Shown here piece after piece: positions 1 through 64,000 of a stretch of 64,000 nt of DNA; position 1 is the first letter of the stretch; every line of letters starts with the position of its first letter. The DNA is from Haladaptatus sp. ZSTT2. GTDB taxonomy: Archaea; Halobacteriota; Halobacteria; Halobacteriales; Halococcaceae. A model generated the notes under the pieces. The model ran no database searches, had not been told where the DNA came from, and worked only from the letters and a program-made list of their open reading frames with translations. The position numbers and the translations under genes were made by a program. Location: the NCBI RefSeq assembly GCF_037081775.1, contig NZ_JBAMHQ010000002.1:1-64000 (forward strand), in the 5' to 3' direction.

Positions 1-497
1 GGCGAATTCGTAATCCACGTCTTTGCGCCGTTCAAGACGTATTCGTCGCCGTCTTTTTCGGCGTACGTCTCCATCGCCGTCGGATTCGACCCGTGGTTTG
101 GCTCGGTCAAGCCGAAACAGCCGATTGCCTCGCCACGACCCATATCAGGAAGCCATTTTTCCTTCTGTTCCTCGCTGCCGTAGCTGTGGATGGGATACAT
201 GACGAGTGCGCCCTGCACACTGGCCATCGACCGGAGTCCGGAGTCGCCCGCTTCGAGTTCCTGCATCAACAAGCCGTAGGCGGTTTCGTTGATACCGGGG
301 AGGCCATAGCCGTCGAGGTTTGGGGCGAAAAAGCCGAGTTCCCCAAGCTGTTCGATGAGTTCCGTCGGGAACGTCCCCTCTATGTAGTGGGTTCCAATAT
401 CTGGTTTGACCTCTTTTTCGACGAATTCGCGGGCGGTCTCCATGACCATTCGCTCTTCAGAGGAGAGACCCTCCTCTAGGCCGACAAAGTCTAACAT
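1..497 (-). CDS. Acyl-CoA dehydrogenase, glutaryl-CoA dehydrogenase-like (partial, C-terminus outside window)
   Basis: This is the N-terminal part (about 165 residues) of an FAD-dependent acyl-CoA dehydrogenase; the rest lies beyond the left edge. The visible part has the helical N-domain and the start of the middle beta-domain. The segments RSMASVQGALVMYPI and CFGLTEPNHGSNP match the glutaryl-CoA dehydrogenase branch, which oxidatively decarboxylates glutaryl-CoA to crotonyl-CoA, more closely than short-chain enzymes. The catalytic Glu is outside the window, so the subclass is not certain. The ATG at 497 gives a normal N-terminus (MLDFVGLEE). A glutaryl-CoA route would suit degradation of a ring compound to a C5 diacid, but this gene is separated from the catabolic block by three other genes. 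Confidence 0.85.
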   Translation of the reverse strand, partial: MLDFVGLEEGLSSEERMVMETAREFVEKEVKPDIGTHYIEGTFPTELIEQLGELGFFAPNLDGYGLPGINETAYGLLMQELEAGDSGLRSMASVQGALVMYPIHSYGSEEQKEKWLPDMGRGEAIGCFGLTEPNHGSNPTAMETYAEKDGDEYVLNGAKTWITNS

Positions 498-617
498 ACA
501 TCATGGATTTGTGTGCTGTGTAATAATCGTACCGGCACCCCACGCGAATCGTGTCAACCCGTCCATGCGTCAGTCTGACACCGGTTTGGCGGTGAGTCGC
601 GTGCGGGAGCCAGCGCC

Positions 618-625
618 TATATTTA
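618..625 (+). promoter_or_regulatory. TATA-like box for the 107-aa hypothetical gene
   Basis: TATATTTA lies about 30 bases upstream of the ATG at 652, the spacing expected for a leaderless or near-leaderless haloarchaeal transcript. Confidence 0.45.
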
Positions 626-651
626 TGCCATGGCACGTTCAAACATAGCAC

Positions 652-975
652 ATGCCTTCGAGCGAGCGGAGCGAAGACGACGCACCGACCGAAGCGGTTG
701 ACGAAAACTACGTGTTCGACCCGGAAGAGACGACCTTCACGCTCACTGACCGACACGCCGTGTCGAAATTCGACGTAAAAGACATGGAGAAAATGGACAT
801 CCTGTCTGTCGAGCTGACGGAGAAAGACGGGAAAACGGTCGTCACCGACTGTACCATTGATATGACCGCGTTTGCGTCGGTCGTTGGTGAACTCGACGTT
901 GTCGAGCGAAAGATGGGCAACGACTGGCGAGAAACGAGTTGGAACCCACGCGTTCGGCTCAAGTACCTCCGGTAG
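652..975 (+). CDS. Small acidic hypothetical protein (107 aa)
   Basis: I do not recognise this protein. It is short, acidic and soluble, with no signal peptide, membrane segment or Cys-based metal motif. The central part alternates hydrophobic and charged residues (FTLTDRHAVSKFDV, MDILSVELTEKDGKTVV), suggesting a small beta-rich fold, and the end is basic (WNPRVRLKYLR). A TATA-like box about 30 bases upstream and a halophile-like composition support a real gene. It converges on the ferritin-like gene that ends at 999. Function unknown. Confidence 0.6.
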   Translation: MPSSERSEDDAPTEAVDENYVFDPEETTFTLTDRHAVSKFDVKDMEKMDILSVELTEKDGKTVVTDCTIDMTAFASVVGELDVVERKMGNDWRETSWNPRVRLKYLR

Positions 976-998
976 ACGCGAGCATCTGCGTTGCGACG

Positions 999-1700
999 CT
1001 ACTTCTTCGGCGATTGTTCGTAGCGGTCTGGATGCGACATCGAATCCATCTGCTTGCCGTGGAAGGCGTAGGCTGCCTCGAACTTCGCATCGACAATTTC
1101 CCAGACGCGCGCTTGGGTTTCGTCATCGACGGCATATCGCGCCAAAATCTTCTTCCCGAGGTTGATGTGGTTACCCTCATCGATTTTTGCCTTGTGGATG
1201 ACGTCGCGCGTCCGTGGGTCGACGATGTCTTTTTCCATGATTGCCTTGAACGCCTCTGCGAGTGCGGGTTCGCCCGCGCAGTTGAGCGCCGTGATAATGC
1301 TCAGTGGGTCGTCCCAATCTGCGGTTCGTTCGAGCAAGAACAGGTCTTCTTCGGTGGGTTGATAGTGAGTGAGATTCGGGTCGCCGCCGAGTTCTTCGAC
1401 CCGCCGAGAGAACAGCTTTGAGTGTTTCACTTCGTCTCTGATTTGGTCGCCTAATCCGAGCAACACGTCTGCGTCAGTCTGGTCTAAATTTCGCGCGCCG
1501 TCGTAGAGCATCGACATTGCCCGCACCGGTGGCAACACGCCAAGGTAGAACTCAGACCACATGAACCCCTGAAGCATTGGAATGAGGTCGTCACCGGTTA
1601 TCGTGTCGTCCGCATCGAACACTTCGTCTGCGAGTTTCTTCCCCCGCCGATTTGACTCCGCGATGACTTGCTTTGCAAACTCTTTGCTATCGACTGCCAT
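999..1700 (-). CDS. Ferritin-like diiron-carboxylate protein
   Basis: This 233-aa protein has the four-helix ferritin-like ligand pattern: E50, E90-x2-H93 (DEVKHS), E144 and E175-x2-H178 (DEGNHI). That is a complete set for a dinuclear iron or manganese site. The spacing fits the R2/oxygenase-like branch of the superfamily rather than storage ferritin, so an O2-dependent oxidation or hydroxylation is possible; the substrate cannot be named. A longer frame extends to 1778, but the ATG at 1700 (MAVDSKEF) gives a natural N-terminus and removes an Arg-rich extension unlike the rest. The 140-aa unknown ends 79 bases upstream on the same strand, so the two may be co-transcribed. Confidence 0.75.
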   Translation of the reverse strand: MAVDSKEFAKQVIAESNRRGKKLADEVFDADDTITGDDLIPMLQGFMWSEFYLGVLPPVRAMSMLYDGARNLDQTDADVLLGLGDQIRDEVKHSKLFSRRVEELGGDPNLTHYQPTEEDLFLLERTADWDDPLSIITALNCAGEPALAEAFKAIMEKDIVDPRTRDVIHKAKIDEGNHINLGKKILARYAVDDETQARVWEIVDAKFEAAYAFHGKQMDSMSHPDRYEQSPKK

Positions 1701-1778
1701 GACATGTGTTACAATTTCACGTAGTGCCTTAGCATTACCGGAGACGCCAGTTTTCCGTCGTCTTCGCCCCGAACACAC

Positions 1779-2201
1779 TCAATCGAACTGGTCGTCCGCC
1801 CACTCGGCTTCCGCCTCGGTGAGCAGTCCATCTGCGACCCAGTCATCAAGGTTCGAAACGATAGCGAGGTCGTGTTCTGCGCTCTCCTCTGTAATCTGAA
1901 CCCACTCTGGTTCCTCGATGAGTTGGAGGTAGTAGAACTCGGTGTAGATATCGCTCTCTTGAAAGCCATAGCGGATGGCTTCGATACGGTCGCGCGCGAT
2001 GGCGCTTCGCCCGTAGTGGACGTCAACGAGGATGGGACGTTCGCCCGCCGGAAGGTAGGAAGGCGGAACCGTGCCGTCGTCAGCAACCTGCCGGACGAGG
2101 TACGCCGTCTCGCTCTCTCGCGTGATTTCTACGTCGCCGTCCCACGCTGGGGGAACCACGTCGGCAACACTCAGTGTGGCTGTGTCGAGTCGCTTTCGCA
2201 T
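1779..2201 (-). CDS. Conserved-looking hypothetical protein (140 aa)
   Basis: An acidic soluble protein with no recognised domain. It begins MRKRLDTATL and ends in a helical acidic tail (LTEAEAEWADDQFD). The middle (RPILVDVHYGRSAIARDRIEAIRYGF) looks like an alpha/beta element. Composition and third-position GC match neighbouring genes, which supports coding on this strand. It sits directly upstream of the ferritin-like gene in the same direction and could form a two-gene unit with it. The product cannot be assigned. Confidence 0.55.
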   Translation of the reverse strand: MRKRLDTATLSVADVVPPAWDGDVEITRESETAYLVRQVADDGTVPPSYLPAGERPILVDVHYGRSAIARDRIEAIRYGFQESDIYTEFYYLQLIEEPEWVQITEESAEHDLAIVSNLDDWVADGLLTEAEAEWADDQFD

Positions 2202-2283
2202 ACGCCGTTATTCTCTGAGCAGGCGCTTAACTATGGCCCTTGGTAACACAGTCGCCCCTCGCAATGGAAAAACATCAGACATG

Positions 2284-2303
2284 AAAACACACCCTAACGG
2301 TGT
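2284..2303 (-). terminator. Hairpin plus T-run, end of the transport operon
   Basis: Read on the minus strand, ACACC, a five-base loop and GGTGT are followed by GTTTTC. It lies about 93 bases after the stop of the binding-protein gene at 2396. The same motif with a longer stem recurs at 14990-15016. Confidence 0.5.
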
Positions 2304-2395
2304 TACGCCGTCGCTGCTCCTGTGGGAAAAGCGCGATACCAGAACCCACGGACCTACCCGGCTTCAGTGTATCGACGTTCGACGCGGTTTCGCCG

Positions 2396-3700
2396 TCAGA
2401 AGCTCTCTTGGGTGAAGTCCACCTCGGCTTCGGTTGGCGCTTCGTTCAGTTCGAGTTCGGCCAGGGTCTCGAGCTCCGTGCCAGAAATCCGGCTGATGTA
2501 CCGGTTCATGTAAGCTTGATGGTCGGCTCCCCGGATGAACTTATCACCCTGTGGGAATTCCATGCTTTCTGTGACCGACGGGCTGGTTTCGAACCACTCG
2601 ATGAACGATTGGTGGTCGTCGCTCGACTGCCAGCCGGACTCCATGACGGCTTTGACGATGAACGACAACGCCTCGTAGGCGACCCAGTACTGGCGCACGA
2701 GATTTTCTTCTGCGCTCTCGACTTGGGCGACCTCTCTGAGGTGAGCGTTCGCCTCCGAATCGAGTGCCGGCGGCAACCCCGTGAGAAACGATGCGCCCTG
2801 TCCGGCCGATTCGATGTCCGCAATATCGACACCTTCAATCGAGGAGATGTCGCCAAAGCGCTGGCCGGGGACGTTCAAGTCGGCGCTCTGTTGCAGGAAG
2901 TTAATCGACGACGGAAGGATGAGCGCGCTGAACAACACCTCAGTCTCGTCTGGGACCTTGTTCAAGTAGGAGTTCAGGTCGGTCGTCCCGATGGGCACAG
3001 GAATCTCCGCGATGATTTCTCCCTTGCCCGAGAGGAACTCTTTGAGCGCGGCGAGCCACTGCTGGCCGAACGCGTAGTCTTGATACACAACAGTCCACTT
3101 AGTGCCAAGGTTTTCGACCGCCCACTCGACGCCGAGGTAGGCCTGCTGGGTGATGTTGTGTGCCGTCCGCACGACCCAGCGGTTACCATCGGCTCCCGTC
3201 GTAGATGGGGCAGAGCCACTCGGGAAGTAGGGAACTTTCAGCTGCTTTGCGAGGGGGTTGGTCGCCAGATTGACGCCCGACGAGAACGACCCAATCACGA
3301 AGTCGGCTTCGTGTTGTTGGGCAAGCTTTCGGAACGCGGTTGCCCCTTGTTTGCCGTCTGTCGCGGTGTCTTCGACGACCAATTCGAGGTTGAGGCCGTT
3401 GTCGGCGTCGTTGAGTTCTGCGACGTAGCCGTTCAACACGCGTTCGAACCAGAAGCCGTAGGTCGAAAGCGGGCCTGTGAGGTCGGCTTGAAGGCCGAGT
3501 GTGATTTCCGCATCACCAGACGAGCCACCACCGCCGCTTCCGCCGTCGTTCGACGCGGTCGTGGAATCGCCACCGTCTCCGTCGCCACCGCCATCACCAT
3601 CACCACCGCCGCTCGTACAACCAGCAATGCCCGCGATGCCGCCAACACCGAGTGTTCTCAGAACTGTTCGTCTGTCGATAGTATCCGTGTCTAACGTCAT
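2396..3700 (-). CDS. Branched-chain-amino-acid-type ABC transporter substrate-binding lipoprotein (copy 1)
   Basis: A 434-aa extracellular solute-binding protein of the LivJ/LivK type (periplasmic binding fold type I). The N-terminus has a Tat signal (twin Arg at 10-11, hydrophobic stretch, lipobox ending at C28), so it should be exported folded and lipid-anchored outside the cell. A Gly/Asp/Ser-rich linker covers about residues 30-63, then the binding domain begins (ITLGLQADLTGPL). A strong Shine-Dalgarno-like AAGGAGAGG lies just before the ATG. It is clearly paralogous to the binding protein at 8228-9529 (shared GLQAD, VVEDTATD, NPLAKQLKVPYFP, VYQDYAFGQQ). As last gene of the transport operon it may widen the substrate range; real ligands of this family include amides, ureas and aromatic acids. 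Confidence 0.9.
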   Translation of the reverse strand: MTLDTDTIDRRTVLRTLGVGGIAGIAGCTSGGGDGDGGGDGDGGDSTTASNDGGSGGGGSSGDAEITLGLQADLTGPLSTYGFWFERVLNGYVAELNDADNGLNLELVVEDTATDGKQGATAFRKLAQQHEADFVIGSFSSGVNLATNPLAKQLKVPYFPSGSAPSTTGADGNRWVVRTAHNITQQAYLGVEWAVENLGTKWTVVYQDYAFGQQWLAALKEFLSGKGEIIAEIPVPIGTTDLNSYLNKVPDETEVLFSALILPSSINFLQQSADLNVPGQRFGDISSIEGVDIADIESAGQGASFLTGLPPALDSEANAHLREVAQVESAEENLVRQYWVAYEALSFIVKAVMESGWQSSDDHQSFIEWFETSPSVTESMEFPQGDKFIRGADHQAYMNRYISRISGTELETLAELELNEAPTEAEVDFTQESF

Positions 3701-3847
3701 GTTCCTCTCCTTGCCCGCTTATCGCATGTTCGACCCGTTACCACGAATGTGATTCGCTATCGTGGGTCATGGACCTATGTCTCATCCTTGTAGAGAAACT
3801 ATATAATTGTTCGGTGGAATGAGCCAGAAAATCGACGGGTTAGCGGC

Positions 3848-4840
3848 TCAACGAAGCGATTCTGCGAGTTCACGGACGCGGTCTACGAGCAACTCGCCGT
3901 CGTCTAAGATGAGTTCGTCATCGAGTTTGACCGTCGGCTTCGTGACGAGCCCGTCTAAGTGGATGTTGCTCTGGAGGACCCCGCCGAGGCTCGTGTCGTC
4001 GCCGATGGCGAAGTGAACCGTTCCGCGTTTCTTTTTGTCCTCTGCGAGGTTCCCGATGAGCCGTGCGTCCGGGTTCGTCCCGATGGCGAACTCAGCGAGG
4101 TTGCCCGCGTTCTCGCCCGCTTCGTCGACAATCGCTTGCAAGGTTGCTGCGCCGCTGCCGCCTTCGATGTCCGTCACCGTGCCGTCTTCGAAGGTGAGGA
4201 GAATTGGTTCATCGAGATGGCCGACGTTGTCCATCGAGTAGTCGATGGCGACGGTGCCGTTCGTCCCTGGTTTTTGTGGGCACGTTGGCGATTCACCCGG
4301 TGGGAGTGCGGAGAAGCCGTACTCGTGGAAGTAGCCGTCAAGCGAGAACGCAGACGACCCATCCAAGTTCATCTCGATGTCGGTGCCCGCCGGACTCGTG
4401 ACGTGGGCGCTCTCTGCGGCGTCAAGAACGTCGCGGACGGCGGCCGTCACCTCACGGAGGTCTTCGAAGTCCGTGTTCATGCCGCCTTCTATCATCATCT
4501 CCTCGGTGACGCCCCGAAGAACGATGACGCGCGTGCCAGCCTCCGAGGCGGCGAGGCGCGACTGGGTGTGCGTGATGGCGTGTGTCGTCGCCGTCACCGC
4601 AACGTCCGCCTCCTTCATCGCCGCCGCGACCGTCGCGGGTGGCTCGTTGCCGTGGGCGTCGAGGCGGGGCATCACCGTAAACATGGCCGTCGCGCCAACG
4701 GCGCGGGCCGCGTTGGTGATTGCCCGGCCAACGGACACCTTTTCGGGGTCTGAGATGACGAGCACTTCCTCGTCTGCGGTTACGTCTGAGAGGTCTTCTA
4801 CGATACGTCGTGCGACTGGACTGAGTTCGAAATCAATCAT
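3848..4840 (-). CDS. M29-type metalloaminopeptidase / 2,5-dihydroxypyridine dioxygenase (NicX)-like enzyme
   Basis: A 330-aa protein of the family that contains M29 aminopeptidases (AmpS/AmpT type) and NicX, the Fe(II) dioxygenase that opens 2,5-dihydroxypyridine in nicotinate breakdown. Putative metal ligands are visible in the C-terminal half: E250 (AEFAIG), H276 (TVHFAIGDD) and the H294-x-D296 pair (NIHLDG). This His-x-Asp pair occurs in both branches, so sequence alone does not separate peptidase from ring-cleaving dioxygenase. It lies 42 bases after the LivF gene and before a second binding protein, inside a solute-uptake operon beside two molybdenum hydroxylases. That context favours a catabolic role (inference). 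It has no signal peptide, so it is cytoplasmic. Confidence 0.75.
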   Translation of the reverse strand: MIDFELSPVARRIVEDLSDVTADEEVLVISDPEKVSVGRAITNAARAVGATAMFTVMPRLDAHGNEPPATVAAAMKEADVAVTATTHAITHTQSRLAASEAGTRVIVLRGVTEEMMIEGGMNTDFEDLREVTAAVRDVLDAAESAHVTSPAGTDIEMNLDGSSAFSLDGYFHEYGFSALPPGESPTCPQKPGTNGTVAIDYSMDNVGHLDEPILLTFEDGTVTDIEGGSGAATLQAIVDEAGENAGNLAEFAIGTNPDARLIGNLAEDKKKRGTVHFAIGDDTSLGGVLQSNIHLDGLVTKPTVKLDDELILDDGELLVDRVRELAESLR

Positions 4841-4882
4841 TTGAGTTTTCTGATGGGGGTGGGGTGTCCCAGAGCGCGCGGC

Positions 4883-5584
4883 TCAGTGGACGCCTAAGTA
4901 GTGTTCGAGCAGCGATTCGTCTTCGCGCAGTTCGTCCGGGGTAGCCTGCTCGTGAATGCGACCGTTATCCATGAGGTAAATGCGGTCTGAGATGTCGAGC
5001 ACGAGGTCGACGTTCTGCTCGACGATGACGATGGTGTAGCCAGCGTCTGCGATGTCGAGCGTGATGTCGGCGATTTCCGGGATCAGCGCGGGCATCAGCC
5101 CCTCGGTCGGCTCATCGAGCAACAGGAGTTTCGGGTCGCGCATCAGCCCACGGGCCATGGCGACCATCTGCTGTTCGCCGCCAGAAAGCGTGCCTGCCCG
5201 CTGATTGAGGCGTTCTTCGACGCGCGGGAAGCGCTCGTAGATGCTTTCGAGACGGCCATCTGCGAGGTTGCCCGTTCCGAGTCCCATCCGGAGGTTTTCT
5301 GCAACCGTCAGCTCCGGGAACATCCCGCGGTCTTGGGGCACGTAGCTAATCCCACGGTTTGCGATGTTGTACGGCTTGTCGCCGGTGATGTCCTCGCCGT
5401 CGAACGAGATGGTTCCGGATTTCGGCGGGACGAGACCCATGATGGACTTCATCGTCGTGGTCTTGCCAACGCCGTTTCGGCCAAGCAAGGCAACCACTTC
5501 ATCGCGGCCTGCCTCGAAGCTCACGTCGTGGAGGACGTGGCTCTTGCCGTAGTACGAGTCGATGTTGTCTACGTCTAATATCAT
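4883..5584 (-). CDS. livF: Branched-chain-type ABC transporter ATP-binding protein LivF
   Basis: A 233-aa cytoplasmic ATPase of the LivF type. Walker A is GRNGVGKTT, the ABC signature is LSGGEQQ and Walker B is LLLLDEP. The short length and ending (LLEHYLGVH) are typical of LivF. Its ATG directly follows the LivG stop codon at 5585, implying translational coupling. It supplies one of the two nucleotide-binding domains of the transporter encoded from 8224 down to this gene. Confidence 0.93.
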   Translation of the reverse strand: MILDVDNIDSYYGKSHVLHDVSFEAGRDEVVALLGRNGVGKTTTMKSIMGLVPPKSGTISFDGEDITGDKPYNIANRGISYVPQDRGMFPELTVAENLRMGLGTGNLADGRLESIYERFPRVEERLNQRAGTLSGGEQQMVAMARGLMRDPKLLLLDEPTEGLMPALIPEIADITLDIADAGYTIVIVEQNVDLVLDISDRIYLMDNGRIHEQATPDELREDESLLEHYLGVH

Positions 5585-6334
5585 CTACTGGTCTCTCCCG
5601 AAGTACACTTCCTGAACTTGTTCGTCGGTGCGAATGTCGTCTGGCGTGCCCTCTGCGATAATCTGGCCGTGGTGCAGGACGGTCAGGCTATCGACGACGC
5701 GCATCACGACTTCCATGTCATGTTCAATGAGCATTATGGTTATCTCCCCGTGGAGTTCTTCTAACAGCGCCGTGACCTGCGACGTTTCGCTCGCTGACAG
5801 CCCTGCGGTTGGCTCGTCTAACAACAGCATGTCGGGGTCACTCGCGAGTGCGAGCGCGATTTCGAGCACCTTCTGGTCGCCGTGTGAGAGGTTTTCGACG
5901 GTCGCCTCTGCGTGCTCTTCGAGACCGACCCGCCGCAGGATTTTGAGGGCCTTCTCATGGCCTTCGGTGTCTGCGTCGTAGCGCGAAAACGGCGTCAGTA
6001 TCGGCTTCTGGCCGTTGATTGCGCCGAGCACGTTTTCGATGACGGTCATGTCCGGGAAGACGCTCGTAATCTGGAACGCGAGCGACATCCCCTGTCGCGC
6101 AATCTTGTGTGGCGGAACGTCGGTGATATCGTTGCCCTTGAACCAGATGGTTCCCTCGGTCGCGTCGAGTTGTCCCGAGAGCATCGAGAAGAACGTCGTC
6201 TTCCCGGCACCGTTCGGGCCGATGAGCCCGCGGATTTCGCCCTCGTACATCTCGAAGTCAACGTCTTCGACGGCGGTAAAGCCCCCGAAGCGTTTGGTGA
6301 GGCCCTCCGTTTTGAGGACGACAGTCTCATTCAT
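5585..6334 (-). CDS. livG: Branched-chain-type ABC transporter ATP-binding protein LivG
   Basis: A 249-aa ABC ATPase of the LivG type. Walker A is GPNGAGKTT, the signature is LSHGDQK in place of LSGGQ, and Walker B is MLLLDEP followed by TAGLS. The C-terminus (VQEVYFGRD) is the usual LivG tail. The gene overlaps the end of LivM by eight bases and abuts LivF. It pairs with LivF to energise uptake of the solute captured by the operon's binding proteins. Confidence 0.93.
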   Translation of the reverse strand: MNETVVLKTEGLTKRFGGFTAVEDVDFEMYEGEIRGLIGPNGAGKTTFFSMLSGQLDATEGTIWFKGNDITDVPPHKIARQGMSLAFQITSVFPDMTVIENVLGAINGQKPILTPFSRYDADTEGHEKALKILRRVGLEEHAEATVENLSHGDQKVLEIALALASDPDMLLLDEPTAGLSASETSQVTALLEELHGEITIMLIEHDMEVVMRVVDSLTVLHHGQIIAEGTPDDIRTDEQVQEVYFGRDQ

Positions 6335-7361
6335 TGCCGGGCACCTCCCGTGAGGAAGCCGACTCAGTTTGCTCCGCCGAGTCGTCGCTCAGCACCCGTT
6401 CTTTGACCCGTTTGAGCAGGCCAAGGAGGCCCTCCGGTTCGAGGATGACCGTAGTGACGAGCAACACCCCGATGAACAGCGGATAGGCGTCGGTGAGTTC
6501 GCTCACCTGGTTTGCGACCAGTTCGATGAGCGCCGCGCCGACGACCGCGCCGATGAGCGTCCCCCGCCCGCCGATGAGCGTGAAGATGATGGCGTCACCG
6601 GAGACGGTAAGCGAGAACTCAGAGGCACTCACGAAGCCGCTGATGTACATCGAAAGCGCACCGGCGAGTCCGGCAAACGCCCCGCTCAGCATGAACGCCG
6701 AGAGTTTGTACAGCGTCACGTTGTAGCCAAGCAGCCGTGCGCGCTTTTCGTTCTCGCGAATCATCCGGTAGGCAAGCCCGACCGGCGAGGTCGTCACGCG
6801 GTACATCAAGAACAGCGAGACGACCAACACGACGAGGGTGAAGTAGTACCTGAACATCGGGTCGAACAGGGTAAACTCACCGAGGACGGGGAGATTCACC
6901 ATCGGGACGAGCACCGTGAGTCCGTCCGTGCCGCCGGTCAAGCCGGTCAGCGACGACGCGGCCAGATGCGCGATGAGCGCGAGCAGGATGGTCACGATGA
7001 CGAAACCGTGTGAGGACACCCGGACGGCGATGAGGCCGAGGCCGATGGCGACGATGCCAGTGATGATGAACGCAATCAACAGCGACGTGATTGCGCCGAT
7101 GGCGTAGTCGTTGATGGCGAACGTCGCGGCGTAGGCACCGACGCCGAAGAACACCGAGTGACCGAAGCTCAACAGTCCGGTGTAGCCGTACAGCAAGTCG
7201 AACGACGCACCGTACAGCCCGAGTGCGAGAATCGACGCGCCGAGGAATAACCCGAACTCTCCAGCGACGAACGGGACAATGGCGGCGGCGATGAGCAGGA
7301 GCACCCAGATGGCATGGCGTGGTTTGAGCGTTCTGCCCGCAGTCGAGACAGCGGTACTCAT
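6327..7361 (-). CDS. livM: Branched-chain-type ABC transporter permease LivM
   Basis: A 344-aa integral membrane protein with about 9-10 hydrophobic segments. The LivM loop motif is present (GFVIVTILLALIAHL, then the coupling-helix region SPVGLAYRMIRENEKRARLLGYNV). The C-terminal hydrophilic tail after residue 315 is normal for halophiles. It forms the membrane channel with LivH, whose gene overlaps it by four bases (ATGA), and also overlaps LivG. Confidence 0.92.
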   Translation of the reverse strand: MSTAVSTAGRTLKPRHAIWVLLLIAAAIVPFVAGEFGLFLGASILALGLYGASFDLLYGYTGLLSFGHSVFFGVGAYAATFAINDYAIGAITSLLIAFIITGIVAIGLGLIAVRVSSHGFVIVTILLALIAHLAASSLTGLTGGTDGLTVLVPMVNLPVLGEFTLFDPMFRYYFTLVVLVVSLFLMYRVTTSPVGLAYRMIRENEKRARLLGYNVTLYKLSAFMLSGAFAGLAGALSMYISGFVSASEFSLTVSGDAIIFTLIGGRGTLIGAVVGAALIELVANQVSELTDAYPLFIGVLLVTTVILEPEGLLGLLKRVKERVLSDDSAEQTESASSREVPGNE

Positions 7362-8224
7362 ATGGCCCCCTCCTCGAAGACGCCATCAGGGCGAAGCAGC
7401 ACGAAGACGATCATGATGACGAGCGTCAGGATGCGCGCCTCGACCGGCGCGATGAACACGGCGCCGAAGTTTTCGAGGAACGCATACAGGAGACTCGCCA
7501 CGAGCACGCCTTGCAGCGAGCCAAGCCCGCCGACGATGACGACGATGAACGCGACGGCGAGAATGTCGAGGCCCATGAGGTGGTTGACGCTCACGATGGG
7601 CGCGAGCAACACACCGGCGAGGGCGGCAAAGGCCGCGCCAAGTCCGAAGGTGAGCATGTACACCTGCGAGGTCGGAACCCCGAGGGCGCTTGCGGTCTCT
7701 AAGTCTTGGCGCACCCCGCGCATCCACATCCCCATCCGCGTGCGGAACAGGAACGCATAGAGCAGGGCGATGAGCAACACCGAGACGACGGCAACGACGA
7801 TCCGGTAGGCGGAGTACGAGAGGCCGGCGAACTGAAGCGTCGCCGTGATGGGTGCCTCGATGGTGCGCGTCCCCGGCCCGAAGGTGAGCAATGCGAGTTG
7901 CTGGAAGATGAGCAAGAAGCCGAACGTGGCGATGAGCGTAATCGAAATATCGTCTTCGATTGGGCGCAACACCACGCGTTCTAAGACGACGCCGATGACA
8001 GCCACCGCGATCGGGGCGATGAGCAACGCGAGGAAGAAACTCCCTGTGGCATCGACGACGAACCAGCCTGTCACCGCGCCGAGCATGTACAGCGACCCGT
8101 GAGCCATATTGACGATTTCGAGCAGGCCGAAGATGAGGTTCAACCCAAGAGCAATCAGGGCGATGGTAATGCCCCACGACAGCCCGTTTATCAATGCAAT
8201 CGTGAGGTCGCTTGCGAGCGCCAT
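7358..8224 (-). CDS. livH: Branched-chain-type ABC transporter permease LivH
   Basis: A 288-aa integral membrane permease with about 8 hydrophobic segments and the LivH pattern: LIFGLLEIVNMAHGSLYMLG near the N-terminus, a cytoplasmic coupling loop (RTRMGMWMRGVRQDLETASALG), then DILAVAFIVVIVGGLGS. It starts three bases after the binding-protein gene ends and overlaps LivM by ATGA, so the whole transporter is one transcription unit. Confidence 0.92.
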   Translation of the reverse strand: MALASDLTIALINGLSWGITIALIALGLNLIFGLLEIVNMAHGSLYMLGAVTGWFVVDATGSFFLALLIAPIAVAVIGVVLERVVLRPIEDDISITLIATFGFLLIFQQLALLTFGPGTRTIEAPITATLQFAGLSYSAYRIVVAVVSVLLIALLYAFLFRTRMGMWMRGVRQDLETASALGVPTSQVYMLTFGLGAAFAALAGVLLAPIVSVNHLMGLDILAVAFIVVIVGGLGSLQGVLVASLLYAFLENFGAVFIAPVEARILTLVIMIVFVLLRPDGVFEEGAI

Positions 8225-8227
8225 GAT

Positions 8228-9529
8228 TCAGAACGACATCGCAGAGAGGTCACTCTGCGCGTCGAATGTTGGCTCGGACACTTCGATGTGCTCCGCGACG
8301 GTCAGCTTTCCGCCTGAAATCTCTTCTATGTACATATCCATGAACGCTTGGTGGTCAGTTCCGCGGAACATCTTTTTCCCCTGTGGGTAGGCATTCGACT
8401 GTTCGACGCTCGGACCCGTTTCGAACCACTCGATGAACGCTTGGTTGTCGCTTTCAGAACTCCACCCAGTTTCGGTGACGGCGTCTTTAATCCACGAGAG
8501 TGCCTCGTACGAGACGAAGTAGTGGCCGCCGTTTAGTACTTGGTCGGATTCATCGACCCGTGCAATGTCTCGCAGGTGGCGGTTGTACTCGTTGTCCGCC
8601 TCTTCGAGCCGCCGCGGGAGCATCGTCACGTATGCCGCGCCGTCTGCACCCGCATCGAGGCCGCTCACGTCAACGCCCTCGACGGAGGCGATTGGGCCGA
8701 GACGTGCCCCGGACGTTCCGAGGTCTGCGCTCTGTTTGAGGAAGTTCAGTGCCGAGGGGCCGACCAGCGCGTTGAACAGGACTTCGGTATCGTCGGGTAC
8801 CTTGTTGAGATAGGAATTCAAGTCGCTCGTGCCGACCGGAACGGGAATTTCGGTGAGCACCGTACCCGAGCCTTCGACCTCGCGTTTTACCCACTCGGTG
8901 TACTGCTGGCCAAAGGCGTAGTCCTGGTACATGATGGTCCAGTTTTTGCCCAGATTTTCGAGGCCGTACTGGACCGCGAGGATGGCCGCGTGGTTCGTGC
9001 TGTGGTTGTTGCGAATCGTCCAGCGCGTGCCGTCTGCGCCCGTAATCGACGGCGCTTCGCCAATCGGGAAGTACGGGACCTTCAACTGCTTTGCAAGCGG
9101 GTTCGTTGCGATGCTTACGCCCGAGGACTGCGACCCGATGACGAAGTCTGCGCCCTCTTGTTGGACGAGTTTGCGCATCGCTTGGACGCCCTGTTTGCTG
9201 TCGGTGGCCGTGTCTTCGACGACCAACTCGACTTCCGCGCCGTTGATGCCGTCGTTGGCGTTGAGTTCTTCGACGTAGCCTTCGAGGACGCGCTTGTGCC
9301 AGTAGCCGTAACTGGCGAGGACGCCCGTCATGTCGGCTTGCAGGCCAATGGTGATTTTGTCGGGGCCGCTTGCGCCGCCACCGTCGCCACCATCGCCATT
9401 GTTCGACCCTCCGGTACATCCTGCGAGCCCGACGAGTGATGCGGCGCCGAGCCCTCTCAGGGCGCTACGCCGCGAAATACTGCGATTCGATACGCTCTGC
9501 TTTGCATTCGGCTTGCCATCTGGTGCCAT
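8228..9529 (-). CDS. Branched-chain-amino-acid-type ABC transporter substrate-binding lipoprotein (copy 2)
   Basis: A 433-aa type I solute-binding protein, first gene of the transport operon. The start chosen is the ATG at 9529 (MAPDGK), which leaves a normal Tat signal: twin Arg at 20-21 and a lipobox ending at C38 (LVGLAGC). An upstream ATG at 9559 adds ten residues and cannot be excluded. After a Gly/Asp linker the binding domain begins (ITIGLQADMTGVL). It is a close paralogue of the protein at 2396-3700, and both sit in the same operon, at its first and last positions. The ligand is unknown; the neighbouring molybdenum hydroxylase genes suggest a heterocycle or an amide-like acid. Confidence 0.92.
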   Translation of the reverse strand: MAPDGKPNAKQSVSNRSISRRSALRGLGAASLVGLAGCTGGSNNGDGGDGGGASGPDKITIGLQADMTGVLASYGYWHKRVLEGYVEELNANDGINGAEVELVVEDTATDSKQGVQAMRKLVQQEGADFVIGSQSSGVSIATNPLAKQLKVPYFPIGEAPSITGADGTRWTIRNNHSTNHAAILAVQYGLENLGKNWTIMYQDYAFGQQYTEWVKREVEGSGTVLTEIPVPVGTSDLNSYLNKVPDDTEVLFNALVGPSALNFLKQSADLGTSGARLGPIASVEGVDVSGLDAGADGAAYVTMLPRRLEEADNEYNRHLRDIARVDESDQVLNGGHYFVSYEALSWIKDAVTETGWSSESDNQAFIEWFETGPSVEQSNAYPQGKKMFRGTDHQAFMDMYIEEISGGKLTVAEHIEVSEPTFDAQSDLSAMSF

Positions 9530-9638
9530 GGAACACGACCAGATTTCAACTATTCCCACATAAGTGTTGCCGCATACTCACCGATTTTCGCATGTTTCAG
9601 CGCGAAATAATCGTTCACCACGCGAGCGACCCCGGTAG

Positions 9639-9646
9639 TTTTAAAT
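9639..9646 (+). promoter_or_regulatory. TATA-like box for the first molybdenum hydroxylase FAD gene
   Basis: TTTTAAAT lies about 36 bases before the proposed GTG start at 9679. It falls within the longer open frame upstream, which argues against the earlier start codons. Confidence 0.45.
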
Positions 9647-9678
9647 TTCTGCACAAGGTCGGTTTGCGTGGTGGTCGT

Positions 9679-10551
9679 GTGAGATATTATCAACCAGAGA
9701 CAGTCTCAGCAGCGTCGAACCTCCTCCAAGACGAGCCGGGAGCGAAGATAATCGCCGGCGGGCAGAGCATGATGCCGCTGTTGCGACAGGGGATGGTCAA
9801 ACCCGACGCGCTCGTAGACATTACGCGCGTAGAAGAACTCCAAGGTAGCGTCGAGCAGACCGAGTCAACCGTGCGCGTCAGCGCGTTGCTGACCTACCAA
9901 GAGCTGCTCGAACACGAGGTTACAGCCGAGTTGCCGCTGTTGCGAGACTCGCTCGAAGCGATTGGCGACGTACAGGTCAGAAACGCGGGGACAGTAGGCG
10001 GCGGTGTCGCCCACGCAGACCCCGCCCAAGACTTCCCGCCCGCCTTGCAGTGTTACGGCACGAACGTCATCATCACCGACGGTGAGCAAGAGCGCACCCA
10101 CGACATCAACGACTTCTTCATCGACTTCTACTTCACCGAACTCGCGCCCCACGAAATCGTCACCGGCATCGAGATTCAGCGCCCACCGGAACGAGCCGGT
10201 GGCGCGTTTGCAAAACACGCCCGGACGCCGGGTGGCTTCTCTGAAGCGGGCGTGGCCGCACTCCTAACGCCCGACGAATCCGGTGACGGCTACGAAGACG
10301 TGGCGCTCGCCTATTGTGCGGGCGCACCCGTCCCGCGGCGAGTGCCCGAAGCGGTTGAGGATGCCCTCACCGGAGCACTCACGAAAGACGCCATCCACGA
10401 GGCGGCAGACGCAATCGTCGAAAGCCTCGATAACGTCGGTGACGTGGGCGATTACGACGAATCGTACAACGAACACATCTTTCGCGTGCTGACCAAGCGC
10501 GCACTCACGACGGCCGCCGAGCGCTCGGCGGGTCCGGAGGTAGACCTATGA
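9679..10551 (+). CDS. Molybdenum hydroxylase FAD-binding (medium) subunit, system 1
   Basis: A 290-aa flavin subunit of a xanthine-dehydrogenase-family enzyme (CoxM/NdhF type). Two FAD loops are visible: IIAGGQSMMPLLRQG near residue 30 and TVGGGVAHADPAQD near 110. The subunit passes electrons between the iron-sulfur subunit and the final acceptor. The frame is open back to 9370, but that part overlaps the divergent binding-protein gene and is Arg/His-rich. The GTG at 9679 gives an N-terminus (RYYQPETVSAA) matching the second system's FAD subunit, and a TATA-like box lies just upstream. It overlaps the iron-sulfur gene by ATGA. Confidence 0.9.
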   Translation: MRYYQPETVSAASNLLQDEPGAKIIAGGQSMMPLLRQGMVKPDALVDITRVEELQGSVEQTESTVRVSALLTYQELLEHEVTAELPLLRDSLEAIGDVQVRNAGTVGGGVAHADPAQDFPPALQCYGTNVIITDGEQERTHDINDFFIDFYFTELAPHEIVTGIEIQRPPERAGGAFAKHARTPGGFSEAGVAALLTPDESGDGYEDVALAYCAGAPVPRRVPEAVEDALTGALTKDAIHEAADAIVESLDNVGDVGDYDESYNEHIFRVLTKRALTTAAERSAGPEVDL

Positions 10552-11036
10552 GCACACACGACATCGAAGCCGAACCGAACGAAATCACCCTTGAGCTAAA
10601 CGGCACCGAACAATCGTTACCCGCCATCCCCGGCGTCCCGCTCAGAGATTCGCTGCGCGAAGCCGGGCTGACGGGAACGAAAGACAGCTGTGAGGTCGGC
10701 AAGTGCGGAGCCTGCACCGTCCTCGTAGACGGCGTCCCAGTCAAGTCCTGTCTGGTGCCCACCCATCAGGCGAAAGACGCTGCCGTGACGACAATCGAAG
10801 GCCTCGCCACGGACGGCGACCTGCACCCGGTCCAAGAATCGTTCATCGAGGAGTTCGGCCTGCAGTGTGGCTACTGTACACCCGGCTTCGTCATGTCCAC
10901 CGTGGCGCTGCTCTCCCAGAACCCCGACCCAACGCGCCAAGAGATTCGAGAGTTCCTGAAAGGCAACCTCTGTCGGTGTACGGGCTACACGAAAATCTTC
11001 GACGCGGTGGAAGCGGCAGCAGAAAAACAGCGATAA
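10548..11036 (+). CDS. Molybdenum hydroxylase [2Fe-2S] (small) subunit, system 1
   Basis: A 162-aa iron-sulfur subunit with two [2Fe-2S] clusters. The N-terminal plant-type ferredoxin domain has CEVGKCGACTVLVDG with a further Cys after it. The C-terminal helical domain has CGYCTPG and CRCTGYTKI. It accepts electrons from the molybdenum site of the subunit encoded at 11058-13382 and passes them to the FAD subunit. It is translationally coupled to the FAD gene and converges on the large-subunit gene with a 21-base gap. Confidence 0.95.
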   Translation: MSTHDIEAEPNEITLELNGTEQSLPAIPGVPLRDSLREAGLTGTKDSCEVGKCGACTVLVDGVPVKSCLVPTHQAKDAAVTTIEGLATDGDLHPVQESFIEEFGLQCGYCTPGFVMSTVALLSQNPDPTRQEIREFLKGNLCRCTGYTKIFDAVEAAAEKQR

Positions 11037-11057
11037 GCCAGTCAGCACTCAGGCTTC

Positions 11058-13382
11058 TTACTCCCAAATATCGATGTCGAGCGAGGCGACGACGCGTTCA
11101 GCCGAGAGCGGGAGCTTCGTGATGCGCGCACCCGTGGCGTCTTTGACGGCGTTCGCAATCGCCGGGCCAATCGGGATGAGCGCAGATTCGCCGACGCCTT
11201 TCGCGCCGTAGGGGCCGTCTCCGTCGGGGGCGGATTCGACCAATTTCGTTTCAATCGTCGGCGTGTGAAGGCTCGTCGGGATGTGGTAATCCATGAGCGA
11301 GGCGTTGAGAATCTGGCCTTGGCCGTCGAACTTGACGCCCTCCATCACGGTGTGGCCCATGCCCATGATTGCGCCGCCTTCGATTTGCCCCTCTACGAGC
11401 GACGGGTTGATGGCCCGACCCACGTCGTGGGAGGCGATGATGCGCTCGACTTCGATGACGCCCGTTTCGATATCGACCACGACCACCGCACCGTGGGTGG
11501 CAAACGAGAACGTCGGGTAGGGTGCGCCCTCGAACGTCGAAAGGTCGAAATCGAAGAGTGGCCGGCACGTCCCGGTTCCGGTGATGAGATGGCCCTCGTG
11601 GGTACACGACCGGGTCACCTCCTCGAAGGCGAGTTCCTGGTCGCTGTTTTTCGCAGAGACGACGCCGTTTGCGACCGACAAGTCACCGGGCGACACCTGC
11701 TCATCGAACTTTTCAGCGAACATCGTGGCAGCGTGGTCAAGCACCTTCGAGAGGGCGTTGCTCGCCGCGTCGCTCACGGCGTTTCCGGAGACGAACGTCT
11801 GGCGACTGGCGGAGGTTTTCCCGGCTTCGGGGGCTGTCGTGCTGTCACTCACGAAGCGCACGTCTTCGACGGCGAGGCCGAGCGTCTCTGCGGCGATTTG
11901 CGTGAGCGCGGTCTGCGAGCCCTGCCCGATTTCCGAGACGGCGCTTTGGACGGTGGCACTGCCATCGGGGTGGATTTCACAGAAGGCGCTGGAGGGGTGA
12001 TGGTGGCCCGTTTTCCCACAGCCGTACCACATGCTCGCCACGCCGACGCCGCGCCGTTTTGCCGGGTCGTCGGGTTGCTCAATCGTGAGCGCCGCGAGTG
12101 CGTCGCCCACGTCGTCGATGGTTTCCAGCAGGCCGACCGCCTCGATTTCCTGGCCCGTCGTCGTGACCGGCCGCGACCCGTCGAAAGCGTTCTTCCGGCG
12201 GAGCGCGACGGGGTCCATGTCGAGTTCGTCGGCCACAGAGTCGAGAATCGACTCGATGGCGAACGTCGTCTGGAACATGTCGAACGAGCGCATCGCGCCG
12301 CCCCACGGCTTGTTCGTGTAGACCGCACGCCCGGAGGCGCGGACGGCTTCGACGTTGTAGGGGCCGGTGCAATGGACGAGCGCGCGAACCGCGACCGCGC
12401 TCGAAAACGAAACGTACGCGCCGCCATCGACGGTCACGTCGGCTTCCATTGCGCGAATCGTTCCGTCCGCGTCGGCGGCGACGCGATAATCGAGGTGGAG
12501 GGTGTTGCGCTTGACCGTCCCCTGAAACTCCTCGTCGCGCTTGTACTGGACGCGAACCGGGCGTTTGGTCACCCACGAGGCGAGCGCGGCGTAACACGGT
12601 TGGTTGTGTTCGAGCTTCGAGCCGAAGCCGCCGCCGACCGCCGGGCGGTTCACCTCGATATCGCGCTCGCGGATGCCAAGCACGCGCGCGATGTTCGCCC
12701 GGTCGCCGTGGGGATGTTGGGTGCTCGTCCACACTTCGACGGTGTCGTCGTAGGCGCGCGAGGCGACGCTCGCCTCCGGTTCGAGCGCAACGTGGTCTAT
12801 CATCGAGGACTCGTAATCGTCTTCGACGACGATGTCTGCATCCGCGAAGGCTGCGTCCGGGTCGCCACGGTCGAAGGCGTACTCATCGATGAGGTTGCCC
12901 GACTCGTGGATTGGCGCTGCGTCATCTGCAAGTGCTTCGGCTGCGGTAATCGCCGCATCGAGACGCTCGTACTCGACGTCGATGGAGTCTGCGGCGCGGC
13001 GGGCGATGGTCGGGTCTTCTGCGACGACGATCGCGACGGGGTCGCCAAGATACCGTACCTTCTCACCATTGAGGAGAGGTTGGTCGGGGGTGATGACGCC
13101 GATGTTCGACTCGCCCGGGATGTCCTCGGGGAGGACGACATCGATGACGCCGTCCATCGAAAGGGCGTCACTACAGTCGATGTCGAGGACGAGCGCGTGG
13201 GCAACGCTACTGCGGACGACCTGCGCGTGGGCCAAATCGTCGAAGGGGATGTCCGCGGTGTAGTCCATCTGCCCCGTCACCTTCCCGAGGGCGTCAACGC
13301 GGTGGTGTGAATCCCCCACCGGCCCTGGCGGCGCGGTGTCTGCGTGCACCGCTGGGTCTCGCTCAGTGTCTTGCTGACTCAT
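11058..13382 (-). CDS. Molybdenum hydroxylase molybdopterin-binding (large) subunit, system 1
   Basis: A 774-aa catalytic subunit of the xanthine dehydrogenase / aldehyde oxidase family. The N-terminal domain starts near residue 26 (HRVDALGKVTGQMDYTADI). Molybdopterin-contact motifs include VGGGFGSK, MRSFDMFQ and GQGSQTALTQI. Near the C-terminus GAKGVGES carries the catalytic Glu. The active-site loop of true CO dehydrogenase (AYRCSFR) is absent, so this is a hydroxylase of a ring or aldehyde, not of CO. The ATG at 13382 (MSQQDTE) is preferred over an open frame reaching 13499, because it matches the start of the second system (MSQQEP). Water is the expected oxygen donor. Substrate unknown. 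Confidence 0.9.
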   Translation of the reverse strand: MSQQDTERDPAVHADTAPPGPVGDSHHRVDALGKVTGQMDYTADIPFDDLAHAQVVRSSVAHALVLDIDCSDALSMDGVIDVVLPEDIPGESNIGVITPDQPLLNGEKVRYLGDPVAIVVAEDPTIARRAADSIDVEYERLDAAITAAEALADDAAPIHESGNLIDEYAFDRGDPDAAFADADIVVEDDYESSMIDHVALEPEASVASRAYDDTVEVWTSTQHPHGDRANIARVLGIRERDIEVNRPAVGGGFGSKLEHNQPCYAALASWVTKRPVRVQYKRDEEFQGTVKRNTLHLDYRVAADADGTIRAMEADVTVDGGAYVSFSSAVAVRALVHCTGPYNVEAVRASGRAVYTNKPWGGAMRSFDMFQTTFAIESILDSVADELDMDPVALRRKNAFDGSRPVTTTGQEIEAVGLLETIDDVGDALAALTIEQPDDPAKRRGVGVASMWYGCGKTGHHHPSSAFCEIHPDGSATVQSAVSEIGQGSQTALTQIAAETLGLAVEDVRFVSDSTTAPEAGKTSASRQTFVSGNAVSDAASNALSKVLDHAATMFAEKFDEQVSPGDLSVANGVVSAKNSDQELAFEEVTRSCTHEGHLITGTGTCRPLFDFDLSTFEGAPYPTFSFATHGAVVVVDIETGVIEVERIIASHDVGRAINPSLVEGQIEGGAIMGMGHTVMEGVKFDGQGQILNASLMDYHIPTSLHTPTIETKLVESAPDGDGPYGAKGVGESALIPIGPAIANAVKDATGARITKLPLSAERVVASLDIDIWE

Positions 13383-13407
13383 ACCACACACGATTCGACC
13401 CGTCTGC

Positions 13408-13449
13408 ATTAAGCTATCGCCAATTGTCAGTTCAGGCACCAAGCTATAT
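13408..13449. promoter_or_regulatory. Back-to-back promoters between the large-subunit and cyclase genes
   Basis: Two TATA-like elements share the core AAGCTAT: 13408-13416 read leftward lies about 30 bases before the ATG at 13382, and 13441-13449 read rightward lies about 32 bases before the ATG at 13477. The repeated core may also be a regulator site. Confidence 0.4.
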
Positions 13450-13476
13450 GTGCCCAACCCACAGAGTGAGAGTCGT

Positions 13477-14124
13477 ATGCGGATACGAGACCTTTCCATC
13501 GCAGTCGACGAAGAGACGAGTGTCCCACCGAAACTCCCGACGTTCAGACAAGGGCGGGTCGTCCGCCACGAGGAGTCGAACTACGAGAGCGACTTCATGG
13601 CGACGACCACCCACATCGGGACGCACATGGACTCGCCCTACCACTTCGACGCAGACGGGCGGAAAATCGGTGACATCGACCTCGAAGAGACCATCCGGCC
13701 GACCAAGCGAGCCGACGTGCGCGACATTGCAGAGCCGAACGCCGAGATTACCTTAGAACAGGTAAAAGAGCGCCTGCCGTCGCCCGTCGAAGAGGGTGAG
13801 TTCCTGTTCGTCCACACCGGGTGGTCGGACAAACACGTGAACACGCCCGAGTTCTACGGCAACAACCCGTACTACGCAGAAGACATCGCAGAGTACGTCG
13901 TGGAGACAGGTGCCCGCGGACTCATCACCGACGCCGCCATCGACCCCGGCGACGAGGGGTACCGCAACCACTACACCTTACTGGAGGCGGACAAAGTCAT
14001 CGTCGAGAACGTCGTCAACTGCGACGGCCTCCCAGACGAGTTCACGACGTGGGTGATTCCAATGCGGCTCAAAAACGGCGACGGCGCACCCGCGCGAGTG
14101 TTCGTCGTCCTCGACGAGGAGTGA
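13477..14124 (+). CDS. Cyclase / kynurenine-formamidase-type metal hydrolase
   Basis: A 215-aa protein of the cyclase family (PF04199 type), which includes bacterial kynurenine formamidase and isatin hydrolase. These use a divalent metal to hydrolyse amide, lactam or formamide bonds. The metal motif HxGTHxDxPxH is complete (H46, H50, D52, H56), and a further conserved His occurs around residue 168. The ATG at 13477 gives the usual start (MRIRDLSIAV). One base separates it from the nitrilase-family gene, so they form a pair. The context between two molybdenum hydroxylases suggests hydrolytic opening of an oxidised N-containing ring (inference). Confidence 0.85.
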   Translation: MRIRDLSIAVDEETSVPPKLPTFRQGRVVRHEESNYESDFMATTTHIGTHMDSPYHFDADGRKIGDIDLEETIRPTKRADVRDIAEPNAEITLEQVKERLPSPVEEGEFLFVHTGWSDKHVNTPEFYGNNPYYAEDIAEYVVETGARGLITDAAIDPGDEGYRNHYTLLEADKVIVENVVNCDGLPDEFTTWVIPMRLKNGDGAPARVFVVLDEE

Positions 14125-14125
14125 G

Positions 14126-14953
14126 ATGGTGCGCGTTGCCACCGTGCAGTTCGAAGCCGGGCCGGATGCGACGCCCGAAGCAAACGTCGCGCGTGCAAGC
14201 GAGGTACTCAGAGCCAATGTCGCAGACGTAGACCTCGCCTGCCTGCCGGAGTATTTTGCGACGCCGTACTTCCCGAAAGAGCAGAATCCAGAAGCGTTCG
14301 ACTTCGCCGTAACTGAGGAGAGTCCACTCGTAGAAACGCTCTGTGAGGTGGCAGCCGAAATCGAGACGGCACTCATTCTCCCCATCTTCGAGGAGGGTCA
14401 CCCCGGCGGCCGCTATTACAACACGGCGCTGGTGGTGAGCAAGGCCGGTGAGATTGTCGGCAAGTATCGAAAGCTCCACCCATTCCAGCGGCCGGGCTAC
14501 AACGAGACGTACTACTTCTCGCCGGGCGACCTCGGCGCACCCGTGTTCGAGGTGGCAGGACTGACGGTCGGCGTCATGATTTGCTACGACCGCCACTTCC
14601 CCGAGATTGCGCGGGTACAAGCGTTGCGGGGGGCGGACATCGTGTTCGTGCCGACGTGCAGTTTTGGTGAGGAGAACCGCGATGCGGTCTGGAGCGCCGA
14701 ACTGAGGGCGATGGCCGTCTCGAACTCCGTCTACGTCGCGGGCGTGAATCGGGCGGGGACAGAAGGCGACAGCACGCACTTTGGCGCGTCGATGGTCGCA
14801 GACCCGACCGGCGAGGAGCTTGGGAGACTCGGGCCAGAGCCAGACACCCTCGTTGCAGAGGTGGACCCTAGCCACGTCTCGCAAGTACGGCGAACAACGA
14901 AACACCTAAACGATATTCGTGCGGAGTTGTTACCAGACCTCGATAGGTTGTAA
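14126..14953 (+). CDS. Nitrilase-superfamily carbon-nitrogen hydrolase (amidase / N-carbamoyl hydrolase type)
   Basis: A 275-aa cytoplasmic enzyme with the catalytic triad E42 (LPEYF), K116 (KYRKLHPFQ) and C153 (MICYDRHFPE). The YDRHFPE context after Cys and the acidic proton relay are typical of N-carbamoylputrescine amidase and beta-ureidopropionase branches, so a linear amide or carbamoyl substrate with release of ammonia is expected. It begins immediately after the cyclase stop codon, so ring opening and deamidation may be sequential. A strong hairpin terminator follows. The exact substrate cannot be set from sequence. Confidence 0.88.
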   Translation: MVRVATVQFEAGPDATPEANVARASEVLRANVADVDLACLPEYFATPYFPKEQNPEAFDFAVTEESPLVETLCEVAAEIETALILPIFEEGHPGGRYYNTALVVSKAGEIVGKYRKLHPFQRPGYNETYYFSPGDLGAPVFEVAGLTVGVMICYDRHFPEIARVQALRGADIVFVPTCSFGEENRDAVWSAELRAMAVSNSVYVAGVNRAGTEGDSTHFGASMVADPTGEELGRLGPEPDTLVAEVDPSHVSQVRRTTKHLNDIRAELLPDLDRL

Positions 14954-14989
14954 GCGCAACCGATTTTTGTTCTGAACTATGATATGAAA

Positions 14990-15016
14990 ACACGCCCTAA
15001 GGGCGTGTGTTTTATT
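14990..15016 (+). terminator. Strong hairpin with T-rich tail after the nitrilase gene
   Basis: ACACGCCC, loop TAA and GGGCGTGT form a perfect eight-base-pair stem followed by GTTTTATT, 37 bases after the stop codon. The left flank ATGAAAACAC also occurs at the terminator at 2284-2303. Confidence 0.7.
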
Positions 15017-15081
15017 GTCAGAAGTCTGAATATATCCGAGGGTGTGCGAACCTGACAATCCGCTCACAGCGGGGAGGCGAA

Positions 15082-15089
15082 GAATTAAG
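15082..15089 (+). promoter_or_regulatory. TATA-like box for the CoxG-like gene
   Basis: GAATTAAG is centred about 29 bases before the ATG at 15115, consistent with a leaderless transcript. Confidence 0.4.
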
Positions 15090-15114
15090 TGAATGCTAGA
15101 GAGTGGTTCTCAGT

Positions 15115-15576
15115 ATGAAGTTCGAGGGAGAGTTCAGCGTAGCAGCAAGCCCTGAAGAAACGTGGGAGTTCCTGCTCGACCCAGACCAACTCGGTTCGTG
15201 CATTCCAAACTGCCAAGACGTGACCGTCATCGACGACGAAACGTACACCGCAACAATCGGCATCTCGATTTCGTACATCTCGGCGACGTTCGACACGAAC
15301 GTCGAGATTGCAGAGCAAGAAGAAGAGGAGTATCTCAAAGTACACCTGACCGGCGACGCCTCGGAAGGCGATAGTCGGATGGAAGCCACCGGCGAGATGT
15401 GGATGAGCGAACGCGAGGATGGCGGGACGGACATCAAGTACGTGAACGCCGTGGACGTGACCGGCCGGGTGATGAACATGGGCAGTCGCATCGTCAAAAG
15501 CGTCGGCCAGCGTCAGACGACAAAGACCGTAAACAACATCCAAGAAGCACTCGGCACGCCGAAAGCCGAAGTCTAA
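15115..15576 (+). CDS. CoxG-like SRPBCC-fold protein
   Basis: A 153-aa protein of the CoxG / CO dehydrogenase subunit G family (SRPBCC ligand-binding fold). The family start MKFEGEFSVAASPEETWEFLLDP and the mid-section TGDASEGDSRMEATGEMWM are characteristic. CoxG-type proteins occur beside molybdenum hydroxylases and are thought to help with membrane attachment or quinone delivery, not catalysis. Here it sits between two such enzymes and converges on the second large subunit. Its presence does not make either enzyme a CO dehydrogenase. The ATG at 15115 is preferred to one four codons earlier because a TATA-like box is correctly spaced to it. Confidence 0.88.
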   Translation: MKFEGEFSVAASPEETWEFLLDPDQLGSCIPNCQDVTVIDDETYTATIGISISYISATFDTNVEIAEQEEEEYLKVHLTGDASEGDSRMEATGEMWMSEREDGGTDIKYVNAVDVTGRVMNMGSRIVKSVGQRQTTKTVNNIQEALGTPKAEV

Positions 15577-15637
15577 TCGGCCTCGATTTTTCGAAAATTC
15601 GCAGGAAAGCAGCGATCGCGCTAAAAGTCGTGACCGC

Positions 15638-18013
15638 TCAGGCGTCGTTGTCCGAATCGACCGCCTTCAGAATCTCTTCTGGCGTGAACGGGATGTGCGT
15701 CAATCGCACGCCGGTCGCGTCTTTGATAGCGTTGCCAATGGCGGCCGCACTCGGGATGAGGACGGCTTCACCGACGCCTTTCGCGCCGTAAGGACCTTCT
15801 TCGTCGTGTGTTTCGACGATTTCAGTGTGCACCTCAAGCGGGTGCTCGGTCGAGAACGGCACCTTGTAGTCGAGCAGATTCGCGTTCTCGAAGCGACCAT
15901 TGTCGTGAGTTAACTCCTCGTAGAGCGTCGAGCCAATGCCCATACTAATGCCGCCTTCGAGCTGTCCCTCGACCATCTTCGGGTTGAGCGCGCGGCCCAC
16001 GTCGTACACTGAAGCGAACTGGTTGAAGCGCACCTCACCGGTGTAGCGGTTGATTTCTAAGTCACAGGCCTGTGCGCCGTGAGTGTAGAAGGCGGTGAGT
16101 CGGTCGCCATGGCCCGTCTCCGGGTCTACGTTCTCGACCGGCGAGTGCCACGTCGCCTTCCCGAGAATCTCGCCGCCCTCCATCAGGAAGCCACCGCCGC
16201 CGAACACCGTCGGCTCGAACAGTTGGTCGAAGGTGATTCCGTTGTCACGGTCGCCTTCGACGTACACCAACCCGCCGTCGGTCTCCAGATTCTCGGGTTC
16301 GGCGTCGAGTTTGACGGCGGCGTGTTCGTAGAGTTGCTCTTTGGCGTCGATACAGGCCTTCCGCACCGCGTTGCCCGTGTTGAACGTGAGCCGACTCGAA
16401 ATCGAACCGTCGTCGTAGGGCGTGACTTCCGTATCACCCTTGAGGACGCGCACGTCGTCTAAGTCAACGCCGAACTCCTCTGCGGCGATCTGGGCGAGCA
16501 CGGTCATCGAACCGGTGCCGATCTCCTCTGCGGTGGTGCGCACCTCGATGCGCCCGTCTTCGTGTACCTTAACGAACGCGCTTGAGGCGGTTGGCGCCAT
16601 GCTGTACTTGCTCCCCTGTGCGAGGCCAACGCCGCGAATCCACTCGTCGTCGTCGCTTTCTGCGCCGTCCATCTCGACTGCCGCTGCCGCCCGGCGCAGG
16701 CACTCTTTCGCGCCCATGCTCTTCATCTGTTCTCCCGCCGGGTTCACGTCGCCGGACTCCATCGTATTTTTCTCGCGGAATTCGACCGGGTCCCAGCCCT
16801 GGTCCATGATGGCGTCTTCGACCAGCGATTCGATGGCGAAAATGAGCTGTGAGTTCCCGAAGCCGCGGAACGACCCCGCGACGGGCAGGTTGGTGTACAC
16901 CCCATAGGAGTCGAATTTCAGGTGGGGGATGTCGTAGGTCCCGACCGCAGCGAACCCACAGTTGCGCGTGACGAGGAAGCCCGTGCCGGCGTAGGCGCCG
17001 CCGCCGAGGTAGGCTTGGGTTTCCATCGCCACGAGGCGCTGGTCGTCGGTGACGCCGATTTTCAGGTCGATTTCGAAGGGCGTCCGGTAGGTGCCCTCGA
17101 TGAACTGGTCTTGTCGGGAGAAGGCGAGTTTGACCGGCCGCCCGTCGGTGTGTTGGGCCACGGCGGCCGCAATCGGCTCGGTGACGCCCTCTTTCCCGCC
17201 GAAGCTTCCGCCGACGTAGGGCACCTTCAGGTGCACCTTCGAAGAGGGCACGTCGAACGCGGTTGCGAGCATGTTCTTCACGCGGTAGGTCGTGTTCGTC
17301 GAGGTCCAGACGCGGAGTTCGCCGTCGGTCGTCCACTTCGCGACGGTGACGTGCGGTTCCATCTGGACGTGGTGCATCATCCCCGTCGAAAACGAACCTT
17401 CGTAGATGTGGTCTGCTTCGTCGAAGCCAGCGTCGATGTCGCCGGTGCGAATCCGGTGGTTCGCGTGGAGATTCGGCCGCTCGGGGTCGAGCCGTGGTTC
17501 GAGCACGCCCGTCTGTTCGTATTCTCCGAGTCCTTCGTGAACGACTGAGGGTGGGTCTTCAGACAGTGCTTCTCGCGTATCAAAGACAGCAGGGAGTTTC
17601 TCGTATTCAATATCCACCGCGTCAGTGGCCTTCCGCGCGAGTTCTTCGCTCTCTGCGGCGACGGCGACGACGGCCTCACCCACAAACCGAACCTTCTCTT
17701 TCGGGAGGATAGATTCATCGAGAATGCCCGCACCGTAGCGCCCGTCAGGTACGTCATCGCCCGTGACGACCGCGTGGACGCCGTTCATCTCTTCTGCCGC
17801 ACTCGTGTCGATATCGAGAATCCGTGCGTGGGCGTGTGGGCTTTTGACCGTCTCGACGTGTAACATCCGCGGGAGGTCAATGTCGTAGGTGTACTCGGCC
17901 TCGCCGACGATTTTACTGACGGCGTCGAGGCGTTGCCGTGAGGAACCGACCACCTTCGTATCGAGATTTGTGGAGTCCTCACGGTGACTGGCCACTGGCT
18001 CTTGTTGACTCAT
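15638..18013 (-). CDS. Molybdenum hydroxylase molybdopterin-binding (large) subunit, system 2
   Basis: A 791-aa catalytic subunit of the xanthine dehydrogenase family, a distant paralogue of the subunit at 11058-13382. Motifs include VGGSFGGKEG, AGSFRGFGNSQ (the substrate-pocket loop, normally GAFRGFG), EIGTGSMTVLAQI and the catalytic Glu in GAKGVGEA. The AYRCSFR loop of CO dehydrogenase is lacking. The ATG at 18013 (MSQQEP) is chosen over the frame start at 18085, because a TATA-like box sits 30 bases before it. It is divergent from its FAD and iron-sulfur genes, whereas in system 1 the large subunit converges on them. Substrate unknown; a second hydroxylation of the same ring is one possibility. 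Confidence 0.9.
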   Translation of the reverse strand: MSQQEPVASHREDSTNLDTKVVGSSRQRLDAVSKIVGEAEYTYDIDLPRMLHVETVKSPHAHARILDIDTSAAEEMNGVHAVVTGDDVPDGRYGAGILDESILPKEKVRFVGEAVVAVAAESEELARKATDAVDIEYEKLPAVFDTREALSEDPPSVVHEGLGEYEQTGVLEPRLDPERPNLHANHRIRTGDIDAGFDEADHIYEGSFSTGMMHHVQMEPHVTVAKWTTDGELRVWTSTNTTYRVKNMLATAFDVPSSKVHLKVPYVGGSFGGKEGVTEPIAAAVAQHTDGRPVKLAFSRQDQFIEGTYRTPFEIDLKIGVTDDQRLVAMETQAYLGGGAYAGTGFLVTRNCGFAAVGTYDIPHLKFDSYGVYTNLPVAGSFRGFGNSQLIFAIESLVEDAIMDQGWDPVEFREKNTMESGDVNPAGEQMKSMGAKECLRRAAAAVEMDGAESDDDEWIRGVGLAQGSKYSMAPTASSAFVKVHEDGRIEVRTTAEEIGTGSMTVLAQIAAEEFGVDLDDVRVLKGDTEVTPYDDGSISSRLTFNTGNAVRKACIDAKEQLYEHAAVKLDAEPENLETDGGLVYVEGDRDNGITFDQLFEPTVFGGGGFLMEGGEILGKATWHSPVENVDPETGHGDRLTAFYTHGAQACDLEINRYTGEVRFNQFASVYDVGRALNPKMVEGQLEGGISMGIGSTLYEELTHDNGRFENANLLDYKVPFSTEHPLEVHTEIVETHDEEGPYGAKGVGEAVLIPSAAAIGNAIKDATGVRLTHIPFTPEEILKAVDSDNDA

Positions 18014-18030
18014 ACCAACCGCGTATTGAA

Positions 18031-18056
18031 TGGTACGCCATATAATGTTTGGTACG
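18031..18056. promoter_or_regulatory. TATA box flanked by TGGTACG direct repeats, divergent promoter region of system 2
   Basis: CCATATAATG (18038-18047) lies about 30 bases before the large-subunit start at 18013. Identical heptamers TGGTACG at 18031-18037 and 18050-18056 flank it, 19 bases apart. This arrangement would let a regulator control access to the TATA box. Confidence 0.5.
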
Positions 18057-18242
18057 AACCGACAAACCAGTTGTCGCGGCGACACGCGACGGGAGTGGTG
18101 TCACACATCGTGACGCTCGCGCCGTGTAACAACTGGATGAGATCACCAGGAGGGGTCGCCTCCGCGTGTGCAGTGTCAGGAATTGTCGTGTGTGCCGCGT
18201 TCGCATAGACTTATGTGACTCCACTCGAAAGCCGAGTGTAGA

Positions 18243-19124
18243 ATGGCAACAGAGCTGACCGAGGAGGGTGAGTTCCATCGAGCGTCATCTATCGAGGAGG
18301 CCGTCACACTCCTAGAAGAGCGCAACGCCGCGCTCATCTCAGGAGGGCAAAGCCTCATGCCGCTGATTCGACAGGGGCTGATAGACCGCGACGTCATCGT
18401 CGATATTTCGGGCATCGACGACCACACCGACATCGCCGTCACGGACGACGGCCTCCAGTTGGGTGGGCTTGCGACTCACCGCGACCTCATCGAGGCAGAC
18501 CTCTGGGAGACGCCGTATCGCGCGCTCCCGGAGACGGCAAAAGAAATCGGAGACAAGCAGGTACGAAACTGGGGAACCATCGGCGGGTCGGTCGCCCACG
18601 CAGACCCCTCACTCGACTACCCGCCGACGATGATTGTACTGGATGCGGTGGTGCAGTACACGGATGGCTCCGAGACGAAGGAAGTGCCCATCGACGAGTT
18701 CTACCTCGGCCAGTACTTCACCGTGCTCGAACCGCACGAAATCGTCATCGGGGTCCGCGTTCCAAAGCCGTCTGCGAACACGGGCGTCGCCTTCGAGAAG
18801 TTCGCGTGGCGACGCGGCGATATGTCGCTCGTGAACGTCGCCGCGAGCGTGACCGTCGATGAGACCGGAAGCGAAATCGAAGCCGCACGCATCGCGGTCG
18901 GTGCGATGGGGCCAACCCCGCTTCGGCTCACGGAACTCGAAGCCGAACTCGTCGGGAGCGACCCCAGCGATGAATCCCACCAGCAGGCGGTCGCAGACCG
19001 CGTCGGTGAGTTCACCGAACCCGTTCCCGAGGCCCACGGCTCAGTCGAGTACAAGAACCGCATCGCGACCAACCTCACGAGAAAAACGATTCGTACCGCC
19101 ATCGAGCGGGCAACGGAGAACTGA
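18243..19124 (+). CDS. Molybdenum hydroxylase FAD-binding (medium) subunit, system 2
   Basis: A 293-aa flavin subunit. FAD loops are LISGGQSLMPLIRQG near residue 35 and TIGGSVAHADPSLD near 115. It is paralogous along its length to the system 1 FAD subunit. The stop and the start of the iron-sulfur gene overlap by one base. The 229-base region before it holds the divergent promoter shared with the large subunit. Confidence 0.92.
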   Translation: MATELTEEGEFHRASSIEEAVTLLEERNAALISGGQSLMPLIRQGLIDRDVIVDISGIDDHTDIAVTDDGLQLGGLATHRDLIEADLWETPYRALPETAKEIGDKQVRNWGTIGGSVAHADPSLDYPPTMIVLDAVVQYTDGSETKEVPIDEFYLGQYFTVLEPHEIVIGVRVPKPSANTGVAFEKFAWRRGDMSLVNVAASVTVDETGSEIEAARIAVGAMGPTPLRLTELEAELVGSDPSDESHQQAVADRVGEFTEPVPEAHGSVEYKNRIATNLTRKTIRTAIERATEN

Positions 19125-19630
19125 TGAAAGTACCACTCACTGTCAACGGAACCGACGAGGTCGTAGAGGCACGGCCGATGGCACCGCTCTCAGAGCTGCT
19201 GCGCGATGGCCTCGAACTGAAAGGCACGAAACGCGGCTGTGAAACAGGTAAGTGCGGCGCGTGTACCGTCTTGGTCGATGGGAAGGCAACCAAATCCTGT
19301 CAGCGCCTCGCGGGGCAGGCCGCAGAGAGCACCGTCGTCACCATCGAAGGGCTGGCCAAACACGCCGGCGATGACGACGACCTGCATCCGGTCCAACAGG
19401 GGTTCATCGACAACTTCGGGATGCAGTGTGGCTACTGTACGCCGGGGATGGCGATGGCTGCAGTGGCCCTGTTAGAGGAGAACCCAAACCCCACGCGAAC
19501 CGAGATTCAAGAGGGTATCAAAGGCAACCTCTGTCGGTGTACGGGCTACACCAAGATTTACGACTCCATCCTCGATGCCGCGGCGCAGGTCGAGGATACG
19601 ACAATCGAGACTTCAGCATCAGACGACTGA
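19124..19630 (+). CDS. Molybdenum hydroxylase [2Fe-2S] (small) subunit, system 2
   Basis: A 168-aa iron-sulfur subunit with CETGKCGACTVLVDG (first cluster), then CGYCTPG and CRCTGYTKI (second cluster). Length and motif order are normal for the family. It completes the second heterotrimer with the flavin subunit immediately upstream and the large subunit at 15638-18013. An acidic C-terminal extension after residue 150 is typical of halophiles. Confidence 0.95.
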   Translation: MKVPLTVNGTDEVVEARPMAPLSELLRDGLELKGTKRGCETGKCGACTVLVDGKATKSCQRLAGQAAESTVVTIEGLAKHAGDDDDLHPVQQGFIDNFGMQCGYCTPGMAMAAVALLEENPNPTRTEIQEGIKGNLCRCTGYTKIYDSILDAAAQVEDTTIETSASDD

Positions 19631-19731
19631 TACATTCGAAACGAAACCACCCCTCATTCGCCCAGAATGAGCGACAGCGCGGCTTTTCTTCGACCCCAAA
19701 ACATACCATATTGACATCACATAGCATGACG

Positions 19732-19740
19732 TTTTATATA
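19732..19740 (+). promoter_or_regulatory. TATA-like box for the SDR/VOC gene pair
   Basis: TTTTATATA is centred about 38 bases before the ATG at 19774, so a short leader of roughly ten bases is expected. Confidence 0.5.
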
Positions 19741-19773
19741 CGATAGCGAATATGGTCAATCCGTGTTAGCCAT

Positions 19774-20601
19774 ATGGAGCTAGGCATTGCTGGAAAGACT
19801 GCAGTTGTTACAGGCGGAAGCAAAGGTATCGGGAACGCGATTGCGCGAAATCTCGCCTCGGAAGGAGCGAATCTCGCCATTTGTGCGCGGCGAGCTGGCC
19901 CGCTCGAAGAGGCCGCAGCCGACTTAGAAGAGGAGTTCGGAATCGAGTGTCTCCCGATAACCGCTGACTTGACGAAGCGCGAAGACGCAGCCGCGTTCGT
20001 CAAAGAGGCAGCAGAGCACTTCGAGGGCATCGATATCTTCGTCAACAACGCGGGGAGCGCCCCCGGTGGCGAACTCGAAAATCTCGACGAGGACGACTGG
20101 TACCAAGCACTCGACCTCAAGTTGATGGGCCACGTCCGTGGCGCAACAGAGGCCATGCCGTATCTGGTCGAAAGCGGGGGCAACCTCGTCAACCTCATCG
20201 GGAACGACGGCTCAAAGCCGAGTCCCGGCGAACTCGCCCCCGGTGCGGCGAACGCCGCGGACATCAACATGACGCTCGCGCTCTCGAAGCAGTACGGGCG
20301 GAAAGGCGTTCGCGTAAACGCCGTCAACCCCGGCCCCGTCGCCACAGAGCGTTGGGACTACCTCGTCGAGATTATGGCCGACGAACAAGAGCTGACCTTC
20401 GACGAGGCGATGCAGGTCGCAGAGAACTCGATTCCACTCGGCCGCATCTGCACGCCAGAAGAGGTCGCAAACGTCGTTGCGTTCCTCGCCTCCGAGCCAG
20501 CGAGCTTCGTAAACGGTGCAGTGGTCGAAGTCGACGGCGGCCAAGAGAAGGCGCTGCTCGAATTCGACACGATTCGCGCCGCGAGCGAAAACCTGAGCTA
20601 A
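19774..20601 (+). CDS. SDR-family protein lacking the usual catalytic Tyr-Lys pair
   Basis: A 275-aa Rossmann protein of the short-chain dehydrogenase/reductase family. The NAD(P) motif TGGSKGIG is at about residues 14-21 and NNAG near 90. The usual Ser...YxxxK active site is not there: where it should occur the protein reads NLIGNDGSKPSPG then PGAANAADINMT, with no Tyr or Lys at the expected positions. The rest of the fold (NAVNPGPV, VNGAVVEVDGG) is intact, so this looks like a specialised subgroup, not a damaged gene. Dehydrogenase activity is therefore uncertain. The VOC-fold gene starts four bases after its stop, so they are likely one transcript. Confidence 0.8.
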   Translation: MELGIAGKTAVVTGGSKGIGNAIARNLASEGANLAICARRAGPLEEAAADLEEEFGIECLPITADLTKREDAAAFVKEAAEHFEGIDIFVNNAGSAPGGELENLDEDDWYQALDLKLMGHVRGATEAMPYLVESGGNLVNLIGNDGSKPSPGELAPGAANAADINMTLALSKQYGRKGVRVNAVNPGPVATERWDYLVEIMADEQELTFDEAMQVAENSIPLGRICTPEEVANVVAFLASEPASFVNGAVVEVDGGQEKALLEFDTIRAASENLS

Positions 20602-20605
20602 CGCG

Positions 20606-21016
20606 ATGGCAGCCGTAGAGTTCACCCAGATTGACCACCTCGGAATACCCGTGTGGGATGCAGACGGCGCGGCGGCGTTCTACGAACACGCGGGCGTCTC
20701 CGTTGTGATAGACGAGACGCTAGACGAGTACAACATCCGCGCCGTATTCCTCGACATCGACGGCGTGTACGTCGAGTTCCTTGAACCGACGGGGCCGGGG
20801 AACGTGAAAACGTTTCTCGAAACCCACGGCCCGGGCATCCAACACGTCGCCTACCGCGTCCCGGACATCGCGCAAGCCGTAGTCTCGCTTCGAGACGCGG
20901 GCGTCGAGTTCAAAAGTGACGAGCCAATGGCCGGGGCGGGAAACTCGGAGATAATCTTCGTCGAAGAACGGTACACCGGCGGCTTGCAGGTCGAACTCGT
21001 CGAACGGCACGACTGA
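20606..21016 (+). CDS. VOC-fold protein (glyoxalase / methylmalonyl-CoA epimerase-like)
   Basis: A 136-aa vicinal-oxygen-chelate protein. The four expected metal ligands are visible: His in IDHLGI (H11), Glu in VEFLEP, His in IQHVAY and Glu in QVELVE. This pattern resembles methylmalonyl-CoA epimerase, but the family also covers glyoxalases and ring-cleaving dioxygenases, and nothing here decides between them. It follows the atypical SDR with a four-base gap. In a catabolic block, epimerisation or ring-product isomerisation are both plausible. Confidence 0.8.
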   Translation: MAAVEFTQIDHLGIPVWDADGAAAFYEHAGVSVVIDETLDEYNIRAVFLDIDGVYVEFLEPTGPGNVKTFLETHGPGIQHVAYRVPDIAQAVVSLRDAGVEFKSDEPMAGAGNSEIIFVEERYTGGLQVELVERHD

Positions 21017-21331
21017 CGAACGCAGCCACAAATCCAGTCACTCGGTTTCCTCCCACGGCGAGGGAACTGGGAGACCACCCGAACAGTTTTGACCGCGCCA
21101 CGCAACGAAGTTGCTACGGAGTTTCTACTGAACTCATTTTGAGGGTAAGTCGAGTGTCACCGAACGCAGTCGCGCTCACACAGTGTTGCGAAACCCACAC
21201 ACGCAGACAGCCTTCGCGGCTGGAACACAGCTCAGACAGATTGGATGGTTTAGGTAGTTTGGACGTTTTTGATAGATTTGCTAGATTGGCTGTGAGAAAT
21301 AGGTGTGAACTGGCGGTCGTCTGGTCTAAGC
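21017..21331. other. Intergenic region with a degenerate tandem repeat
   Basis: About 315 bases between the convergent VOC and DMT transporter genes. No gene is supported. The only structure seen is a 63-base tandem of 9-base units at 21228-21290. Confidence 0.6.
21228..21290 (-). repeat. Degenerate 9-bp tandem repeat (about seven units)
   Basis: On the minus strand the units are GCCAATCTA, GCAAATCTA, TCAAAAACG, TCCAAACTA, CCTAAACCA, TCCAATCTG and a weaker TCTGAGCTG. In one frame this reads as a tripeptide repeat (A/S/P)(N/K)(L/T/P). The stretch is richer in AT than its surroundings and lies just beyond the 3' end of the transporter gene. Confidence 0.65.
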
Positions 21332-22282
21332 TTAGCGAATGGTGCTCGGAAGCCACCGGTCTGCAAGCGTACCGGGCACCCCACGGAGGTTCGTCGAAAT
21401 CGAGGCGCTTCCGAGCACCGCGAAGCCAGTGAATATCGTCGCGAATCCAGCGAGGGTGAGCGACGAGATCGACTCTCCGAGGAATACGGCCCCGAGGAGC
21501 GTGGCGACGATGGGGACGGCGTAGAACACGAGGTTTCCGTGGATGGCTCCCACGTCGTCAAGTAACCCAAAGTAGGCGATGTACGCCACGGCTCCGGCGA
21601 AGATACCGACGTAACCGAGGGCGAGAAGTGCCGTCGGCGTCCACGTGACCGCCGCGAGCGACTCGCCGCTGGCGGCACTCATAGCGTGGGTGAGCGCTGC
21701 ACTCACGGGGAGTGCCCACGCGGTGCGGGCGGTACTTGAGAGGTCGGTGTCAGCCCACCGAACGAGGACGGTTCCGAGCGCGCCGCTCGCCGCCCCGCCG
21801 AAGATGATTGCCTTGCCAAGCCCACCGCCACCGAGGAGGTTTGCTGGGTCGGGCTGCACCACGAGCGCGACGCCGAGCAGGCCAATAAGGAGGCCAACCC
21901 CGCCACGCGCAGAGAGGCGTTCGTCCGCGAGGAATCCGGCGGCGAACAGCGGCGTGAGCATCGGATTCAGACTGAAGATAATCGACCCGACGCCGCTCGA
22001 AACGTACTGCTGGCCAACGAACAGGAGGGCGTTTGCGAGGCCGATTGCGAACAGCCCGGTTGCAAGAATGCCGACCACGTCGCGGCGAGTCCTCGGAAGT
22101 AAGTTCTCTCGTGAGGTGGCCGAAAACGCGTATGCAGCAAGCACAACTGCGGCGATGTCGAAGCGAAAAGCGACGAACAGCAGTGGTGGGAAGTAGGCAA
22201 GTCCGGCTTTGGCGGCGACAAACGTCCCGCCAAAGAACACGCTCACGAGGATGAACATGCTGAAGGTTTTCCGACGACCCAT
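21332..22282 (-). CDS. DMT-superfamily (EamA) transporter
   Basis: A 316-aa membrane protein with about ten hydrophobic helices arranged as two EamA repeats: the first begins FILVSVFFGGTFVAAKAGL and the second starts near AIIFGGAASGALGTVLVRW. The hallmark FxxNxxLFVG-type segment (GLANALLFVGQQYVSSGVGSIIFSLNPML) is present. Members export or import small metabolites; the substrate is not predictable. The ATG at 22282 (MGRRKTFSM) is chosen over a frame open to 22378, since the extra N-terminus is Cys/Arg-rich and unlike the family. It is divergent from an HTH regulator, which may control it. Confidence 0.88.
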   Translation of the reverse strand: MGRRKTFSMFILVSVFFGGTFVAAKAGLAYFPPLLFVAFRFDIAAVVLAAYAFSATSRENLLPRTRRDVVGILATGLFAIGLANALLFVGQQYVSSGVGSIIFSLNPMLTPLFAAGFLADERLSARGGVGLLIGLLGVALVVQPDPANLLGGGGLGKAIIFGGAASGALGTVLVRWADTDLSSTARTAWALPVSAALTHAMSAASGESLAAVTWTPTALLALGYVGIFAGAVAYIAYFGLLDDVGAIHGNLVFYAVPIVATLLGAVFLGESISSLTLAGFATIFTGFAVLGSASISTNLRGVPGTLADRWLPSTIR

Positions 22283-22504
22283 CAGCGCGGCCCTCCCGCG
22301 AGCGCAGGGCTCTCGACAGCAACTGACCGTTCCGAAATGAGAGTGATTGAACGCACGTAGTAGACCACACGCACGCAAGCGCCATACGTTGGTTCAGAAA
22401 TCATTTCATCGCAGGAAATCGAGTGAGTGGAGCAGGGGCTGTCACGCGGTGAAACTGTTTCACGCCACGAAATTGCTAAGGGCGACCGGGCAAAACGGAG
22501 AGCC

Positions 22505-23293
22505 ATGGAATCGGCGCTCGAAGAAATCGAGTTTCTCACGCTTTCTCCAAACCGGGTCAGAATCCTCTCGTTGCTCGCGACTGAACCACACACGCGCCGC
22601 GAGTTGGTCGCAGAAACGGGTGCGTCCCAACCAACGCTCAGCCGGGTTCTGAGCGACTTCGAGGAGCGAAACTGGATTACCCGCGAGAACAGCGATTACA
22701 CAGCAACGGCGACCGGCCGCCTCGTCGCAAACGGCTTCGGCGAACTGCTCTCGGTCATTGAAACTGAAGCGAAACTCCGGCCAGTCGTTCGGTGGTTGCC
22801 AGCGGACGTGCTCACCTTCGACCTGAGCCACCTCGCAGAGGCGACGATTACGATGCCAACGCAGGTGCGACCGAACGCGCCGGTCAAACGGGTTGTTTCC
22901 CTCCTTTCGAACGCGTCTGACGTGCGAATCGTCTCCTATGCGTTCAACGAACAGAGTTTGGCTGTCGTCCAGAAACGGACAGGTGCGGGCGACCAGCAGT
23001 TCAAGGGCGTGTTCTCAAAGAGCGCCATCGACGCGCTCGCAGACGACTCACAGCTTCGGATGCGCCTCGAAGCCCTCATGGCCACCGAGGGAGTCGAAAT
23101 CCGGATGACCGACGACGACCTCCCGCTCGCCGCGACCATCGCAGACGAAGCGGTGCACCTCTTTTTGCGCGATGACTCAGGGCTGGTGCAGGCCGCCCTC
23201 GACACCGACGACGCAGTTGTCCGTACGTGGGCTGATGAGTTGTTCACCGAACAGTGGGAGGCGGCAGAGCCGGTCACGCTCGGCGAGCACTGA
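22505..23293 (+). CDS. Winged-helix transcriptional regulator of haloarchaeal two-domain type
   Basis: A 262-aa protein with an N-terminal winged helix-turn-helix (about residues 10-75: SPNRVRILSLLATEP, TRRELVAETGASQPTLSRVLSDFEERNWI). A C-terminal domain (about 110-250) resembles the haloarchaeal regulator domain that follows such winged helices. The ATG at 22505 (MESALEEIEF) gives the usual start for this group; the frame is open from 22427. It is divergent from the DMT transporter and converges, with a gap of only 17 bases, on the muramidase gene. Which of the two it regulates is unknown; divergent placement favours the transporter. Confidence 0.82.
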   Translation: MESALEEIEFLTLSPNRVRILSLLATEPHTRRELVAETGASQPTLSRVLSDFEERNWITRENSDYTATATGRLVANGFGELLSVIETEAKLRPVVRWLPADVLTFDLSHLAEATITMPTQVRPNAPVKRVVSLLSNASDVRIVSYAFNEQSLAVVQKRTGAGDQQFKGVFSKSAIDALADDSQLRMRLEALMATEGVEIRMTDDDLPLAATIADEAVHLFLRDDSGLVQAALDTDDAVVRTWADELFTEQWEAAEPVTLGEH

Positions 23294-23310
23294 GACGACC
23301 GAAAGCATCC

Positions 23311-26300
23311 TCAGGGCATACTACGCGTTGGCGGTGCGATGTCGATGTGGACGTGGTCGTCGTGGCCGGCGTGTTGCTGACAGAGGCCTTCAGCGATGAG
23401 CGTGGTATCGTTGAACAGCGCGCGTGAGAACAGCGGTTGAGCGCCGAACGCTTCCAAAACGGCGCGCATCGCGTCCCGGTCGTAGGTGGGTGAAGTCCAC
23501 GTGATTCCGCCGGTGTTCCCGTCGGTTCGGGCCAGCCGGAGGTCGCACGCCATGCCCGTCTCGTGGCCGGCGTGGTCGGGCGTATCGCCGCCGTGTGGCA
23601 GGCTCACGTCGTTGACCGTCAACAGCGCCGCGTCAGGGTTCGTGTTCAGGTAGTTGTCGCGGTAGTGGGCACCTGCGTCCGTCACCGTCTCTGCCATCCA
23701 GTCGGTGCCGTAGTCGTGGGTGTCTGCGGGGTCGTTTCGCTCGAAGTTGAAAAAGCCGTCACCGGCACCGCCGAGGGGCATCAACTGCCAGTGGGGTGCG
23801 TTCGTCGCCCGCAGCCAGTCGTAGGTGTCACCCGGCACGTCAACCCGGCCGTCTCCGGCGACATCGTTTCGCCCGTTCTTGATGGACTGCACCAAGTTGA
23901 TGACGGCTACCAAGGCGGCATCGGCCGTCGTATCGACCGTGAGCCAGTCGAAGCCGAGGTCGACGAGCCGCTGTTTCAGCGCGCGCACGTCGTCTGGGTT
24001 GTTCGTTCCGCCGGTGCCAACGCTGGCGCTCAGGGTGAAGCCCGTCGTGGTCGCAGTGCCACGGTTTGCGAGCACCGTCGTCCCGGCGTCGAAGCCTACC
24101 TGCAAACCACTCGCATAGTTCGGCGGGACGCCAGACGGCCAGCTTGCGCGGACAACCGGCAGGGCGGTCTCGCCGTTGTACATCTCGCTCAAGTCCGCCC
24201 AGTACTGGTCGTCTCGCGTCTCGGTCGCTTCGAGCGCGGCGAGTTCGAGGCCCGTCTCGCCGTCGAGTTCACGCTGGCGGAGATAGTCGAACAGCGCCAG
24301 CACCTGTGCGCGCTCGCTCGCGTCGAAGGCGTCGAACATGGCGCTCGCAGATTCGTAGCCGATTTCGCGATGATTGCCGCCCATAATCTGGGGGTACCCA
24401 ACGCTCGCCGCTTCGATGGCCGTGTCTCGGTCGGCAAGCGTCTCCGCACGCGCGAGGGCAGCGTACTGGAGGTCTTGGAACGCATCCCCGCAGACCGGGT
24501 CGCCGTGAAGCAGTTCCCAGCTGTCCGGTGGGCAGGTACCTGACTCACAGAATCGGTGATTACGCCAGTTCACGGTGGTTCCGTGGTCGAAAAACTGGTC
24601 GTACTGTACTTGGTTGGCCTGTCCCCACTTCCGCCAGAAGACGTGATTTTCGAAGCGGAGCATCGGGTCATCGCGGGCTGAGAGGTCACAGCTGCCACCC
24701 TCGTTGCGGTAGAACGCCATCGGAACCTGCACGTCGATGCCGAACTCGTCGCTCAGATACTCGAACAGCCCGCCGACGCGGTTGTAAATCGTGGCGACCT
24801 GTCGCTCAAACGAATCTGGGGCGGTGAGCGTCGCTGTCTGTGCTGGGGCGAGGTCGACACCGGGGTCGTTGTCCGCCAAGAACCAGTGGAGATTCGAAGT
24901 GGCAGTCCATCCGATGGCGTCGCCGCCCGTCGTCGTGACGAAGGCGAGTTCGCCCTCGGTGGCGTGAGTCAGGCGTTGGGCGACTATCACTGCCGTCCAG
25001 TCGTCGATGAGGAGCACGTTATCGCCTGAATCGAAGGTGACGTTCGGCCGCCCTTGCAGGTCTTGGTACCGGTCTTGCTCGGCCTGCGAGGCGGACGATT
25101 CGGGCGGCCGGGCACCCGCGTAGTTTGCCCCCGGATTCCGGAGCCACGCATCGTCTTTCACGACCCGGTAGACGACCTGCGCTGGGCCGCGATCTGGTAT
25201 CTCAAGCGGGGCGGTGAGCGGTGCGGTGCGTTCTATTTCCTCGCGGGCGTCTGCGAGCGGCGACGAAAGCACGTCGAGTGGCGTGTACGGCGGTTTTGGC
25301 AGGCCGTGTTGGTCGTCGTCGAGCGGGAGGCCGTCTCGTTCGCGCGCGGTGCGGACGCGGTCGAGATAGCTCACCTCCTGTGGGAACGCTTCCGGTGCGT
25401 GGATGAGGACGCCGAATAGATGCCACTCGATGATGTGGCGGTCATCAGCAAGGTGTAAGTCGGGCGACGTGAGGTCGCCAAGCAACCGTTCGAGCGGGTC
25501 GTCGGCTGGTGAGATACCCATGCCGAGCAGAACGTGGTTTGCGATTTCGACCCCGAGGTAGCGCGCCGTGAGTTCCTCTTCGAAGCGAGGCCGCGCGAGC
25601 GCCTCATCGAGCAGTGTTTCGAACGGCGTGCCTTCCTGTGGCGGGGTGTCGCCAACATAGAGGCTCGCTCCGCTCGCCAGTTCGCCAACTTCGACGGTGT
25701 GTGAGCCTTTCAGCTCGATAGTGAGCAGGTCGTCACGAGCGGCACCTTCCAGTTCGGATTGCGGTTCTGTGCGACCGGTGACGAGGAACGTTCCCGTCGT
25801 TGGACTCGACGACGCCGGGCGAAACTGCGGCGGGAGCGTCTCAGAAAACGGTGGGTCCTGCCACACGGTTCGAACGTTTGCGAACCTGAGGAGGTGGTCT
25901 GCAATCGTTCGAGTGCGCCGGAGTAGCCGGTCGCGGTCCATCCCAGTATCGGCCACCAGCGTGTCGAACGACGGCGTCACCGTCACGTTCGCAAACCACG
26001 GCACGGAGAGGATCGCCAAGCCACGCGGAATCACGTCGTCGCCGGAAATCGCTTCGAGGCGGAACTCGTGGAGGCCCGGCTTGCCCGCGTAGAGGTCGAT
26101 GGTGAGGTCGGTCGGGTCGGCTTCGAGAACCGCCGTACCGACCCGGTACGGTAGGTCGAGCGCCCATCGGAGATTCGACGGAACCGCATTTTCGAACTGG
26201 GCGTCGAGTTCGATGACGCCGGAGGTGTCGCCAAGTGACGCAGACCCAGTTGTTCGGTCGCCCGGTTCGAACGCGGTTCGTTCTGCGGGGATGTGGTCGA

Positions 26301-26418
26301 GCGCGTTTTCGATTCCGAGCAGTTGGAGACCGCCGCGGATGCCGTCGAACAGCACCTCCCAGACGAGGTCTGCGAGGGTCGGTTCGTCGGGGTCGAGCGT
26401 GGGAGTGCCGTTTGTCAT
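23311..26418 (-). CDS. Giant protein with N-acetylmuramidase and M15-type peptidase domains (predicted peptidoglycan hydrolase)
   Basis: A 1035-aa protein and third gene of the giant-protein operon. Residues 1-400 are unrecognised. An SH3-like segment (about 455-512, ending GWTATSNLHWF) precedes an N-acetylmuramidase domain of the DUF3380/PF11860 type (about 530-720). Hallmarks there are NEGG with likely catalytic E573, MLRFENHVFWRKWG, and SVGYPQIMGGNHREIGY near 672-688. A peptidoglycan-binding-like helical unit (about 805-865) is followed by a C-terminal M15/VanY-like peptidase with HETGMACD (H952, D959) and DHVHID (H1022, H1024). Such domains cut the glycan and peptide parts of murein. Haloarchaea lack murein, so a bacterial target is inferred. 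No Sec or Tat signal is visible. The ATG overlaps the upstream stop codon. Confidence 0.85.
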   Translation of the reverse strand: MTNGTPTLDPDEPTLADLVWEVLFDGIRGGLQLLGIENALDHIPAERTAFEPGDRTTGSASLGDTSGVIELDAQFENAVPSNLRWALDLPYRVGTAVLEADPTDLTIDLYAGKPGLHEFRLEAISGDDVIPRGLAILSVPWFANVTVTPSFDTLVADTGMDRDRLLRRTRTIADHLLRFANVRTVWQDPPFSETLPPQFRPASSSPTTGTFLVTGRTEPQSELEGAARDDLLTIELKGSHTVEVGELASGASLYVGDTPPQEGTPFETLLDEALARPRFEEELTARYLGVEIANHVLLGMGISPADDPLERLLGDLTSPDLHLADDRHIIEWHLFGVLIHAPEAFPQEVSYLDRVRTARERDGLPLDDDQHGLPKPPYTPLDVLSSPLADAREEIERTAPLTAPLEIPDRGPAQVVYRVVKDDAWLRNPGANYAGARPPESSASQAEQDRYQDLQGRPNVTFDSGDNVLLIDDWTAVIVAQRLTHATEGELAFVTTTGGDAIGWTATSNLHWFLADNDPGVDLAPAQTATLTAPDSFERQVATIYNRVGGLFEYLSDEFGIDVQVPMAFYRNEGGSCDLSARDDPMLRFENHVFWRKWGQANQVQYDQFFDHGTTVNWRNHRFCESGTCPPDSWELLHGDPVCGDAFQDLQYAALARAETLADRDTAIEAASVGYPQIMGGNHREIGYESASAMFDAFDASERAQVLALFDYLRQRELDGETGLELAALEATETRDDQYWADLSEMYNGETALPVVRASWPSGVPPNYASGLQVGFDAGTTVLANRGTATTTGFTLSASVGTGGTNNPDDVRALKQRLVDLGFDWLTVDTTADAALVAVINLVQSIKNGRNDVAGDGRVDVPGDTYDWLRATNAPHWQLMPLGGAGDGFFNFERNDPADTHDYGTDWMAETVTDAGAHYRDNYLNTNPDAALLTVNDVSLPHGGDTPDHAGHETGMACDLRLARTDGNTGGITWTSPTYDRDAMRAVLEAFGAQPLFSRALFNDTTLIAEGLCQQHAGHDDHVHIDIAPPTRSMP

Positions 26419-29400
26419 GGTTGAATGAAGGTTCCGGAGGTTGCAGTCGCGCCGCGTCGGTCAGTGACGACGGCACGATATTCGTAGCGCACAGCCGCGG
26501 TTCCGACCGGGACGCGGTCTGAGACGGTCACGCGCTGAACGTTGGGTGCGACGAGCGTCGGCCCGAGGTCTTCGACCGAAACCGACTCGGTTCGCGTCCA
26601 TCGACCGGTTCCGAGCGGGCGTCGCTGCAGGCTGAGGGCGAGGCCGTAGCCGGTGACGCGAACCGAAACGTCGCGCTCGCGGCTGTTCGCACTCGGTTGC
26701 GCAACCGCTTCGATGTCTGGCTGAGCCGGTGGCTGAGTCGTCCCTGCACGCACCCACACGGGCGCGGTCGGCGCAGAGCGCAACCCCGATTCCGCGACCG
26801 CGACGGCTCGATATGCGAACCAGCGGTCGGGCGACACGGCGTCTTGAACCAGGAGTGGGTCGGTTTCGCTCCCTGCCTGCGGGGTAAGCGGGCGCATTCG
26901 GCGGAGGTCTTCGACCGCGTCGCGGTCTGGCGTCCGGTAGAGGCGCACCGTCTCGGTGGCTCCAGATGGGTCAGGGGCGACGGTGAGGTGTATCTCACCG
27001 GGGGCGGCCGCGTCCGTCGTCGCTGCGAGCTGTGGCGTGGGTGGCCGTGCAGTCTCAGGAGTTCTCACGACGGCGAATGCCTCGTCGTCGCTCGGCCACG
27101 GGCTTCGCGTTCCGGTCGGGCCGGTGTGGCGAACCATGACGACCGTCCAGCCGCGGTCTTCTGCGGGCAAGGCAACCTGATGGCGCGTCTCGCCGTCGTC
27201 GTACGGCGTCTCGTGTGCCGGTGAGAAGGCGTGTTGATTCGCGGGGTTTTTCGCAATCTCGCGCAGGCGTTGGACGCGCGCGGTGGTGTCTCTACTCGTA
27301 AACGTCGCGCGCGATTCATCGACAGCCGCGAGCAGGCGGGCCTCTGGCGAACGAAGCACCTGCGTGCGCGACCCGGGCGGCTGTGGCGTCCACGAAACCG
27401 TCCAGTAGCAGGTACCCAGCGCGTCCGGCCACGTCGCGACCTGCGGTTCGAGCGTCAGCGTCTCGGGCGTCGGTTCGACCGGGTCGACGCGCTCTGCGAC
27501 CGTTCTCCGCGCCGGGTTCGAGGCGTTGTCACTGTCGTCAACGGCGACGACCGTCGTCGAGATGCGGGCGCGGTGGGTTGCATCGTACGGCCGGGTAACA
27601 GCCGGAATCGTGACCGTGAGGCGCGCGTCCCTCGTGGGGTCGCTCGCTGCACTTGGCGGTTCCACCGACGCTGTTACCCCAGCCAGCGGCGAGGTTACCT
27701 GCAAGTCGGGCCACGATATCGAAAGCGGGCTGAACACGCCCGCCTCCGTCTCACAGCCATTCCAGCCGGTAAAGTCGCGGTCAACTTTCCCCTGTTGGCA
27801 GTGAATCTCGAACCGGGCAGTGTCCGGGGCGAGCGTACGTTGGCCAGCAGTCCAGTCAAACGATAGTTCGAGTTCCCACGTCGGCTGGTCACCGAGCAGG
27901 CGTGCGCGGAGTCCAGTCGGGGCAGGCGGCGAAACGGTGTCAGCGACCGTCTCAGTCGTCTCCGCAAAGTCGCTCCACCGCCCCCAGATGTCCATACCAG
28001 CGACGCGGTAAGTCGAGTCGCCCAACGGCGGTTCGCGGTCGGTGAACGTGTTTACGCCACCGGCCGCGGGCAGTCGCGGGAGCGGCAGTCCTGAGTCCGG
28101 TTCGGTGCTCGAAAGTGACTCGTCTGCCGTGCCGTGACGACGGCGAACCGCGAAGGCGACGTGGGCGTCGTCGGTGAACAGGTTCGCATCCGGCGCGTCC
28201 CACGAGAGGTCTACGACCGCCTGCGTGCCTGTGACGCCGCTTCGAGATTCGACGTGGCCCGTCACTCCGTGTGGGGGAGTGACTGCCTCGCGTGCGCCGA
28301 CCTGGACGTTCGTCGCAACCGAGACGACGGTGCCGACTTGCGAACTCGGGATGCGGTGGGTTCGAGACTGTGAGAGCCCCGGCAGCGGCAGGGCAACGTT
28401 TTCCCCGTCGGCGTTTTCTCCGAACCGTTCGAGCGCTTGGTCGCGCATCTCGGGGGCGAGCACGCCCCATAGCCACAGCGTCCACCAGTCGGCGCTCACC
28501 ATGTAATCGACAGGGGCTTGCTGTGGCTCGTCGGCCGTCGTTGCAAGCCCAAGCAGGTGGGCAACGCCGGGGTCGAGCGACGCGACTTGCAGCATGTCGA
28601 GCAGCGGCACGTCCACCGTAGACCCCGAGAGGTCGTCGTTGGTGCCGTCGGTTGCTTCGAGCGGTTCGTCGCCGCCGTAGCGCACCGCCCGTTGTGGCTT
28701 GGCTTCGGTAACTTCAGTCGTGACAAGCGTTTCGAGCGCGTCGGCGAGGTCGTCGTAGTCTGCGAGATACCGCCTGTCGATGTCGGCTTCAAGCGCTGTG
28801 TCGGTCGCCGGGTCGGGCGGCCAGTCGGCGTTGGCCCACGGCCCGAGTGCCTGCGGTTTTGCACGGTAGAGCCGGTCGCGGGCCACCTGCAAACCCGAGC
28901 GAGGCTGTGCCGGATAGGTCACGTCGTCGCCGTCGATTGGGAGGAAGAACGTCTCGACTGGCTGCCAGCCATTCGCGTCGGCGTAGTCGTCCACCGTAAT
29001 CCACTCGACCAGTTCGACCTCTGCGAGCCGACCGGTGAGCCGCACCTCGTCGATGACGGTGCCGTTCAGCAGGAACGTCCCTTCGACCCACTCGTCGGTG
29101 TCGGGAAGGCCGCCCCCGAACCGGCCGCCAAGCCGACCGCCAAATCGCCCGCGGTCGAGCACCGACCCGAGGTTGAGGTTCGGGATGCGACGGAACTGCG
29201 GCTGGGAGCCGAACGGCCCGGTTCGCCGCCCGGAAACGCGGCCTCGCAGACGCGCCGCTGGCGATTCGCGCTCCGGAGTCGACGCCTCGATTCTGGCTTC
29301 GAGTTGGTCGGTGTCGAGGTGCACGTCGGTCAGTGTCGGCAGGAACTCGACGTTTCGAATGCGCCGTAGCGTGTCGAGGTCGAACGTGTCTACGAGCCGG

Positions 29401-29909
29401 CCGAGCGTATCTGCGAGGTTGCGGCCGCTTGCGCCACGGTCTTGGACGCGGACGGTGTCGCCATCCACGAACACGGCACTCGCGGCGATGGACCCCGCTT
29501 TGCGGTGGCGATAGCGCACCAACGCCCAGCAGGCTGGAGTTGACGCCGCAGTCTCGCTCTCGTCTTCAGTGAATCGGAGGCGAACCGTGTCGGTGCCGAC
29601 GCTGATAGCGTGTTGTGTACTGCCCGGTGTGAGGCCATCGGCTGCCGTCGCGTGGAGGCCCTCTTGGTCGCGGAACTCGCCGTCTGCAATCTCGCTCCCG
29701 AGCATGTGTGCGCGCCGGACACGCACGTCCCGTCGCTTTGGGTCCCATGGCAGGGGAGAAGGACGGCGAACCAGTTTGAACCCCGAGCGAGGAAAACCAA
29801 GGTCGGACGAGAACGTCCACCGAAGGTGGTGGCCGTCAGCGAGGTAATCGTCGGCTTCGATACCGAGTGCGGCGAGTTGGAGCAGAGTTGGGTTGACGTA
29901 TCGGGTCAT
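26415..29909 (-). CDS. Giant protein with C-terminal fibronectin-III-like repeats, unknown function
   Basis: A 1164-aa protein, middle gene of the three-gene operon. The start at 29909 (MTRYVNPTLLQLAALGI) is well supported: GGAGGTG lies six bases upstream and the ATG overlaps the stop of the 1830-aa gene as ATGA. The frame is open back to 30188, but only inside that gene. Residues 1-500 are unrecognised and include an RG-rich patch near 245. From about 515 to the end several beta-sandwich modules of fibronectin-III type are visible (for example PPAPTGLRARL, WFAYRAVAVAESGLRSAPTAPVWV, YEYRAVVTDRRG). This suggests an adhesive or structural scaffold. No signal peptide or membrane segment is seen. 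Confidence 0.8.
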   Translation of the reverse strand: MTRYVNPTLLQLAALGIEADDYLADGHHLRWTFSSDLGFPRSGFKLVRRPSPLPWDPKRRDVRVRRAHMLGSEIADGEFRDQEGLHATAADGLTPGSTQHAISVGTDTVRLRFTEDESETAASTPACWALVRYRHRKAGSIAASAVFVDGDTVRVQDRGASGRNLADTLGRLVDTFDLDTLRRIRNVEFLPTLTDVHLDTDQLEARIEASTPERESPAARLRGRVSGRRTGPFGSQPQFRRIPNLNLGSVLDRGRFGGRLGGRFGGGLPDTDEWVEGTFLLNGTVIDEVRLTGRLAEVELVEWITVDDYADANGWQPVETFFLPIDGDDVTYPAQPRSGLQVARDRLYRAKPQALGPWANADWPPDPATDTALEADIDRRYLADYDDLADALETLVTTEVTEAKPQRAVRYGGDEPLEATDGTNDDLSGSTVDVPLLDMLQVASLDPGVAHLLGLATTADEPQQAPVDYMVSADWWTLWLWGVLAPEMRDQALERFGENADGENVALPLPGLSQSRTHRIPSSQVGTVVSVATNVQVGAREAVTPPHGVTGHVESRSGVTGTQAVVDLSWDAPDANLFTDDAHVAFAVRRRHGTADESLSSTEPDSGLPLPRLPAAGGVNTFTDREPPLGDSTYRVAGMDIWGRWSDFAETTETVADTVSPPAPTGLRARLLGDQPTWELELSFDWTAGQRTLAPDTARFEIHCQQGKVDRDFTGWNGCETEAGVFSPLSISWPDLQVTSPLAGVTASVEPPSAASDPTRDARLTVTIPAVTRPYDATHRARISTTVVAVDDSDNASNPARRTVAERVDPVEPTPETLTLEPQVATWPDALGTCYWTVSWTPQPPGSRTQVLRSPEARLLAAVDESRATFTSRDTTARVQRLREIAKNPANQHAFSPAHETPYDDGETRHQVALPAEDRGWTVVMVRHTGPTGTRSPWPSDDEAFAVVRTPETARPPTPQLAATTDAAAPGEIHLTVAPDPSGATETVRLYRTPDRDAVEDLRRMRPLTPQAGSETDPLLVQDAVSPDRWFAYRAVAVAESGLRSAPTAPVWVRAGTTQPPAQPDIEAVAQPSANSRERDVSVRVTGYGLALSLQRRPLGTGRWTRTESVSVEDLGPTLVAPNVQRVTVSDRVPVGTAAVRYEYRAVVTDRRGATATSGTFIQP

Positions 29910-32900
29910 GGAGCACCTCCAGGTGAAAGAACCGACGGACGCATCGGGAACGGAACGTTGAGCGGCTGTGTCGTCGAAGACAGTGTCACGCGAGCGGGCT
30001 GGCCAGCCACGAGTTCGCCAGCATCCGGGACGAACAGAATTCGAGCGCCCGATTCGCCGGTGACGAACCGGCCGGTGAGGGCACGGCTGCCCTGACGGAC
30101 GGTCAGCGTCACCCCGTCGCGGAGTAACGGTTCTGGACCGTCGAGGACGAGCGCGACGGGGGCAGCATCGTCCGTCGTCGGATTCCACCGCCAGACGCGG
30201 ATGGCTTCGGGCGTTTCGGGAGGTCGACGTGGCGGCAACCCGAGCGTCTCGAACAGTAAGTGGTCGAGCGCGCCGTCGTCAATGGTAACCTCCCCCACCG
30301 TCGTCTCGGGCGTGGCGGCCGCGGTGGTCGCTGTGCGAAGCCCGGCCGCGTTCGGAAGCGTGTCGGTGAGTTCATCGACCAGTTCATGGGAGGCGAGATG
30401 GGCACCCGGCGAAGCCCAGCGCGAGGTGGTAAATCGCCACGTGTAGACAGCTGGTGCGGTCTCCCAATCGATGGTTGAGAGAGGCGCGGCCGCATCGATG
30501 CGGTGGAGCGTAGTGACGTATCGGGTGGCTGGTTCGAGCAACGAGGCGATGGTGGCCGTGGCCTCGCGCCACAACTCCCCAACGCGGTCGTCGACGCAGT
30601 TGAGCGATTCGAGCGTACTGCGCCAGACCGCTTGTTCTGCGGGGAGGTCTGCCGCACGTTCTGCGATGGCGTCGGCGCGTTCGAATAAGTCAACGCCGTG
30701 TTCATCGACGAATCGGAGCGCGAGCGCGTCGCCGTAGGCGGTGTAGGTGGCGAGCGTGCGCGCAGAACGGAAGGTGACTGTTGCCGGACTCTCGGTGTAG
30801 TGGGGAACTGACCCATCCGGGAGCGCGTGGATGTCCCAGTCGTCGCGTGTGCGGTCTGGGTCGTCGGTTCCGCGCAGGGTCGAGGGCGGGTTGCCCGCCG
30901 TCGTGAACGAGATGGTCTCCGTAAACGAACCAGCAGGGTCACCGACTTTGACCGGATCGTCTCCCCACTGCTCTGCGTGGGTCGCCTCGACGGTCATCGA
31001 GAGTTCGTACTCGGTTCCCGGCGCGAGCATGTCGAGGTGTTCGCCGCGCAACGTCGCATCCACGAGGTCGGCCGTCAACTCGGTCAGCGTGTCGCGCTCT
31101 GCGCGGTTCGTGCGGTCGCCGTAGCGAACCTCGACCGAGAGGACTGACGCAGCCATCGCCGAGAGCGCAGCGGGGACGTGCGGGAGGGTTGGCGGCCGCA
31201 CCGCGAACAGGCGAATCGCATCGACCGGGCGCGGTGGCGCACAGCCGTAAAATCGCCAGCCTTTGTCGGTGTCGGGTGGCGTACCAGTGACGCCCTGTAA
31301 CGGAAACGACTGCCCGAGTGGCGTGAGTGGCAGTCGCCCAGTCGCAGGGTCGCCATCAACGAGCCCAATCGCGACTATCTGCACGTCGTCTGCGACGAGC
31401 AACTGCACTTCGGCGTGTTCGTGGGCGGGGAGGACGATGTCGAGCGGGTCGACGAGCGAGGGGATGTCCGCTGGTTCCCCCTCCACTGCCGACAGGCGGT
31501 TCACCTGCGGTTCCGGGCCGATGAGGTGATTGACGAATGCCAACCCCTGTGCACTCCGTGGCAGCACCTGCGGGACGCCAAGGAGGCGGTCGCGTTGGAG
31601 CGGTTGGCGCGGTGCTTGGGCTGGCTCGAACGGTGGCCGGACGACGCTCCCCTCTACCACAGCGGCATCGACCATGCGGCGCGCGGCCGCAGACCCCTCG
31701 GGAGCGACGCGTCCCCAGACGGGCGGGTCGCCCACCGTGTCGCGGAACGCTTCGGTGAGTTTCAGGGGCGTGGTGAGGTCGTCACCCGCGGGTAAGCCGG
31801 TGGCGTCGTAAGCCAAGCGAGCCTGTGGTTTTTTCAGGAAGCACGGGTCCCACTCGCGGGTTTGTCGTTTCGACAACTCGCCGCCCAAGCCGACGGTTCG
31901 GTTGAGGTAGGTCGCCTCGTGGGTGAACAAGAGCAGGTCTTTCCGGGCGGGTTGGCCCCCTGAAGCAGCAGCCGCGCCGGAAGCCGAGGCGGCGTCGCCA
32001 CCGGGCGTCCACGTCGCCGGAGCGTCTGCGACCGTATCGCCCGTTTCGACGTTTTTGACGGTGCAGTCGGTGAGTTCGTAGCGATAGCCAATGCGGTGGC
32101 GGCGTTCGACACCCTGTGTTTCGGCCTGCTCCGTGGTGACGACTTTCCACACGTCCGCCCCGCCGTCGGCCGTCGCCGCCGTGAACGAACCAACCGAGCC
32201 GATGCCGTTGATTGGGGCGTCAAAGGAGAGGGCGAACACGGGGTCTATCGGCACGTCAGTGAGGCCGCCGTCTGCCGCCGCGTCCAGCAGTGAGTGTGCT
32301 TCCCGACGATTTCGCGGTCTGAGCTGGCAATCGACGAGTGGGTTCGGCGCGTCGGGGAGGTCGCCGCCGGGGCCGAACGTCACCGAGACGCTCGTGTTGA
32401 TGTCGTCGAACGGCCACGGGAGGTCGATTTTCACCCCGACTTCGCCCGTCAGTTCGAACGGGGTGGGCGCGCGCCCGGCCAGCCGGGCGAACACACCGAG
32501 GTCGAAGCCAAAGCCGAACACCTTGACGACGATGCCGCCCTCGATTTCGACCAAGCCGACCAACAGCGGCGGGTCGGCAAGCGAGACGCCGAGGTGGAAG
32601 CCCGCCTCTGCGTACCAATAAATTTTGAGGACGCTCGATTTCAGGCCCCAGTCGATGCTCGCCTCACCGCCGAGTGCGAGCGCGAGTCCGGGAAGCGGGT
32701 CAACCGTCGGGAGTCCCGTGATTGGCGAGCCATCGAGCATCAGATACGCAGAGAGGTCGAGCATCCCAAGCGCCTCCGCGATGACGCGCGCCTCCGGCGG
32801 GGCGTAGCGACCCATGTAGAGGTGAAAGTCGCTTGCGTCGGCCAAGTTGACGAATATCTCGACGGGAATCGTGACCGTCACGAGGTCTGGACCGTCGCCT

Positions 32901-35398
32901 TCCGGGATGGCGAGTGCGACGCGGAGGTCGATGGTCAACACGTCGTCTTCTAAGTCGAGGACGACGACGGCTGCGAACGGCGGTTCGTCCCCACCGCCCA
33001 TCGAAGGTTTCTCCGAGAACACGTCGCCCGTCCCGGCGAGGATGATGACTGGTCCCGGTAGCAGGATGATGAGGCCGACCTTTGCGCTCCAGGACCGGGC
33101 GTCGTCCGGCGCTGAGCCGATGATGGTCGAGGCCCCAAAGCCCCACTCGTCGAGGGCGGGCACCCACTTCGAGGCGTGTGTCGTGTACGCCGGAGCCTCG
33201 TCCATGTACCAACCAGCGTAGTCGTTTGGAGCAGGCAGCGCGGGTTTGGCGTTCTGTGCGTACACCAGCCCAAGCCCGTAGAGGCCAATGCCGGAGGTGC
33301 CGAGCGGGATGCCGGGGTTGAACGAGCCGTCAATCGTGACGACGAGCGTCGTCATACCGTCTGAGCGGGCCGCAGAGAGGAGGCCAACGTCCAATCCGAG
33401 CATGTAGCTCTCGCGTTTCGTGTGGTCTGCGGGGGTTGTGGCGGTGCCGTTGCCGATGAGGAAGCCACGCAACGATCCTGCCATCGCGCCGTCCCACGAG
33501 CGCCCGTCGCCCGCCGGCGGGAGCGAAACGGCGTCCGCACCGGTCTGGAGTTCGCCGCGAGCGTAGAGCACGCCCGGGACGAGAAGGGTGACCGGCATTC
33601 CGCCACCGAGTCGGATGGAGATGGTGCCGTCGGCCGCGACGACAATGATGATGGCGTCTGGAACCCCGGCGATTGCCACGTCGCCTGCGCCTTCTGTCTC
33701 GACGCCGAGTTCGATGAGAAAGTCCGAATCTTCGGTCCTGAGTTCGACCGTCGAGATGGTGATGGCATTCCCGATGTTCGCATCTGCCTGCAGGCTCACC
33801 GCCACGTCGTCTAAATTCCAATCGACGCTGACGGGGGCTGTGGAGACGCCCGCGGCTTCGAGAGCCGCGTGGTTCGTGACGTACTCGATGGTGACGCCGC
33901 TTCCTTTGAGGCCGAGAGGCGTGTTCAAATCCGCGGCGTCTACGTCGAGAGTGAACTCTGCCGCGAGGTCGAGGTGCGCCGCGAGGACGTGCTTCCACGA
34001 GTCGGTTTGGCCAATCTGCACAGCGTCGTACGAAAAGTCGAGGTTCTCGATGGCGAATCGGTCGGTGGTGAGGATATCGGCGGCTTCGAGGGCGGCGAGC
34101 GCTCCAACGAACAGCGACGCCCCGGTGCCGCCAGCGACGGCAAGTCCCGCGAGTGCGGTGTAAATAACGCCGCGCGCACTTCCGAGGTCGTCACTCGTGA
34201 GGTCGAGCAGCGGTCCGTCTTCGGTGGCCCGCGCGACGAGGTTGAACCCGAAGCGGGCGGCGGGCGGGCGCGCTGGGTCGTAGCGAAGGTCCACCGCGAG
34301 CGTTACGTCGCCGTCGCTGCCGATGGCCGCGAGGTCGTCGCTCAGTTCCGAGAGCGCGAGGGAGACGGTGGCAGCGAGGGTTTCCGGTACCCAGTCGCGG
34401 TCGAACGCGAGCGTCAGTTCATCGAGTTTCCACACGGCATCTGCATGGCTCGGGTGATTTTCGGGGAGCGATAGCGTCACCGCGCCGACGAGGCCGCGGT
34501 GGTCGATGAGCCACTCACTGAACGTGAGGCTGGTGCCGTCTGCGGCGTCAGAGTCGAGGTCGGCAGGGAAAAACGGAAGCCACGTCTGGAGGCCCCACAC
34601 GGTGAGTTCGCCGATGTACAGCCCGCGCCACGAGGCATCGTAGCCCGGCAGGGACGCAACCGGTTCGGGCGTGCTCGTTGCAGAGAGGTCAGCCACGAGA
34701 TCGCGCAGTTCGAAGCCGACTTGTGTATCACGAAAAAGCAGTGGCGGAAGCGACACCGAATCCGGGTGTTTGAGGTCGATGCCGACACCTTCGGCCGTGT
34801 CGGCGTACAGTTCAATCTCGCCCAGTTCCACCATGGCTCGCGGGTCGTCTGGGTGTGGTTCGATGCCGACGACCTCGCCGTTCGCTTCGAGCAGCTTGCC
34901 GACTTGGAACGTCTCTTCGGGCAGCCCGATGGACGCGGTGAGGTTCGAGAGTTCGACTCGAATGTCACCGAGAGACGGCTGGTCGTCACCGCTCGTCTCG
35001 AACGCAGTGTGTGCTGCGTCGATGTCCGCAGCGGTCATCGCTTCGAGACCGAGGGCGTTTGCGGCGTCCGCAACATCCTCGGCGGTGGCGAGACTCGCCC
35101 CAAGCAGGAGCGTCCCTATTGCGGTTACGACCGGTTCTGAGGCAAGGATTAGTTCGAGGGTCGCCGTCGTCACGTCAGCATCGAGCGCGCCAAAGCCAAC
35201 GTCGAACCCGAACAGGTCGAAGGTAAGTGAAGCGTCAAGTTCGACTTGTGTCGAGAGCGTGACCGTGTCCGCGGTCCACGTTTCGTCGAAGTCGTCGAAC
35301 GTGAGATGGTCAAACAGACCCCCCGCGTCTGGGAGTTCGTCGAACGGAAACCACCCCGGAAACAGCAGACTTGCATCACGAATGAGTGTCGACGACAT
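29906..35398 (-). CDS. 1830-aa giant beta-rich protein, possibly DUF6603-like, unknown function
   Basis: First gene of the operon and the longest in the window. The N-terminal 1080 residues are almost wholly alternating hydrophobic and acidic beta-strand-like segments with glycine turns (IGLYGLGLVYAQN, AKVGLIILLPGPVIILAGTGD, ALALGGEASIDWGLKSSVLKIYWYAEAGFHLGV). The pattern reminds me of uncharacterised DUF6603-type proteins, but I cannot confirm this. After a Cys/Arg-containing junction (VDCQLRPRNRREAH) the C-terminal 700 residues look like Ig-like beta domains with helical inserts. There is no Sec/Tat signal and no clear transmembrane helix. The ATG at 35398 has an AT-rich promoter centred about 23 bases upstream, so the transcript is probably leaderless. 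The next gene overlaps by ATGA. Confidence 0.78.
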   Translation of the reverse strand: MSSTLIRDASLLFPGWFPFDELPDAGGLFDHLTFDDFDETWTADTVTLSTQVELDASLTFDLFGFDVGFGALDADVTTATLELILASEPVVTAIGTLLLGASLATAEDVADAANALGLEAMTAADIDAAHTAFETSGDDQPSLGDIRVELSNLTASIGLPEETFQVGKLLEANGEVVGIEPHPDDPRAMVELGEIELYADTAEGVGIDLKHPDSVSLPPLLFRDTQVGFELRDLVADLSATSTPEPVASLPGYDASWRGLYIGELTVWGLQTWLPFFPADLDSDAADGTSLTFSEWLIDHRGLVGAVTLSLPENHPSHADAVWKLDELTLAFDRDWVPETLAATVSLALSELSDDLAAIGSDGDVTLAVDLRYDPARPPAARFGFNLVARATEDGPLLDLTSDDLGSARGVIYTALAGLAVAGGTGASLFVGALAALEAADILTTDRFAIENLDFSYDAVQIGQTDSWKHVLAAHLDLAAEFTLDVDAADLNTPLGLKGSGVTIEYVTNHAALEAAGVSTAPVSVDWNLDDVAVSLQADANIGNAITISTVELRTEDSDFLIELGVETEGAGDVAIAGVPDAIIIVVAADGTISIRLGGGMPVTLLVPGVLYARGELQTGADAVSLPPAGDGRSWDGAMAGSLRGFLIGNGTATTPADHTKRESYMLGLDVGLLSAARSDGMTTLVVTIDGSFNPGIPLGTSGIGLYGLGLVYAQNAKPALPAPNDYAGWYMDEAPAYTTHASKWVPALDEWGFGASTIIGSAPDDARSWSAKVGLIILLPGPVIILAGTGDVFSEKPSMGGGDEPPFAAVVVLDLEDDVLTIDLRVALAIPEGDGPDLVTVTIPVEIFVNLADASDFHLYMGRYAPPEARVIAEALGMLDLSAYLMLDGSPITGLPTVDPLPGLALALGGEASIDWGLKSSVLKIYWYAEAGFHLGVSLADPPLLVGLVEIEGGIVVKVFGFGFDLGVFARLAGRAPTPFELTGEVGVKIDLPWPFDDINTSVSVTFGPGGDLPDAPNPLVDCQLRPRNRREAHSLLDAAADGGLTDVPIDPVFALSFDAPINGIGSVGSFTAATADGGADVWKVVTTEQAETQGVERRHRIGYRYELTDCTVKNVETGDTVADAPATWTPGGDAASASGAAAASGGQPARKDLLLFTHEATYLNRTVGLGGELSKRQTREWDPCFLKKPQARLAYDATGLPAGDDLTTPLKLTEAFRDTVGDPPVWGRVAPEGSAAARRMVDAAVVEGSVVRPPFEPAQAPRQPLQRDRLLGVPQVLPRSAQGLAFVNHLIGPEPQVNRLSAVEGEPADIPSLVDPLDIVLPAHEHAEVQLLVADDVQIVAIGLVDGDPATGRLPLTPLGQSFPLQGVTGTPPDTDKGWRFYGCAPPRPVDAIRLFAVRPPTLPHVPAALSAMAASVLSVEVRYGDRTNRAERDTLTELTADLVDATLRGEHLDMLAPGTEYELSMTVEATHAEQWGDDPVKVGDPAGSFTETISFTTAGNPPSTLRGTDDPDRTRDDWDIHALPDGSVPHYTESPATVTFRSARTLATYTAYGDALALRFVDEHGVDLFERADAIAERAADLPAEQAVWRSTLESLNCVDDRVGELWREATATIASLLEPATRYVTTLHRIDAAAPLSTIDWETAPAVYTWRFTTSRWASPGAHLASHELVDELTDTLPNAAGLRTATTAAATPETTVGEVTIDDGALDHLLFETLGLPPRRPPETPEAIRVWRWNPTTDDAAPVALVLDGPEPLLRDGVTLTVRQGSRALTGRFVTGESGARILFVPDAGELVAGQPARVTLSSTTQPLNVPFPMRPSVLSPGGAP

Positions 35399-35413
35399 TA
35401 ACAGTGTATTATC

Positions 35414-35428
35414 CTAATAATTAATAAC
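35414..35428 (-). promoter_or_regulatory. AT-rich promoter of the giant-protein operon
   Basis: Read leftward, TTATTAATTATTAGG is centred about 23 bases before the ATG at 35398 within otherwise GC-rich DNA. The distance predicts a transcript starting at or next to the start codon. No other promoter is obvious inside the three-gene unit. Confidence 0.55.
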
Positions 35429-35637
35429 AAGGTATTACGAAAGGTTGTCAGAACGGGCTGAGTGGCCTCGTGGGCCGCATCTCATTTTTTCGAGAGGTTA
35501 ATCCGGACAGTGCAGCGCCGTGGCTGCCATCGGCACATTCCAGTCTTGTCCGTTACGAGCGACGCAGTGCGTTCATCCCGACTGGCAGGACACAATTGAG
35601 AAGTTCGGTGAGGAAGGTTGCACCGGAGACGCGAGTC

Positions 35638-36273
35638 TTACCGACGTTGGGACGGAACACGGAGCACCTGGAATCGACCGGCGACCAAGCCCAAAATCGC
35701 ACCTGTGAGATGGGCAATGAGCGCGCTGCCGGGGGCGCTGAAGGCGATGGTGAGCGCGCCAGCCACCACGGCGACGACCACCAACAACACCCGCGGAGGG
35801 ACGCGAAGTCGAGCGAGGGCGGCAGCGGAGGCAGGATTGCCCGCGATGACGTACCCAACGAGCGCGAACGCCGCACCACTCGCGCCGAGCACGGCCGTGG
35901 GCTGGCCAAGAACACCACCGACCAAGACCTCTGCAACGCCCGCAAGCGCGCCAGTGGTGATGAAAAAGAGGTGGAATCTGAGCCGGGTCGTAGACCAGGC
36001 GACGAAGCTGCCCGCGAGAACGATGATGATTGCGTTCGACAGCAGGTGGCCTGGCCCCGCGTGTGCGTAAACGCTCGTAACGAGCGCCCACGGCGGGTTC
36101 AACAGTGGGGGCGCGAGAATGAACAGGCCGCTTAGCCCCACGAGCACGCTTGCCCACGTGAGCGTCGAGACGACGAGCATGGCCCCCAAGGTCTGGACGA
36201 TGGGGTTCTCAGCGATGGAGCCGAGCCACGAGTCGGACGTCCGCGTGTCAAGTGAGTCTGCGTAGGAAGACAC
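35638..36273 (-). CDS. Rhomboid-family intramembrane serine protease
   Basis: A 211-aa membrane protein with about six hydrophobic segments. The rhomboid catalytic dyad is present: S132 in GASG (VLGASGAAFALVGY) and H188 in AHLTG. The supporting HAGPGHLLSN motif (H71, H76, N80) is in the second helix. Such proteases cut transmembrane helices of substrate proteins within the membrane. The start is a GTG at 36273, with a TATA-like TCTATTAC (read leftward) about 33 bases upstream. It precedes the giant-protein operon on the same strand with a 239-base gap containing that operon's own promoter, so co-transcription is not required. Confidence 0.88.
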   Translation of the reverse strand: MSSYADSLDTRTSDSWLGSIAENPIVQTLGAMLVVSTLTWASVLVGLSGLFILAPPLLNPPWALVTSVYAHAGPGHLLSNAIIIVLAGSFVAWSTTRLRFHLFFITTGALAGVAEVLVGGVLGQPTAVLGASGAAFALVGYVIAGNPASAAALARLRVPPRVLLVVVAVVAGALTIAFSAPGSALIAHLTGAILGLVAGRFQVLRVPSQRR

Positions 36274-37368
36274 GATACACCCTGTAGTAGGACGCCCCTG
36301 CGTAATAGATTCATGTCTCGCCTATGTGGGCGAGACGCCAACAAAGTAACCTGACCACCATAATATAAATATTCAAGTATAGAAAAATATTTGAATGATT
36401 CAGAGATGGTCAGGGCCTCCGAATTCGCCCGGCAGTTTGTGAGAGGACGAGAGAATCCGTTTAATACCCTCTGAAAGCCGTAAATGGGCGAATATTGTTA
36501 GGTGCAGATGTACAGAGGAAAAATTGGGAAAGGAATATTAAAGTCGAAAAATTATTCGATTGAAAGCAGTAGTAGATAGAAACAGGAATGAATATGCGAT
36601 AGTAGATTAATATCGAAGAAAATTGGCCATACGAAGATATATTGTCCGGTTGGTGAATAAGATAAATGTTTTGTTAGGTAGAAGATTCTACCATATTTAA
36701 TAGATTTTAAGTTCGTGGTTTCAACAGAGTGTCGGACGATCAAACGGCGAGTATTGCGAGTGTGAATTTGGGTATTCCGAACGCGCCAGTGAAGAAACGA
36801 TATTCGTCCAACAAGTTCGCTGAAGTTGTGAAAAATGGCAACATAGTGTTCGATTGCATCGATAAATGTAGATAAATATATGAGTCTCTAGTATAACCTC
36901 TGATTGCATTAACCCCCAATCATTACAAGCGTATGTTTGTAATGCCTATGCCAGCGTACAGCCTCCAAGAGATGGTAGACCGACTACGTGGACTTGAGTG
37001 GGAGGCGTGGTGACTGATGAGAACACCACGAGTAGGTGCACCGAAAAATGCAGCACGAAAGCCAGACAGTTCCGTGTGGGAGTGTGGATAAGAGAACGCT
37101 GTTGCCAGCTAGCAGCCGATTCAGCGTCGAGGGTGGGAGAGGTTCAACCACACGGATTACCGGCTCTCGTGGAGTCGCAGTCATGTTCGGCATATCCGAA
37201 TAGATGGTGGAACGTTGGTCGGATTTCGGGTCCAGAGCGCGCAATTCGATAGGTGATGATAGCCTACGCCCGTAGAAATTGGGAGGAGCAATCGAAGGTT
37301 GGGCGGTCTACAGGTTGCGTTTGGAATAACCGAATCTGTTATGGTTGTTGATGAGAGTACTGTGAACT
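36274..37368. other. Gene-free region, AT-rich from about 36350 to 36920
   Basis: About 1.1 kb without a supported gene. The left half is strikingly AT-rich for this genome, with runs such as ATAATATAAATATTC, ATATATTG and AATATATGAG and several short palindromes. The right half (about 36950-37368) has a more normal composition, but its frames are short and unlike known proteins. A 23-codon frame at 36942-37013 (MPMPAYSLQEMVDRL...) is visible but unsupported. The region may be an old insertion or plasmid remnant, a replication-type AT-rich element, or the regulatory region of the IclR gene. I cannot tell which. Confidence 0.55.
36921..36944. repeat. Perfect inverted repeat CATTACAA-N8-TTGTAATG
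   Basis: Two eight-base arms separated by GCGTATGT lie at the right edge of the AT-rich region, about 425 bases before the IclR gene. The size suits a dimeric regulator's operator, but no promoter is clearly attached. Confidence 0.45.
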
Positions 37369-38127
37369 ATGAGCACGGGAGTTCCGGTGAAGACGACAAA
37401 AAAGTCGTTCGAAGTCATAGACCAGTTGGTGGCACTCGAAAAAGCGTCGCTCAACGAGCTAACCGAAACCCTCGATATGCCAAAAGGAACGCTTCATGGC
37501 CACCTAAAGACGTTGTGTGAGCTTGGCATGGTCATCAACGACCGAGGAACGTATCGACCCTCGATGCGATTTTTAAACTACGGAACCCGCATACGGAACA
37601 ACAACAAGCTGTTCCAAGCCGCGAGAAGCGAGTTGAATCAACTCTCGCAAGAGACCGGTGAGCACGCAACGCTCATCATCGAAGAACAAGGACGCGGCGT
37701 CATCTACTACATCGTCGAAGGGAATCATCCGACGAAACTCATCACGCGAGCGGGTATCAGAACGTACCTCCACACGAACGCCTGTGGGAAGGCAATCCTC
37801 GCCGACATGAGCCGCGAGCGCGTCGAACAAATCATCGCAGAACAGGGCTTGCCAGCCCAGACCAATCACACGATTACCGACCGCGAACGTCTCTTCGAGG
37901 AACTGGAGCGGGTTCGCGAACAGGGCTACGCGACGAACGAAGATGAGGCGCTCAAAGGAATGAAAGCCGTCGGCGCATCGGTGCAGAACACCGAAGACGA
38001 AGTCATCGGAGCCGTGTCGGTTTTCGGCCCGGCAAGACGCATCGACAACACCCGGCTCACGACGGAGCTGTCACAGCGCATTCGCGAAGCAGCGAACGTT
38101 ATCGAAGTGAACTACAACTACGAGTGA
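37369..38127 (+). CDS. IclR-family transcriptional regulator
   Basis: A 252-aa regulator. Residues 1-70 form the winged helix-turn-helix (FEVIDQLVALEKASLNELTETLDMPKGTLHGHLKTLCELGMV). Residues about 80-250 form the GAF-like IclR effector domain (HTNACGKAILADMSRERVEQII, EALKGMKAVGASV, AVSVFGPARRI). IclR proteins usually respond to an aromatic or short-chain acid and control nearby catabolic genes. It precedes MaoC and the binding-protein gene on the same strand and is the obvious candidate controller of block 3. Confidence 0.93.
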   Translation: MSTGVPVKTTKKSFEVIDQLVALEKASLNELTETLDMPKGTLHGHLKTLCELGMVINDRGTYRPSMRFLNYGTRIRNNNKLFQAARSELNQLSQETGEHATLIIEEQGRGVIYYIVEGNHPTKLITRAGIRTYLHTNACGKAILADMSRERVEQIIAEQGLPAQTNHTITDRERLFEELERVREQGYATNEDEALKGMKAVGASVQNTEDEVIGAVSVFGPARRIDNTRLTTELSQRIREAANVIEVNYNYE

Positions 38128-38163
38128 GCGCTGGGGCGACGTTTTTGCGACAGGGGGTGACAG

Positions 38164-38170
38164 CTTTATA
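38164..38170 (+). promoter_or_regulatory. TATA-like box for the MaoC gene
   Basis: CTTTATA is centred 29 bases before the ATG at 38196, consistent with a leaderless start. Confidence 0.5.
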
Positions 38171-38195
38171 GCTGTGTGAACAAGTGACAGCCTGT

Positions 38196-38651
38196 ATGGC
38201 CTCAAAGTATTTCGAGGACTTCGAGCAGTCGCACGGAGAGTCGTTTGAATCCCACGGTCGGACGGTCACAGAAGCGGACATCGTGAACTTCGCAGGCGTC
38301 GGTGCGGAGTTTCATCCCCTGCACATGGATGCTGAGTTCGCGGCCGAGACGCACTTCGGGAAACGAATCGCCCCGGCTGGGTTGACCATCTCGATGGCGC
38401 TTGGATTGCTGTCTTCGATTGGGCTCACCGACGAGTCTGGAATTGGCCTCTATGGTTTCGACCGCGTTCGGTTCCCTGGCCCAGTGTTCATCGACGACAC
38501 GCTCACGGTGGTCTGTACCGTTGGAGAGACAGAATCCAGAGAAAAACTCGACGGTGGGTTGGTGACGCTCAAAATCGACGTCCAGAAACAGACCGGCGAT
38601 ACAGTGCTTGCCTACGACCACAAAGTGCTCATCCAGTCGAAAGAAGCGTAA
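38196..38651 (+). CDS. MaoC-family (R)-specific enoyl-CoA hydratase-like protein
   Basis: A 151-aa hot-dog-fold protein of the MaoC dehydratase family. The active-site region reads FAGVGAEFHPLHMDAEFA. The His (H43) is kept, while the usual Asp of GDxNPxH is Glu (E38), so catalysis should be tested. Members hydrate enoyl-CoA thioesters or dehydrate malyl-CoA-type esters. A CitE-like lyase at the right end of the window would suit such a partner, but the two genes are far apart. The ATG at 38196 (MASKYFEDF) is chosen over one four codons earlier because of the correctly spaced TATA-like box. Confidence 0.85.
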   Translation: MASKYFEDFEQSHGESFESHGRTVTEADIVNFAGVGAEFHPLHMDAEFAAETHFGKRIAPAGLTISMALGLLSSIGLTDESGIGLYGFDRVRFPGPVFIDDTLTVVCTVGETESREKLDGGLVTLKIDVQKQTGDTVLAYDHKVLIQSKEA

Positions 38652-38778
38652 CGAAGAATCTGAGACAAGCGCTGTTGCGCGCATAACAGCGGGAGAGAGC
38701 CACTGCGTTGAATTGTCAGCGACGCTAAAAACACAAACGTTATTGTGGTGTGTGGTAACTTTACACAGGGACTCGGAA

Positions 38779-40173
38779 ATGAAAGAGTCAAATACAACTT
38801 CCACAAGGGCAACGGCAGACGCATCACGGCCGATTCGACGGCGAAAATTCCTCAAGGCGACAGGCGCCGGCGCCATCACAGCGGCGTTCGCCGGGTGTAC
38901 CGGCAACGGCGATGGGAACGGAGGTGGCAACGGGGATGGTGGTAATGGTGGTACCGACGGAGGTGGCGGCACGACAACCGGACAGACGATGTCCGGGCCG
39001 ATTAAAATCGGCTTGCTTGCACCGCTTCGCAACATCTCGCTTGGCCGGTCGTACGAACAAGCAGGGCTGTTGCTCGAAAAGCAAATCAACGACGGCGGTG
39101 GACTCCTCGGTGCTGATGTCGAAGTCATCATCAAGGATTCTGAGTACAACGCTTCGACCGCCCGTGAGAAGTATCGTGAGTTGATTCTGCAGGATGAAGT
39201 CGATGTAACCTTCGGCATCATCGGGTCTGAATCGATGCAAGTGATTTTCGACGAAATCGCAAGCAACCAACAAATCTTCATCACCAGCGGCACGGGTGAC
39301 GTGGAGTTCTCAAAGCGCATCCACGACGACTACGACCGGTACAAGTACATCTTCCGCTCGCACCAGGCGGGCGTGACCCAAGGGCTGAACTTGGCCAGAA
39401 TCCACGAAAAGCTCGCGCAGGACGAAGGCATCACGTCCGTTGCCCTCCTCCAAGAAGACATCCAGGGGTACGCCGCAAACGGTGAAGTGTTCCGCGCGAA
39501 CATCCCCGACGGCGTCTCCATCGAGGTTGACGAGAAGTTCGCTGCAGGGACAGAAGACTACCGTCCGCTGCTCGAACAGGCAAGCCGGGCAGATGTGGAC
39601 TTCACGTGGATGTGGTCGTCACAGACCGGAGCCACGATGATCAACCAGTGGTCGAGAATGCAGCCCAACTTCGGGCTTGGCGGTGTCGCAATCAGTGCGA
39701 CCGACCCCAACTTCGGGAAAAACGTCGAGGGGGCAGAGTCGTTCTTAGGGATGATTCCGGGCTGTGTCGCCACCTACCAACCGACCGAACTGACGACGCA
39801 GTTCCAAGAACAACACATGGAGATGTTCGACGAACTCCCACCGTTCTACACCGGCTACACGACCTACGACGCGATTTGGACGTGGGTGCAGGCAGTGCGC
39901 GAAGCGGGGACCATCGAGGTAGACCCGGTCATCACTGCCCTCGAAGAAAACGAGTTCGAAGGCACCCAAGGTGTCGTAGACTACCTCGGCCCAGACGAGG
40001 ACGCGGACAACGACGACCCACAGTTCCCCCACGACCCACGCTACGGAGAGGACTACGTCATTCCTCCGGGCTACCAGTGGCGGACAGTCGACGGCGAACC
40101 AACACAGGTCATCACGTGGCCGCCGAAATTCGCGGAAGGCAGTTACGAGTGGCCAGAATGGGTCAGTCGATAG
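38779..40173 (+). CDS. Branched-chain-type ABC transporter substrate-binding lipoprotein (copy 3)
   Basis: A 464-aa solute-binding protein of the LivK/amide-urea type. The Tat signal has Arg residues at 20-22 and a lipobox ending at C40 (AAFAGC). A Gly/Asn/Asp linker follows to about residue 70, then the type I binding fold (IKIGLLAPLRNISLGRSYEQAG, IIKDSEYNASTAREKYREL). It differs clearly from the block 1 binding proteins. The start at 38779 (MKESNTT) leaves a normal signal; the frame is open upstream but overlaps MaoC. It probably feeds the LivGFHM transporter at 42415-46055 on the other strand. Confidence 0.9.
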   Translation: MKESNTTSTRATADASRPIRRRKFLKATGAGAITAAFAGCTGNGDGNGGGNGDGGNGGTDGGGGTTTGQTMSGPIKIGLLAPLRNISLGRSYEQAGLLLEKQINDGGGLLGADVEVIIKDSEYNASTAREKYRELILQDEVDVTFGIIGSESMQVIFDEIASNQQIFITSGTGDVEFSKRIHDDYDRYKYIFRSHQAGVTQGLNLARIHEKLAQDEGITSVALLQEDIQGYAANGEVFRANIPDGVSIEVDEKFAAGTEDYRPLLEQASRADVDFTWMWSSQTGATMINQWSRMQPNFGLGGVAISATDPNFGKNVEGAESFLGMIPGCVATYQPTELTTQFQEQHMEMFDELPPFYTGYTTYDAIWTWVQAVREAGTIEVDPVITALEENEFEGTQGVVDYLGPDEDADNDDPQFPHDPRYGEDYVIPPGYQWRTVDGEPTQVITWPPKFAEGSYEWPEWVSR

Positions 40174-40331
40174 ACCGGTTCGACCTCGACACACGGTGGC
40201 GACCAGAGACACCGTTTTGGCTTCCTTCGTCCTCGTTTCCAACGCTATAGTCAATCGAAATCGAGTTTGCGATATCCGCCGGAATCGACCGCCTTGAGCC
40301 ACTGCACCGCGGATAACTCCTCGCCCGAACG

Positions 40332-40339
40332 CTTAATAG
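40332..40339 (+). promoter_or_regulatory. TATA-like box for the amidohydrolase-Rieske pair
   Basis: CTTAATAG is centred 30 bases before the ATG at 40365, as for a leaderless transcript. Confidence 0.5.
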
Positions 40340-40364
40340 ATTGTGACACAATGCCACACACAGT

Positions 40365-41492
40365 ATGGCGCAAGCTACAAAGTCCGACAGCGTCACCTCA
40401 CTCGACCAGCTAGACGTCGTGGTCGACTGTGACTCACACGTCACGGACGGGGCGGTGATGTTCGACGAAATTCTCGAGTACATGGAGAACGATCTGATGC
40501 GAAAACAAATCGACGACTCGTTGTTACCGAACAATAACGTGTTTTCGACGACGCTAGCCTCGCCACCGTTCCCAGATATTCTGGTTGCAGAAGATGGCGG
40601 ACTGGGCATACCGAGATGCATAAGACCGGAGCACAAGTACGAATCCATGGAGGAGTACGGAATCAACGAAGCCATCATCGGGCCGACGCTGGCGTCCGCC
40701 CTTGGCACGGTGAACAACGACCAGTACGCGGTGTCGATTGCGCAAGCGTACAATTCGTGGCTCCTCGACACGTTCCTCGACGACAACGACGGGATTCAGG
40801 GGTCTATCGTCGTCGCCCCACAAAAGCCGGACAAGGCAGCCGAGGAAATCGACCGGCACGCTGGTGAGAAAGATTTCGTTGCTATCCAACTTCCGGCCAC
40901 GGGGCTTCCGCTGCCGCCGGGTCACGAATGGTACGACCCAATCTATCAGGCCGCAGAAGACCACGACCTCCCGGTCTGTATGCACAGCCTGTCGAACAGC
41001 AACCATTTCGACTTCCCTAACCAGCGAAAGTGGGCCGAGACGTTCAGCGAAGACCACGCCATCGCCCACCCGTTCTCGCACATGTGGAACATCACAACGA
41101 TGATTTTCCGCGGGGTGACCGAACGATTCGACATCGACGTCGTGATGCAAGAAGCCGGAATTGCGTGGGTTCCCTACATGAAGTGGCGACTCGACGACCA
41201 CTATCTCGAAGCCTCTCACGAACTGCCGAACGTCAAAAAGCTGCCGAGTGAGTACATAGACGAGAGCTACTACTTCACGACCCAACCCCTTGGACACACC
41301 GCAGCGAACCCGGCGCACATGGCGTACGCCGTCGAGATGGCCGGACCAGACAACATTCTGTTCTCCTCTGACCATCCACATCCGGACTTCGACCTCCCAG
41401 GGGAGTTGTTCGGGCGCATCTACTCACACTTCGACGGGCAGACGATTCGGAACATTATGGGCGAGACAGCGGTTGAGCTATTCGGGTTATAA
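40365..41492 (+). CDS. Amidohydrolase-2 family metal enzyme (ACMSD-like decarboxylase or hydrolase)
   Basis: A 375-aa TIM-barrel protein of the amidohydrolase-2 family. The first metal motif is degenerate (DCDSHV: Asp-x-Ser-His in place of His-x-His). Further metal-site candidates are the His in VCMHSLS and FSSDHPHPDFDLPG with the conserved Asp. Family members include ACMS decarboxylase, resorcylate decarboxylases and some hydrolases, so ring-acid decarboxylation or hydrolysis is the likely chemistry. It is followed after one base by a Rieske protein, which suggests a linked redox step. Confidence 0.85.
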   Translation: MAQATKSDSVTSLDQLDVVVDCDSHVTDGAVMFDEILEYMENDLMRKQIDDSLLPNNNVFSTTLASPPFPDILVAEDGGLGIPRCIRPEHKYESMEEYGINEAIIGPTLASALGTVNNDQYAVSIAQAYNSWLLDTFLDDNDGIQGSIVVAPQKPDKAAEEIDRHAGEKDFVAIQLPATGLPLPPGHEWYDPIYQAAEDHDLPVCMHSLSNSNHFDFPNQRKWAETFSEDHAIAHPFSHMWNITTMIFRGVTERFDIDVVMQEAGIAWVPYMKWRLDDHYLEASHELPNVKKLPSEYIDESYYFTTQPLGHTAANPAHMAYAVEMAGPDNILFSSDHPHPDFDLPGELFGRIYSHFDGQTIRNIMGETAVELFGL

Positions 41493-41493
41493 C

Positions 41494-41853
41494 ATGGCCG
41501 AACGACACCACATCGCGAGCGAGGAAGAATTGGCGACAGACGGCTCCCGACTCATCACGGAGATTCGGGGCAAAGAGATTGCCGTGTTCCGCGTTAACGG
41601 CGAGTATTATGGCGTCTTGAACTACTGTGTGCATCAAGCAGGTCCTCTCTGTGAGGGGCGGGTCGTCGGTGACACGGAAATCGGGGACGACGGCTGGTCG
41701 TGGGTTTCGACCCGTGAAGGAGAGATTATCTCGTGTCCGTGGCACGCCTGGAAGTTCGACATCAAGGGCGGCAAATGTATCGACGACGACCGCTACTCGG
41801 TGCCGACGTACGACGTTGAAGTCGAAGACGGCGAAGTGTACGTCCGCGCCTAA
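41494..41853 (+). CDS. Small Rieske [2Fe-2S] protein
   Basis: A 119-aa soluble Rieske domain with C45-x-H47 (YCVHQAGPL) and C81-x2-H84 (CPWHAWKFD). Small proteins of this type act as electron carriers for oxygenases or as NirD-like domains. No oxygenase alpha subunit or reductase lies nearby, so the partner is missing from the window. The ATG at 41494 follows the amidohydrolase stop by one base. It has no signal peptide and is cytoplasmic. Confidence 0.92.
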   Translation: MAERHHIASEEELATDGSRLITEIRGKEIAVFRVNGEYYGVLNYCVHQAGPLCEGRVVGDTEIGDDGWSWVSTREGEIISCPWHAWKFDIKGGKCIDDDRYSVPTYDVEVEDGEVYVRA

Positions 41854-41871
41854 GCCGGATACGCCACTATT

Positions 41872-42255
41872 TTACGCGACACCATCTCGCACGAGCGCCG
41901 CGAATTCAGCCGCATCGATGGCGTACTGTGTGAACCCCGCTCCCTCACGCGTCCGTCCCACCTCACCAATGCGTTCACCGTCTACGAGAATCTCCCAGTT
42001 TTTCCCCACCTCCGGATTCACGGCGTGGAGACGAATTTCGACGCCCAACTCCGCTTCGAGTTCCAAGAGCGCCGGTGGGACGATCTCCCCGTCTGCGAAC
42101 CGTGGCGGGCGGTAGGGTCGCATCTCGTGGCGACGAAATTCTTCGATGTTCTCGCGCCACCATGCCGGGTACGTAGAGAGGTCTACATCCTCGTACGGGT
42201 CTTCTTCGTCGTAGCCCGGTGGGAGGGTAGCCGGGCGCGGTGGGTCATCTCGCAT
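41872..42255 (-). CDS. Hypothetical protein (127 aa)
   Basis: I do not recognise it. It begins with a proline-rich acidic segment (RDDPPRPATLPPGYDEEDPYEDVDL), then YPAWWRENIEEFRRHEMRPYRPPRF, and ends with a small alpha/beta unit (IRLHAVNPEVGKNWEILVDGERIGEVGRTR). Codon use matches neighbours. The ATG at 42255 is chosen; a GTG at 42276 would add seven residues. It follows LivM on the same strand after 159 bases and could be the last gene of that operon. Placement beside the Rieske and amidohydrolase genes hints at a pathway role, but there is no direct evidence. Confidence 0.6.
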   Translation of the reverse strand: MRDDPPRPATLPPGYDEEDPYEDVDLSTYPAWWRENIEEFRRHEMRPYRPPRFADGEIVPPALLELEAELGVEIRLHAVNPEVGKNWEILVDGERIGEVGRTREGAGFTQYAIDAAEFAALVRDGVA

Positions 42256-42414
42256 CAGCACCGGCCCTTCCGCCACCGCGGCATGTCGGAGGCACCGCGA
42301 ATGGGAGTAGTCGCCCAGTCGAACGAATCGCGCATCTCTGTGTCACCTTGCCAGTGATTAACACAGGTGGTGAAATAAGCGTGATGGTCAGAGAACACAG
42401 CAAGAAAAGGGCGA

Positions 42415-43491
42415 CTACCCGTCGAGCGAAGAATCAGACGACTCGCCCGTGATGCGCGCCCAAATCGAGCGCCCGAAGTCGAGCAAGACGGGGAAAATTC
42501 CGCGGGGGATGAACAGCATGATGAGCAGGGTGAGCACGTAGAACACGATGAGGTTGATGCGCGTAAACGGCACGTCGAGGCCGGGCACAATCCACTCAAT
42601 GTTGTCGCTCAGTTGGCGGGCCCACCAGAAGATGAAGCCACCGACTGCCGGGCCGACAATCGTGCCGACGCCGCCGAGGATCGAGGCGAGTAGGATGTCG
42701 ATGATGATGGTGAGTTCGAGCAGCTGTCCGGGCGTTGCACTTCCCACCGGTGAGTGGGCGAACATCGCGCCCGCGAACCCGGCGAGAGCGGCGCTCACGA
42801 CCATGGCGAAGATTTTGAACTTCGCGGGGTTGAGGCCGCTCGCGGAGACGACGTACTTGTCCTCGCGGATGGCCTTGAAAATCTTGCCCGTGTCAGAGCG
42901 CGTGATGACGAACGAGATGGCGAAGATGAGCAGAAGAATGCCCAGTGCAAGGAAGTAGTTTGCAAGCGCGGTCGTGGCGAAGTCGCCAACCTGAAGCAGT
43001 GGGTCAGGAGTTGGGAGCCCGCGGGTGCCGCCGAAGATGTCAGAGAACATGATGAACAACTGCCCGAGGATGAGCGGTGGCATCAGCGTGAACAGCGCGA
43101 GGTAGTGTCCGCCGATGCGGAGCGCTGGTATTGCGTACAGCACGCCCGCAATCGAGGTGAGCACGATGGCGACCACGATGCCGACGAGCGGAGGGAGGCC
43201 GAGTTCGAGATTGAGGATGACGGAGGTGTAGCCGCCAATCGCGAAGAAGAAGGTGTGACCGAAGCTCACCTGGTCGGTGTAGCCGGAGACAAAATCCCAG
43301 CTGATGACGAACATGATGAAGTAAAACGCGGACATCATCTGGAGTAACGTGAGCGTCCCTAGCCAGAGCGGTGCGGACGCCAGCCCGAGCACAACGAGGA
43401 GCGCGACGTAGTGGCGCGGACTAAGCGAGAGGTTGGTGAGGAGCGCCCCCACAGTGGTGCGGTCGGTGTCAGCTTCAGTTGGTGTTGACAT
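42415..43491 (-). CDS. livM: Branched-chain-type ABC transporter permease LivM (system 2)
   Basis: A 358-aa membrane protein with about ten hydrophobic segments and the LivM coupling loop (ITRSDTGKIFKAIREDKYVVSASGLNPAKFKIFAM). The cytoplasmic N-terminus and the tail after IFPVLLDFG are normal. It follows LivH with a six-base gap and forms the second half of the translocation channel. Confidence 0.92.
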   Translation of the reverse strand: MSTPTEADTDRTTVGALLTNLSLSPRHYVALLVVLGLASAPLWLGTLTLLQMMSAFYFIMFVISWDFVSGYTDQVSFGHTFFFAIGGYTSVILNLELGLPPLVGIVVAIVLTSIAGVLYAIPALRIGGHYLALFTLMPPLILGQLFIMFSDIFGGTRGLPTPDPLLQVGDFATTALANYFLALGILLLIFAISFVITRSDTGKIFKAIREDKYVVSASGLNPAKFKIFAMVVSAALAGFAGAMFAHSPVGSATPGQLLELTIIIDILLASILGGVGTIVGPAVGGFIFWWARQLSDNIEWIVPGLDVPFTRINLIVFYVLTLLIMLFIPRGIFPVLLDFGRSIWARITGESSDSSLDG

Positions 43492-43497
43492 GGATAC

Positions 43498-44361
43498 TCA
43501 CTCCAGTTCTTCCCGGCCGAAGAGGCCGTTTGGTTTCACGACGAGGACGATGACCAACAACAGCAGCGGAGCAAGGCCGGTTAGCCGCGGGCTCACGAGC
43601 GAGGTGGTTAACGTTTCGAGGAAGCCGATGATGTGTGCGGCGATGATGCTGCCCTTTATCGACCCAAGGCCACCCAAGATGACGACCGAGAAGGCGATAA
43701 TCAACGGGCCTAACCCCATGTTGTACACGGCGGTCTGGAAGGTGCCGAGGAAGATGCCTCCAAGTCCGGCCAACACGCCCGCGATGAGCCACGTCGTCGT
43801 CGAAATGCGAAACTGGTTGATGCCGACGAGCGTCGCCCCGCGCTTGGTCATGCTCACTGCCTGAATGGCCTTCCCGAGCGTCGTGCGATTGACGAACACG
43901 AGCAACGCAATGATGGTCAGCCACGAGAGGAAGAACATGAACACTTGATTCGACTGGATGGTCGTGCTTGAGATGGTGACGCGCCCGGCGACCAACACCG
44001 GGAGGGACTTCGGTGACGTGCCCTCTATGACGAAGATGAACTCCTCTACAATGAGGAAGATGAGGAGCGTGACAATCACCACGATAATCGGGTCGTCTTC
44101 GATGAGTTTTACCGGCCCCGCATAGACGAGGACGCTGAACAGCCCAACCAGCGCAAGCGAGAACAGCGTGGCCGTCCATGGTCCAAGCCCGAACAGTTGT
44201 ATCCCATACAGCATCAGATACGCGCCCAGTGTGAGGAATGCGGCGTGGGCGACGTTGAGCACACCCCCAACGCCGAAAATCATCGTGAACCCGACTGACA
44301 ACAGTGCATATAGCGCACTGATGAGCAAGGCAATAACAATGGTCGTCTCGATGAAAGACAT
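43498..44361 (-). CDS. livH: Branched-chain-type ABC transporter permease LivH (system 2)
   Basis: A 287-aa membrane permease with about eight hydrophobic segments. Typical parts are VGFTMIFGVGGVLNVAHAAFLTLGAYL, the loop NRTTLGKAIQAVSMTKRGATLVG and IIAFSVVILGGLGSIKGS. The ATG at 44361 (MSFIETTI) is preferred to a GTG five codons earlier, because T-rich promoter-like DNA (read leftward TTTATGTTTTAT, about 44382-44394) then falls at leaderless spacing. A separate promoter here would explain the 156-base gap after LivF. Confidence 0.9.
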   Translation of the reverse strand: MSFIETTIVIALLISALYALLSVGFTMIFGVGGVLNVAHAAFLTLGAYLMLYGIQLFGLGPWTATLFSLALVGLFSVLVYAGPVKLIEDDPIIVVIVTLLIFLIVEEFIFVIEGTSPKSLPVLVAGRVTISSTTIQSNQVFMFFLSWLTIIALLVFVNRTTLGKAIQAVSMTKRGATLVGINQFRISTTTWLIAGVLAGLGGIFLGTFQTAVYNMGLGPLIIAFSVVILGGLGSIKGSIIAAHIIGFLETLTTSLVSPRLTGLAPLLLLVIVLVVKPNGLFGREELE

Positions 44362-44517
44362 TGGAGCAAAGTTCACCGTGATAAAACATAAACATTGTGG
44401 GAATGTTTCACACGGGAACTACTAGCGCGCCAAATTTTTTCGAACTCGTCTCATCAAACCACTGGTCTGAGAACAATCAGCGGAGCCGCGAAAATTTGAA
44501 TGCGAGAACACGCACCC

Positions 44518-45270
44518 TTACGCGCCGAGATAGACTTCCTGGATGTACTCGTCATCTTTGAGGGTTTCCGGGGTTCCTTCTCGGACGATATCGCCGTTTT
44601 CCATGAGGTAGATACGGTCTGCGTGGCGGATGGTAAAGCGCACGTTCTGCTCACAGAGCAACATCGTGAGTCCTTGTTCTTGCAACCGATCGATGCCGTC
44701 GCTGATGTTGTTAAGAATGACTGGGGCAAGCCCGAGGGTTGGCTCGTCTAAGACGAGGAAGTCGGGGTCGCCCATGAGCGCACGGCCAATCGCGAGCATC
44801 TGCTGTTCGCCTCCGCTCATGGTGCGCGCATGCTGGCTCTTGCGGTCTTTGAGCGCGGGGAACAGGTCGTAGACGAACGCGAGGCGGTCTTTGAGCATCG
44901 AGCGATTCCGGTACGCACCCAGTCTGAGGTTGTCGTCTACGGACATGTAGCCAAACAGGTCGCGCGATTCGGTACAGTGGATGATGCCCTCTGCGACGAG
45001 GTCGGGCGCAGCGAAATCCGAGATTTCCATGCCATCGTACGTCACCGAGCCGGAGTAGCCAAGGAGACCCGTAACCGTCTCTGAGAGCGTGGTTTTCCCC
45101 GCGCCGTTCGGCCCGATGACGCCGACGATTTCGCCCTGATTCACCGTGATATCGACACCCCTGAGCGCGTTGACTTTGCCGTAGGAGACGGCGAGGTTCT
45201 CACATTTGAGGAGCGCTGTTGCTGACTCGGTAGCGGTTGGGTCGCTTCCCGAATGCGTATCAAGACTCAT
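44518..45270 (-). CDS. livF: Branched-chain-type ABC transporter ATP-binding protein LivF (system 2)
   Basis: A 250-aa ATPase with Walker A GPNGAGKTT, signature MSGGEQQ, Walker B LVLDEPTLGL and the LivF tail QEVYLGA. A short acidic N-terminal extension precedes the nucleotide-binding domain (LLKCENLAVSYGKVNALRGV). Its ATG overlaps the LivG stop as ATGA. Confidence 0.93.
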   Translation of the reverse strand: MSLDTHSGSDPTATESATALLKCENLAVSYGKVNALRGVDITVNQGEIVGVIGPNGAGKTTLSETVTGLLGYSGSVTYDGMEISDFAAPDLVAEGIIHCTESRDLFGYMSVDDNLRLGAYRNRSMLKDRLAFVYDLFPALKDRKSQHARTMSGGEQQMLAIGRALMGDPDFLVLDEPTLGLAPVILNNISDGIDRLQEQGLTMLLCEQNVRFTIRHADRIYLMENGDIVREGTPETLKDDEYIQEVYLGA

Positions 45271-46055
45271 AGCTCGCCTCCGAGGTAAGCCTCTTGGACG
45301 AGCTTGTTTTCACGAATCTCTGCGGGTGTGCCCTCTGCGAGCTTGCTCCCGAAGTTGATGACGATGGCCCGGTCGATGAGCGAGAGCAAGCCGCGCATGT
45401 TGTGGTCAACAACGATCATCGTCAGCCCCGACTTTCGCTGTTCGACGAGCAGGTCTGAAATCTTCTGCACTTCGAGTTCGGTCAGCCCTGCAAACGGCTC
45501 ATCGATGAGCAGTAAGTCGGGGTCGGTTGCGAGTGCACGGGCGAGTTCGAGCCGTAAGAGGCCGGCGTGGGGGAGTTCGTCTGGCATCTGGTCAAGTCGG
45601 TCGCCAAGCCCGACTTGCTCACAGAGCGCCGCTGCCTGCTCGCGCGTCTCCCCACGAAGCCCGTGCAAGGAGACAAGATTACCTGGCATGAGCGCAAGCG
45701 CGACGTTCTGAACCACATTTCGATCTTCGAGCGACCGGAATTTCTGGAAGGTCCGCGCGATGCCGCGTTGAACCAGCGTGTGACTTTTCATCCCGGTGAT
45801 GTTCTCGCCGTGATACCACACCGTCCCGGTCGTAGGCGGGAACGTACCGGTAATACAGTTGAACGTCGTTGACTTGCCCGCACCGTTCGGGCCGATGAAG
45901 CCGACGATTTCCTCCTCACCGATGGTAAACGAGAGGTCATCGACCGCGGTGAGGCCCCCGAATCGTTTGGTGAGGTTGTTGACGACGAGCGCCCCGTCTG
46001 AGGGGTCGTACACGGCCTGCTCTGGCTCCGCCGATGGCGCGACAGCGTTGGTCAC
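45267..46055 (-). CDS. livG: Branched-chain-type ABC transporter ATP-binding protein LivG (system 2), degenerate signature motif
   Basis: A 262-aa ATPase. Walker A is GPNGAGKST and Walker B is LLLIDEPFAGL, but the ABC signature reads LPHAGLLR in place of LSGGQ/LSYGQ, an unusual change. A TTG further upstream (46163) opens the frame. The GTG at 46055 is better: GGGGAG lies six bases before it, and it removes a Cys/His-rich extension not seen in the family. The N-terminus then reads TNAVAPSAEPEQAVYD before the domain starts at LVVNNLTKRFGGL. It overlaps LivF by ATGA. Confidence 0.9.
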   Translation of the reverse strand: MTNAVAPSAEPEQAVYDPSDGALVVNNLTKRFGGLTAVDDLSFTIGEEEIVGFIGPNGAGKSTTFNCITGTFPPTTGTVWYHGENITGMKSHTLVQRGIARTFQKFRSLEDRNVVQNVALALMPGNLVSLHGLRGETREQAAALCEQVGLGDRLDQMPDELPHAGLLRLELARALATDPDLLLIDEPFAGLTELEVQKISDLLVEQRKSGLTMIVVDHNMRGLLSLIDRAIVINFGSKLAEGTPAEIRENKLVQEAYLGGEL

Positions 46056-46196
46056 GCGAATCTCCCCTGTGAATCGACACCACTTGACATGGAGGCAGGA
46101 CGTACCCCGGGTATGACTGTCGTGTGCATCATTCTTGGTATTTAAACGCGAGCCGAGGCACAATAAATTTGTCGCCGGAAACGGAGAAATGTGCGG

Positions 46197-46970
46197 TCAG
46201 TACCAGACGGTTCCGGCGTCCACGTTGATGTCTTGGCCAGTTACGTTTCTCGCGTGGTCGCTTGCGAGATACGCGACCATGTCTGCAACGTCGGCCGAAT
46301 CGGTGAGTCGTCCGAGCGCGGTGTCGTCGGTGAACACGTCGCGCTTTGCCTGTGTGAACGACGTGTCGTTCTGTGCAGCCAGTTTCTCAATGACGCTGTC
46401 GATGCGCGGCCCGCGGGTCGCCCCCGGACAGACGGCGTTTACGGTCACGTCGTCGTCTCCAAGTTCGAAGGCAAGGGTCCTGGTGAGACCAATGACCGCC
46501 ATCTTCGAGGCGGTGTACGGCGTGCGATTCGGGAGGGGGCGTTTTCCGCTAATCGAAGAGATATTGACGACGCTCCCGCGACCGCTCTCGCGGATGTGGG
46601 GAACCGCGTGTTTCGCACACAAGAACATCCCTCGGACGTTTACGGCCATGGTCTGGTCCCAGTCTTCAACGGTGACGTCCTCGATTGGTGCAGTCGGGCC
46701 CGCAATCCCCGCGTTGTTGACGAGACAGTCGAGGCCGCCGAACGTTTCGACTGTCTGGGCGATTGCGCCTGCCACCGATGCCTCGTCTGTCACGTCCGTC
46801 TCTACGGGGAGTGCCTGCGCGTTGTCGTCGAACTGTGCTGCTGTCTCGTGGATGCCGTCACCGCGTGCGGCGAGCGCGACGCTCGCCCCCTTCTCTGCGA
46901 GGGTGAGCGCGATTTGCTGGCCAATCCCCTGGCTCGCCCCGGTGACGAACGCGGTTGTGTCCTCTAACAC
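46197..46970 (-). CDS. SDR-family NAD(P)-dependent dehydrogenase
   Basis: A 257-aa classical short-chain dehydrogenase with TGASQGIG (cofactor), NNAG, the catalytic Ser (NISSISGK) and YTASK. The C-terminus (NVTGQDINVDAGTVWY) is the usual SDR ending. The start is a GTG at 46970 with AGGAGG eight bases upstream, inside the end of the HisD-like gene. It oxidises or reduces an alcohol/ketone; pairing with the HisD-like enzyme suggests two oxidations on one polyol-type substrate (inference). Confidence 0.9.
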   Translation of the reverse strand: MLEDTTAFVTGASQGIGQQIALTLAEKGASVALAARGDGIHETAAQFDDNAQALPVETDVTDEASVAGAIAQTVETFGGLDCLVNNAGIAGPTAPIEDVTVEDWDQTMAVNVRGMFLCAKHAVPHIRESGRGSVVNISSISGKRPLPNRTPYTASKMAVIGLTRTLAFELGDDDVTVNAVCPGATRGPRIDSVIEKLAAQNDTSFTQAKRDVFTDDTALGRLTDSADVADMVAYLASDHARNVTGQDINVDAGTVWY

Positions 46971-46973
46971 GAG

Positions 46974-48311
46974 TCAGTCCTCCTGTGACAGCGAGACGCC
47001 GCCACCCGTGACCAACTCAAGGTCGCGAGCAAGGTCACGACCAGCCTCGGAGGTGATGCGTTTTTCCGCCGAAATTTGGTGGGCGTGGGTCCCCTCCATC
47101 TCACAGATTTTTGCCGCCCACGGCGCGATGTGGTCCGCCCCTTCGGCAGTGAGTTCCTGATGGGTCAACACCTTTAGATACGTCGTGACATTGATACCAC
47201 CGCTGTATTTCGCCACCTCGATGGTCGGGAGCGTATGGTTCGTCCCGACGGCTTTGTCACCGAAGACGACGGGTGCGTGGTGCCCGAGAAACAGCGACCC
47301 GTAGTTGTGAAGGTTGTCGATGAGCGCACGTGGTTCATCGACCATCACCTGCAGGTGTTCTGGTGCGTAGTCGTTTGCCACCTCAGTGGCCGCCGAGAGG
47401 TCGTCCACCACGACGACTTCACCGTTTTCGTCCCACGATGCGCGTGCGACCTCCTCGGTGCGGAGGGTGGGCAGTTGCTCATCGAGAGCCGCCATCGACG
47501 CCTCCGCGATATGCCGGTCGGTTGAAATAAGAATCGCCCGCGAGCGCGGGTCGTGTTCTGCCTGTGCGAGCAGGTCAGTGGCAACCAGTTCGGGGTCGGC
47601 CGACTCGTCTGCGATGATGGCGACCTCGGTCGGCCCGGCGAGAAAGTCGATGCCGACGTGCCCGTACACCTGCCGTTTCGCCTCGATGACGAACACGTTG
47701 CCTGGCCCGGTGACCATGTCCACTGACGGGACGGTTTCCGTGCCGTAGGCCATCGCCGCAATCGCCTGTGCCCCACCAATCGCAAAGATTTCGTCCGCTC
47801 CGGCGCGATCGATGGCGTAGAGCTGGGCGGGTTGGATGGAGCCATCAGCCTGTGGTGGCGCGCACGCGACGACGTGTTCGACGCCCGCAATCACCGCCGG
47901 AACCACAGTCATCGCCGGTGCGGCCACGAGGGGCTTGCGGCCGCCGGGAACGTATACGCCCGCCCGCTCGACCGGGACAAGGCGCGTGCCGAGTGTGATA
48001 CCCTCCTCGAACTCTCGCTCGAAGCCCGCGACGTGTGAGAACTGTTCTTCGTGGAACGCGCGCACGTTCTCGATGGTGTTGTCGATAGTGCGCCGTTCTG
48101 CCTCGGTGAGCGCGTCCGCTGCGGCGTCGAGTTCGGCGTCGCTGACGCGAAGTTGCTCGCGTTCGACGTTGTCGAATTTCTTGGTCAGCGCCCTGACCCC
48201 CGCATCGTCGTCCTGCCGGACGGTATCGACGATATCGCGGACGGACGTGGTCACATCATGAGGAATCTCAAGCGAGGGGTCGGCCGCCGACTTCAGGTAG
48301 TCGCGTGGCAT
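46974..48311 (-). CDS. Histidinol-dehydrogenase-family NAD-dependent alcohol dehydrogenase (probably catabolic)
   Basis: A 445-aa zinc enzyme of the HisD fold. The zinc and catalytic residues are all kept: Q250 and H253 (LLAQAEHD), E318-H319 (YAPEHLQ), D352 (VFGDKA) and H411 (EGTHAHQ). HisD-family enzymes oxidise a primary alcohol twice to a carboxylate. No histidine-biosynthesis gene is near; instead it leads an operon with an SDR and a LivGFHM transporter, so a catabolic paralogue is more likely, such as the branch that includes dihydroxypropanesulfonate dehydrogenase (HpsN). The true substrate is unknown. It is divergent from a D-2-hydroxyacid dehydrogenase gene. Confidence 0.85.
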   Translation of the reverse strand: MPRDYLKSAADPSLEIPHDVTTSVRDIVDTVRQDDDAGVRALTKKFDNVEREQLRVSDAELDAAADALTEAERRTIDNTIENVRAFHEEQFSHVAGFEREFEEGITLGTRLVPVERAGVYVPGGRKPLVAAPAMTVVPAVIAGVEHVVACAPPQADGSIQPAQLYAIDRAGADEIFAIGGAQAIAAMAYGTETVPSVDMVTGPGNVFVIEAKRQVYGHVGIDFLAGPTEVAIIADESADPELVATDLLAQAEHDPRSRAILISTDRHIAEASMAALDEQLPTLRTEEVARASWDENGEVVVVDDLSAATEVANDYAPEHLQVMVDEPRALIDNLHNYGSLFLGHHAPVVFGDKAVGTNHTLPTIEVAKYSGGINVTTYLKVLTHQELTAEGADHIAPWAAKICEMEGTHAHQISAEKRITSEAGRDLARDLELVTGGGVSLSQED

Positions 48312-48411
48312 TTGCTATCATAACGCGCTAACACCCACAAAACAATTTCGTCTGTGTGCGAGCCACCCCTGCGAAATCATTTTACACCGGCCCTGCAAAG
48401 GAGAACGTATC

Positions 48412-49437
48412 ATGAGCCAGTTTACGGTTTACGTGTCGAACGACCTCAGAGTTCCCTCGCGCGGGTACGATATGGGACTCGGGACGCTCTACGAGAACGA
48501 CGACATCGAAGTCACGTTCCTTGAGGCACAGGGAAACGACGCAATCGACCCGGCGAACGTGGCCGATGCGGACGCGCTAATCGCCATCCAACAGCAGGTC
48601 ACCGAGGAGACGATTCGTGAACTACCTGAGCTCAAACTCGTTTCCGCGTTTGGCGCGGGCCTCGACCACATCGACATCGACGCGTGTACTGACCACGGCG
48701 TCGCGGTCGTAAACGCACCCCAGCCAGTTAGGAACGCGGTCGCCCAATCGACCCTTGGCATGCTGATTGCCTGTGCGAGTCGGTCGGTGCCGTTCAACAA
48801 CCACATCAGAGAACGTGGATTCGACGGGCGTATCGAGCGCATGGGCAACACCCTGTACGAAAAAACGCTCGGGACAATCGGCCTCGGCATGATCGGGTCG
48901 AAAGTCGTCGAATTGGTCGAACCGTTCGACGTAGAAATCATCACCTACGACCCGTACCTGCCAGAAGAGCGAGCGGCAGAACTCGGCGTCAGGCTGGTGA
49001 GTCTCGATGAACTGCTCGTGGAGGCGGATTTCGTCTCGCTGCACTGCCCGCTAACGCCTGAAACCCGGGGAATGCTCGGAACCGAGCAGTTCGAGCAAAT
49101 GAAAGAAAGTGCCTATCTGGTGAACACCACCCGCGGGGGCATTTACGACGACGCGGAACTCGCGGCAGCGCTCGAGGCTGGCGAGTTGGCAGGTGCGGCT
49201 ATCGACGTGTTCGAAGGCGAGCCACACGTCGACGGCAACCCGCTGTTGGAACTCGACGATTGCTTCCTGACCCCACACATCTCCGGTGTCCTCATCGAGA
49301 CGATGACCGAACAGGGCGTCATCGTGAGCGAAGCCGTGCTCAGCCGGTTCACAGACGAGATTCCCCGAAATCTGGTCAATCCAGAGGTGTACGACGAACC
49401 CGTCGATTCGTCGCTGCTCTCGCCGTCGCACCGCTAA
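48412..49437 (+). CDS. D-2-hydroxyacid dehydrogenase family protein
   Basis: A 341-aa NAD-dependent dehydrogenase of the D-isomer 2-hydroxyacid family. The Rossmann motif is GTIGLGMIGSKV. Catalytic residues are the Arg in NTTRGGI, Glu in FEGEPHVDGNP and His in TPHISGV. Members interconvert 2-hydroxyacids and 2-oxoacids (glycerate, lactate, phosphoglycerate types). AAAGGAGAA lies eight bases before the ATG, so this transcript has a leader. A role after the HisD-like and SDR steps, making a 2-oxoacid for the downstream ThDP or dehydrogenase complex, is plausible. Confidence 0.9.
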   Translation: MSQFTVYVSNDLRVPSRGYDMGLGTLYENDDIEVTFLEAQGNDAIDPANVADADALIAIQQQVTEETIRELPELKLVSAFGAGLDHIDIDACTDHGVAVVNAPQPVRNAVAQSTLGMLIACASRSVPFNNHIRERGFDGRIERMGNTLYEKTLGTIGLGMIGSKVVELVEPFDVEIITYDPYLPEERAAELGVRLVSLDELLVEADFVSLHCPLTPETRGMLGTEQFEQMKESAYLVNTTRGGIYDDAELAAALEAGELAGAAIDVFEGEPHVDGNPLLELDDCFLTPHISGVLIETMTEQGVIVSEAVLSRFTDEIPRNLVNPEVYDEPVDSSLLSPSHR

Positions 49438-49452
49438 GAAGAGAAAACGGGC

Positions 49453-51135
49453 TCAGTTCATGTGGTCAGAGTCGTAGAAGGGATGTTTCACATCGCGGTC
49501 GATTTTGCAGTCGAGGACGACCGGCCCGCTTGGTCGGTCTGTGATGATGTCACCAATCGCATCGAGGTCGCCAACAGATGAAACGCTGTAGGCGTCGGCT
49601 CCAAAGTCACGAGCGAGGGCCGCCAAGTCAGGCGTCTTTGCGACGGCGGACTCGGGTGAGAGACCGCGGTTTTTGAGCTGTTGGTACTCAGAGCCGAGCG
49701 CGTCGTCGTTCATGATGACGATGATAGTCGAGATGTCCTGTTGAACCGCTGTGTCGAGCGCTTGAAGCGACATCATGAATCCGGCATCGCCGACGAACGT
49801 CACCGTCGTCCGGTCGTCGACGCGCCACGCGGCGCCGATGCCCATCGGGAATCCGACGCCGATGGCTCCGAAGTCGAGTGTCCACATGTAGTCATCCGGG
49901 TGACGAATCGTGATGCCGTCGATGACCCAGTTCATGAAGTGCCCGGCGTCGGTCACGACGAGGCGGTCCTCGGGCAGTCTTCCATCGAGTTCCGTGATGA
50001 GTTCGCGCGGGTCCATCCGACCGGAGGTGTCGGCGTACGTCACGTCGCCCCACGGCGTCGCGGTTGCGATGCGGCGCTTCGTCGATTCGGTCCAAAATTT
50101 CTCCGAGAAGTCGATGTCGAGTGTCTCCAACTCGGCCGTGAGCCGTTCGACGGTCGTCCGAACGTCGCCGACGATAGCGAGCGAAACCGGCGTGTAGCGT
50201 TCGAGGTGTGCTGGGTCGTCGTTCACGTGAACGATGGTGGCTTCGTCCACGAGGCGACCCACGTCTGTGGTGTGGTTGTTGAGGCTACAGCCGAGCGCGA
50301 GGATGAAGTCGCTCTGGCCGATGACTTCGTTTGCGAGGGGTGACCCGAACGTGCCGGGAAAGCCAACGGCGTAGGGATGATCTCCAAAATAGCCCCGCGC
50401 TTGTAAGGTCGTGGCGAGGAGCGCGCCTGTGCGCGATGCAAACGCCTCGATTGCGGCTATCGCGTCTGACTGAACCGCCCCTTCACCTGCGAGAATGAGA
50501 GGCGGGAGCGTCGCATCCGAATCTAGATAGCGCTCGATAGCGGCGTCGATTTGTTTGGCCAATGGCTCGGCTCTCGCGGCATTCGGGGCTACTGCGTCGG
50601 TGCCGAAACGTTCGTGTTCCCAGTCAATCGAAAGGTCAGCCTCTGCGTCCATGAGGTTCCAGGGCACTTGGACCACGATAGGGCCCTTGTTTCGTCGAAG
50701 CCGCCGAAATACGTCGCGCATTGTCGGGAGAAATGCTTCTTCGCTGCGGATGGAGACGGCGTCTTCGGTGAGCGTGCTGAGGAACGTTTCCTGCTCGAAA
50801 TACTTGAGACCGCCAAGGGTCGTCGTCGGCGTCTCGCCCGTGATGACAAGCAGCTTCGATCCGTTGACCATGGCGGTTCCGAGCGCGGTGCCAGTCTGGG
50901 CGATGGCTGGGCCGCGGCCGACCACGCAGACGCCAATATCGCTCCCGCTCCGCGCGTAGCCGTCGGCCATCGACATAGCCAGTTGCTCGTGTCTCGCATC
51001 GACCACGCGGATATCGTCGGACCAGTCGGTTTTGAGTGTCGCTGTAATGCCCATGACGTCCTCCGCCATGAGGGTGAAAATCGTGTCGACATCCTCCTCG
51101 ATGAGGTATCTGATGATGAGGTCGGAGAACTTCAT
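49453..51135 (-). CDS. Thiamine-diphosphate enzyme, acetolactate-synthase-like family
   Basis: A 560-aa ThDP-dependent enzyme with the three-domain order of acetolactate synthase and benzoylformate decarboxylase relatives. The activating Glu is in DARHEQLAMSMADGYAR near the N-terminus, and the cofactor motif GDAGFMMS...NDD is near residue 440. The Gly-Asp-Ala variant of GDG is common in the family. It could decarboxylate or ligate a 2-oxoacid; a dedicated acetolactate synthase would normally have a regulatory subunit nearby, and none is seen. The ATG at 51135 (MKFSDLIIRYL) is chosen over a frame open to 51234. It is divergent from the E1-alpha gene. Confidence 0.88.
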   Translation of the reverse strand: MKFSDLIIRYLIEEDVDTIFTLMAEDVMGITATLKTDWSDDIRVVDARHEQLAMSMADGYARSGSDIGVCVVGRGPAIAQTGTALGTAMVNGSKLLVITGETPTTTLGGLKYFEQETFLSTLTEDAVSIRSEEAFLPTMRDVFRRLRRNKGPIVVQVPWNLMDAEADLSIDWEHERFGTDAVAPNAARAEPLAKQIDAAIERYLDSDATLPPLILAGEGAVQSDAIAAIEAFASRTGALLATTLQARGYFGDHPYAVGFPGTFGSPLANEVIGQSDFILALGCSLNNHTTDVGRLVDEATIVHVNDDPAHLERYTPVSLAIVGDVRTTVERLTAELETLDIDFSEKFWTESTKRRIATATPWGDVTYADTSGRMDPRELITELDGRLPEDRLVVTDAGHFMNWVIDGITIRHPDDYMWTLDFGAIGVGFPMGIGAAWRVDDRTTVTFVGDAGFMMSLQALDTAVQQDISTIIVIMNDDALGSEYQQLKNRGLSPESAVAKTPDLAALARDFGADAYSVSSVGDLDAIGDIITDRPSGPVVLDCKIDRDVKHPFYDSDHMN

Positions 51136-51233
51136 GATGTGTTCCGTGTCACCACTGCACAGCCAGCGATATTGTAGTTTTGGGATTAGAACGAATCCAA
51201 CTCCAAACCGGCCAGACAGGCAACCTGAGCGCA

Positions 51234-51244
51234 AACGTATATGG
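51234..51244 (+). promoter_or_regulatory. TATA-like box for the 2-oxoacid dehydrogenase operon
   Basis: AACGTATATGG is centred 40 bases before the ATG at 51279, predicting a short leader. Confidence 0.4.
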
Positions 51245-51278
51245 GAGAGGTGTGCGAACCGTTAGGTAGACGATTGGC

Positions 51279-52418
51279 ATGAGTGGCAAACACGAGTTAT
51301 TTCAGTACCCTGCGCCGGATGACCCGCCCGATGCGGTGCGCGTGCTTGACGAGAACGGCAACGTGGTCGCAGACGAGTTGCTTCCAAACCTGACCGACGA
51401 GGAGTTTCGGAAACTGTACGCCGATATGCGGCTCACGCGCCGCACCGACCGGCGCGGCGTGAGTTTACAGCGGCAGGGCCGCTCTGGCACGCTCGCGTCC
51501 TGCTACGGCCAAGAGGCCCACGTCGCAACCGCCCACGCCCTTGCCGAAACCGACTGGCTCATTCCGTGTTACCGCGAGTTCGGCACGATGCTCGCCCGCG
51601 GTATCGATCCGAAGTACCTGTTTCTCCATTGGATGGGAAAAGAGCCGGGTGACCACATCCCGGCGGAGTACAACACCGTCGCGCCACCGACGCCCATCGC
51701 CACCCAAATTCCGCACGCGACCGGCATGGCGATGGCCGCCCAACTGCTCGGCTGGGAGGACACGGCGTTCCTGTGTCACTTCGGCGACGGAGCCACATCG
51801 GAAGGCGATTTTCACGAAGGCCTCAATTTCGCGGGGGCGTTCGACACGCCGAGCGTTTTCGTGTGCAACAACAATCAGTACGCCATCTCGGTTCCATTCT
51901 CCCGGCAGACCGGGAGCGCAACGGTCGCACAGAAGGCAATCGCCTACGGATTCGACGGCGTCTACGTCGATGGAATGGACCCACTCGCCGTCTACACGGT
52001 AACGGAGGAGGCCGTGCGACGAGCGAAGTCGCCGCGAGAAGGCGAGAGCAGACAAACGCTTATCGAGCTGCTCCTCTACCGGCTTGGCGGGCACAGCACC
52101 TCAGACGACCCGACGAAGTACCGAAGCGCCGCCGAAGTCGAACAGTGGGAGCAAAAAGACCCGATACGTAGATTGGAGGTGTTTTTGCGCGAGACGGGAC
52201 GGCTCGATGACGAGGCCATCGAGAGCATTGAGAATGCGAACGAAGCACTCGTCGACGATGCCGTCGTGGCCGCAGAAGCCCTCCACCAGGAACCCGAGTC
52301 GATGTTCGAACACGTTTTCCACGAGTTGACGCCGGAGTTGCGCCGACAGGCAGACGAGTTGGCTGCCCTCCGCGAGCAGTACGGCGACGAGGCGTTCGAC
52401 GTGGGGTGGCGGTTCTGA
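51279..52418 (+). CDS. 2-Oxoacid dehydrogenase E1 component, alpha subunit
   Basis: A 379-aa E1-alpha with the ThDP motif GDGATSEGDFHEGLNFA...NNNQYAIS and the phosphoryl-loop-type segment YRLGGHSTSDDPTKYR. It belongs to the pyruvate / branched-chain 2-oxoacid dehydrogenase group. It overlaps E1-beta by one base and heads a three-gene operon. Haloarchaea usually oxidise pyruvate with a ferredoxin oxidoreductase, so the natural 2-oxoacid of this complex is probably a different, catabolic one (inference). Confidence 0.93.
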   Translation: MSGKHELFQYPAPDDPPDAVRVLDENGNVVADELLPNLTDEEFRKLYADMRLTRRTDRRGVSLQRQGRSGTLASCYGQEAHVATAHALAETDWLIPCYREFGTMLARGIDPKYLFLHWMGKEPGDHIPAEYNTVAPPTPIATQIPHATGMAMAAQLLGWEDTAFLCHFGDGATSEGDFHEGLNFAGAFDTPSVFVCNNNQYAISVPFSRQTGSATVAQKAIAYGFDGVYVDGMDPLAVYTVTEEAVRRAKSPREGESRQTLIELLLYRLGGHSTSDDPTKYRSAAEVEQWEQKDPIRRLEVFLRETGRLDDEAIESIENANEALVDDAVVAAEALHQEPESMFEHVFHELTPELRRQADELAALREQYGDEAFDVGWRF

Positions 52419-53407
52419 TGGCGGGTGAGACAGACCGACTCACGCTCGTCGAAGCGGTGAACAGCGCCCTGCACAACGAGATGGCCCGCGATGAGCATGT
52501 CGTCGTCATGGGCGAAGACGTGGGCGTAAACGAAGGCGTGTTCCGCGCCACTGCGGGATTGTACGACGAGTTCGGTGAGCAGCGCGTCATCGACACGCCG
52601 CTCGCTGAGAGCGGGATTGTCGGGACGGCAATTGGCATGAGCTTCCTCGGGATTCGCCCGGTTGCAGAAATCCAGTTCATGGGCTTTCTCTACCCCGCAC
52701 TCGACCAATTGTTCAGCCATGCCGCGCGCTTTCGGTCGCGCACTCGCGGGCGCTTCGTCCCCGAGATCGTCATTAGAGCGCCCTACGGCGGGGGCATCCA
52801 CTCGCCAGAAAGCCATTCAGAATCGACCGAAGCCTTGCTCACCCACTACCCCGGGGTGAAAGTGGTCGTTCCGAGCACGCCCGCGGACGCGAAGGGACTG
52901 CTCATCGCTTCTATCCGCGAACCCGACCCGGTGGTGTTCTTAGAGCCAAAGAAAATCTATCGCTCGTTCCGCGAAGCGGTGCCCACTGAACCCTACGAGA
53001 TTCCACTCGGCGAGGCATCGGTTCGCCGCGACGGGACGGACGTGTCCGTGTTCACGTGGGGAGCAATGACCCGGCCAACGCTCGAAGCGGCGAGACAACT
53101 GGAAGGAGAGGTAGATGTCGAAGTGGTTGACCTGCGGACGCTCTCGCCGCTCGACCGAGTCACACTCATCACCTCAGCCGAGAAAACCGGCAGAGTCGTG
53201 GTGGTTCACGAAGCCCACCGAACCGGCGGCCTCGCCGGAGAGATTGCCACGACGATTCAGGAACACTCGTTTCTCTACCTCGAAGCCCCGGTCAAACGGG
53301 TGACTGGGTGGGACGTCCCCTACCCGTTCCCCGAACTCGAAAAGTACTACATGGTGAACGTGGCGCGAATCATCGACGGTATCAAAGAGGTCGTCGCGTT
53401 CCCATGA
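52418..53407 (+). CDS. 2-Oxoacid dehydrogenase E1 component, beta subunit
   Basis: A 329-aa E1-beta. Recognisable segments are GEDVGVNEGVFRATAGL, DTPLAESGIVGTAIGMS, EIQFMGFLYPALDQL and the C-terminal VVVHEAHRTGGLAGEIA. It completes the E1 heterotetramer with the alpha subunit just upstream. The ATG at 52418 is formed from the stop codon of E1-alpha (TGATG), and its own end overlaps E2 by ATGA. Confidence 0.94.
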   Translation: MAGETDRLTLVEAVNSALHNEMARDEHVVVMGEDVGVNEGVFRATAGLYDEFGEQRVIDTPLAESGIVGTAIGMSFLGIRPVAEIQFMGFLYPALDQLFSHAARFRSRTRGRFVPEIVIRAPYGGGIHSPESHSESTEALLTHYPGVKVVVPSTPADAKGLLIASIREPDPVVFLEPKKIYRSFREAVPTEPYEIPLGEASVRRDGTDVSVFTWGAMTRPTLEAARQLEGEVDVEVVDLRTLSPLDRVTLITSAEKTGRVVVVHEAHRTGGLAGEIATTIQEHSFLYLEAPVKRVTGWDVPYPFPELEKYYMVNVARIIDGIKEVVAFP

Positions 53408-54654
53408 CGGCCCACGAGTTTCGCTTCCCCGACGTCGGAGAGGGCGTCGCAGAGGGCGAACTGCTCAACTGGTATGTCAATGCAGGAGATGGAGTGGAAG
53501 AAGACCAAGTTATCGCAGAGGTCGAGACCGACAAGGCCGTCGTCGAGATTCCTGCACCCGTCGATGGGACGGTTACGGAGTTGCGATTCGAAGAAGGGAG
53601 TGTCATCCCCGTCGGCGCGGTGTTTGTCGTATTCGAGGTAGCTGACGAAGATGGGAAGCAAATCGCGGTGTCGGACTCCACGACAGAGCCCGAGAAAAGT
53701 GAAACGAATGAGCCAGAACCGACAGCCCGCGAATTGGCAACTCGCGAGCACTCAGCACAGGAGCAAAAAACGACTTCCAAAGACGGAAAACGACAGCGAA
53801 CGCTCGCCCAGCCCACCGCGCGCCGTATCGCCCACGAGATGGGTATCGACATCAACGACGTGCCACGGGTCGAAACGCGACAGGGTGAAGCGTTCGTCAC
53901 GAAAGACGCCGTCCGCGCGTTCGCGTCGAGGTCTGAAAAAGTCGAAGGTGAACAATCGAGCGACGAGCGCGTGCCATACCGGGGCGTTCGTCGCTCCATC
54001 GGCCGCCAGATGGTGCGCTCTGCGTTCACGATTCCCCACGTCACGACCGTCGAAGAGGTTGACGTGACGGAGTTAGTCGAACTCCGGGCCTCGTTGCGTG
54101 ACGCCGCGGCCGAGCGCGGTGTGAACCTGACCTACCTGCCATTCGTCATCATGGCGGTCGGAAATGCTCTCAAACAGTTCCCGTATCTAAACGCAACCCT
54201 CGACGAGGAGGCAGAAGAGATCGTTTTGAAAAAGGCGTACAACATCGGGATTGCGACCGAAGCAGAAGACGGCCTGCTGGTTCCGGTGCTGAAAGACGTA
54301 GACCAAAAGAGCTTGGTACAGATTGCGGCGGGTGTCGAAGACGTCGTAGAGCGCGCACGCACCCGGAAAATCAGCCGCGAGGAGATGCAAGGTGGAACGT
54401 TCACCATCACGAACATCGGGCCGTACGGCAGCCAGCACGGCACGCCAATTATCAACTACCCGGAGGTTGCGATTCTCGCCATCGCCCAGATTACGCAAAA
54501 ACCCCGCGTGGTCGAGGGAGACATCGTCCCTCGCCATGTTGTCAATCTCTCGCTGTCTATCGACCACCGCGTGATCGACGGCGCGATGGCCTCTCGATTT
54601 TTTAACGCCGTCAAACACGCTCTGGAGTCGCCGGAACGGTTCTTGCTTGAGTGA
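53404..54654 (+). CDS. 2-Oxoacid dehydrogenase E2 (dihydrolipoamide acyltransferase)
   Basis: A 416-aa E2 core. One lipoyl domain covers residues 1-80 with the lipoylated K44 (ETDKAVV). An acidic linker follows to about 125, then a peripheral subunit-binding domain (about 138-175, AQPTARRIAHEMGIDINDVPR) and the catalytic domain, whose active-site motif is IDHRVIDGAMAS near the C-terminus. The ATG at 53404 overlaps E1-beta; an upstream start inside E1-beta is not needed. No E3 (dihydrolipoamide dehydrogenase) gene lies in the window. Confidence 0.93.
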   Translation: MTAHEFRFPDVGEGVAEGELLNWYVNAGDGVEEDQVIAEVETDKAVVEIPAPVDGTVTELRFEEGSVIPVGAVFVVFEVADEDGKQIAVSDSTTEPEKSETNEPEPTARELATREHSAQEQKTTSKDGKRQRTLAQPTARRIAHEMGIDINDVPRVETRQGEAFVTKDAVRAFASRSEKVEGEQSSDERVPYRGVRRSIGRQMVRSAFTIPHVTTVEEVDVTELVELRASLRDAAAERGVNLTYLPFVIMAVGNALKQFPYLNATLDEEAEEIVLKKAYNIGIATEAEDGLLVPVLKDVDQKSLVQIAAGVEDVVERARTRKISREEMQGGTFTITNIGPYGSQHGTPIINYPEVAILAIAQITQKPRVVEGDIVPRHVVNLSLSIDHRVIDGAMASRFFNAVKHALESPERFLLE

Positions 54655-54657
54655 GCG

Positions 54658-56355
54658 TTACTCTATCCCTTCTAAATCTCTGAGCGTCGTCCGACGCACT
54701 TTGCCTGTGACGGTGAGTGGGAGTGCCTCGACAAACTCGATTTCACGCGGATACTCGTGTTTGGCGAGGCGGTCTTTGGTGTACGCCTGGAGTTCTTCTT
54801 TCAACGCCTCTGAGGGTTTGTAGCCCGGCCCGAGTTCGACGAACGCCTTCGGAATCGTCCCGCGCTTTTCGTCGGGGATGCCGATGACGCCGACGTTCAC
54901 GACGGCGTCGTGGGAGGCAATCGCGTTCTCCAGTTCATCCGGGCCGATGCGGTGGCCCGCGGAGATGATGACGTCGTCTTTGCGCCCGACGAAGTAGTAG
55001 TAGCCGTCCGCATCGCGCGTCGCCGTGTCGCTCGTGTAGTGCCAGCCGTTCTTGCGAACCGCCGCCGTTTTCTCTGGTTTGTTCCAGTAGCCTTTGAAGC
55101 AAATGGGGTCGTTCTCGTATTTGATGGCGATTTCTCCAACCTCGTCGACGCCGACGGTTGGTTCGCCCGTGTCGGGGTCCATCAGCGCGACTTCGCCGCG
55201 GCCGAGGCCGGGTTTGCCCATCGACTCCTCACGGCGGGCGAACAGCTTCTGCATCTCTTGGACGATGTACATCAACTCCGTTTGGCCGTACACTTCTTGC
55301 ACGACCGCCCCGTCGAAAACGTTCTCCGCCCACTCGCTCACATCGGGGCCGAGCGATTCGCCGCCCGAGGCAATGCTTCGGATGGTCGTCAGGTCGTAGT
55401 CCGCGGCCGCGTCCGTCTCGTGCATCATCATGCGAATCGCGGTGGGCGGGAGGAACGTCGCAGAGATACCGTAGCGCTCAATGAGTTCGAAGGTTTCGAT
55501 GGGGTCGAAGCCCCCGTCACGATAGTAGGCGAGAAGTGGGCGGCCGTGATAGAGCGTCGGAGCCATCGTCACGAACAGCCCCGCAATCCACGCCCAGTCG
55601 GCAGGCGTCCAGAACACGTCTGATTCAGTGACGTCGAAATTACAGAGGCCAACGAGGTAGTTCGGGAGCGACCCGAGCAGGAAGCGATGGGCGTGGACGA
55701 CGCCTTTCGGGTCGCCGGTCGTCCCGCTCGTATAGAGAATCGTAGCACTCTCGTCTGCGTCGGTTTCGACGGTTTCGAACTCGTGAGACGCCGTCTCTTG
55801 GACGTCCCAAAAATCGTGTTCGTCGGCTTCACGGTCGTCCTCACCAACCGTGAGAATCGTGCCGAGTGCGTCGAGCTGTGACTTCACCTCTCGCAACGAC
55901 GCGATACACTCGCTATCGACAAAGCAGGCTTTCGCCCCGCTGTCGGCCAACCGATATTCGAGGGCGTCGGGGCCAAACAGCGGACTCAGCGGAACCGAAA
56001 TCGCGCCGAGCTTCCAGCAGGCGAGATGCGCCATTGCCGTCTCCGGTTTCTGCGGGAGATAGACGCCGACGCGGTCGCCGCGTTCGATGCCCTGGTCGCG
56101 CAAATAGTTCGCCAGTCGATTCGTTATCTTCTGGAGTTGCCAGTAGGTGTACGTGCGAGCCGATTGGGTCGTGCCGTCGCCAAAAATCGCCACGCTCCCC
56201 GTGTCGGCCGCCCAGCGGTCAACGAGGTAGGTGGCGAGATTGAACGTGTCGGGGATTTCGTGGGAAAAGGCATCCACGAGCTGGTCGTAGCTCTCCCACT
56301 CCTGTTTGTAGAAGGTGTATGCCCCGATATCCGGTATCGTGGGAACGTCTGTCAT
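54658..56355 (-). CDS. AMP-forming acyl-CoA synthetase (copy 1)
   Basis: A 565-aa ANL-superfamily ligase. The ATP loop is YTSGTTGDPKGVVHAH, followed by YGQTE, the hinge region KDDVIISAGHRIGP and the C-terminal catalytic Lys region TVTGKVRRTTLRDLE. It activates a carboxylic acid as acyl-AMP and then the CoA thioester; the acetyl-CoA-synthetase-like architecture with a long N-domain suggests medium-chain or aromatic/branched acids. The ATG at 56355 (MTDVPTIPDIG) matches the start of the paralogue at 59411-61096. It is divergent from the CaiB-type gene. Confidence 0.92.
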   Translation of the reverse strand: MTDVPTIPDIGAYTFYKQEWESYDQLVDAFSHEIPDTFNLATYLVDRWAADTGSVAIFGDGTTQSARTYTYWQLQKITNRLANYLRDQGIERGDRVGVYLPQKPETAMAHLACWKLGAISVPLSPLFGPDALEYRLADSGAKACFVDSECIASLREVKSQLDALGTILTVGEDDREADEHDFWDVQETASHEFETVETDADESATILYTSGTTGDPKGVVHAHRFLLGSLPNYLVGLCNFDVTESDVFWTPADWAWIAGLFVTMAPTLYHGRPLLAYYRDGGFDPIETFELIERYGISATFLPPTAIRMMMHETDAAADYDLTTIRSIASGGESLGPDVSEWAENVFDGAVVQEVYGQTELMYIVQEMQKLFARREESMGKPGLGRGEVALMDPDTGEPTVGVDEVGEIAIKYENDPICFKGYWNKPEKTAAVRKNGWHYTSDTATRDADGYYYFVGRKDDVIISAGHRIGPDELENAIASHDAVVNVGVIGIPDEKRGTIPKAFVELGPGYKPSEALKEELQAYTKDRLAKHEYPREIEFVEALPLTVTGKVRRTTLRDLEGIE

Positions 56356-56562
56356 GACTCTGCCTGAAATTTGCGCGTCTGGATGATAGTTCTTTGCGTC
56401 GGCCCGGACTAGTGTGGATGCGCAAATAGATTCCTCGGTGGGGAGCAAACACTTATGCAGATTCCAAAGTGAGTGGTAGCACGATGCACACGAAGTCACG
56501 AGGAGTGGTGAGGCTTGGCGATTCACAGCGAAGACGCCGTTCCAACGCGAGGGAGGAATCAC

Positions 56563-57705
56563 ATGCAACCGCTCGATGATATCACCATCGTAGACCTCTC
56601 GTTGAAGCTTCCCGGACCGTACGCGACGAAGCTGCTTGCAGACGCCGGTGCAGAGGTGTTGAGCATCGAACCGCCCGGCGGTGACTACCTCGGTGACCCC
56701 GAGTCAGAAGAGTACAGACAGACCTATGCCGCGTTGAACGAGGGAAAGCAGTCGATACTCGTAAACCTCAAAGACGAACGCGGGCAGGCGTTCGTACAGG
56801 CGGTCGCTGCGGAAGCCGACGTCGTCATCGAGGGGTTCAGCCCCGGGACGGCGAAGAAACTCGGCGTTGACCCGGAGACGTTGCGAGCCGCGAACGAAGA
56901 CCTCATCTACTGCTCGCTGTCCGGCTACGGCCAAACCGGCCCCCGGCGAAACGAACCCGGCCACGACTTGAACTACCAAGGCGTGGCGGGCTTTCTCGAC
57001 CCCGACGACCCCACACCCCCGAAAACGGCGGTTGCAGACTATGCCGGGGCGACGATGCTCGCGCTCTCCGTTCTCATCGCGCTCTGGGGGCGAAATCGCG
57101 GCGGTGGCGGCCAGTACATCGACCTCGCCATGTTCGACGTCATCGCGTCGTGGAACAGCGTCCACCTGCCGTGGGTGTTGAGCGACGACGAGCCAACCGA
57201 CTACGACCCCGTCATCGGCGGCGAGTACCCCTGTTACAACACCTACGAAACCGGTGACGGCCGGTATCTCACGCTCGGGGCGATGGAACGCGGGTTCTGG
57301 GTCGAGTTGTGTGACTCGCTTGACCTCCCCGAACTCCTCGACGAACAGTTTGCCACGAGTGGGCGGGAGAGTGACGCCTACAAACGCCTCCAGGAGGTGT
57401 TCAAGACGCGCTCGCTCGACGAATGGGTCGAGAAATTCGGCCAAGAGTTGCCGGTCTCTGCGGTCCAGACGACGACCGAAGCCCTAAATGACCCGCAGGT
57501 GGCGGCGCGCGAGCACCTCGTCGCCGTCGACGAACAGACCGGCGAAATCGTGAATTCGTTTGGCCTGCCCGTCACGTTCAGCCCACTCACAGGCGGCGAA
57601 GAGGGACGGGCACTCGATGAAACGCTCGACCGCGCCGGATACGGCGCAGACACGCTCGCCGAACTCGAAGCAAGCGGCGTCATCACGCATCGAGACGAGC
57701 CGTAG
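56563..57705 (+). CDS. CaiB/BaiF-family CoA transferase (family III)
   Basis: A 380-aa family III CoA transferase or racemase. The catalytic Asp is D135 in EPGHDLNYQG, the motif of the alpha-methylacyl-CoA racemase / CoA transferase group. The N-terminus IVDLSLKLPGPYATKLLADAGAEVLSIEPP is typical. GGGAGG lies seven bases before the ATG at 56563; the frame is open to 56515 without such a site. With two acyl-CoA ligases nearby it may move CoA between acids or epimerise a branched acyl-CoA. Confidence 0.92.
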   Translation: MQPLDDITIVDLSLKLPGPYATKLLADAGAEVLSIEPPGGDYLGDPESEEYRQTYAALNEGKQSILVNLKDERGQAFVQAVAAEADVVIEGFSPGTAKKLGVDPETLRAANEDLIYCSLSGYGQTGPRRNEPGHDLNYQGVAGFLDPDDPTPPKTAVADYAGATMLALSVLIALWGRNRGGGGQYIDLAMFDVIASWNSVHLPWVLSDDEPTDYDPVIGGEYPCYNTYETGDGRYLTLGAMERGFWVELCDSLDLPELLDEQFATSGRESDAYKRLQEVFKTRSLDEWVEKFGQELPVSAVQTTTEALNDPQVAAREHLVAVDEQTGEIVNSFGLPVTFSPLTGGEEGRALDETLDRAGYGADTLAELEASGVITHRDEP

Positions 57706-57723
57706 GAGCTGGCAAGCGCGGAA

Positions 57724-57731
57724 TCTTTATC
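57724..57731 (+). promoter_or_regulatory. TATA-like box for the carboxymuconolactone-decarboxylase-like gene
   Basis: TCTTTATC is centred 27 bases before the ATG at 57755, consistent with a leaderless transcript. Confidence 0.45.
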
Positions 57732-57754
57732 AGTCAAACCTCGTTCTTTGAGGT

Positions 57755-58552
57755 ATGGGAACAGACGACAGAGAGGAGGGTGCAGAGGAGCGGCGTGCGC
57801 GGCTCGCAGAGCACGTAGAGGAGACGAACGGCTACCTCGGCAATCATCTAACGGCGTTGCGAGAGATAGACCCGACATTTTTTGAAGCGTACCTGAATCT
57901 CGCAGAACATCCGTGGAAAACCGGCCCGCTCGACCCGAAAGTAAAGGAGTTTATCCTGATTTCGCTCAGCAGTGCGACCACGTCGTTCAACGCCACCGCG
58001 ACGCGCGAACACATCGGCCGGGCGCTCGACCGTGGTGCGACGTTCAAGGAGGTGCTCGAAGTGCTCGAACTCACGAGTATCCTCGGAATGCACTCAGCGA
58101 CGGAAGGCTACCCAGTCGTTGTAGAAGAAACAGACCTCGCAGGGGAGGGTGACCCCGAGTTGGTGGCGACGTTGCTCGAAGATCTCGAAGCGCACAAGCC
58201 GTTTTTCTCCGCCGTGTGGGACGACGTGCTTGCAATTATCGAAAACGACCCGACGTACTGGCAACACCTGTATGCGTTCTTGCGCCACCCCTACGGCGAC
58301 CGCGTGCTCCCTCCGAAAGTCATGGAGTTCATCTACATCGCTATCGATATCGGCACGTCGCATCTCTACACCGCCGGCCTCCGCGTCCACGTCAGAAACG
58401 CGCTCATGGTTGGGGCGACGCCCGAGGAGATCTTGGAGGTTATCCAACTCGCGAGCGCCACCGGAATTCACGCCGTCTCAGACGGCTTGCCGCTTTTGCT
58501 CGAAGAAGCGAAACAACGCGACGCACTCCCCGAAGCGCTCAAAGACCACTGA
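57755..58552 (+). CDS. Tandem carboxymuconolactone-decarboxylase-like (AhpD-fold) protein
   Basis: A 265-aa all-helical protein made of two copies of the carboxymuconolactone decarboxylase fold: about 35-125 (LDPKVKEFILISLSSATTSFN...HIGRALDRGATFKEVLEVLELTS) and about 150-250 (LPPKVMEFIYIAIDIGTSHLY...HVRNALMVGATPEEILEVIQLAS). The CxxC of AhpD peroxidase-type members is absent in both, so a lactone or decarboxylase-type role is more likely than thiol chemistry. The exact reaction is unknown. It sits between the CoA transferase and the enoyl-CoA hydratase homologue on the same strand. Confidence 0.85.
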   Translation: MGTDDREEGAEERRARLAEHVEETNGYLGNHLTALREIDPTFFEAYLNLAEHPWKTGPLDPKVKEFILISLSSATTSFNATATREHIGRALDRGATFKEVLEVLELTSILGMHSATEGYPVVVEETDLAGEGDPELVATLLEDLEAHKPFFSAVWDDVLAIIENDPTYWQHLYAFLRHPYGDRVLPPKVMEFIYIAIDIGTSHLYTAGLRVHVRNALMVGATPEEILEVIQLASATGIHAVSDGLPLLLEEAKQRDALPEALKDH

Positions 58553-58570
58553 CGGACACCCCCCACGGAA

Positions 58571-58580
58571 TGTTTATACG
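58571..58580 (+). promoter_or_regulatory. TATA-like box for the enoyl-CoA hydratase homologue
   Basis: TGTTTATACG is centred about 31 bases before the ATG at 58607. Confidence 0.45.
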
Positions 58581-58606
58581 AATTGCAGGCGACGTTTAAC
58601 TGAACC

Positions 58607-59404
58607 ATGACTAGCGATGGGCCAGCAGCGCAGTTCACGGATATCGTATTCACCACGGACGGGAACGTCGCGGAAATCGTACTCGACCGACCGGAGAAAG
58701 GCAACACCCTCAGACCAGAGACGATCGACGAAATCGACGCCGCACGCGAGTACGCGGAGGACACAGACGGCATCAACGCCCTCGTGATACGCTCGACTGG
58801 CGACCGCTTTTTCTCGACGGGTGCAGACCTAAACAGCGTGCTGCCCTTAATCGAAGAAGACGACTCGGACGGGGTGAGCGAGTTTAACGCGAACTGGCAC
58901 GCGGCGTACCGTCGCATCGAGCAATCGGCCATCCCCATCATCGCTGGCGTCTCCGGAATGGCGCTCGCCGGTGGGTTCGAACTGCTCCTCGTCTGTGACC
59001 TCGTGGTCGCCGCCCCCAGCGCGCGCTTTGGCGACCACCACGTCAAGTACAACCTCATCGGTGGTGGTGGCTCGACCCAACGCCTCCCGCGCCTCGTCGG
59101 CCTCAGACGAGCGAAAGAACTGTTGCTCACTGAGAAAATGATTTCAGCAGAAACCGCCCGCGAGTGGGGCCTCGTAAACGAGGTTATCGGCGAAGACGAC
59201 GATCTCGCCGAGGCGACCATGGCTCTCGCAAAAGACGTGGCGAGCCACCATCCGCTCGCGCTTAGACGCCAAAAACACCTCGCCAATCAGAGTGTTGAGA
59301 TGGCACTCGAACCGAGCTTGAAACTCGAACAGGAGATGGCGAACGTCCATCTGCTCTCGTCGGCCGCACAGGAAGGCCTCGCTGAGTTCATGGACAGAGA
59401 GTAA
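58607..59404 (+). CDS. Enoyl-CoA hydratase/isomerase family protein with an altered active site
   Basis: A 265-aa crotonase-fold protein. The CoA-binding and oxyanion segments are normal (STGADLN, GMALAGGFELLLVCD). The first catalytic Glu is present (E125). The second, normally in FGxPE, is His here (FGDHHVKY, H145). Hydratases usually need both acids, so the enzyme may be an isomerase, hydrolase or another crotonase-type lyase. It is followed by the second acyl-CoA synthetase in convergent orientation. Confidence 0.9.
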   Translation: MTSDGPAAQFTDIVFTTDGNVAEIVLDRPEKGNTLRPETIDEIDAAREYAEDTDGINALVIRSTGDRFFSTGADLNSVLPLIEEDDSDGVSEFNANWHAAYRRIEQSAIPIIAGVSGMALAGGFELLLVCDLVVAAPSARFGDHHVKYNLIGGGGSTQRLPRLVGLRRAKELLLTEKMISAETAREWGLVNEVIGEDDDLAEATMALAKDVASHHPLALRRQKHLANQSVEMALEPSLKLEQEMANVHLLSSAAQEGLAEFMDRE

Positions 59405-59410
59405 GAGTGA

Positions 59411-61096
59411 TTAGTCGGTGTCAAGGTCTCTGAGGTCAGTTCGCCGCACCTTGCCCGTGACGGTGAGCGGGAGTGCCTCGACAAACTCGATTTCGCGCGG
59501 GTACTCGTATTTTGCCAGCCGGTTTTTGGAGTGTTGTTTGAGTTCTTCTGCGAGTGCGTCGGAGGGGGCGTAACCAGATGCGAGTTCCACGTACGCCTTT
59601 GGAATCTGGCCGCGAACGTCGTCCGGTACGCCGATGACGCCGACGTTGATGACCGCGGGATGTCCGGCGAGCACGTTCTCGATTTCCTTCGGCCCGATAC
59701 GGTAGCCCGCGGAGATGATGACGTCGTCTTTGCGCCCGACGAAGTAGTAGTAGCCGTCGTCGTCCAGTTTGGCGAGGTCATTCGTGAACAGCCAGCCATT
59801 GTTGAAGGTTTCAGCCGTCTTTTCGGGCTTGTTCCAGTACTCTTTGAAACACTCCGGATCACCGTCGTACTTAACGGCGATTTCACCCACTTCGCCGACC
59901 TCGGTGGGGGTGGTGCGGTCTATCGGGTCGAACAGCGCGACGCCGAGCCTCCCGAGCGACGGTTTGCCGAGCGAGCCCTCGCGTTTCGGATAGAGTTTCG
60001 AAATCTCATTTACGATGTTCACCGCCTCCGTCTGGCCGTACACCTCGTGGACGACCGCGCCGTCGAAGGTGGCTTCCGCCCACTCGCTGATATCGTCACC
60101 GAGCGACTCACCCCCAGACCAGATGCTTCGCATGGACGAGAGGTCGTACGCGGTGGCTGCCTCCGTCTCGTGCATCATCATGCGGAGGGCCGTTGGTGGA
60201 ATGAAAGACACAGAGATACCGTAGCGCTCGATGAGGTCGAACGTCTCGATGGGGTCGAACTGGCCAACCGCATTGTAGGCGACGAGCGGGCGGCCGTGAT
60301 AGAGGGTCGTCGCCATCGTCGAGTAGAGGCCTGCGACCCATGCCCACGCGGCAGGCGACCAGACCACGTCCGACTGTTTGATGTCGAAATCGCAGTAGCT
60401 CGCGATGTAGTCGGGGAGCAAGCCGAGCACCAAGCGGTGGGCGTGGACGACGCCTTTTGGGTCGCCGGTCGTCCCACTCGTATAGATGATGGAGGCGGTG
60501 TCTTCGGCGTTGGTTTCGACGGTTTCGAACTCGTGAGACGCTGTCTCTTGAACGCTCCAAAAGTCGTGTTCGTCGGCTTCGTGTGCCACGTCTCCCACGG
60601 TGAGTATTGTATCGAGAGCCGAAAGGTCAGATTTCACCTCTCGCAGCGTGTCGATGCACTCGCTGTCTACGATGCAGGCTTTCGCGCCGCCATCAGCGAG
60701 CCGGTAGCCAAGCGCGTCGGGGCCAAACAGCGTGCTGAGGGGAATCGATATCGCGCCGAGTTTCCACGCGGCGACGTGTGCAATCGTCGTCTCTGGTTTC
60801 TGCGGAAGACAGACGCCGACGCGGTCGCCGCGTTCGACGCCCTGGTCGCGCAAATAGTTCGCAAGCCGGTTTGCGCTGTTTCGCACCTGCCAGTAAGTGA
60901 ACGTCCGCGGGGTGTCGGTGGTGCCGTCTGCGAAAATGGCAACCCTGCCGGTGTCCGTCGCCCACCGGTCGCACAAGTAAGTGGCGAGGTTGAATCTCTC
61001 TGGCACCTCGTGTTCGAACGAGTCTACAAGCTGGTCGTAGCTCTCCCACTCCTGTCTATAGAAGGTGTACGCGCCAATATCTGGAACCGAAGGCAT
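59411..61096 (-). CDS. AMP-forming acyl-CoA synthetase (copy 2)
   Basis: A 561-aa paralogue of the ligase at 54658-56355, nearly collinear and highly similar (shared IPDIGAYTFY-QEWESYDQLVD start, YTSGTTGDPKGVVHAH, VYGQTE, GRKDDVIISAG, LPLTVTGKVRRT). The ATG at 61096 (MPSVPDIGAYTFY) is chosen because it aligns with the start of the paralogue; the frame is open upstream to 61210. It is divergent from the acyl-CoA dehydrogenase, with a 214-base shared promoter region. Confidence 0.92.
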   Translation of the reverse strand: MPSVPDIGAYTFYRQEWESYDQLVDSFEHEVPERFNLATYLCDRWATDTGRVAIFADGTTDTPRTFTYWQVRNSANRLANYLRDQGVERGDRVGVCLPQKPETTIAHVAAWKLGAISIPLSTLFGPDALGYRLADGGAKACIVDSECIDTLREVKSDLSALDTILTVGDVAHEADEHDFWSVQETASHEFETVETNAEDTASIIYTSGTTGDPKGVVHAHRLVLGLLPDYIASYCDFDIKQSDVVWSPAAWAWVAGLYSTMATTLYHGRPLVAYNAVGQFDPIETFDLIERYGISVSFIPPTALRMMMHETEAATAYDLSSMRSIWSGGESLGDDISEWAEATFDGAVVHEVYGQTEAVNIVNEISKLYPKREGSLGKPSLGRLGVALFDPIDRTTPTEVGEVGEIAVKYDGDPECFKEYWNKPEKTAETFNNGWLFTNDLAKLDDDGYYYFVGRKDDVIISAGYRIGPKEIENVLAGHPAVINVGVIGVPDDVRGQIPKAYVELASGYAPSDALAEELKQHSKNRLAKYEYPREIEFVEALPLTVTGKVRRTDLRDLDTD

Positions 61097-61237
61097 ACCG
61101 AGAACTGCGCGACACACCAGCATAGTATTGTCGCATGGTAGCATGGATAGGGGCTGCAAACGGTCTGCAGCTCCCGAACGGTTCGGAAGAGGAGGCATTA
61201 GCTCGCTCAACCAAATATTTAATAGCTCGTGGTACGG

Positions 61238-61247
61238 TTGTTAACAA
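61238..61247. promoter_or_regulatory. Palindrome TTGTTAACAA in a divergent promoter region
   Basis: A perfect ten-base palindrome lies between the acyl-CoA synthetase (start 61096) and the acyl-CoA dehydrogenase (start 61311), next to an AT-rich AAATATTTAATAG. It is a candidate operator for a dimeric regulator. Confidence 0.4.
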
Positions 61248-61310
61248 TAGTCTAGGCGGAAACGACGTGTTGCGCCCTAGAAGTAACGTCTTTCAGACAG
61301 GTCAAAACAT

Positions 61311-62441
61311 ATGGATTTCAGCAAGACGGACACACAGCGGATGGTCAGTGCACAACTTCGGGAATATATCGACGAAAACGTCGTTGGCGAGACGGAAAAC
61401 TGGGATTCTGGTGAGAACTTCCCCGAGAAGGTCTATCAGGACTTGGTGAAGATGGGCATTATCGGCACCCTGCTCCCCGAGGAACTGGACGGCCAAGGCT
61501 TCGGGATTCACACCGGCGGCATCATCATGGAGGAACTCGGCCGCGGTGACGTGGGCCTCGCAAACGTCGTCCACAACCAAATTCTCGGGAACGTCACACT
61601 GAGCGAACACGGCAACGAGATGCACAAGGAGATTGCCGCGGCGAACGCTCGCGGCGAGAACAAGCTGTCCTTTGGGTTGACCGAGCCAGACCACGGTTCC
61701 GACGCACGGGCAATCGAAACCTACGCGGAAAAAGACGGCGACGAGTGGGTGATAAACGGCGAGAAGATTGCGATTACCTCCTCGCAGTACGCAGACTACA
61801 ACATCACCTTCTGCCGACTGGGCGACTCGAAGGATTTCCGGGCGTTCCTCGTCCCACTCGACGCACCGGGCGTCGAGGTGCTGCCGTATCACGCAATCGG
61901 CACCGCAATCGACGGCTGGGGCCAGATTTTCTTCGACGACGTGCGCGTCCCAGAGGAGAACATGGTCTCTGAGAAGGACGCGTTCAAGATTGCGATGGAG
62001 ACGTTCGACTACACGCGGCCGTGGATTGGGTATCTCTGTATCGGCTGTGCGCAAAAGACGGTCGAACAGACCATCGAGTACATCAAAGAGCGCGAAACCT
62101 TTGGCAAACCGGTGGCGACGAACCAAGGCCCACAGTTCCAAGTTGCGGAGATGCTCACGAAACTCGACGTGGCCCGCCTGAAGTGTGACGAGGTGTGCTG
62201 GCGGTTAGAAAACGGCATGGACCACACGAAAGACGCGGCCATGTCGAAGTGGTACTCGGCGGAAGTGAGCTTTCAAGTCGTCAAAGAGTGCACCGTGCTT
62301 CACGGCCACTACGGCTACTCACAGGAGTCAGGGATTGGCCAACGGTTCTCCGACATCATGGGCAACGTCATCGCGGACGGCACCCCACAGATTCTGAAAC
62401 TCATCATCGCGCGCGAGACGTTCGGGCGCGAATACATGTAA
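61311..62441 (+). CDS. Acyl-CoA dehydrogenase
   Basis: A 376-aa flavoprotein with the full acyl-CoA dehydrogenase layout: helical N-domain (1-120), beta-domain with FGLTEPDHGSDARAIETYAEKDGDEWVINGEKI, and C-terminal helical domain (RETFGKPVATNQGPQFQVAEM). At the usual catalytic Glu position (YEGT in many members) it has Asp: NVIADGTPQI (D356). Members with Asp or another residue there often act on cyclic or branched acyl-CoAs, or use a Glu on another helix. It resembles the partial gene at the left edge only in general fold. Confidence 0.92.
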   Translation: MDFSKTDTQRMVSAQLREYIDENVVGETENWDSGENFPEKVYQDLVKMGIIGTLLPEELDGQGFGIHTGGIIMEELGRGDVGLANVVHNQILGNVTLSEHGNEMHKEIAAANARGENKLSFGLTEPDHGSDARAIETYAEKDGDEWVINGEKIAITSSQYADYNITFCRLGDSKDFRAFLVPLDAPGVEVLPYHAIGTAIDGWGQIFFDDVRVPEENMVSEKDAFKIAMETFDYTRPWIGYLCIGCAQKTVEQTIEYIKERETFGKPVATNQGPQFQVAEMLTKLDVARLKCDEVCWRLENGMDHTKDAAMSKWYSAEVSFQVVKECTVLHGHYGYSQESGIGQRFSDIMGNVIADGTPQILKLIIARETFGREYM

Positions 62442-62514
62442 GGTCGGGTGGTTTTTTGCGGTTTTCGGGCGCGAGACTGACTGTTGTCTCCAGATAGCGC
62501 CGCTCGCGGGGAAA

Positions 62515-62523
62515 CTTATTTAG
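62515..62523 (+). promoter_or_regulatory. TATA-like box for the right-end SDR
   Basis: CTTATTTAG is centred about 30 bases before the ATG at 62548. TGGAG directly precedes that ATG but is too close to act as a normal ribosome site. Confidence 0.45.
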
Positions 62524-62547
62524 CCGTCGGAAGGGTCGTTTCTGGAG

Positions 62548-63318
62548 ATGAAAGAGCAGATAGATTTCAGTGGCGATGTCGTCCTCGTGACGGGGGCTGC
62601 AGGCGGCATCGGAAGCGCGGTTGCAGAAGAGTTTGCAAAAGAGGGCGCGACGACCGTCGTCACCGACATCTCCCCAGAGGTGGGAACCGAGACAGCAGCG
62701 ACCTTAGACGAGAAATACGACGCGACCGTCGTATTCAGACAACTCGACGTGGGCGACTACGGCTCGTGTGAGGAGACCATCAACGGTGTCGTAGACGAGT
62801 TCGGGAGTCTCGATGTGCTCGTGAACGTCGCGGCGGGCGGCCTGCGCGAACACGACGACAACAAACCGTTCTATCAGACGACGCCCGAAGACTGGCAGAT
62901 TCAATTCGACGTGACCTTCGGCGGCGCAATCAACACCTCACACGTCGCGGTCAAGCACATGATGGAACAAGAGCGCGGCGCGATTGTGAACTTCATCTCC
63001 GAGGCGCACAAGGGCCAAGAGCGCGGCGACAACAAGCTGTATGCAGCCTCGAAAGCTGGCGTCGCTGGATTCACGAAGGCGCTCTCAAACGAGGTCGGTC
63101 AACACAACATCAGAGTCAACGGGATTTCTCCGGCGGCGACACTGACGCCAGCTACTGAAGAACTGATTGGCAAATACGGCGATCGAATGTTGAAAAAGTA
63201 CGCCCTCAACCGACTCGGACGGCCAACCGACTCTGCGAACGCCGCCGTGTTTCTCGCGAGCGATGCCGCAGACTGGATTACCGGCCAAATCCTCAGCGTG
63301 AACGGCGGGTACTCGTAA
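62548..63318 (+). CDS. SDR-family NAD(P)-dependent dehydrogenase
   Basis: A 256-aa classical short-chain dehydrogenase. The cofactor motif is TGAAGGIG, the active site has FISEAH followed by YAASK, and the C-terminus ends ITGQILSVNGGYS. The usual NNAG is VNVAAGG here, a tolerated change. It likely oxidises a 3-hydroxyacyl-CoA or a cyclic alcohol, in line with the adjacent acyl-CoA dehydrogenase and CitE-like lyase. Confidence 0.9.
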   Translation: MKEQIDFSGDVVLVTGAAGGIGSAVAEEFAKEGATTVVTDISPEVGTETAATLDEKYDATVVFRQLDVGDYGSCEETINGVVDEFGSLDVLVNVAAGGLREHDDNKPFYQTTPEDWQIQFDVTFGGAINTSHVAVKHMMEQERGAIVNFISEAHKGQERGDNKLYAASKAGVAGFTKALSNEVGQHNIRVNGISPAATLTPATEELIGKYGDRMLKKYALNRLGRPTDSANAAVFLASDAADWITGQILSVNGGYS

Positions 63319-63377
63319 GCTTCGAGAAAGTGGATTTCGGGGTTCAGTCACCTGCGTGGTGATAACATGCACCAATA

Positions 63378-63385
63378 AGTATAAC
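63378..63385 (+). promoter_or_regulatory. TATA-like box for the CitE-like gene
   Basis: AGTATAAC is centred 28 bases before the ATG at 63410. Confidence 0.4.
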
Positions 63386-63409
63386 TGGATACTGCGTGTC
63401 AGTCGAACC

Positions 63410-64000
63410 ATGTATCCAGCGCGTTCGCTACTGTACGTGCCAGCGTACAATCAGGATTGGGTAGAAAACACGCCGCACACGACTGAGGCAGACGGCATCA
63501 TCTTCGACTTAGAAGATGGAACGTTGCCCGAGGATAAACCGGCGGCGAGAGAGCACATCCGTGAGACGTTACCCGAGTTGGGTGAGACAGAAAAGAGCAT
63601 TACTGTCCGGGTGAACCCACCCGAGACGGGCTATTTCGAAGACGATATTGCAGAGATTCTCCATCCGAATCTGGACGCCATCGTCCTCCCGAAAGTCGAT
63701 TCCGAGGAGTATGTTCGGTACGCCGACAACGCCCTGACGTTCGCCGAGCGACGAAAGGGCATCGAGAAGAATATCGACATCTATCTCCTGCCGGAATCGG
63801 CCTACGGCCTTTACAACCCCTACGAAATCTGTAGCGCGAGTGACCGCGTCGCGTCCATCACGGGTGGGACGACCAGAGACGGTGATTTCAATCGGGCGCT
63901 TGACTACGAGTTTACGCCGGAAGGCTTAGAATCGCTGTTCGCGCGCTCGAACGTGCTCGCAGGGGCGAAAGCGGCGGGTCTCAAGCAGATTATCTCAGGG
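63410..64000 (+). CDS. CitE / malyl-CoA-lyase-like (HpcH/HpaI aldolase family) protein, partial
   Basis: The first 197 residues of a CitE-like TIM-barrel lyase; the gene continues beyond the right edge. Visible family motifs are RSLLYVPA at the N-terminus, DGIIFDLEDG (metal-site acidic cluster), IVLPKVDS, LLPESAYGL and SITGGTTRDGDFN. Members cleave or form malyl-CoA, beta-methylmalyl-CoA or citryl-CoA, releasing acetyl-CoA or a 2-oxoacid such as glyoxylate. It would make a natural last carbon-carbon cleavage step for the CoA-ester pathway of block 3. Confidence 0.9.
   Translation, partial: MYPARSLLYVPAYNQDWVENTPHTTEADGIIFDLEDGTLPEDKPAAREHIRETLPELGETEKSITVRVNPPETGYFEDDIAEILHPNLDAIVLPKVDSEEYVRYADNALTFAERRKGIEKNIDIYLLPESAYGLYNPYEICSASDRVASITGGTTRDGDFNRALDYEFTPEGLESLFARSNVLAGAKAAGLKQIISG

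Follow-up and report, generated by a model that had tools for sequence, protein, structure and literature searches.

Gene content of the locus

The window analysed here is a 64,000-nucleotide stretch of the genome of Haladaptatus sp. ZSTT2 (contig NZ_JBAMHQ010000002.1, positions 1 to 64,000). Its minus strand encodes three overlapping genes, which we call A, B, and C. Gene A (29906..35398), the first of the cassette, encodes a leaderless, beta-rich giant protein of 1830 aa whose homologues indicate distant kinship to DUF6603 proteins. Gene B (26415..29909) encodes a protein of ~1164 aa, FnIII-like in style and with an N-terminal DGHHLRW..LGFP motif, and was identified from its ORF, a B profile, and alignment. 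Gene C (23311..26418) is a 1035-aa ORF with an ATG start, annotated via Pfam, PHROG, and Foldseek as a putative two-headed peptidoglycan hydrolase. Its bounds are exactly those given in a preliminary description of this DNA, which did not state the strand; the plus strand of 23311-26418 is full of stops. The motifs quoted in that description were all located in the protein: E573 in NEGG, FENHVFWRKWG at residues 589-599, QIMGGNHREIGY at 677-688, HETGMACD at 952-959, and DHVHID at 1021-1026.

The stop of A and the start of B overlap as ATGA (29906..29909, minus strand), with a ribosome-binding-like GGAGGTG just upstream (29914-29920), and the stop of B and the start of C overlap as ATGA as well (26415..26418, minus strand). 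An AT-rich sequence on the same strand, TTATTAATTATTA (35415..35427), lies 17-29 nt before the ATG of A and may be an archaeal promoter box, which suggests that the operon starts at A. As judged from this arrangement, gene C is the last gene of a predicted three-gene operon with A and B. The genes near C are ordinary metabolic genes, and no tail or capsid genes were found beside it.

A simple hydropathy scan, a method other than SignalP, detected neither a signal peptide nor a Tat motif in A, B, or C, and no clear transmembrane segment. In the gene C product the scan found no hydrophobic N-terminal stretch and no RR in the first 35 residues; without an evident signal peptide, it cannot be assumed to act as a simple secreted lysin. 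Gene A matched no Pfam family at E<=1 and did not reach the DUF6603 (PF20248) cut-off, for which its own genome was negative. The structural model of A is of low confidence (pLDDT 57) and displays long beta-strands. Fold matches to LptD, apoB, and porins (TM ~0.1) were set aside as uninformative, given the low-confidence model.

A putative muramidase and a MepA-like endopeptidase

The first head of gene C, at residues ~540-755 (24154..24801, minus strand), is a predicted muramidase. PF11860 matched residues 568-750 with 67.5 bits (cut-off 22.3, E=2.4e-18), and a PHROG search returned endolysin (1.4e-18). Phage relatives were collected by running a degenerate WGxFQIMG DNA pattern over viral contigs; this gave 80 loci and 79 phage PF11860 domains, 78 of which were comparable. 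The putative catalytic residue E573 (codon 24700..24702, minus strand) is Glu in 78/78 of these, E590 is conserved in 78, and H592 in 77. Scanning the viral contigs with the window's own muramidase-domain sequence gave no match, nor did tblastn of gene C against the phage collection at 1e-3. An AlphaFold2 model of residues 540-1035, built with 29 homologous rows, has pLDDT values of 85-96 in the cores of both heads and an unreliable middle part. Foldseek searches of the PDB with the first head returned the Pae87, LysT84, and AP3 endolysins as matches 1-7 (prob 1.00, E 3e-6 to 4e-5).

The second half of this region comprises a peptidoglycan (PG)-binding-like part at residues ~797-870 (23809..24030, minus strand) and a putative MepA-like (M74/LAS) zinc endopeptidase at residues ~896-1030 (23329..23733, minus strand). 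PG_binding_1 (PF01471) is sub-threshold in gene C (14 bits vs a cut-off of 23), but the homologous stretch passes in a phage protein (L023, 29.1 bits) and in a Nostoc protein (L001, 43.7 bits). Residues 794-1030 share 49.8% identity with a protein of a Nostoc plasmid (3e-55) and 46-49% with phage endolysins (1e-69). Those phage proteins are themselves two-headed, consisting of a phage lysozyme, a PG_binding_1 unit, and then a peptidase homologous to that of gene C. The predicted zinc motif H952-x6-D959 (23542..23565, minus strand) is shared without change by the homologues from phages, Nostoc, and haloarchaea, and the terminal HxH (H1022 and H1024; 23347..23355, minus strand), the second part of the zinc site, is identical in all of them; the comparison covers seven homologues, two of them haloarchaeal.

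Foldseek matched the second head to MepA chains in the PDB at a probability of 1.00 and a best E of 5e-3, so this peptidase is MepA/M74-like rather than M15. The M74 model (PF03411) gives 10.8 bits in gene C, against a cut-off of 25 that the haloarchaeal sister module in genome G359 passes with 26.1. Because gene C does not reach this cut-off, we file its peptidase as MepA-like and not as a member of M74. No M15 family occurs among the Pfam or NCBIfam matches to gene C at E<=1.

The N-acetylmuramidase-type domain that the preliminary description read from the sequence is thus borne out by the PF11860 match above its cut-off, the invariant E573, and the endolysin fold. Its M15-like metallopeptidase survives in part: a zinc peptidase is indicated by the conserved H952, D959, and H1024, but the M15 label falls for want of a profile match and in favor of a MepA fold. 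The possible murein-binding unit that it placed between the heads corresponds to the PG_binding_1-like part of the 797-1030 module. Structure prediction, which it had proposed as a check, gives both heads folds that match murein hydrolases at a Foldseek probability of 1.00. The evidence supports annotation of gene C as encoding a two-headed peptidoglycan hydrolase with apparently intact active-site residues in an archaeon, and the predicted cleavage of murein by its product is well supported. For both heads, the active-site assignment rests on alignment and fold.

Salt adaptation and distribution of the gene C domains

Gene C lies on a 404-kb contig of a 3.2-Mb genome (4 contigs, 99.95% complete, 0.84% contaminated) whose SSU rRNA is archaeal. 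Haloarchaea lack murein, and no GT51 murein polymerase was identified in this genome by a search that was positive in 10 controls. The predicted pI of the gene C product is 4.39 overall, 4.29 for the muramidase, and 4.50 for the peptidase module, with 0.5-0.8% lysine; the phage and Nostoc homologues of these domains have pI values of 6.3-8.9. Both heads are strongly acidic and therefore salt-adapted, and the GC3 of gene C is that of neighboring genes; judged by acidity and GC3, gene C is neither a contaminant nor a newly arrived import. The preliminary description had argued that gene C is not a decayed import, and the kept catalytic residues and acidified domains agree.

PF11860 was found in no other genome among 295 sampled in the phylum and 293 in the order, and a search of genome contigs with gene C alone recovered no relative. 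Within the order, the PG-binding/endopeptidase module is present in 3 of 372 genomes: here in gene C, in G359, and in G345. In G359 it is fused to an unassigned N-terminal half, lytic-transglycosylase-like by reading only, and in G345 to a subtilase; neither has A or B nearby. The haloarchaeal modules are 54% identical among themselves and 39-49% identical to the phage and Nostoc modules, in a weakly supported tree. An eCIS_core protein is encoded near the module-bearing subtilase of G345.

A recurrent A+B cassette with a variable third gene

A whole-genome search with A identified homologues in the haloarchaeon G326 and in G208, in both cases with B homologues around A. In G326 a PLD enzyme is encoded between B and A, and the same B-PLD-A order occurs on Mycetohabitans plasmids. 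When 84,980 species genomes were scanned with sequence patterns, 25 loci with A emerged, which are not a random sample since they were found through patterns from three A proteins; alignments of 4-7 rows diverged too much to give usable patterns, and 3 rows sufficed. The hosts include Alphaproteobacteria, Paenibacillus, spirochaetes, Chloroflexota, actinobacteria, Halomonas, cyanobacteria, and a Poseidoniales archaeon. B adjoins A in 21 of the 25 loci (B profile E down to 1e-138), and the remaining four break off within A, where the contig stops. Strong A matches occur in 5 of 372 Halobacteriales genomes: this one, G326, G548, G415, and G472. No A-core relative was detected in 2.9 million viral contigs with the A patterns.

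The cassette has two layouts, B-X-A and A-B-Y. G326 and G548 have B-PLD-A, and G415 has subtilase-A-B. In the genome studied here A and B are adjacent on the same strand, and gene C occupies the Y slot. The third gene belongs to the PLD family in 18 of 21 loci; the HKD motif is intact in all B-X-A PLDs checked and lost in the A-B-Y PLD domains tested. The rule that the third gene encodes a hydrolase is therefore not universal, given those A-B-Y PLDs, and also because 3 of 21 loci and Azospirillum locus L017 have a third gene of no recognized kind. The L017 gene was suspected by eye to be PG-binding/lysozyme-like, an assignment that was dropped when Pfam and PDB searches gave no match; the third gene of L045 likewise had no match in the PDB. 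The PLD profile found nothing in our window, where the third gene is the putative murein hydrolase, and this is the only A-B cassette with a murein hydrolase that was found. The N-terminal half of gene C (residues 1-540) has no relative among other third genes by BLAST or profiles, and no conserved fourth partner was seen among the listed neighbors in the cassette flanks.

The bacterial cassette members tested also lack a strong N-terminal hydrophobic leader. This shared absence points to an unusual route common to the cassettes, or to an intracellular assembly freed by lysis. The contractile-sheath gene PF04984 was not found in this genome, where controls were positive, nor in G326, G548, or G472. 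The lack of both an export signal and a contractile sheath counts against the carrier reading given below, as does the finding of a single A-B cassette with a murein hydrolase. The recurrence of A and B beside a variable, usually PLD-like third gene, a context that the preliminary description lacks, is a more novel part of the locus than the hydrolase.

Proposed function and alternative explanations

Our best reading, to which we give about even weight for and against, is that A and B are a carrier or scaffold for exchangeable hydrolase cargo, armed here against bacterial murein. The phage-endolysin-type muramidase of gene C would cut the glycan strand, and the MepA-like zinc endopeptidase, placed behind the peptidoglycan-binding unit, would cut peptide cross-links. 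Gene C would be translated together with A and B from a single operon, and A and B may be put together in the cytoplasm as the carrier or scaffold; the A-B assembly could then be set free by lysis or via a so far unrecognized route. We predict that the third protein is the enzymatic cargo of A-B and that a murein hydrolase fills the cargo slot here. Such a cargo would direct the assembly at the walls of bacteria, whether to compete with them or to scavenge them; a weapon or a feeding tool, as the preliminary description read it, is a candidate role. The steps backed by data are the domain identities, active-site residues, fold, salt adaptation, the operon, and the association of A+B with variable third genes; enzymatic activity, a physical complex of A, B, and C, its release, and antibacterial use against a bacterial target are what we infer. 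An interaction of the three proteins is suggested by gene adjacency alone, and a role for A and B by association only.

A broader version, which we regard as doubtful, is that A+B form the central part of a so far undescribed effector machine of bacteria and archaea, distinct from contractile injection systems. Such a machine would carry an interchangeable enzyme (a lipid-cutting PLD, a subtilase, or a two-headed murein hydrolase) and would be used by some haloarchaea against bacteria.

A less probable though serious explanation is that gene C, acquired from a phage or a cyanobacterium, encodes an independent archaeal bacteriolysin comparable to Woldo or the Aciduliprofundum GH25, with A and B as mere neighbors and exit by lysis, vesicles, or an unrecognized signal. 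Peptidoglycan hydrolases of archaea that kill bacteria are established, 68% of those catalogued have no known signal peptide (PMC12352652), and the PGBD-endopeptidase module of G345 and G359 manages without A or B nearby. The ATGA overlaps that join A, B, and C argue otherwise, as does the position of gene C in the slot that third genes take at other A-B loci, and a simple lysin would have no need of a 540-residue N-terminal half.

It is improbable that the cassette works in or on its producer, as a housekeeping or stress assembly for lipid or envelope remodelling in which gene C cuts an archaeal glycan or peptide instead of murein. The lack of export signals in any member would suit such a role, as would PLD as the commonest partner and the long beta-strands of A, with their vague likeness to lipid-handling beta proteins. 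Yet the two catalytic domains of gene C come from families specific to murein, with a unit of the peptidoglycan-binding type linking them, in a haloarchaeon with neither murein nor GT51, and a distribution as patchy as 5 of 372 genomes is unlike housekeeping.

That gene C is part of a virus or contractile injection system, as an endolysin, tail lysin, or effector, is very unlikely even though phage endolysins are the nearest relatives of its two catalytic parts and an eCIS_core protein occurs near the subtilase of G345. The absence of PF04984 from the genome speaks against a contractile injection system; a virus or provirus is disfavored by the lack of A relatives in the viral contigs and by the metabolic, not viral, genes beside gene C. 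Least credible is that gene C entered the genome recently and is inactive, or contaminates the assembly; this could account for the single occurrence of PF11860 in the order but conflicts with the kept catalytic residues, the haloarchaeal acidity of both domains, a GC3 like that of the neighbors, the 404-kb contig and 0.84% contamination, and the sister modules in haloarchaea.

The ways in which archaea attack bacteria have only recently come under study, and delivery of the leaderless majority of hydrolases is still to be explained. At this locus a leaderless predicted hydrolase is tied by an operon to two giant proteins whose homologues are spread over many phyla. A-B is a concrete candidate, open to experimental test, for delivery or scaffolding independent of a contractile sheath, and the A+B domain signature can be used to find further cargo.

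Relation to known systems

Archaeal murein hydrolases as a kind are already known. Modular forms were reported in 175 of 3,706 archaeal genomes, about 5%, and two Halogranum enzymes kill a bacterium (Strock et al. 2025, PMC12352652), and the preliminary description had mentioned reports of antibacterial murein hydrolases from some archaea. Of the archaeal enzymes, 32% have a signal peptide, and those without one are somewhat enriched in genomes with sheath genes (P=0.059; PMC12352652). To be counted in that survey, a protein needed a catalytic as well as a binding Pfam domain (Strock et al. 2025, PMC12352652); gene C would probably be missed by such a filter because its binding unit is sub-threshold, and screens of this type can overlook archaeal murein hydrolases. 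None of the papers found in our literature searches deals with PF11860 in archaeal genomes, and none mentions DUF6603. Three features have no precedent in the literature searched: the pairing of a muramidase with a MepA-like head, the lack of a signal, and the association with A and B.

Like Woldo and Danwoldo of Halogranum salarium and other modular archaeal hydrolases, gene C is haloarchaeal, is predicted to cut murein, and appears to be of bacterial or phage origin with domain shuffling. Woldo, however, is an M23 enzyme with a Tat signal, while gene C combines muramidase and MepA-like heads, has no signal that we could find, and has a PG-binding unit below the Pfam cut-off. With Pae87, LysT84, and AP3, muramidases of the phage family PF11860 (DUF3380), gene C shares the family, the invariant Glu, and the predicted fold. 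It differs in its ~25% identity to them, in its strong acidity, and in the additional catalytic head carried by this 1035-aa archaeal protein. MepA, the penicillin-insensitive murein endopeptidase (M74, LAS), shares the fold and the H-x6-D plus HxH zinc motif with the second head at 14-16% identity, and the Pfam M74 model is reached in G359 but not in gene C. The phage endolysin L023 (IMG/VR contig 3300047564_004575) likewise joins a glycosidase, PG_binding_1, and a MepA-like peptidase, and its last two parts are 49% identical to those of gene C. However, it is a phage gene, and its glycosidase is a phage lysozyme (PF00959) where gene C has PF11860.

For A, the closest named family is that of the DUF6603 (PF20248) giant proteins, since the A homologue in G326 passes the cut-off with 29.4 bits vs 27, but clear haloarchaeal DUF6603 loci are other, larger operons without B or PLD. 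The nearest counterpart of the locus as a whole is the B-PLD-A cassette of Mycetohabitans plasmids and G326/G548. Its A and B are homologous to those described here, but its order is B-X-A, and it has a PLD-family enzyme with an HKD motif where this genome encodes a putative murein hydrolase.

Third genes and the endopeptidase module in other genomes

The third gene, the variable partner and proposed cargo of the giant-protein genes A and B, departs from an intact phospholipase D (PLD) family protein at several loci. In loci of the A-B-Y layout (L015, L040, L045, L046, and L048), it encodes PLD-like domains that have lost the HKD motif, and this loss suggests that they are binding or structural domains, not catalytic ones. 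A spirochaetal third gene (L028:420-2972) has no Pfam match and, by eye, appears to encode a repeat-rich, beta-helix-like protein in place of PLD. In one haloarchaeon (G415:C20, locus L186), a 1876-aa subtilase is encoded upstream of A and B (12289-17919, minus strand). Its residues 1356-1708 resemble the third gene of Azospirillum (L017; BLAST 6e-6), a similarity that connects two cargo genes with little else in common.

The peptidoglycan-binding/endopeptidase module of C, the predicted two-headed peptidoglycan hydrolase of the A-B-C operon, also occurs elsewhere. In the haloarchaeal locus L192 (G345:C2; features at 9531-12293, minus, and 1262-2584, plus), it is fused to a leaderless subtilase. 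Adjoining genes encode 1241-aa and 854-aa proteins, both without a Pfam match, and an eCIS_core (PF13699) protein is encoded ~7 kb away; the genome also has a sheath gene. A 516-aa haloarchaeal protein (G359:C1, locus L191, 8847-10397) carries the same endopeptidase module as C, here scoring above the PF03411 cut-off, and its N-terminal half, which has no family assignment, looks lytic-transglycosylase-like by eye. On the 41-kb Nostoc plasmid pNPM5, a peptidoglycan-binding/endopeptidase gene neighbours genes for a family 10 glycosylhydrolase, an M15 peptidase, and an SH3 protein; the group has the appearance of a small cluster of lytic genes.

Genomic context and an apparent second giant-protein system

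Within the window, 240 nt upstream of A and likewise on the minus strand, a Rhomboid-family membrane protein is encoded (35638-36273; PF01694, 8e-18) in a region where GC content falls to ~0.50; this gene is probably separate from the A-B-C operon. Convergent to C is the gene for an HVO_A0261/FilR1-type HTH regulator (22427-23293, plus), whose product may act locally. Two xanthine-dehydrogenase-family large subunits (11058-13499 and 15638-18085, minus) and a nearby FAD subunit (18243-19124, plus) make up a catabolic stretch, as is typical of metabolic neighbours.

True DUF6603 proteins, distant kin of A, were identified in archaeal loci L020, L021, and L022 (genomes G221, G306, and G161; E values to 1e-129). 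These lie in different, larger operons that encode 1000-1600-aa proteins and lack B or PLD, apparently constituting a second giant-protein system.
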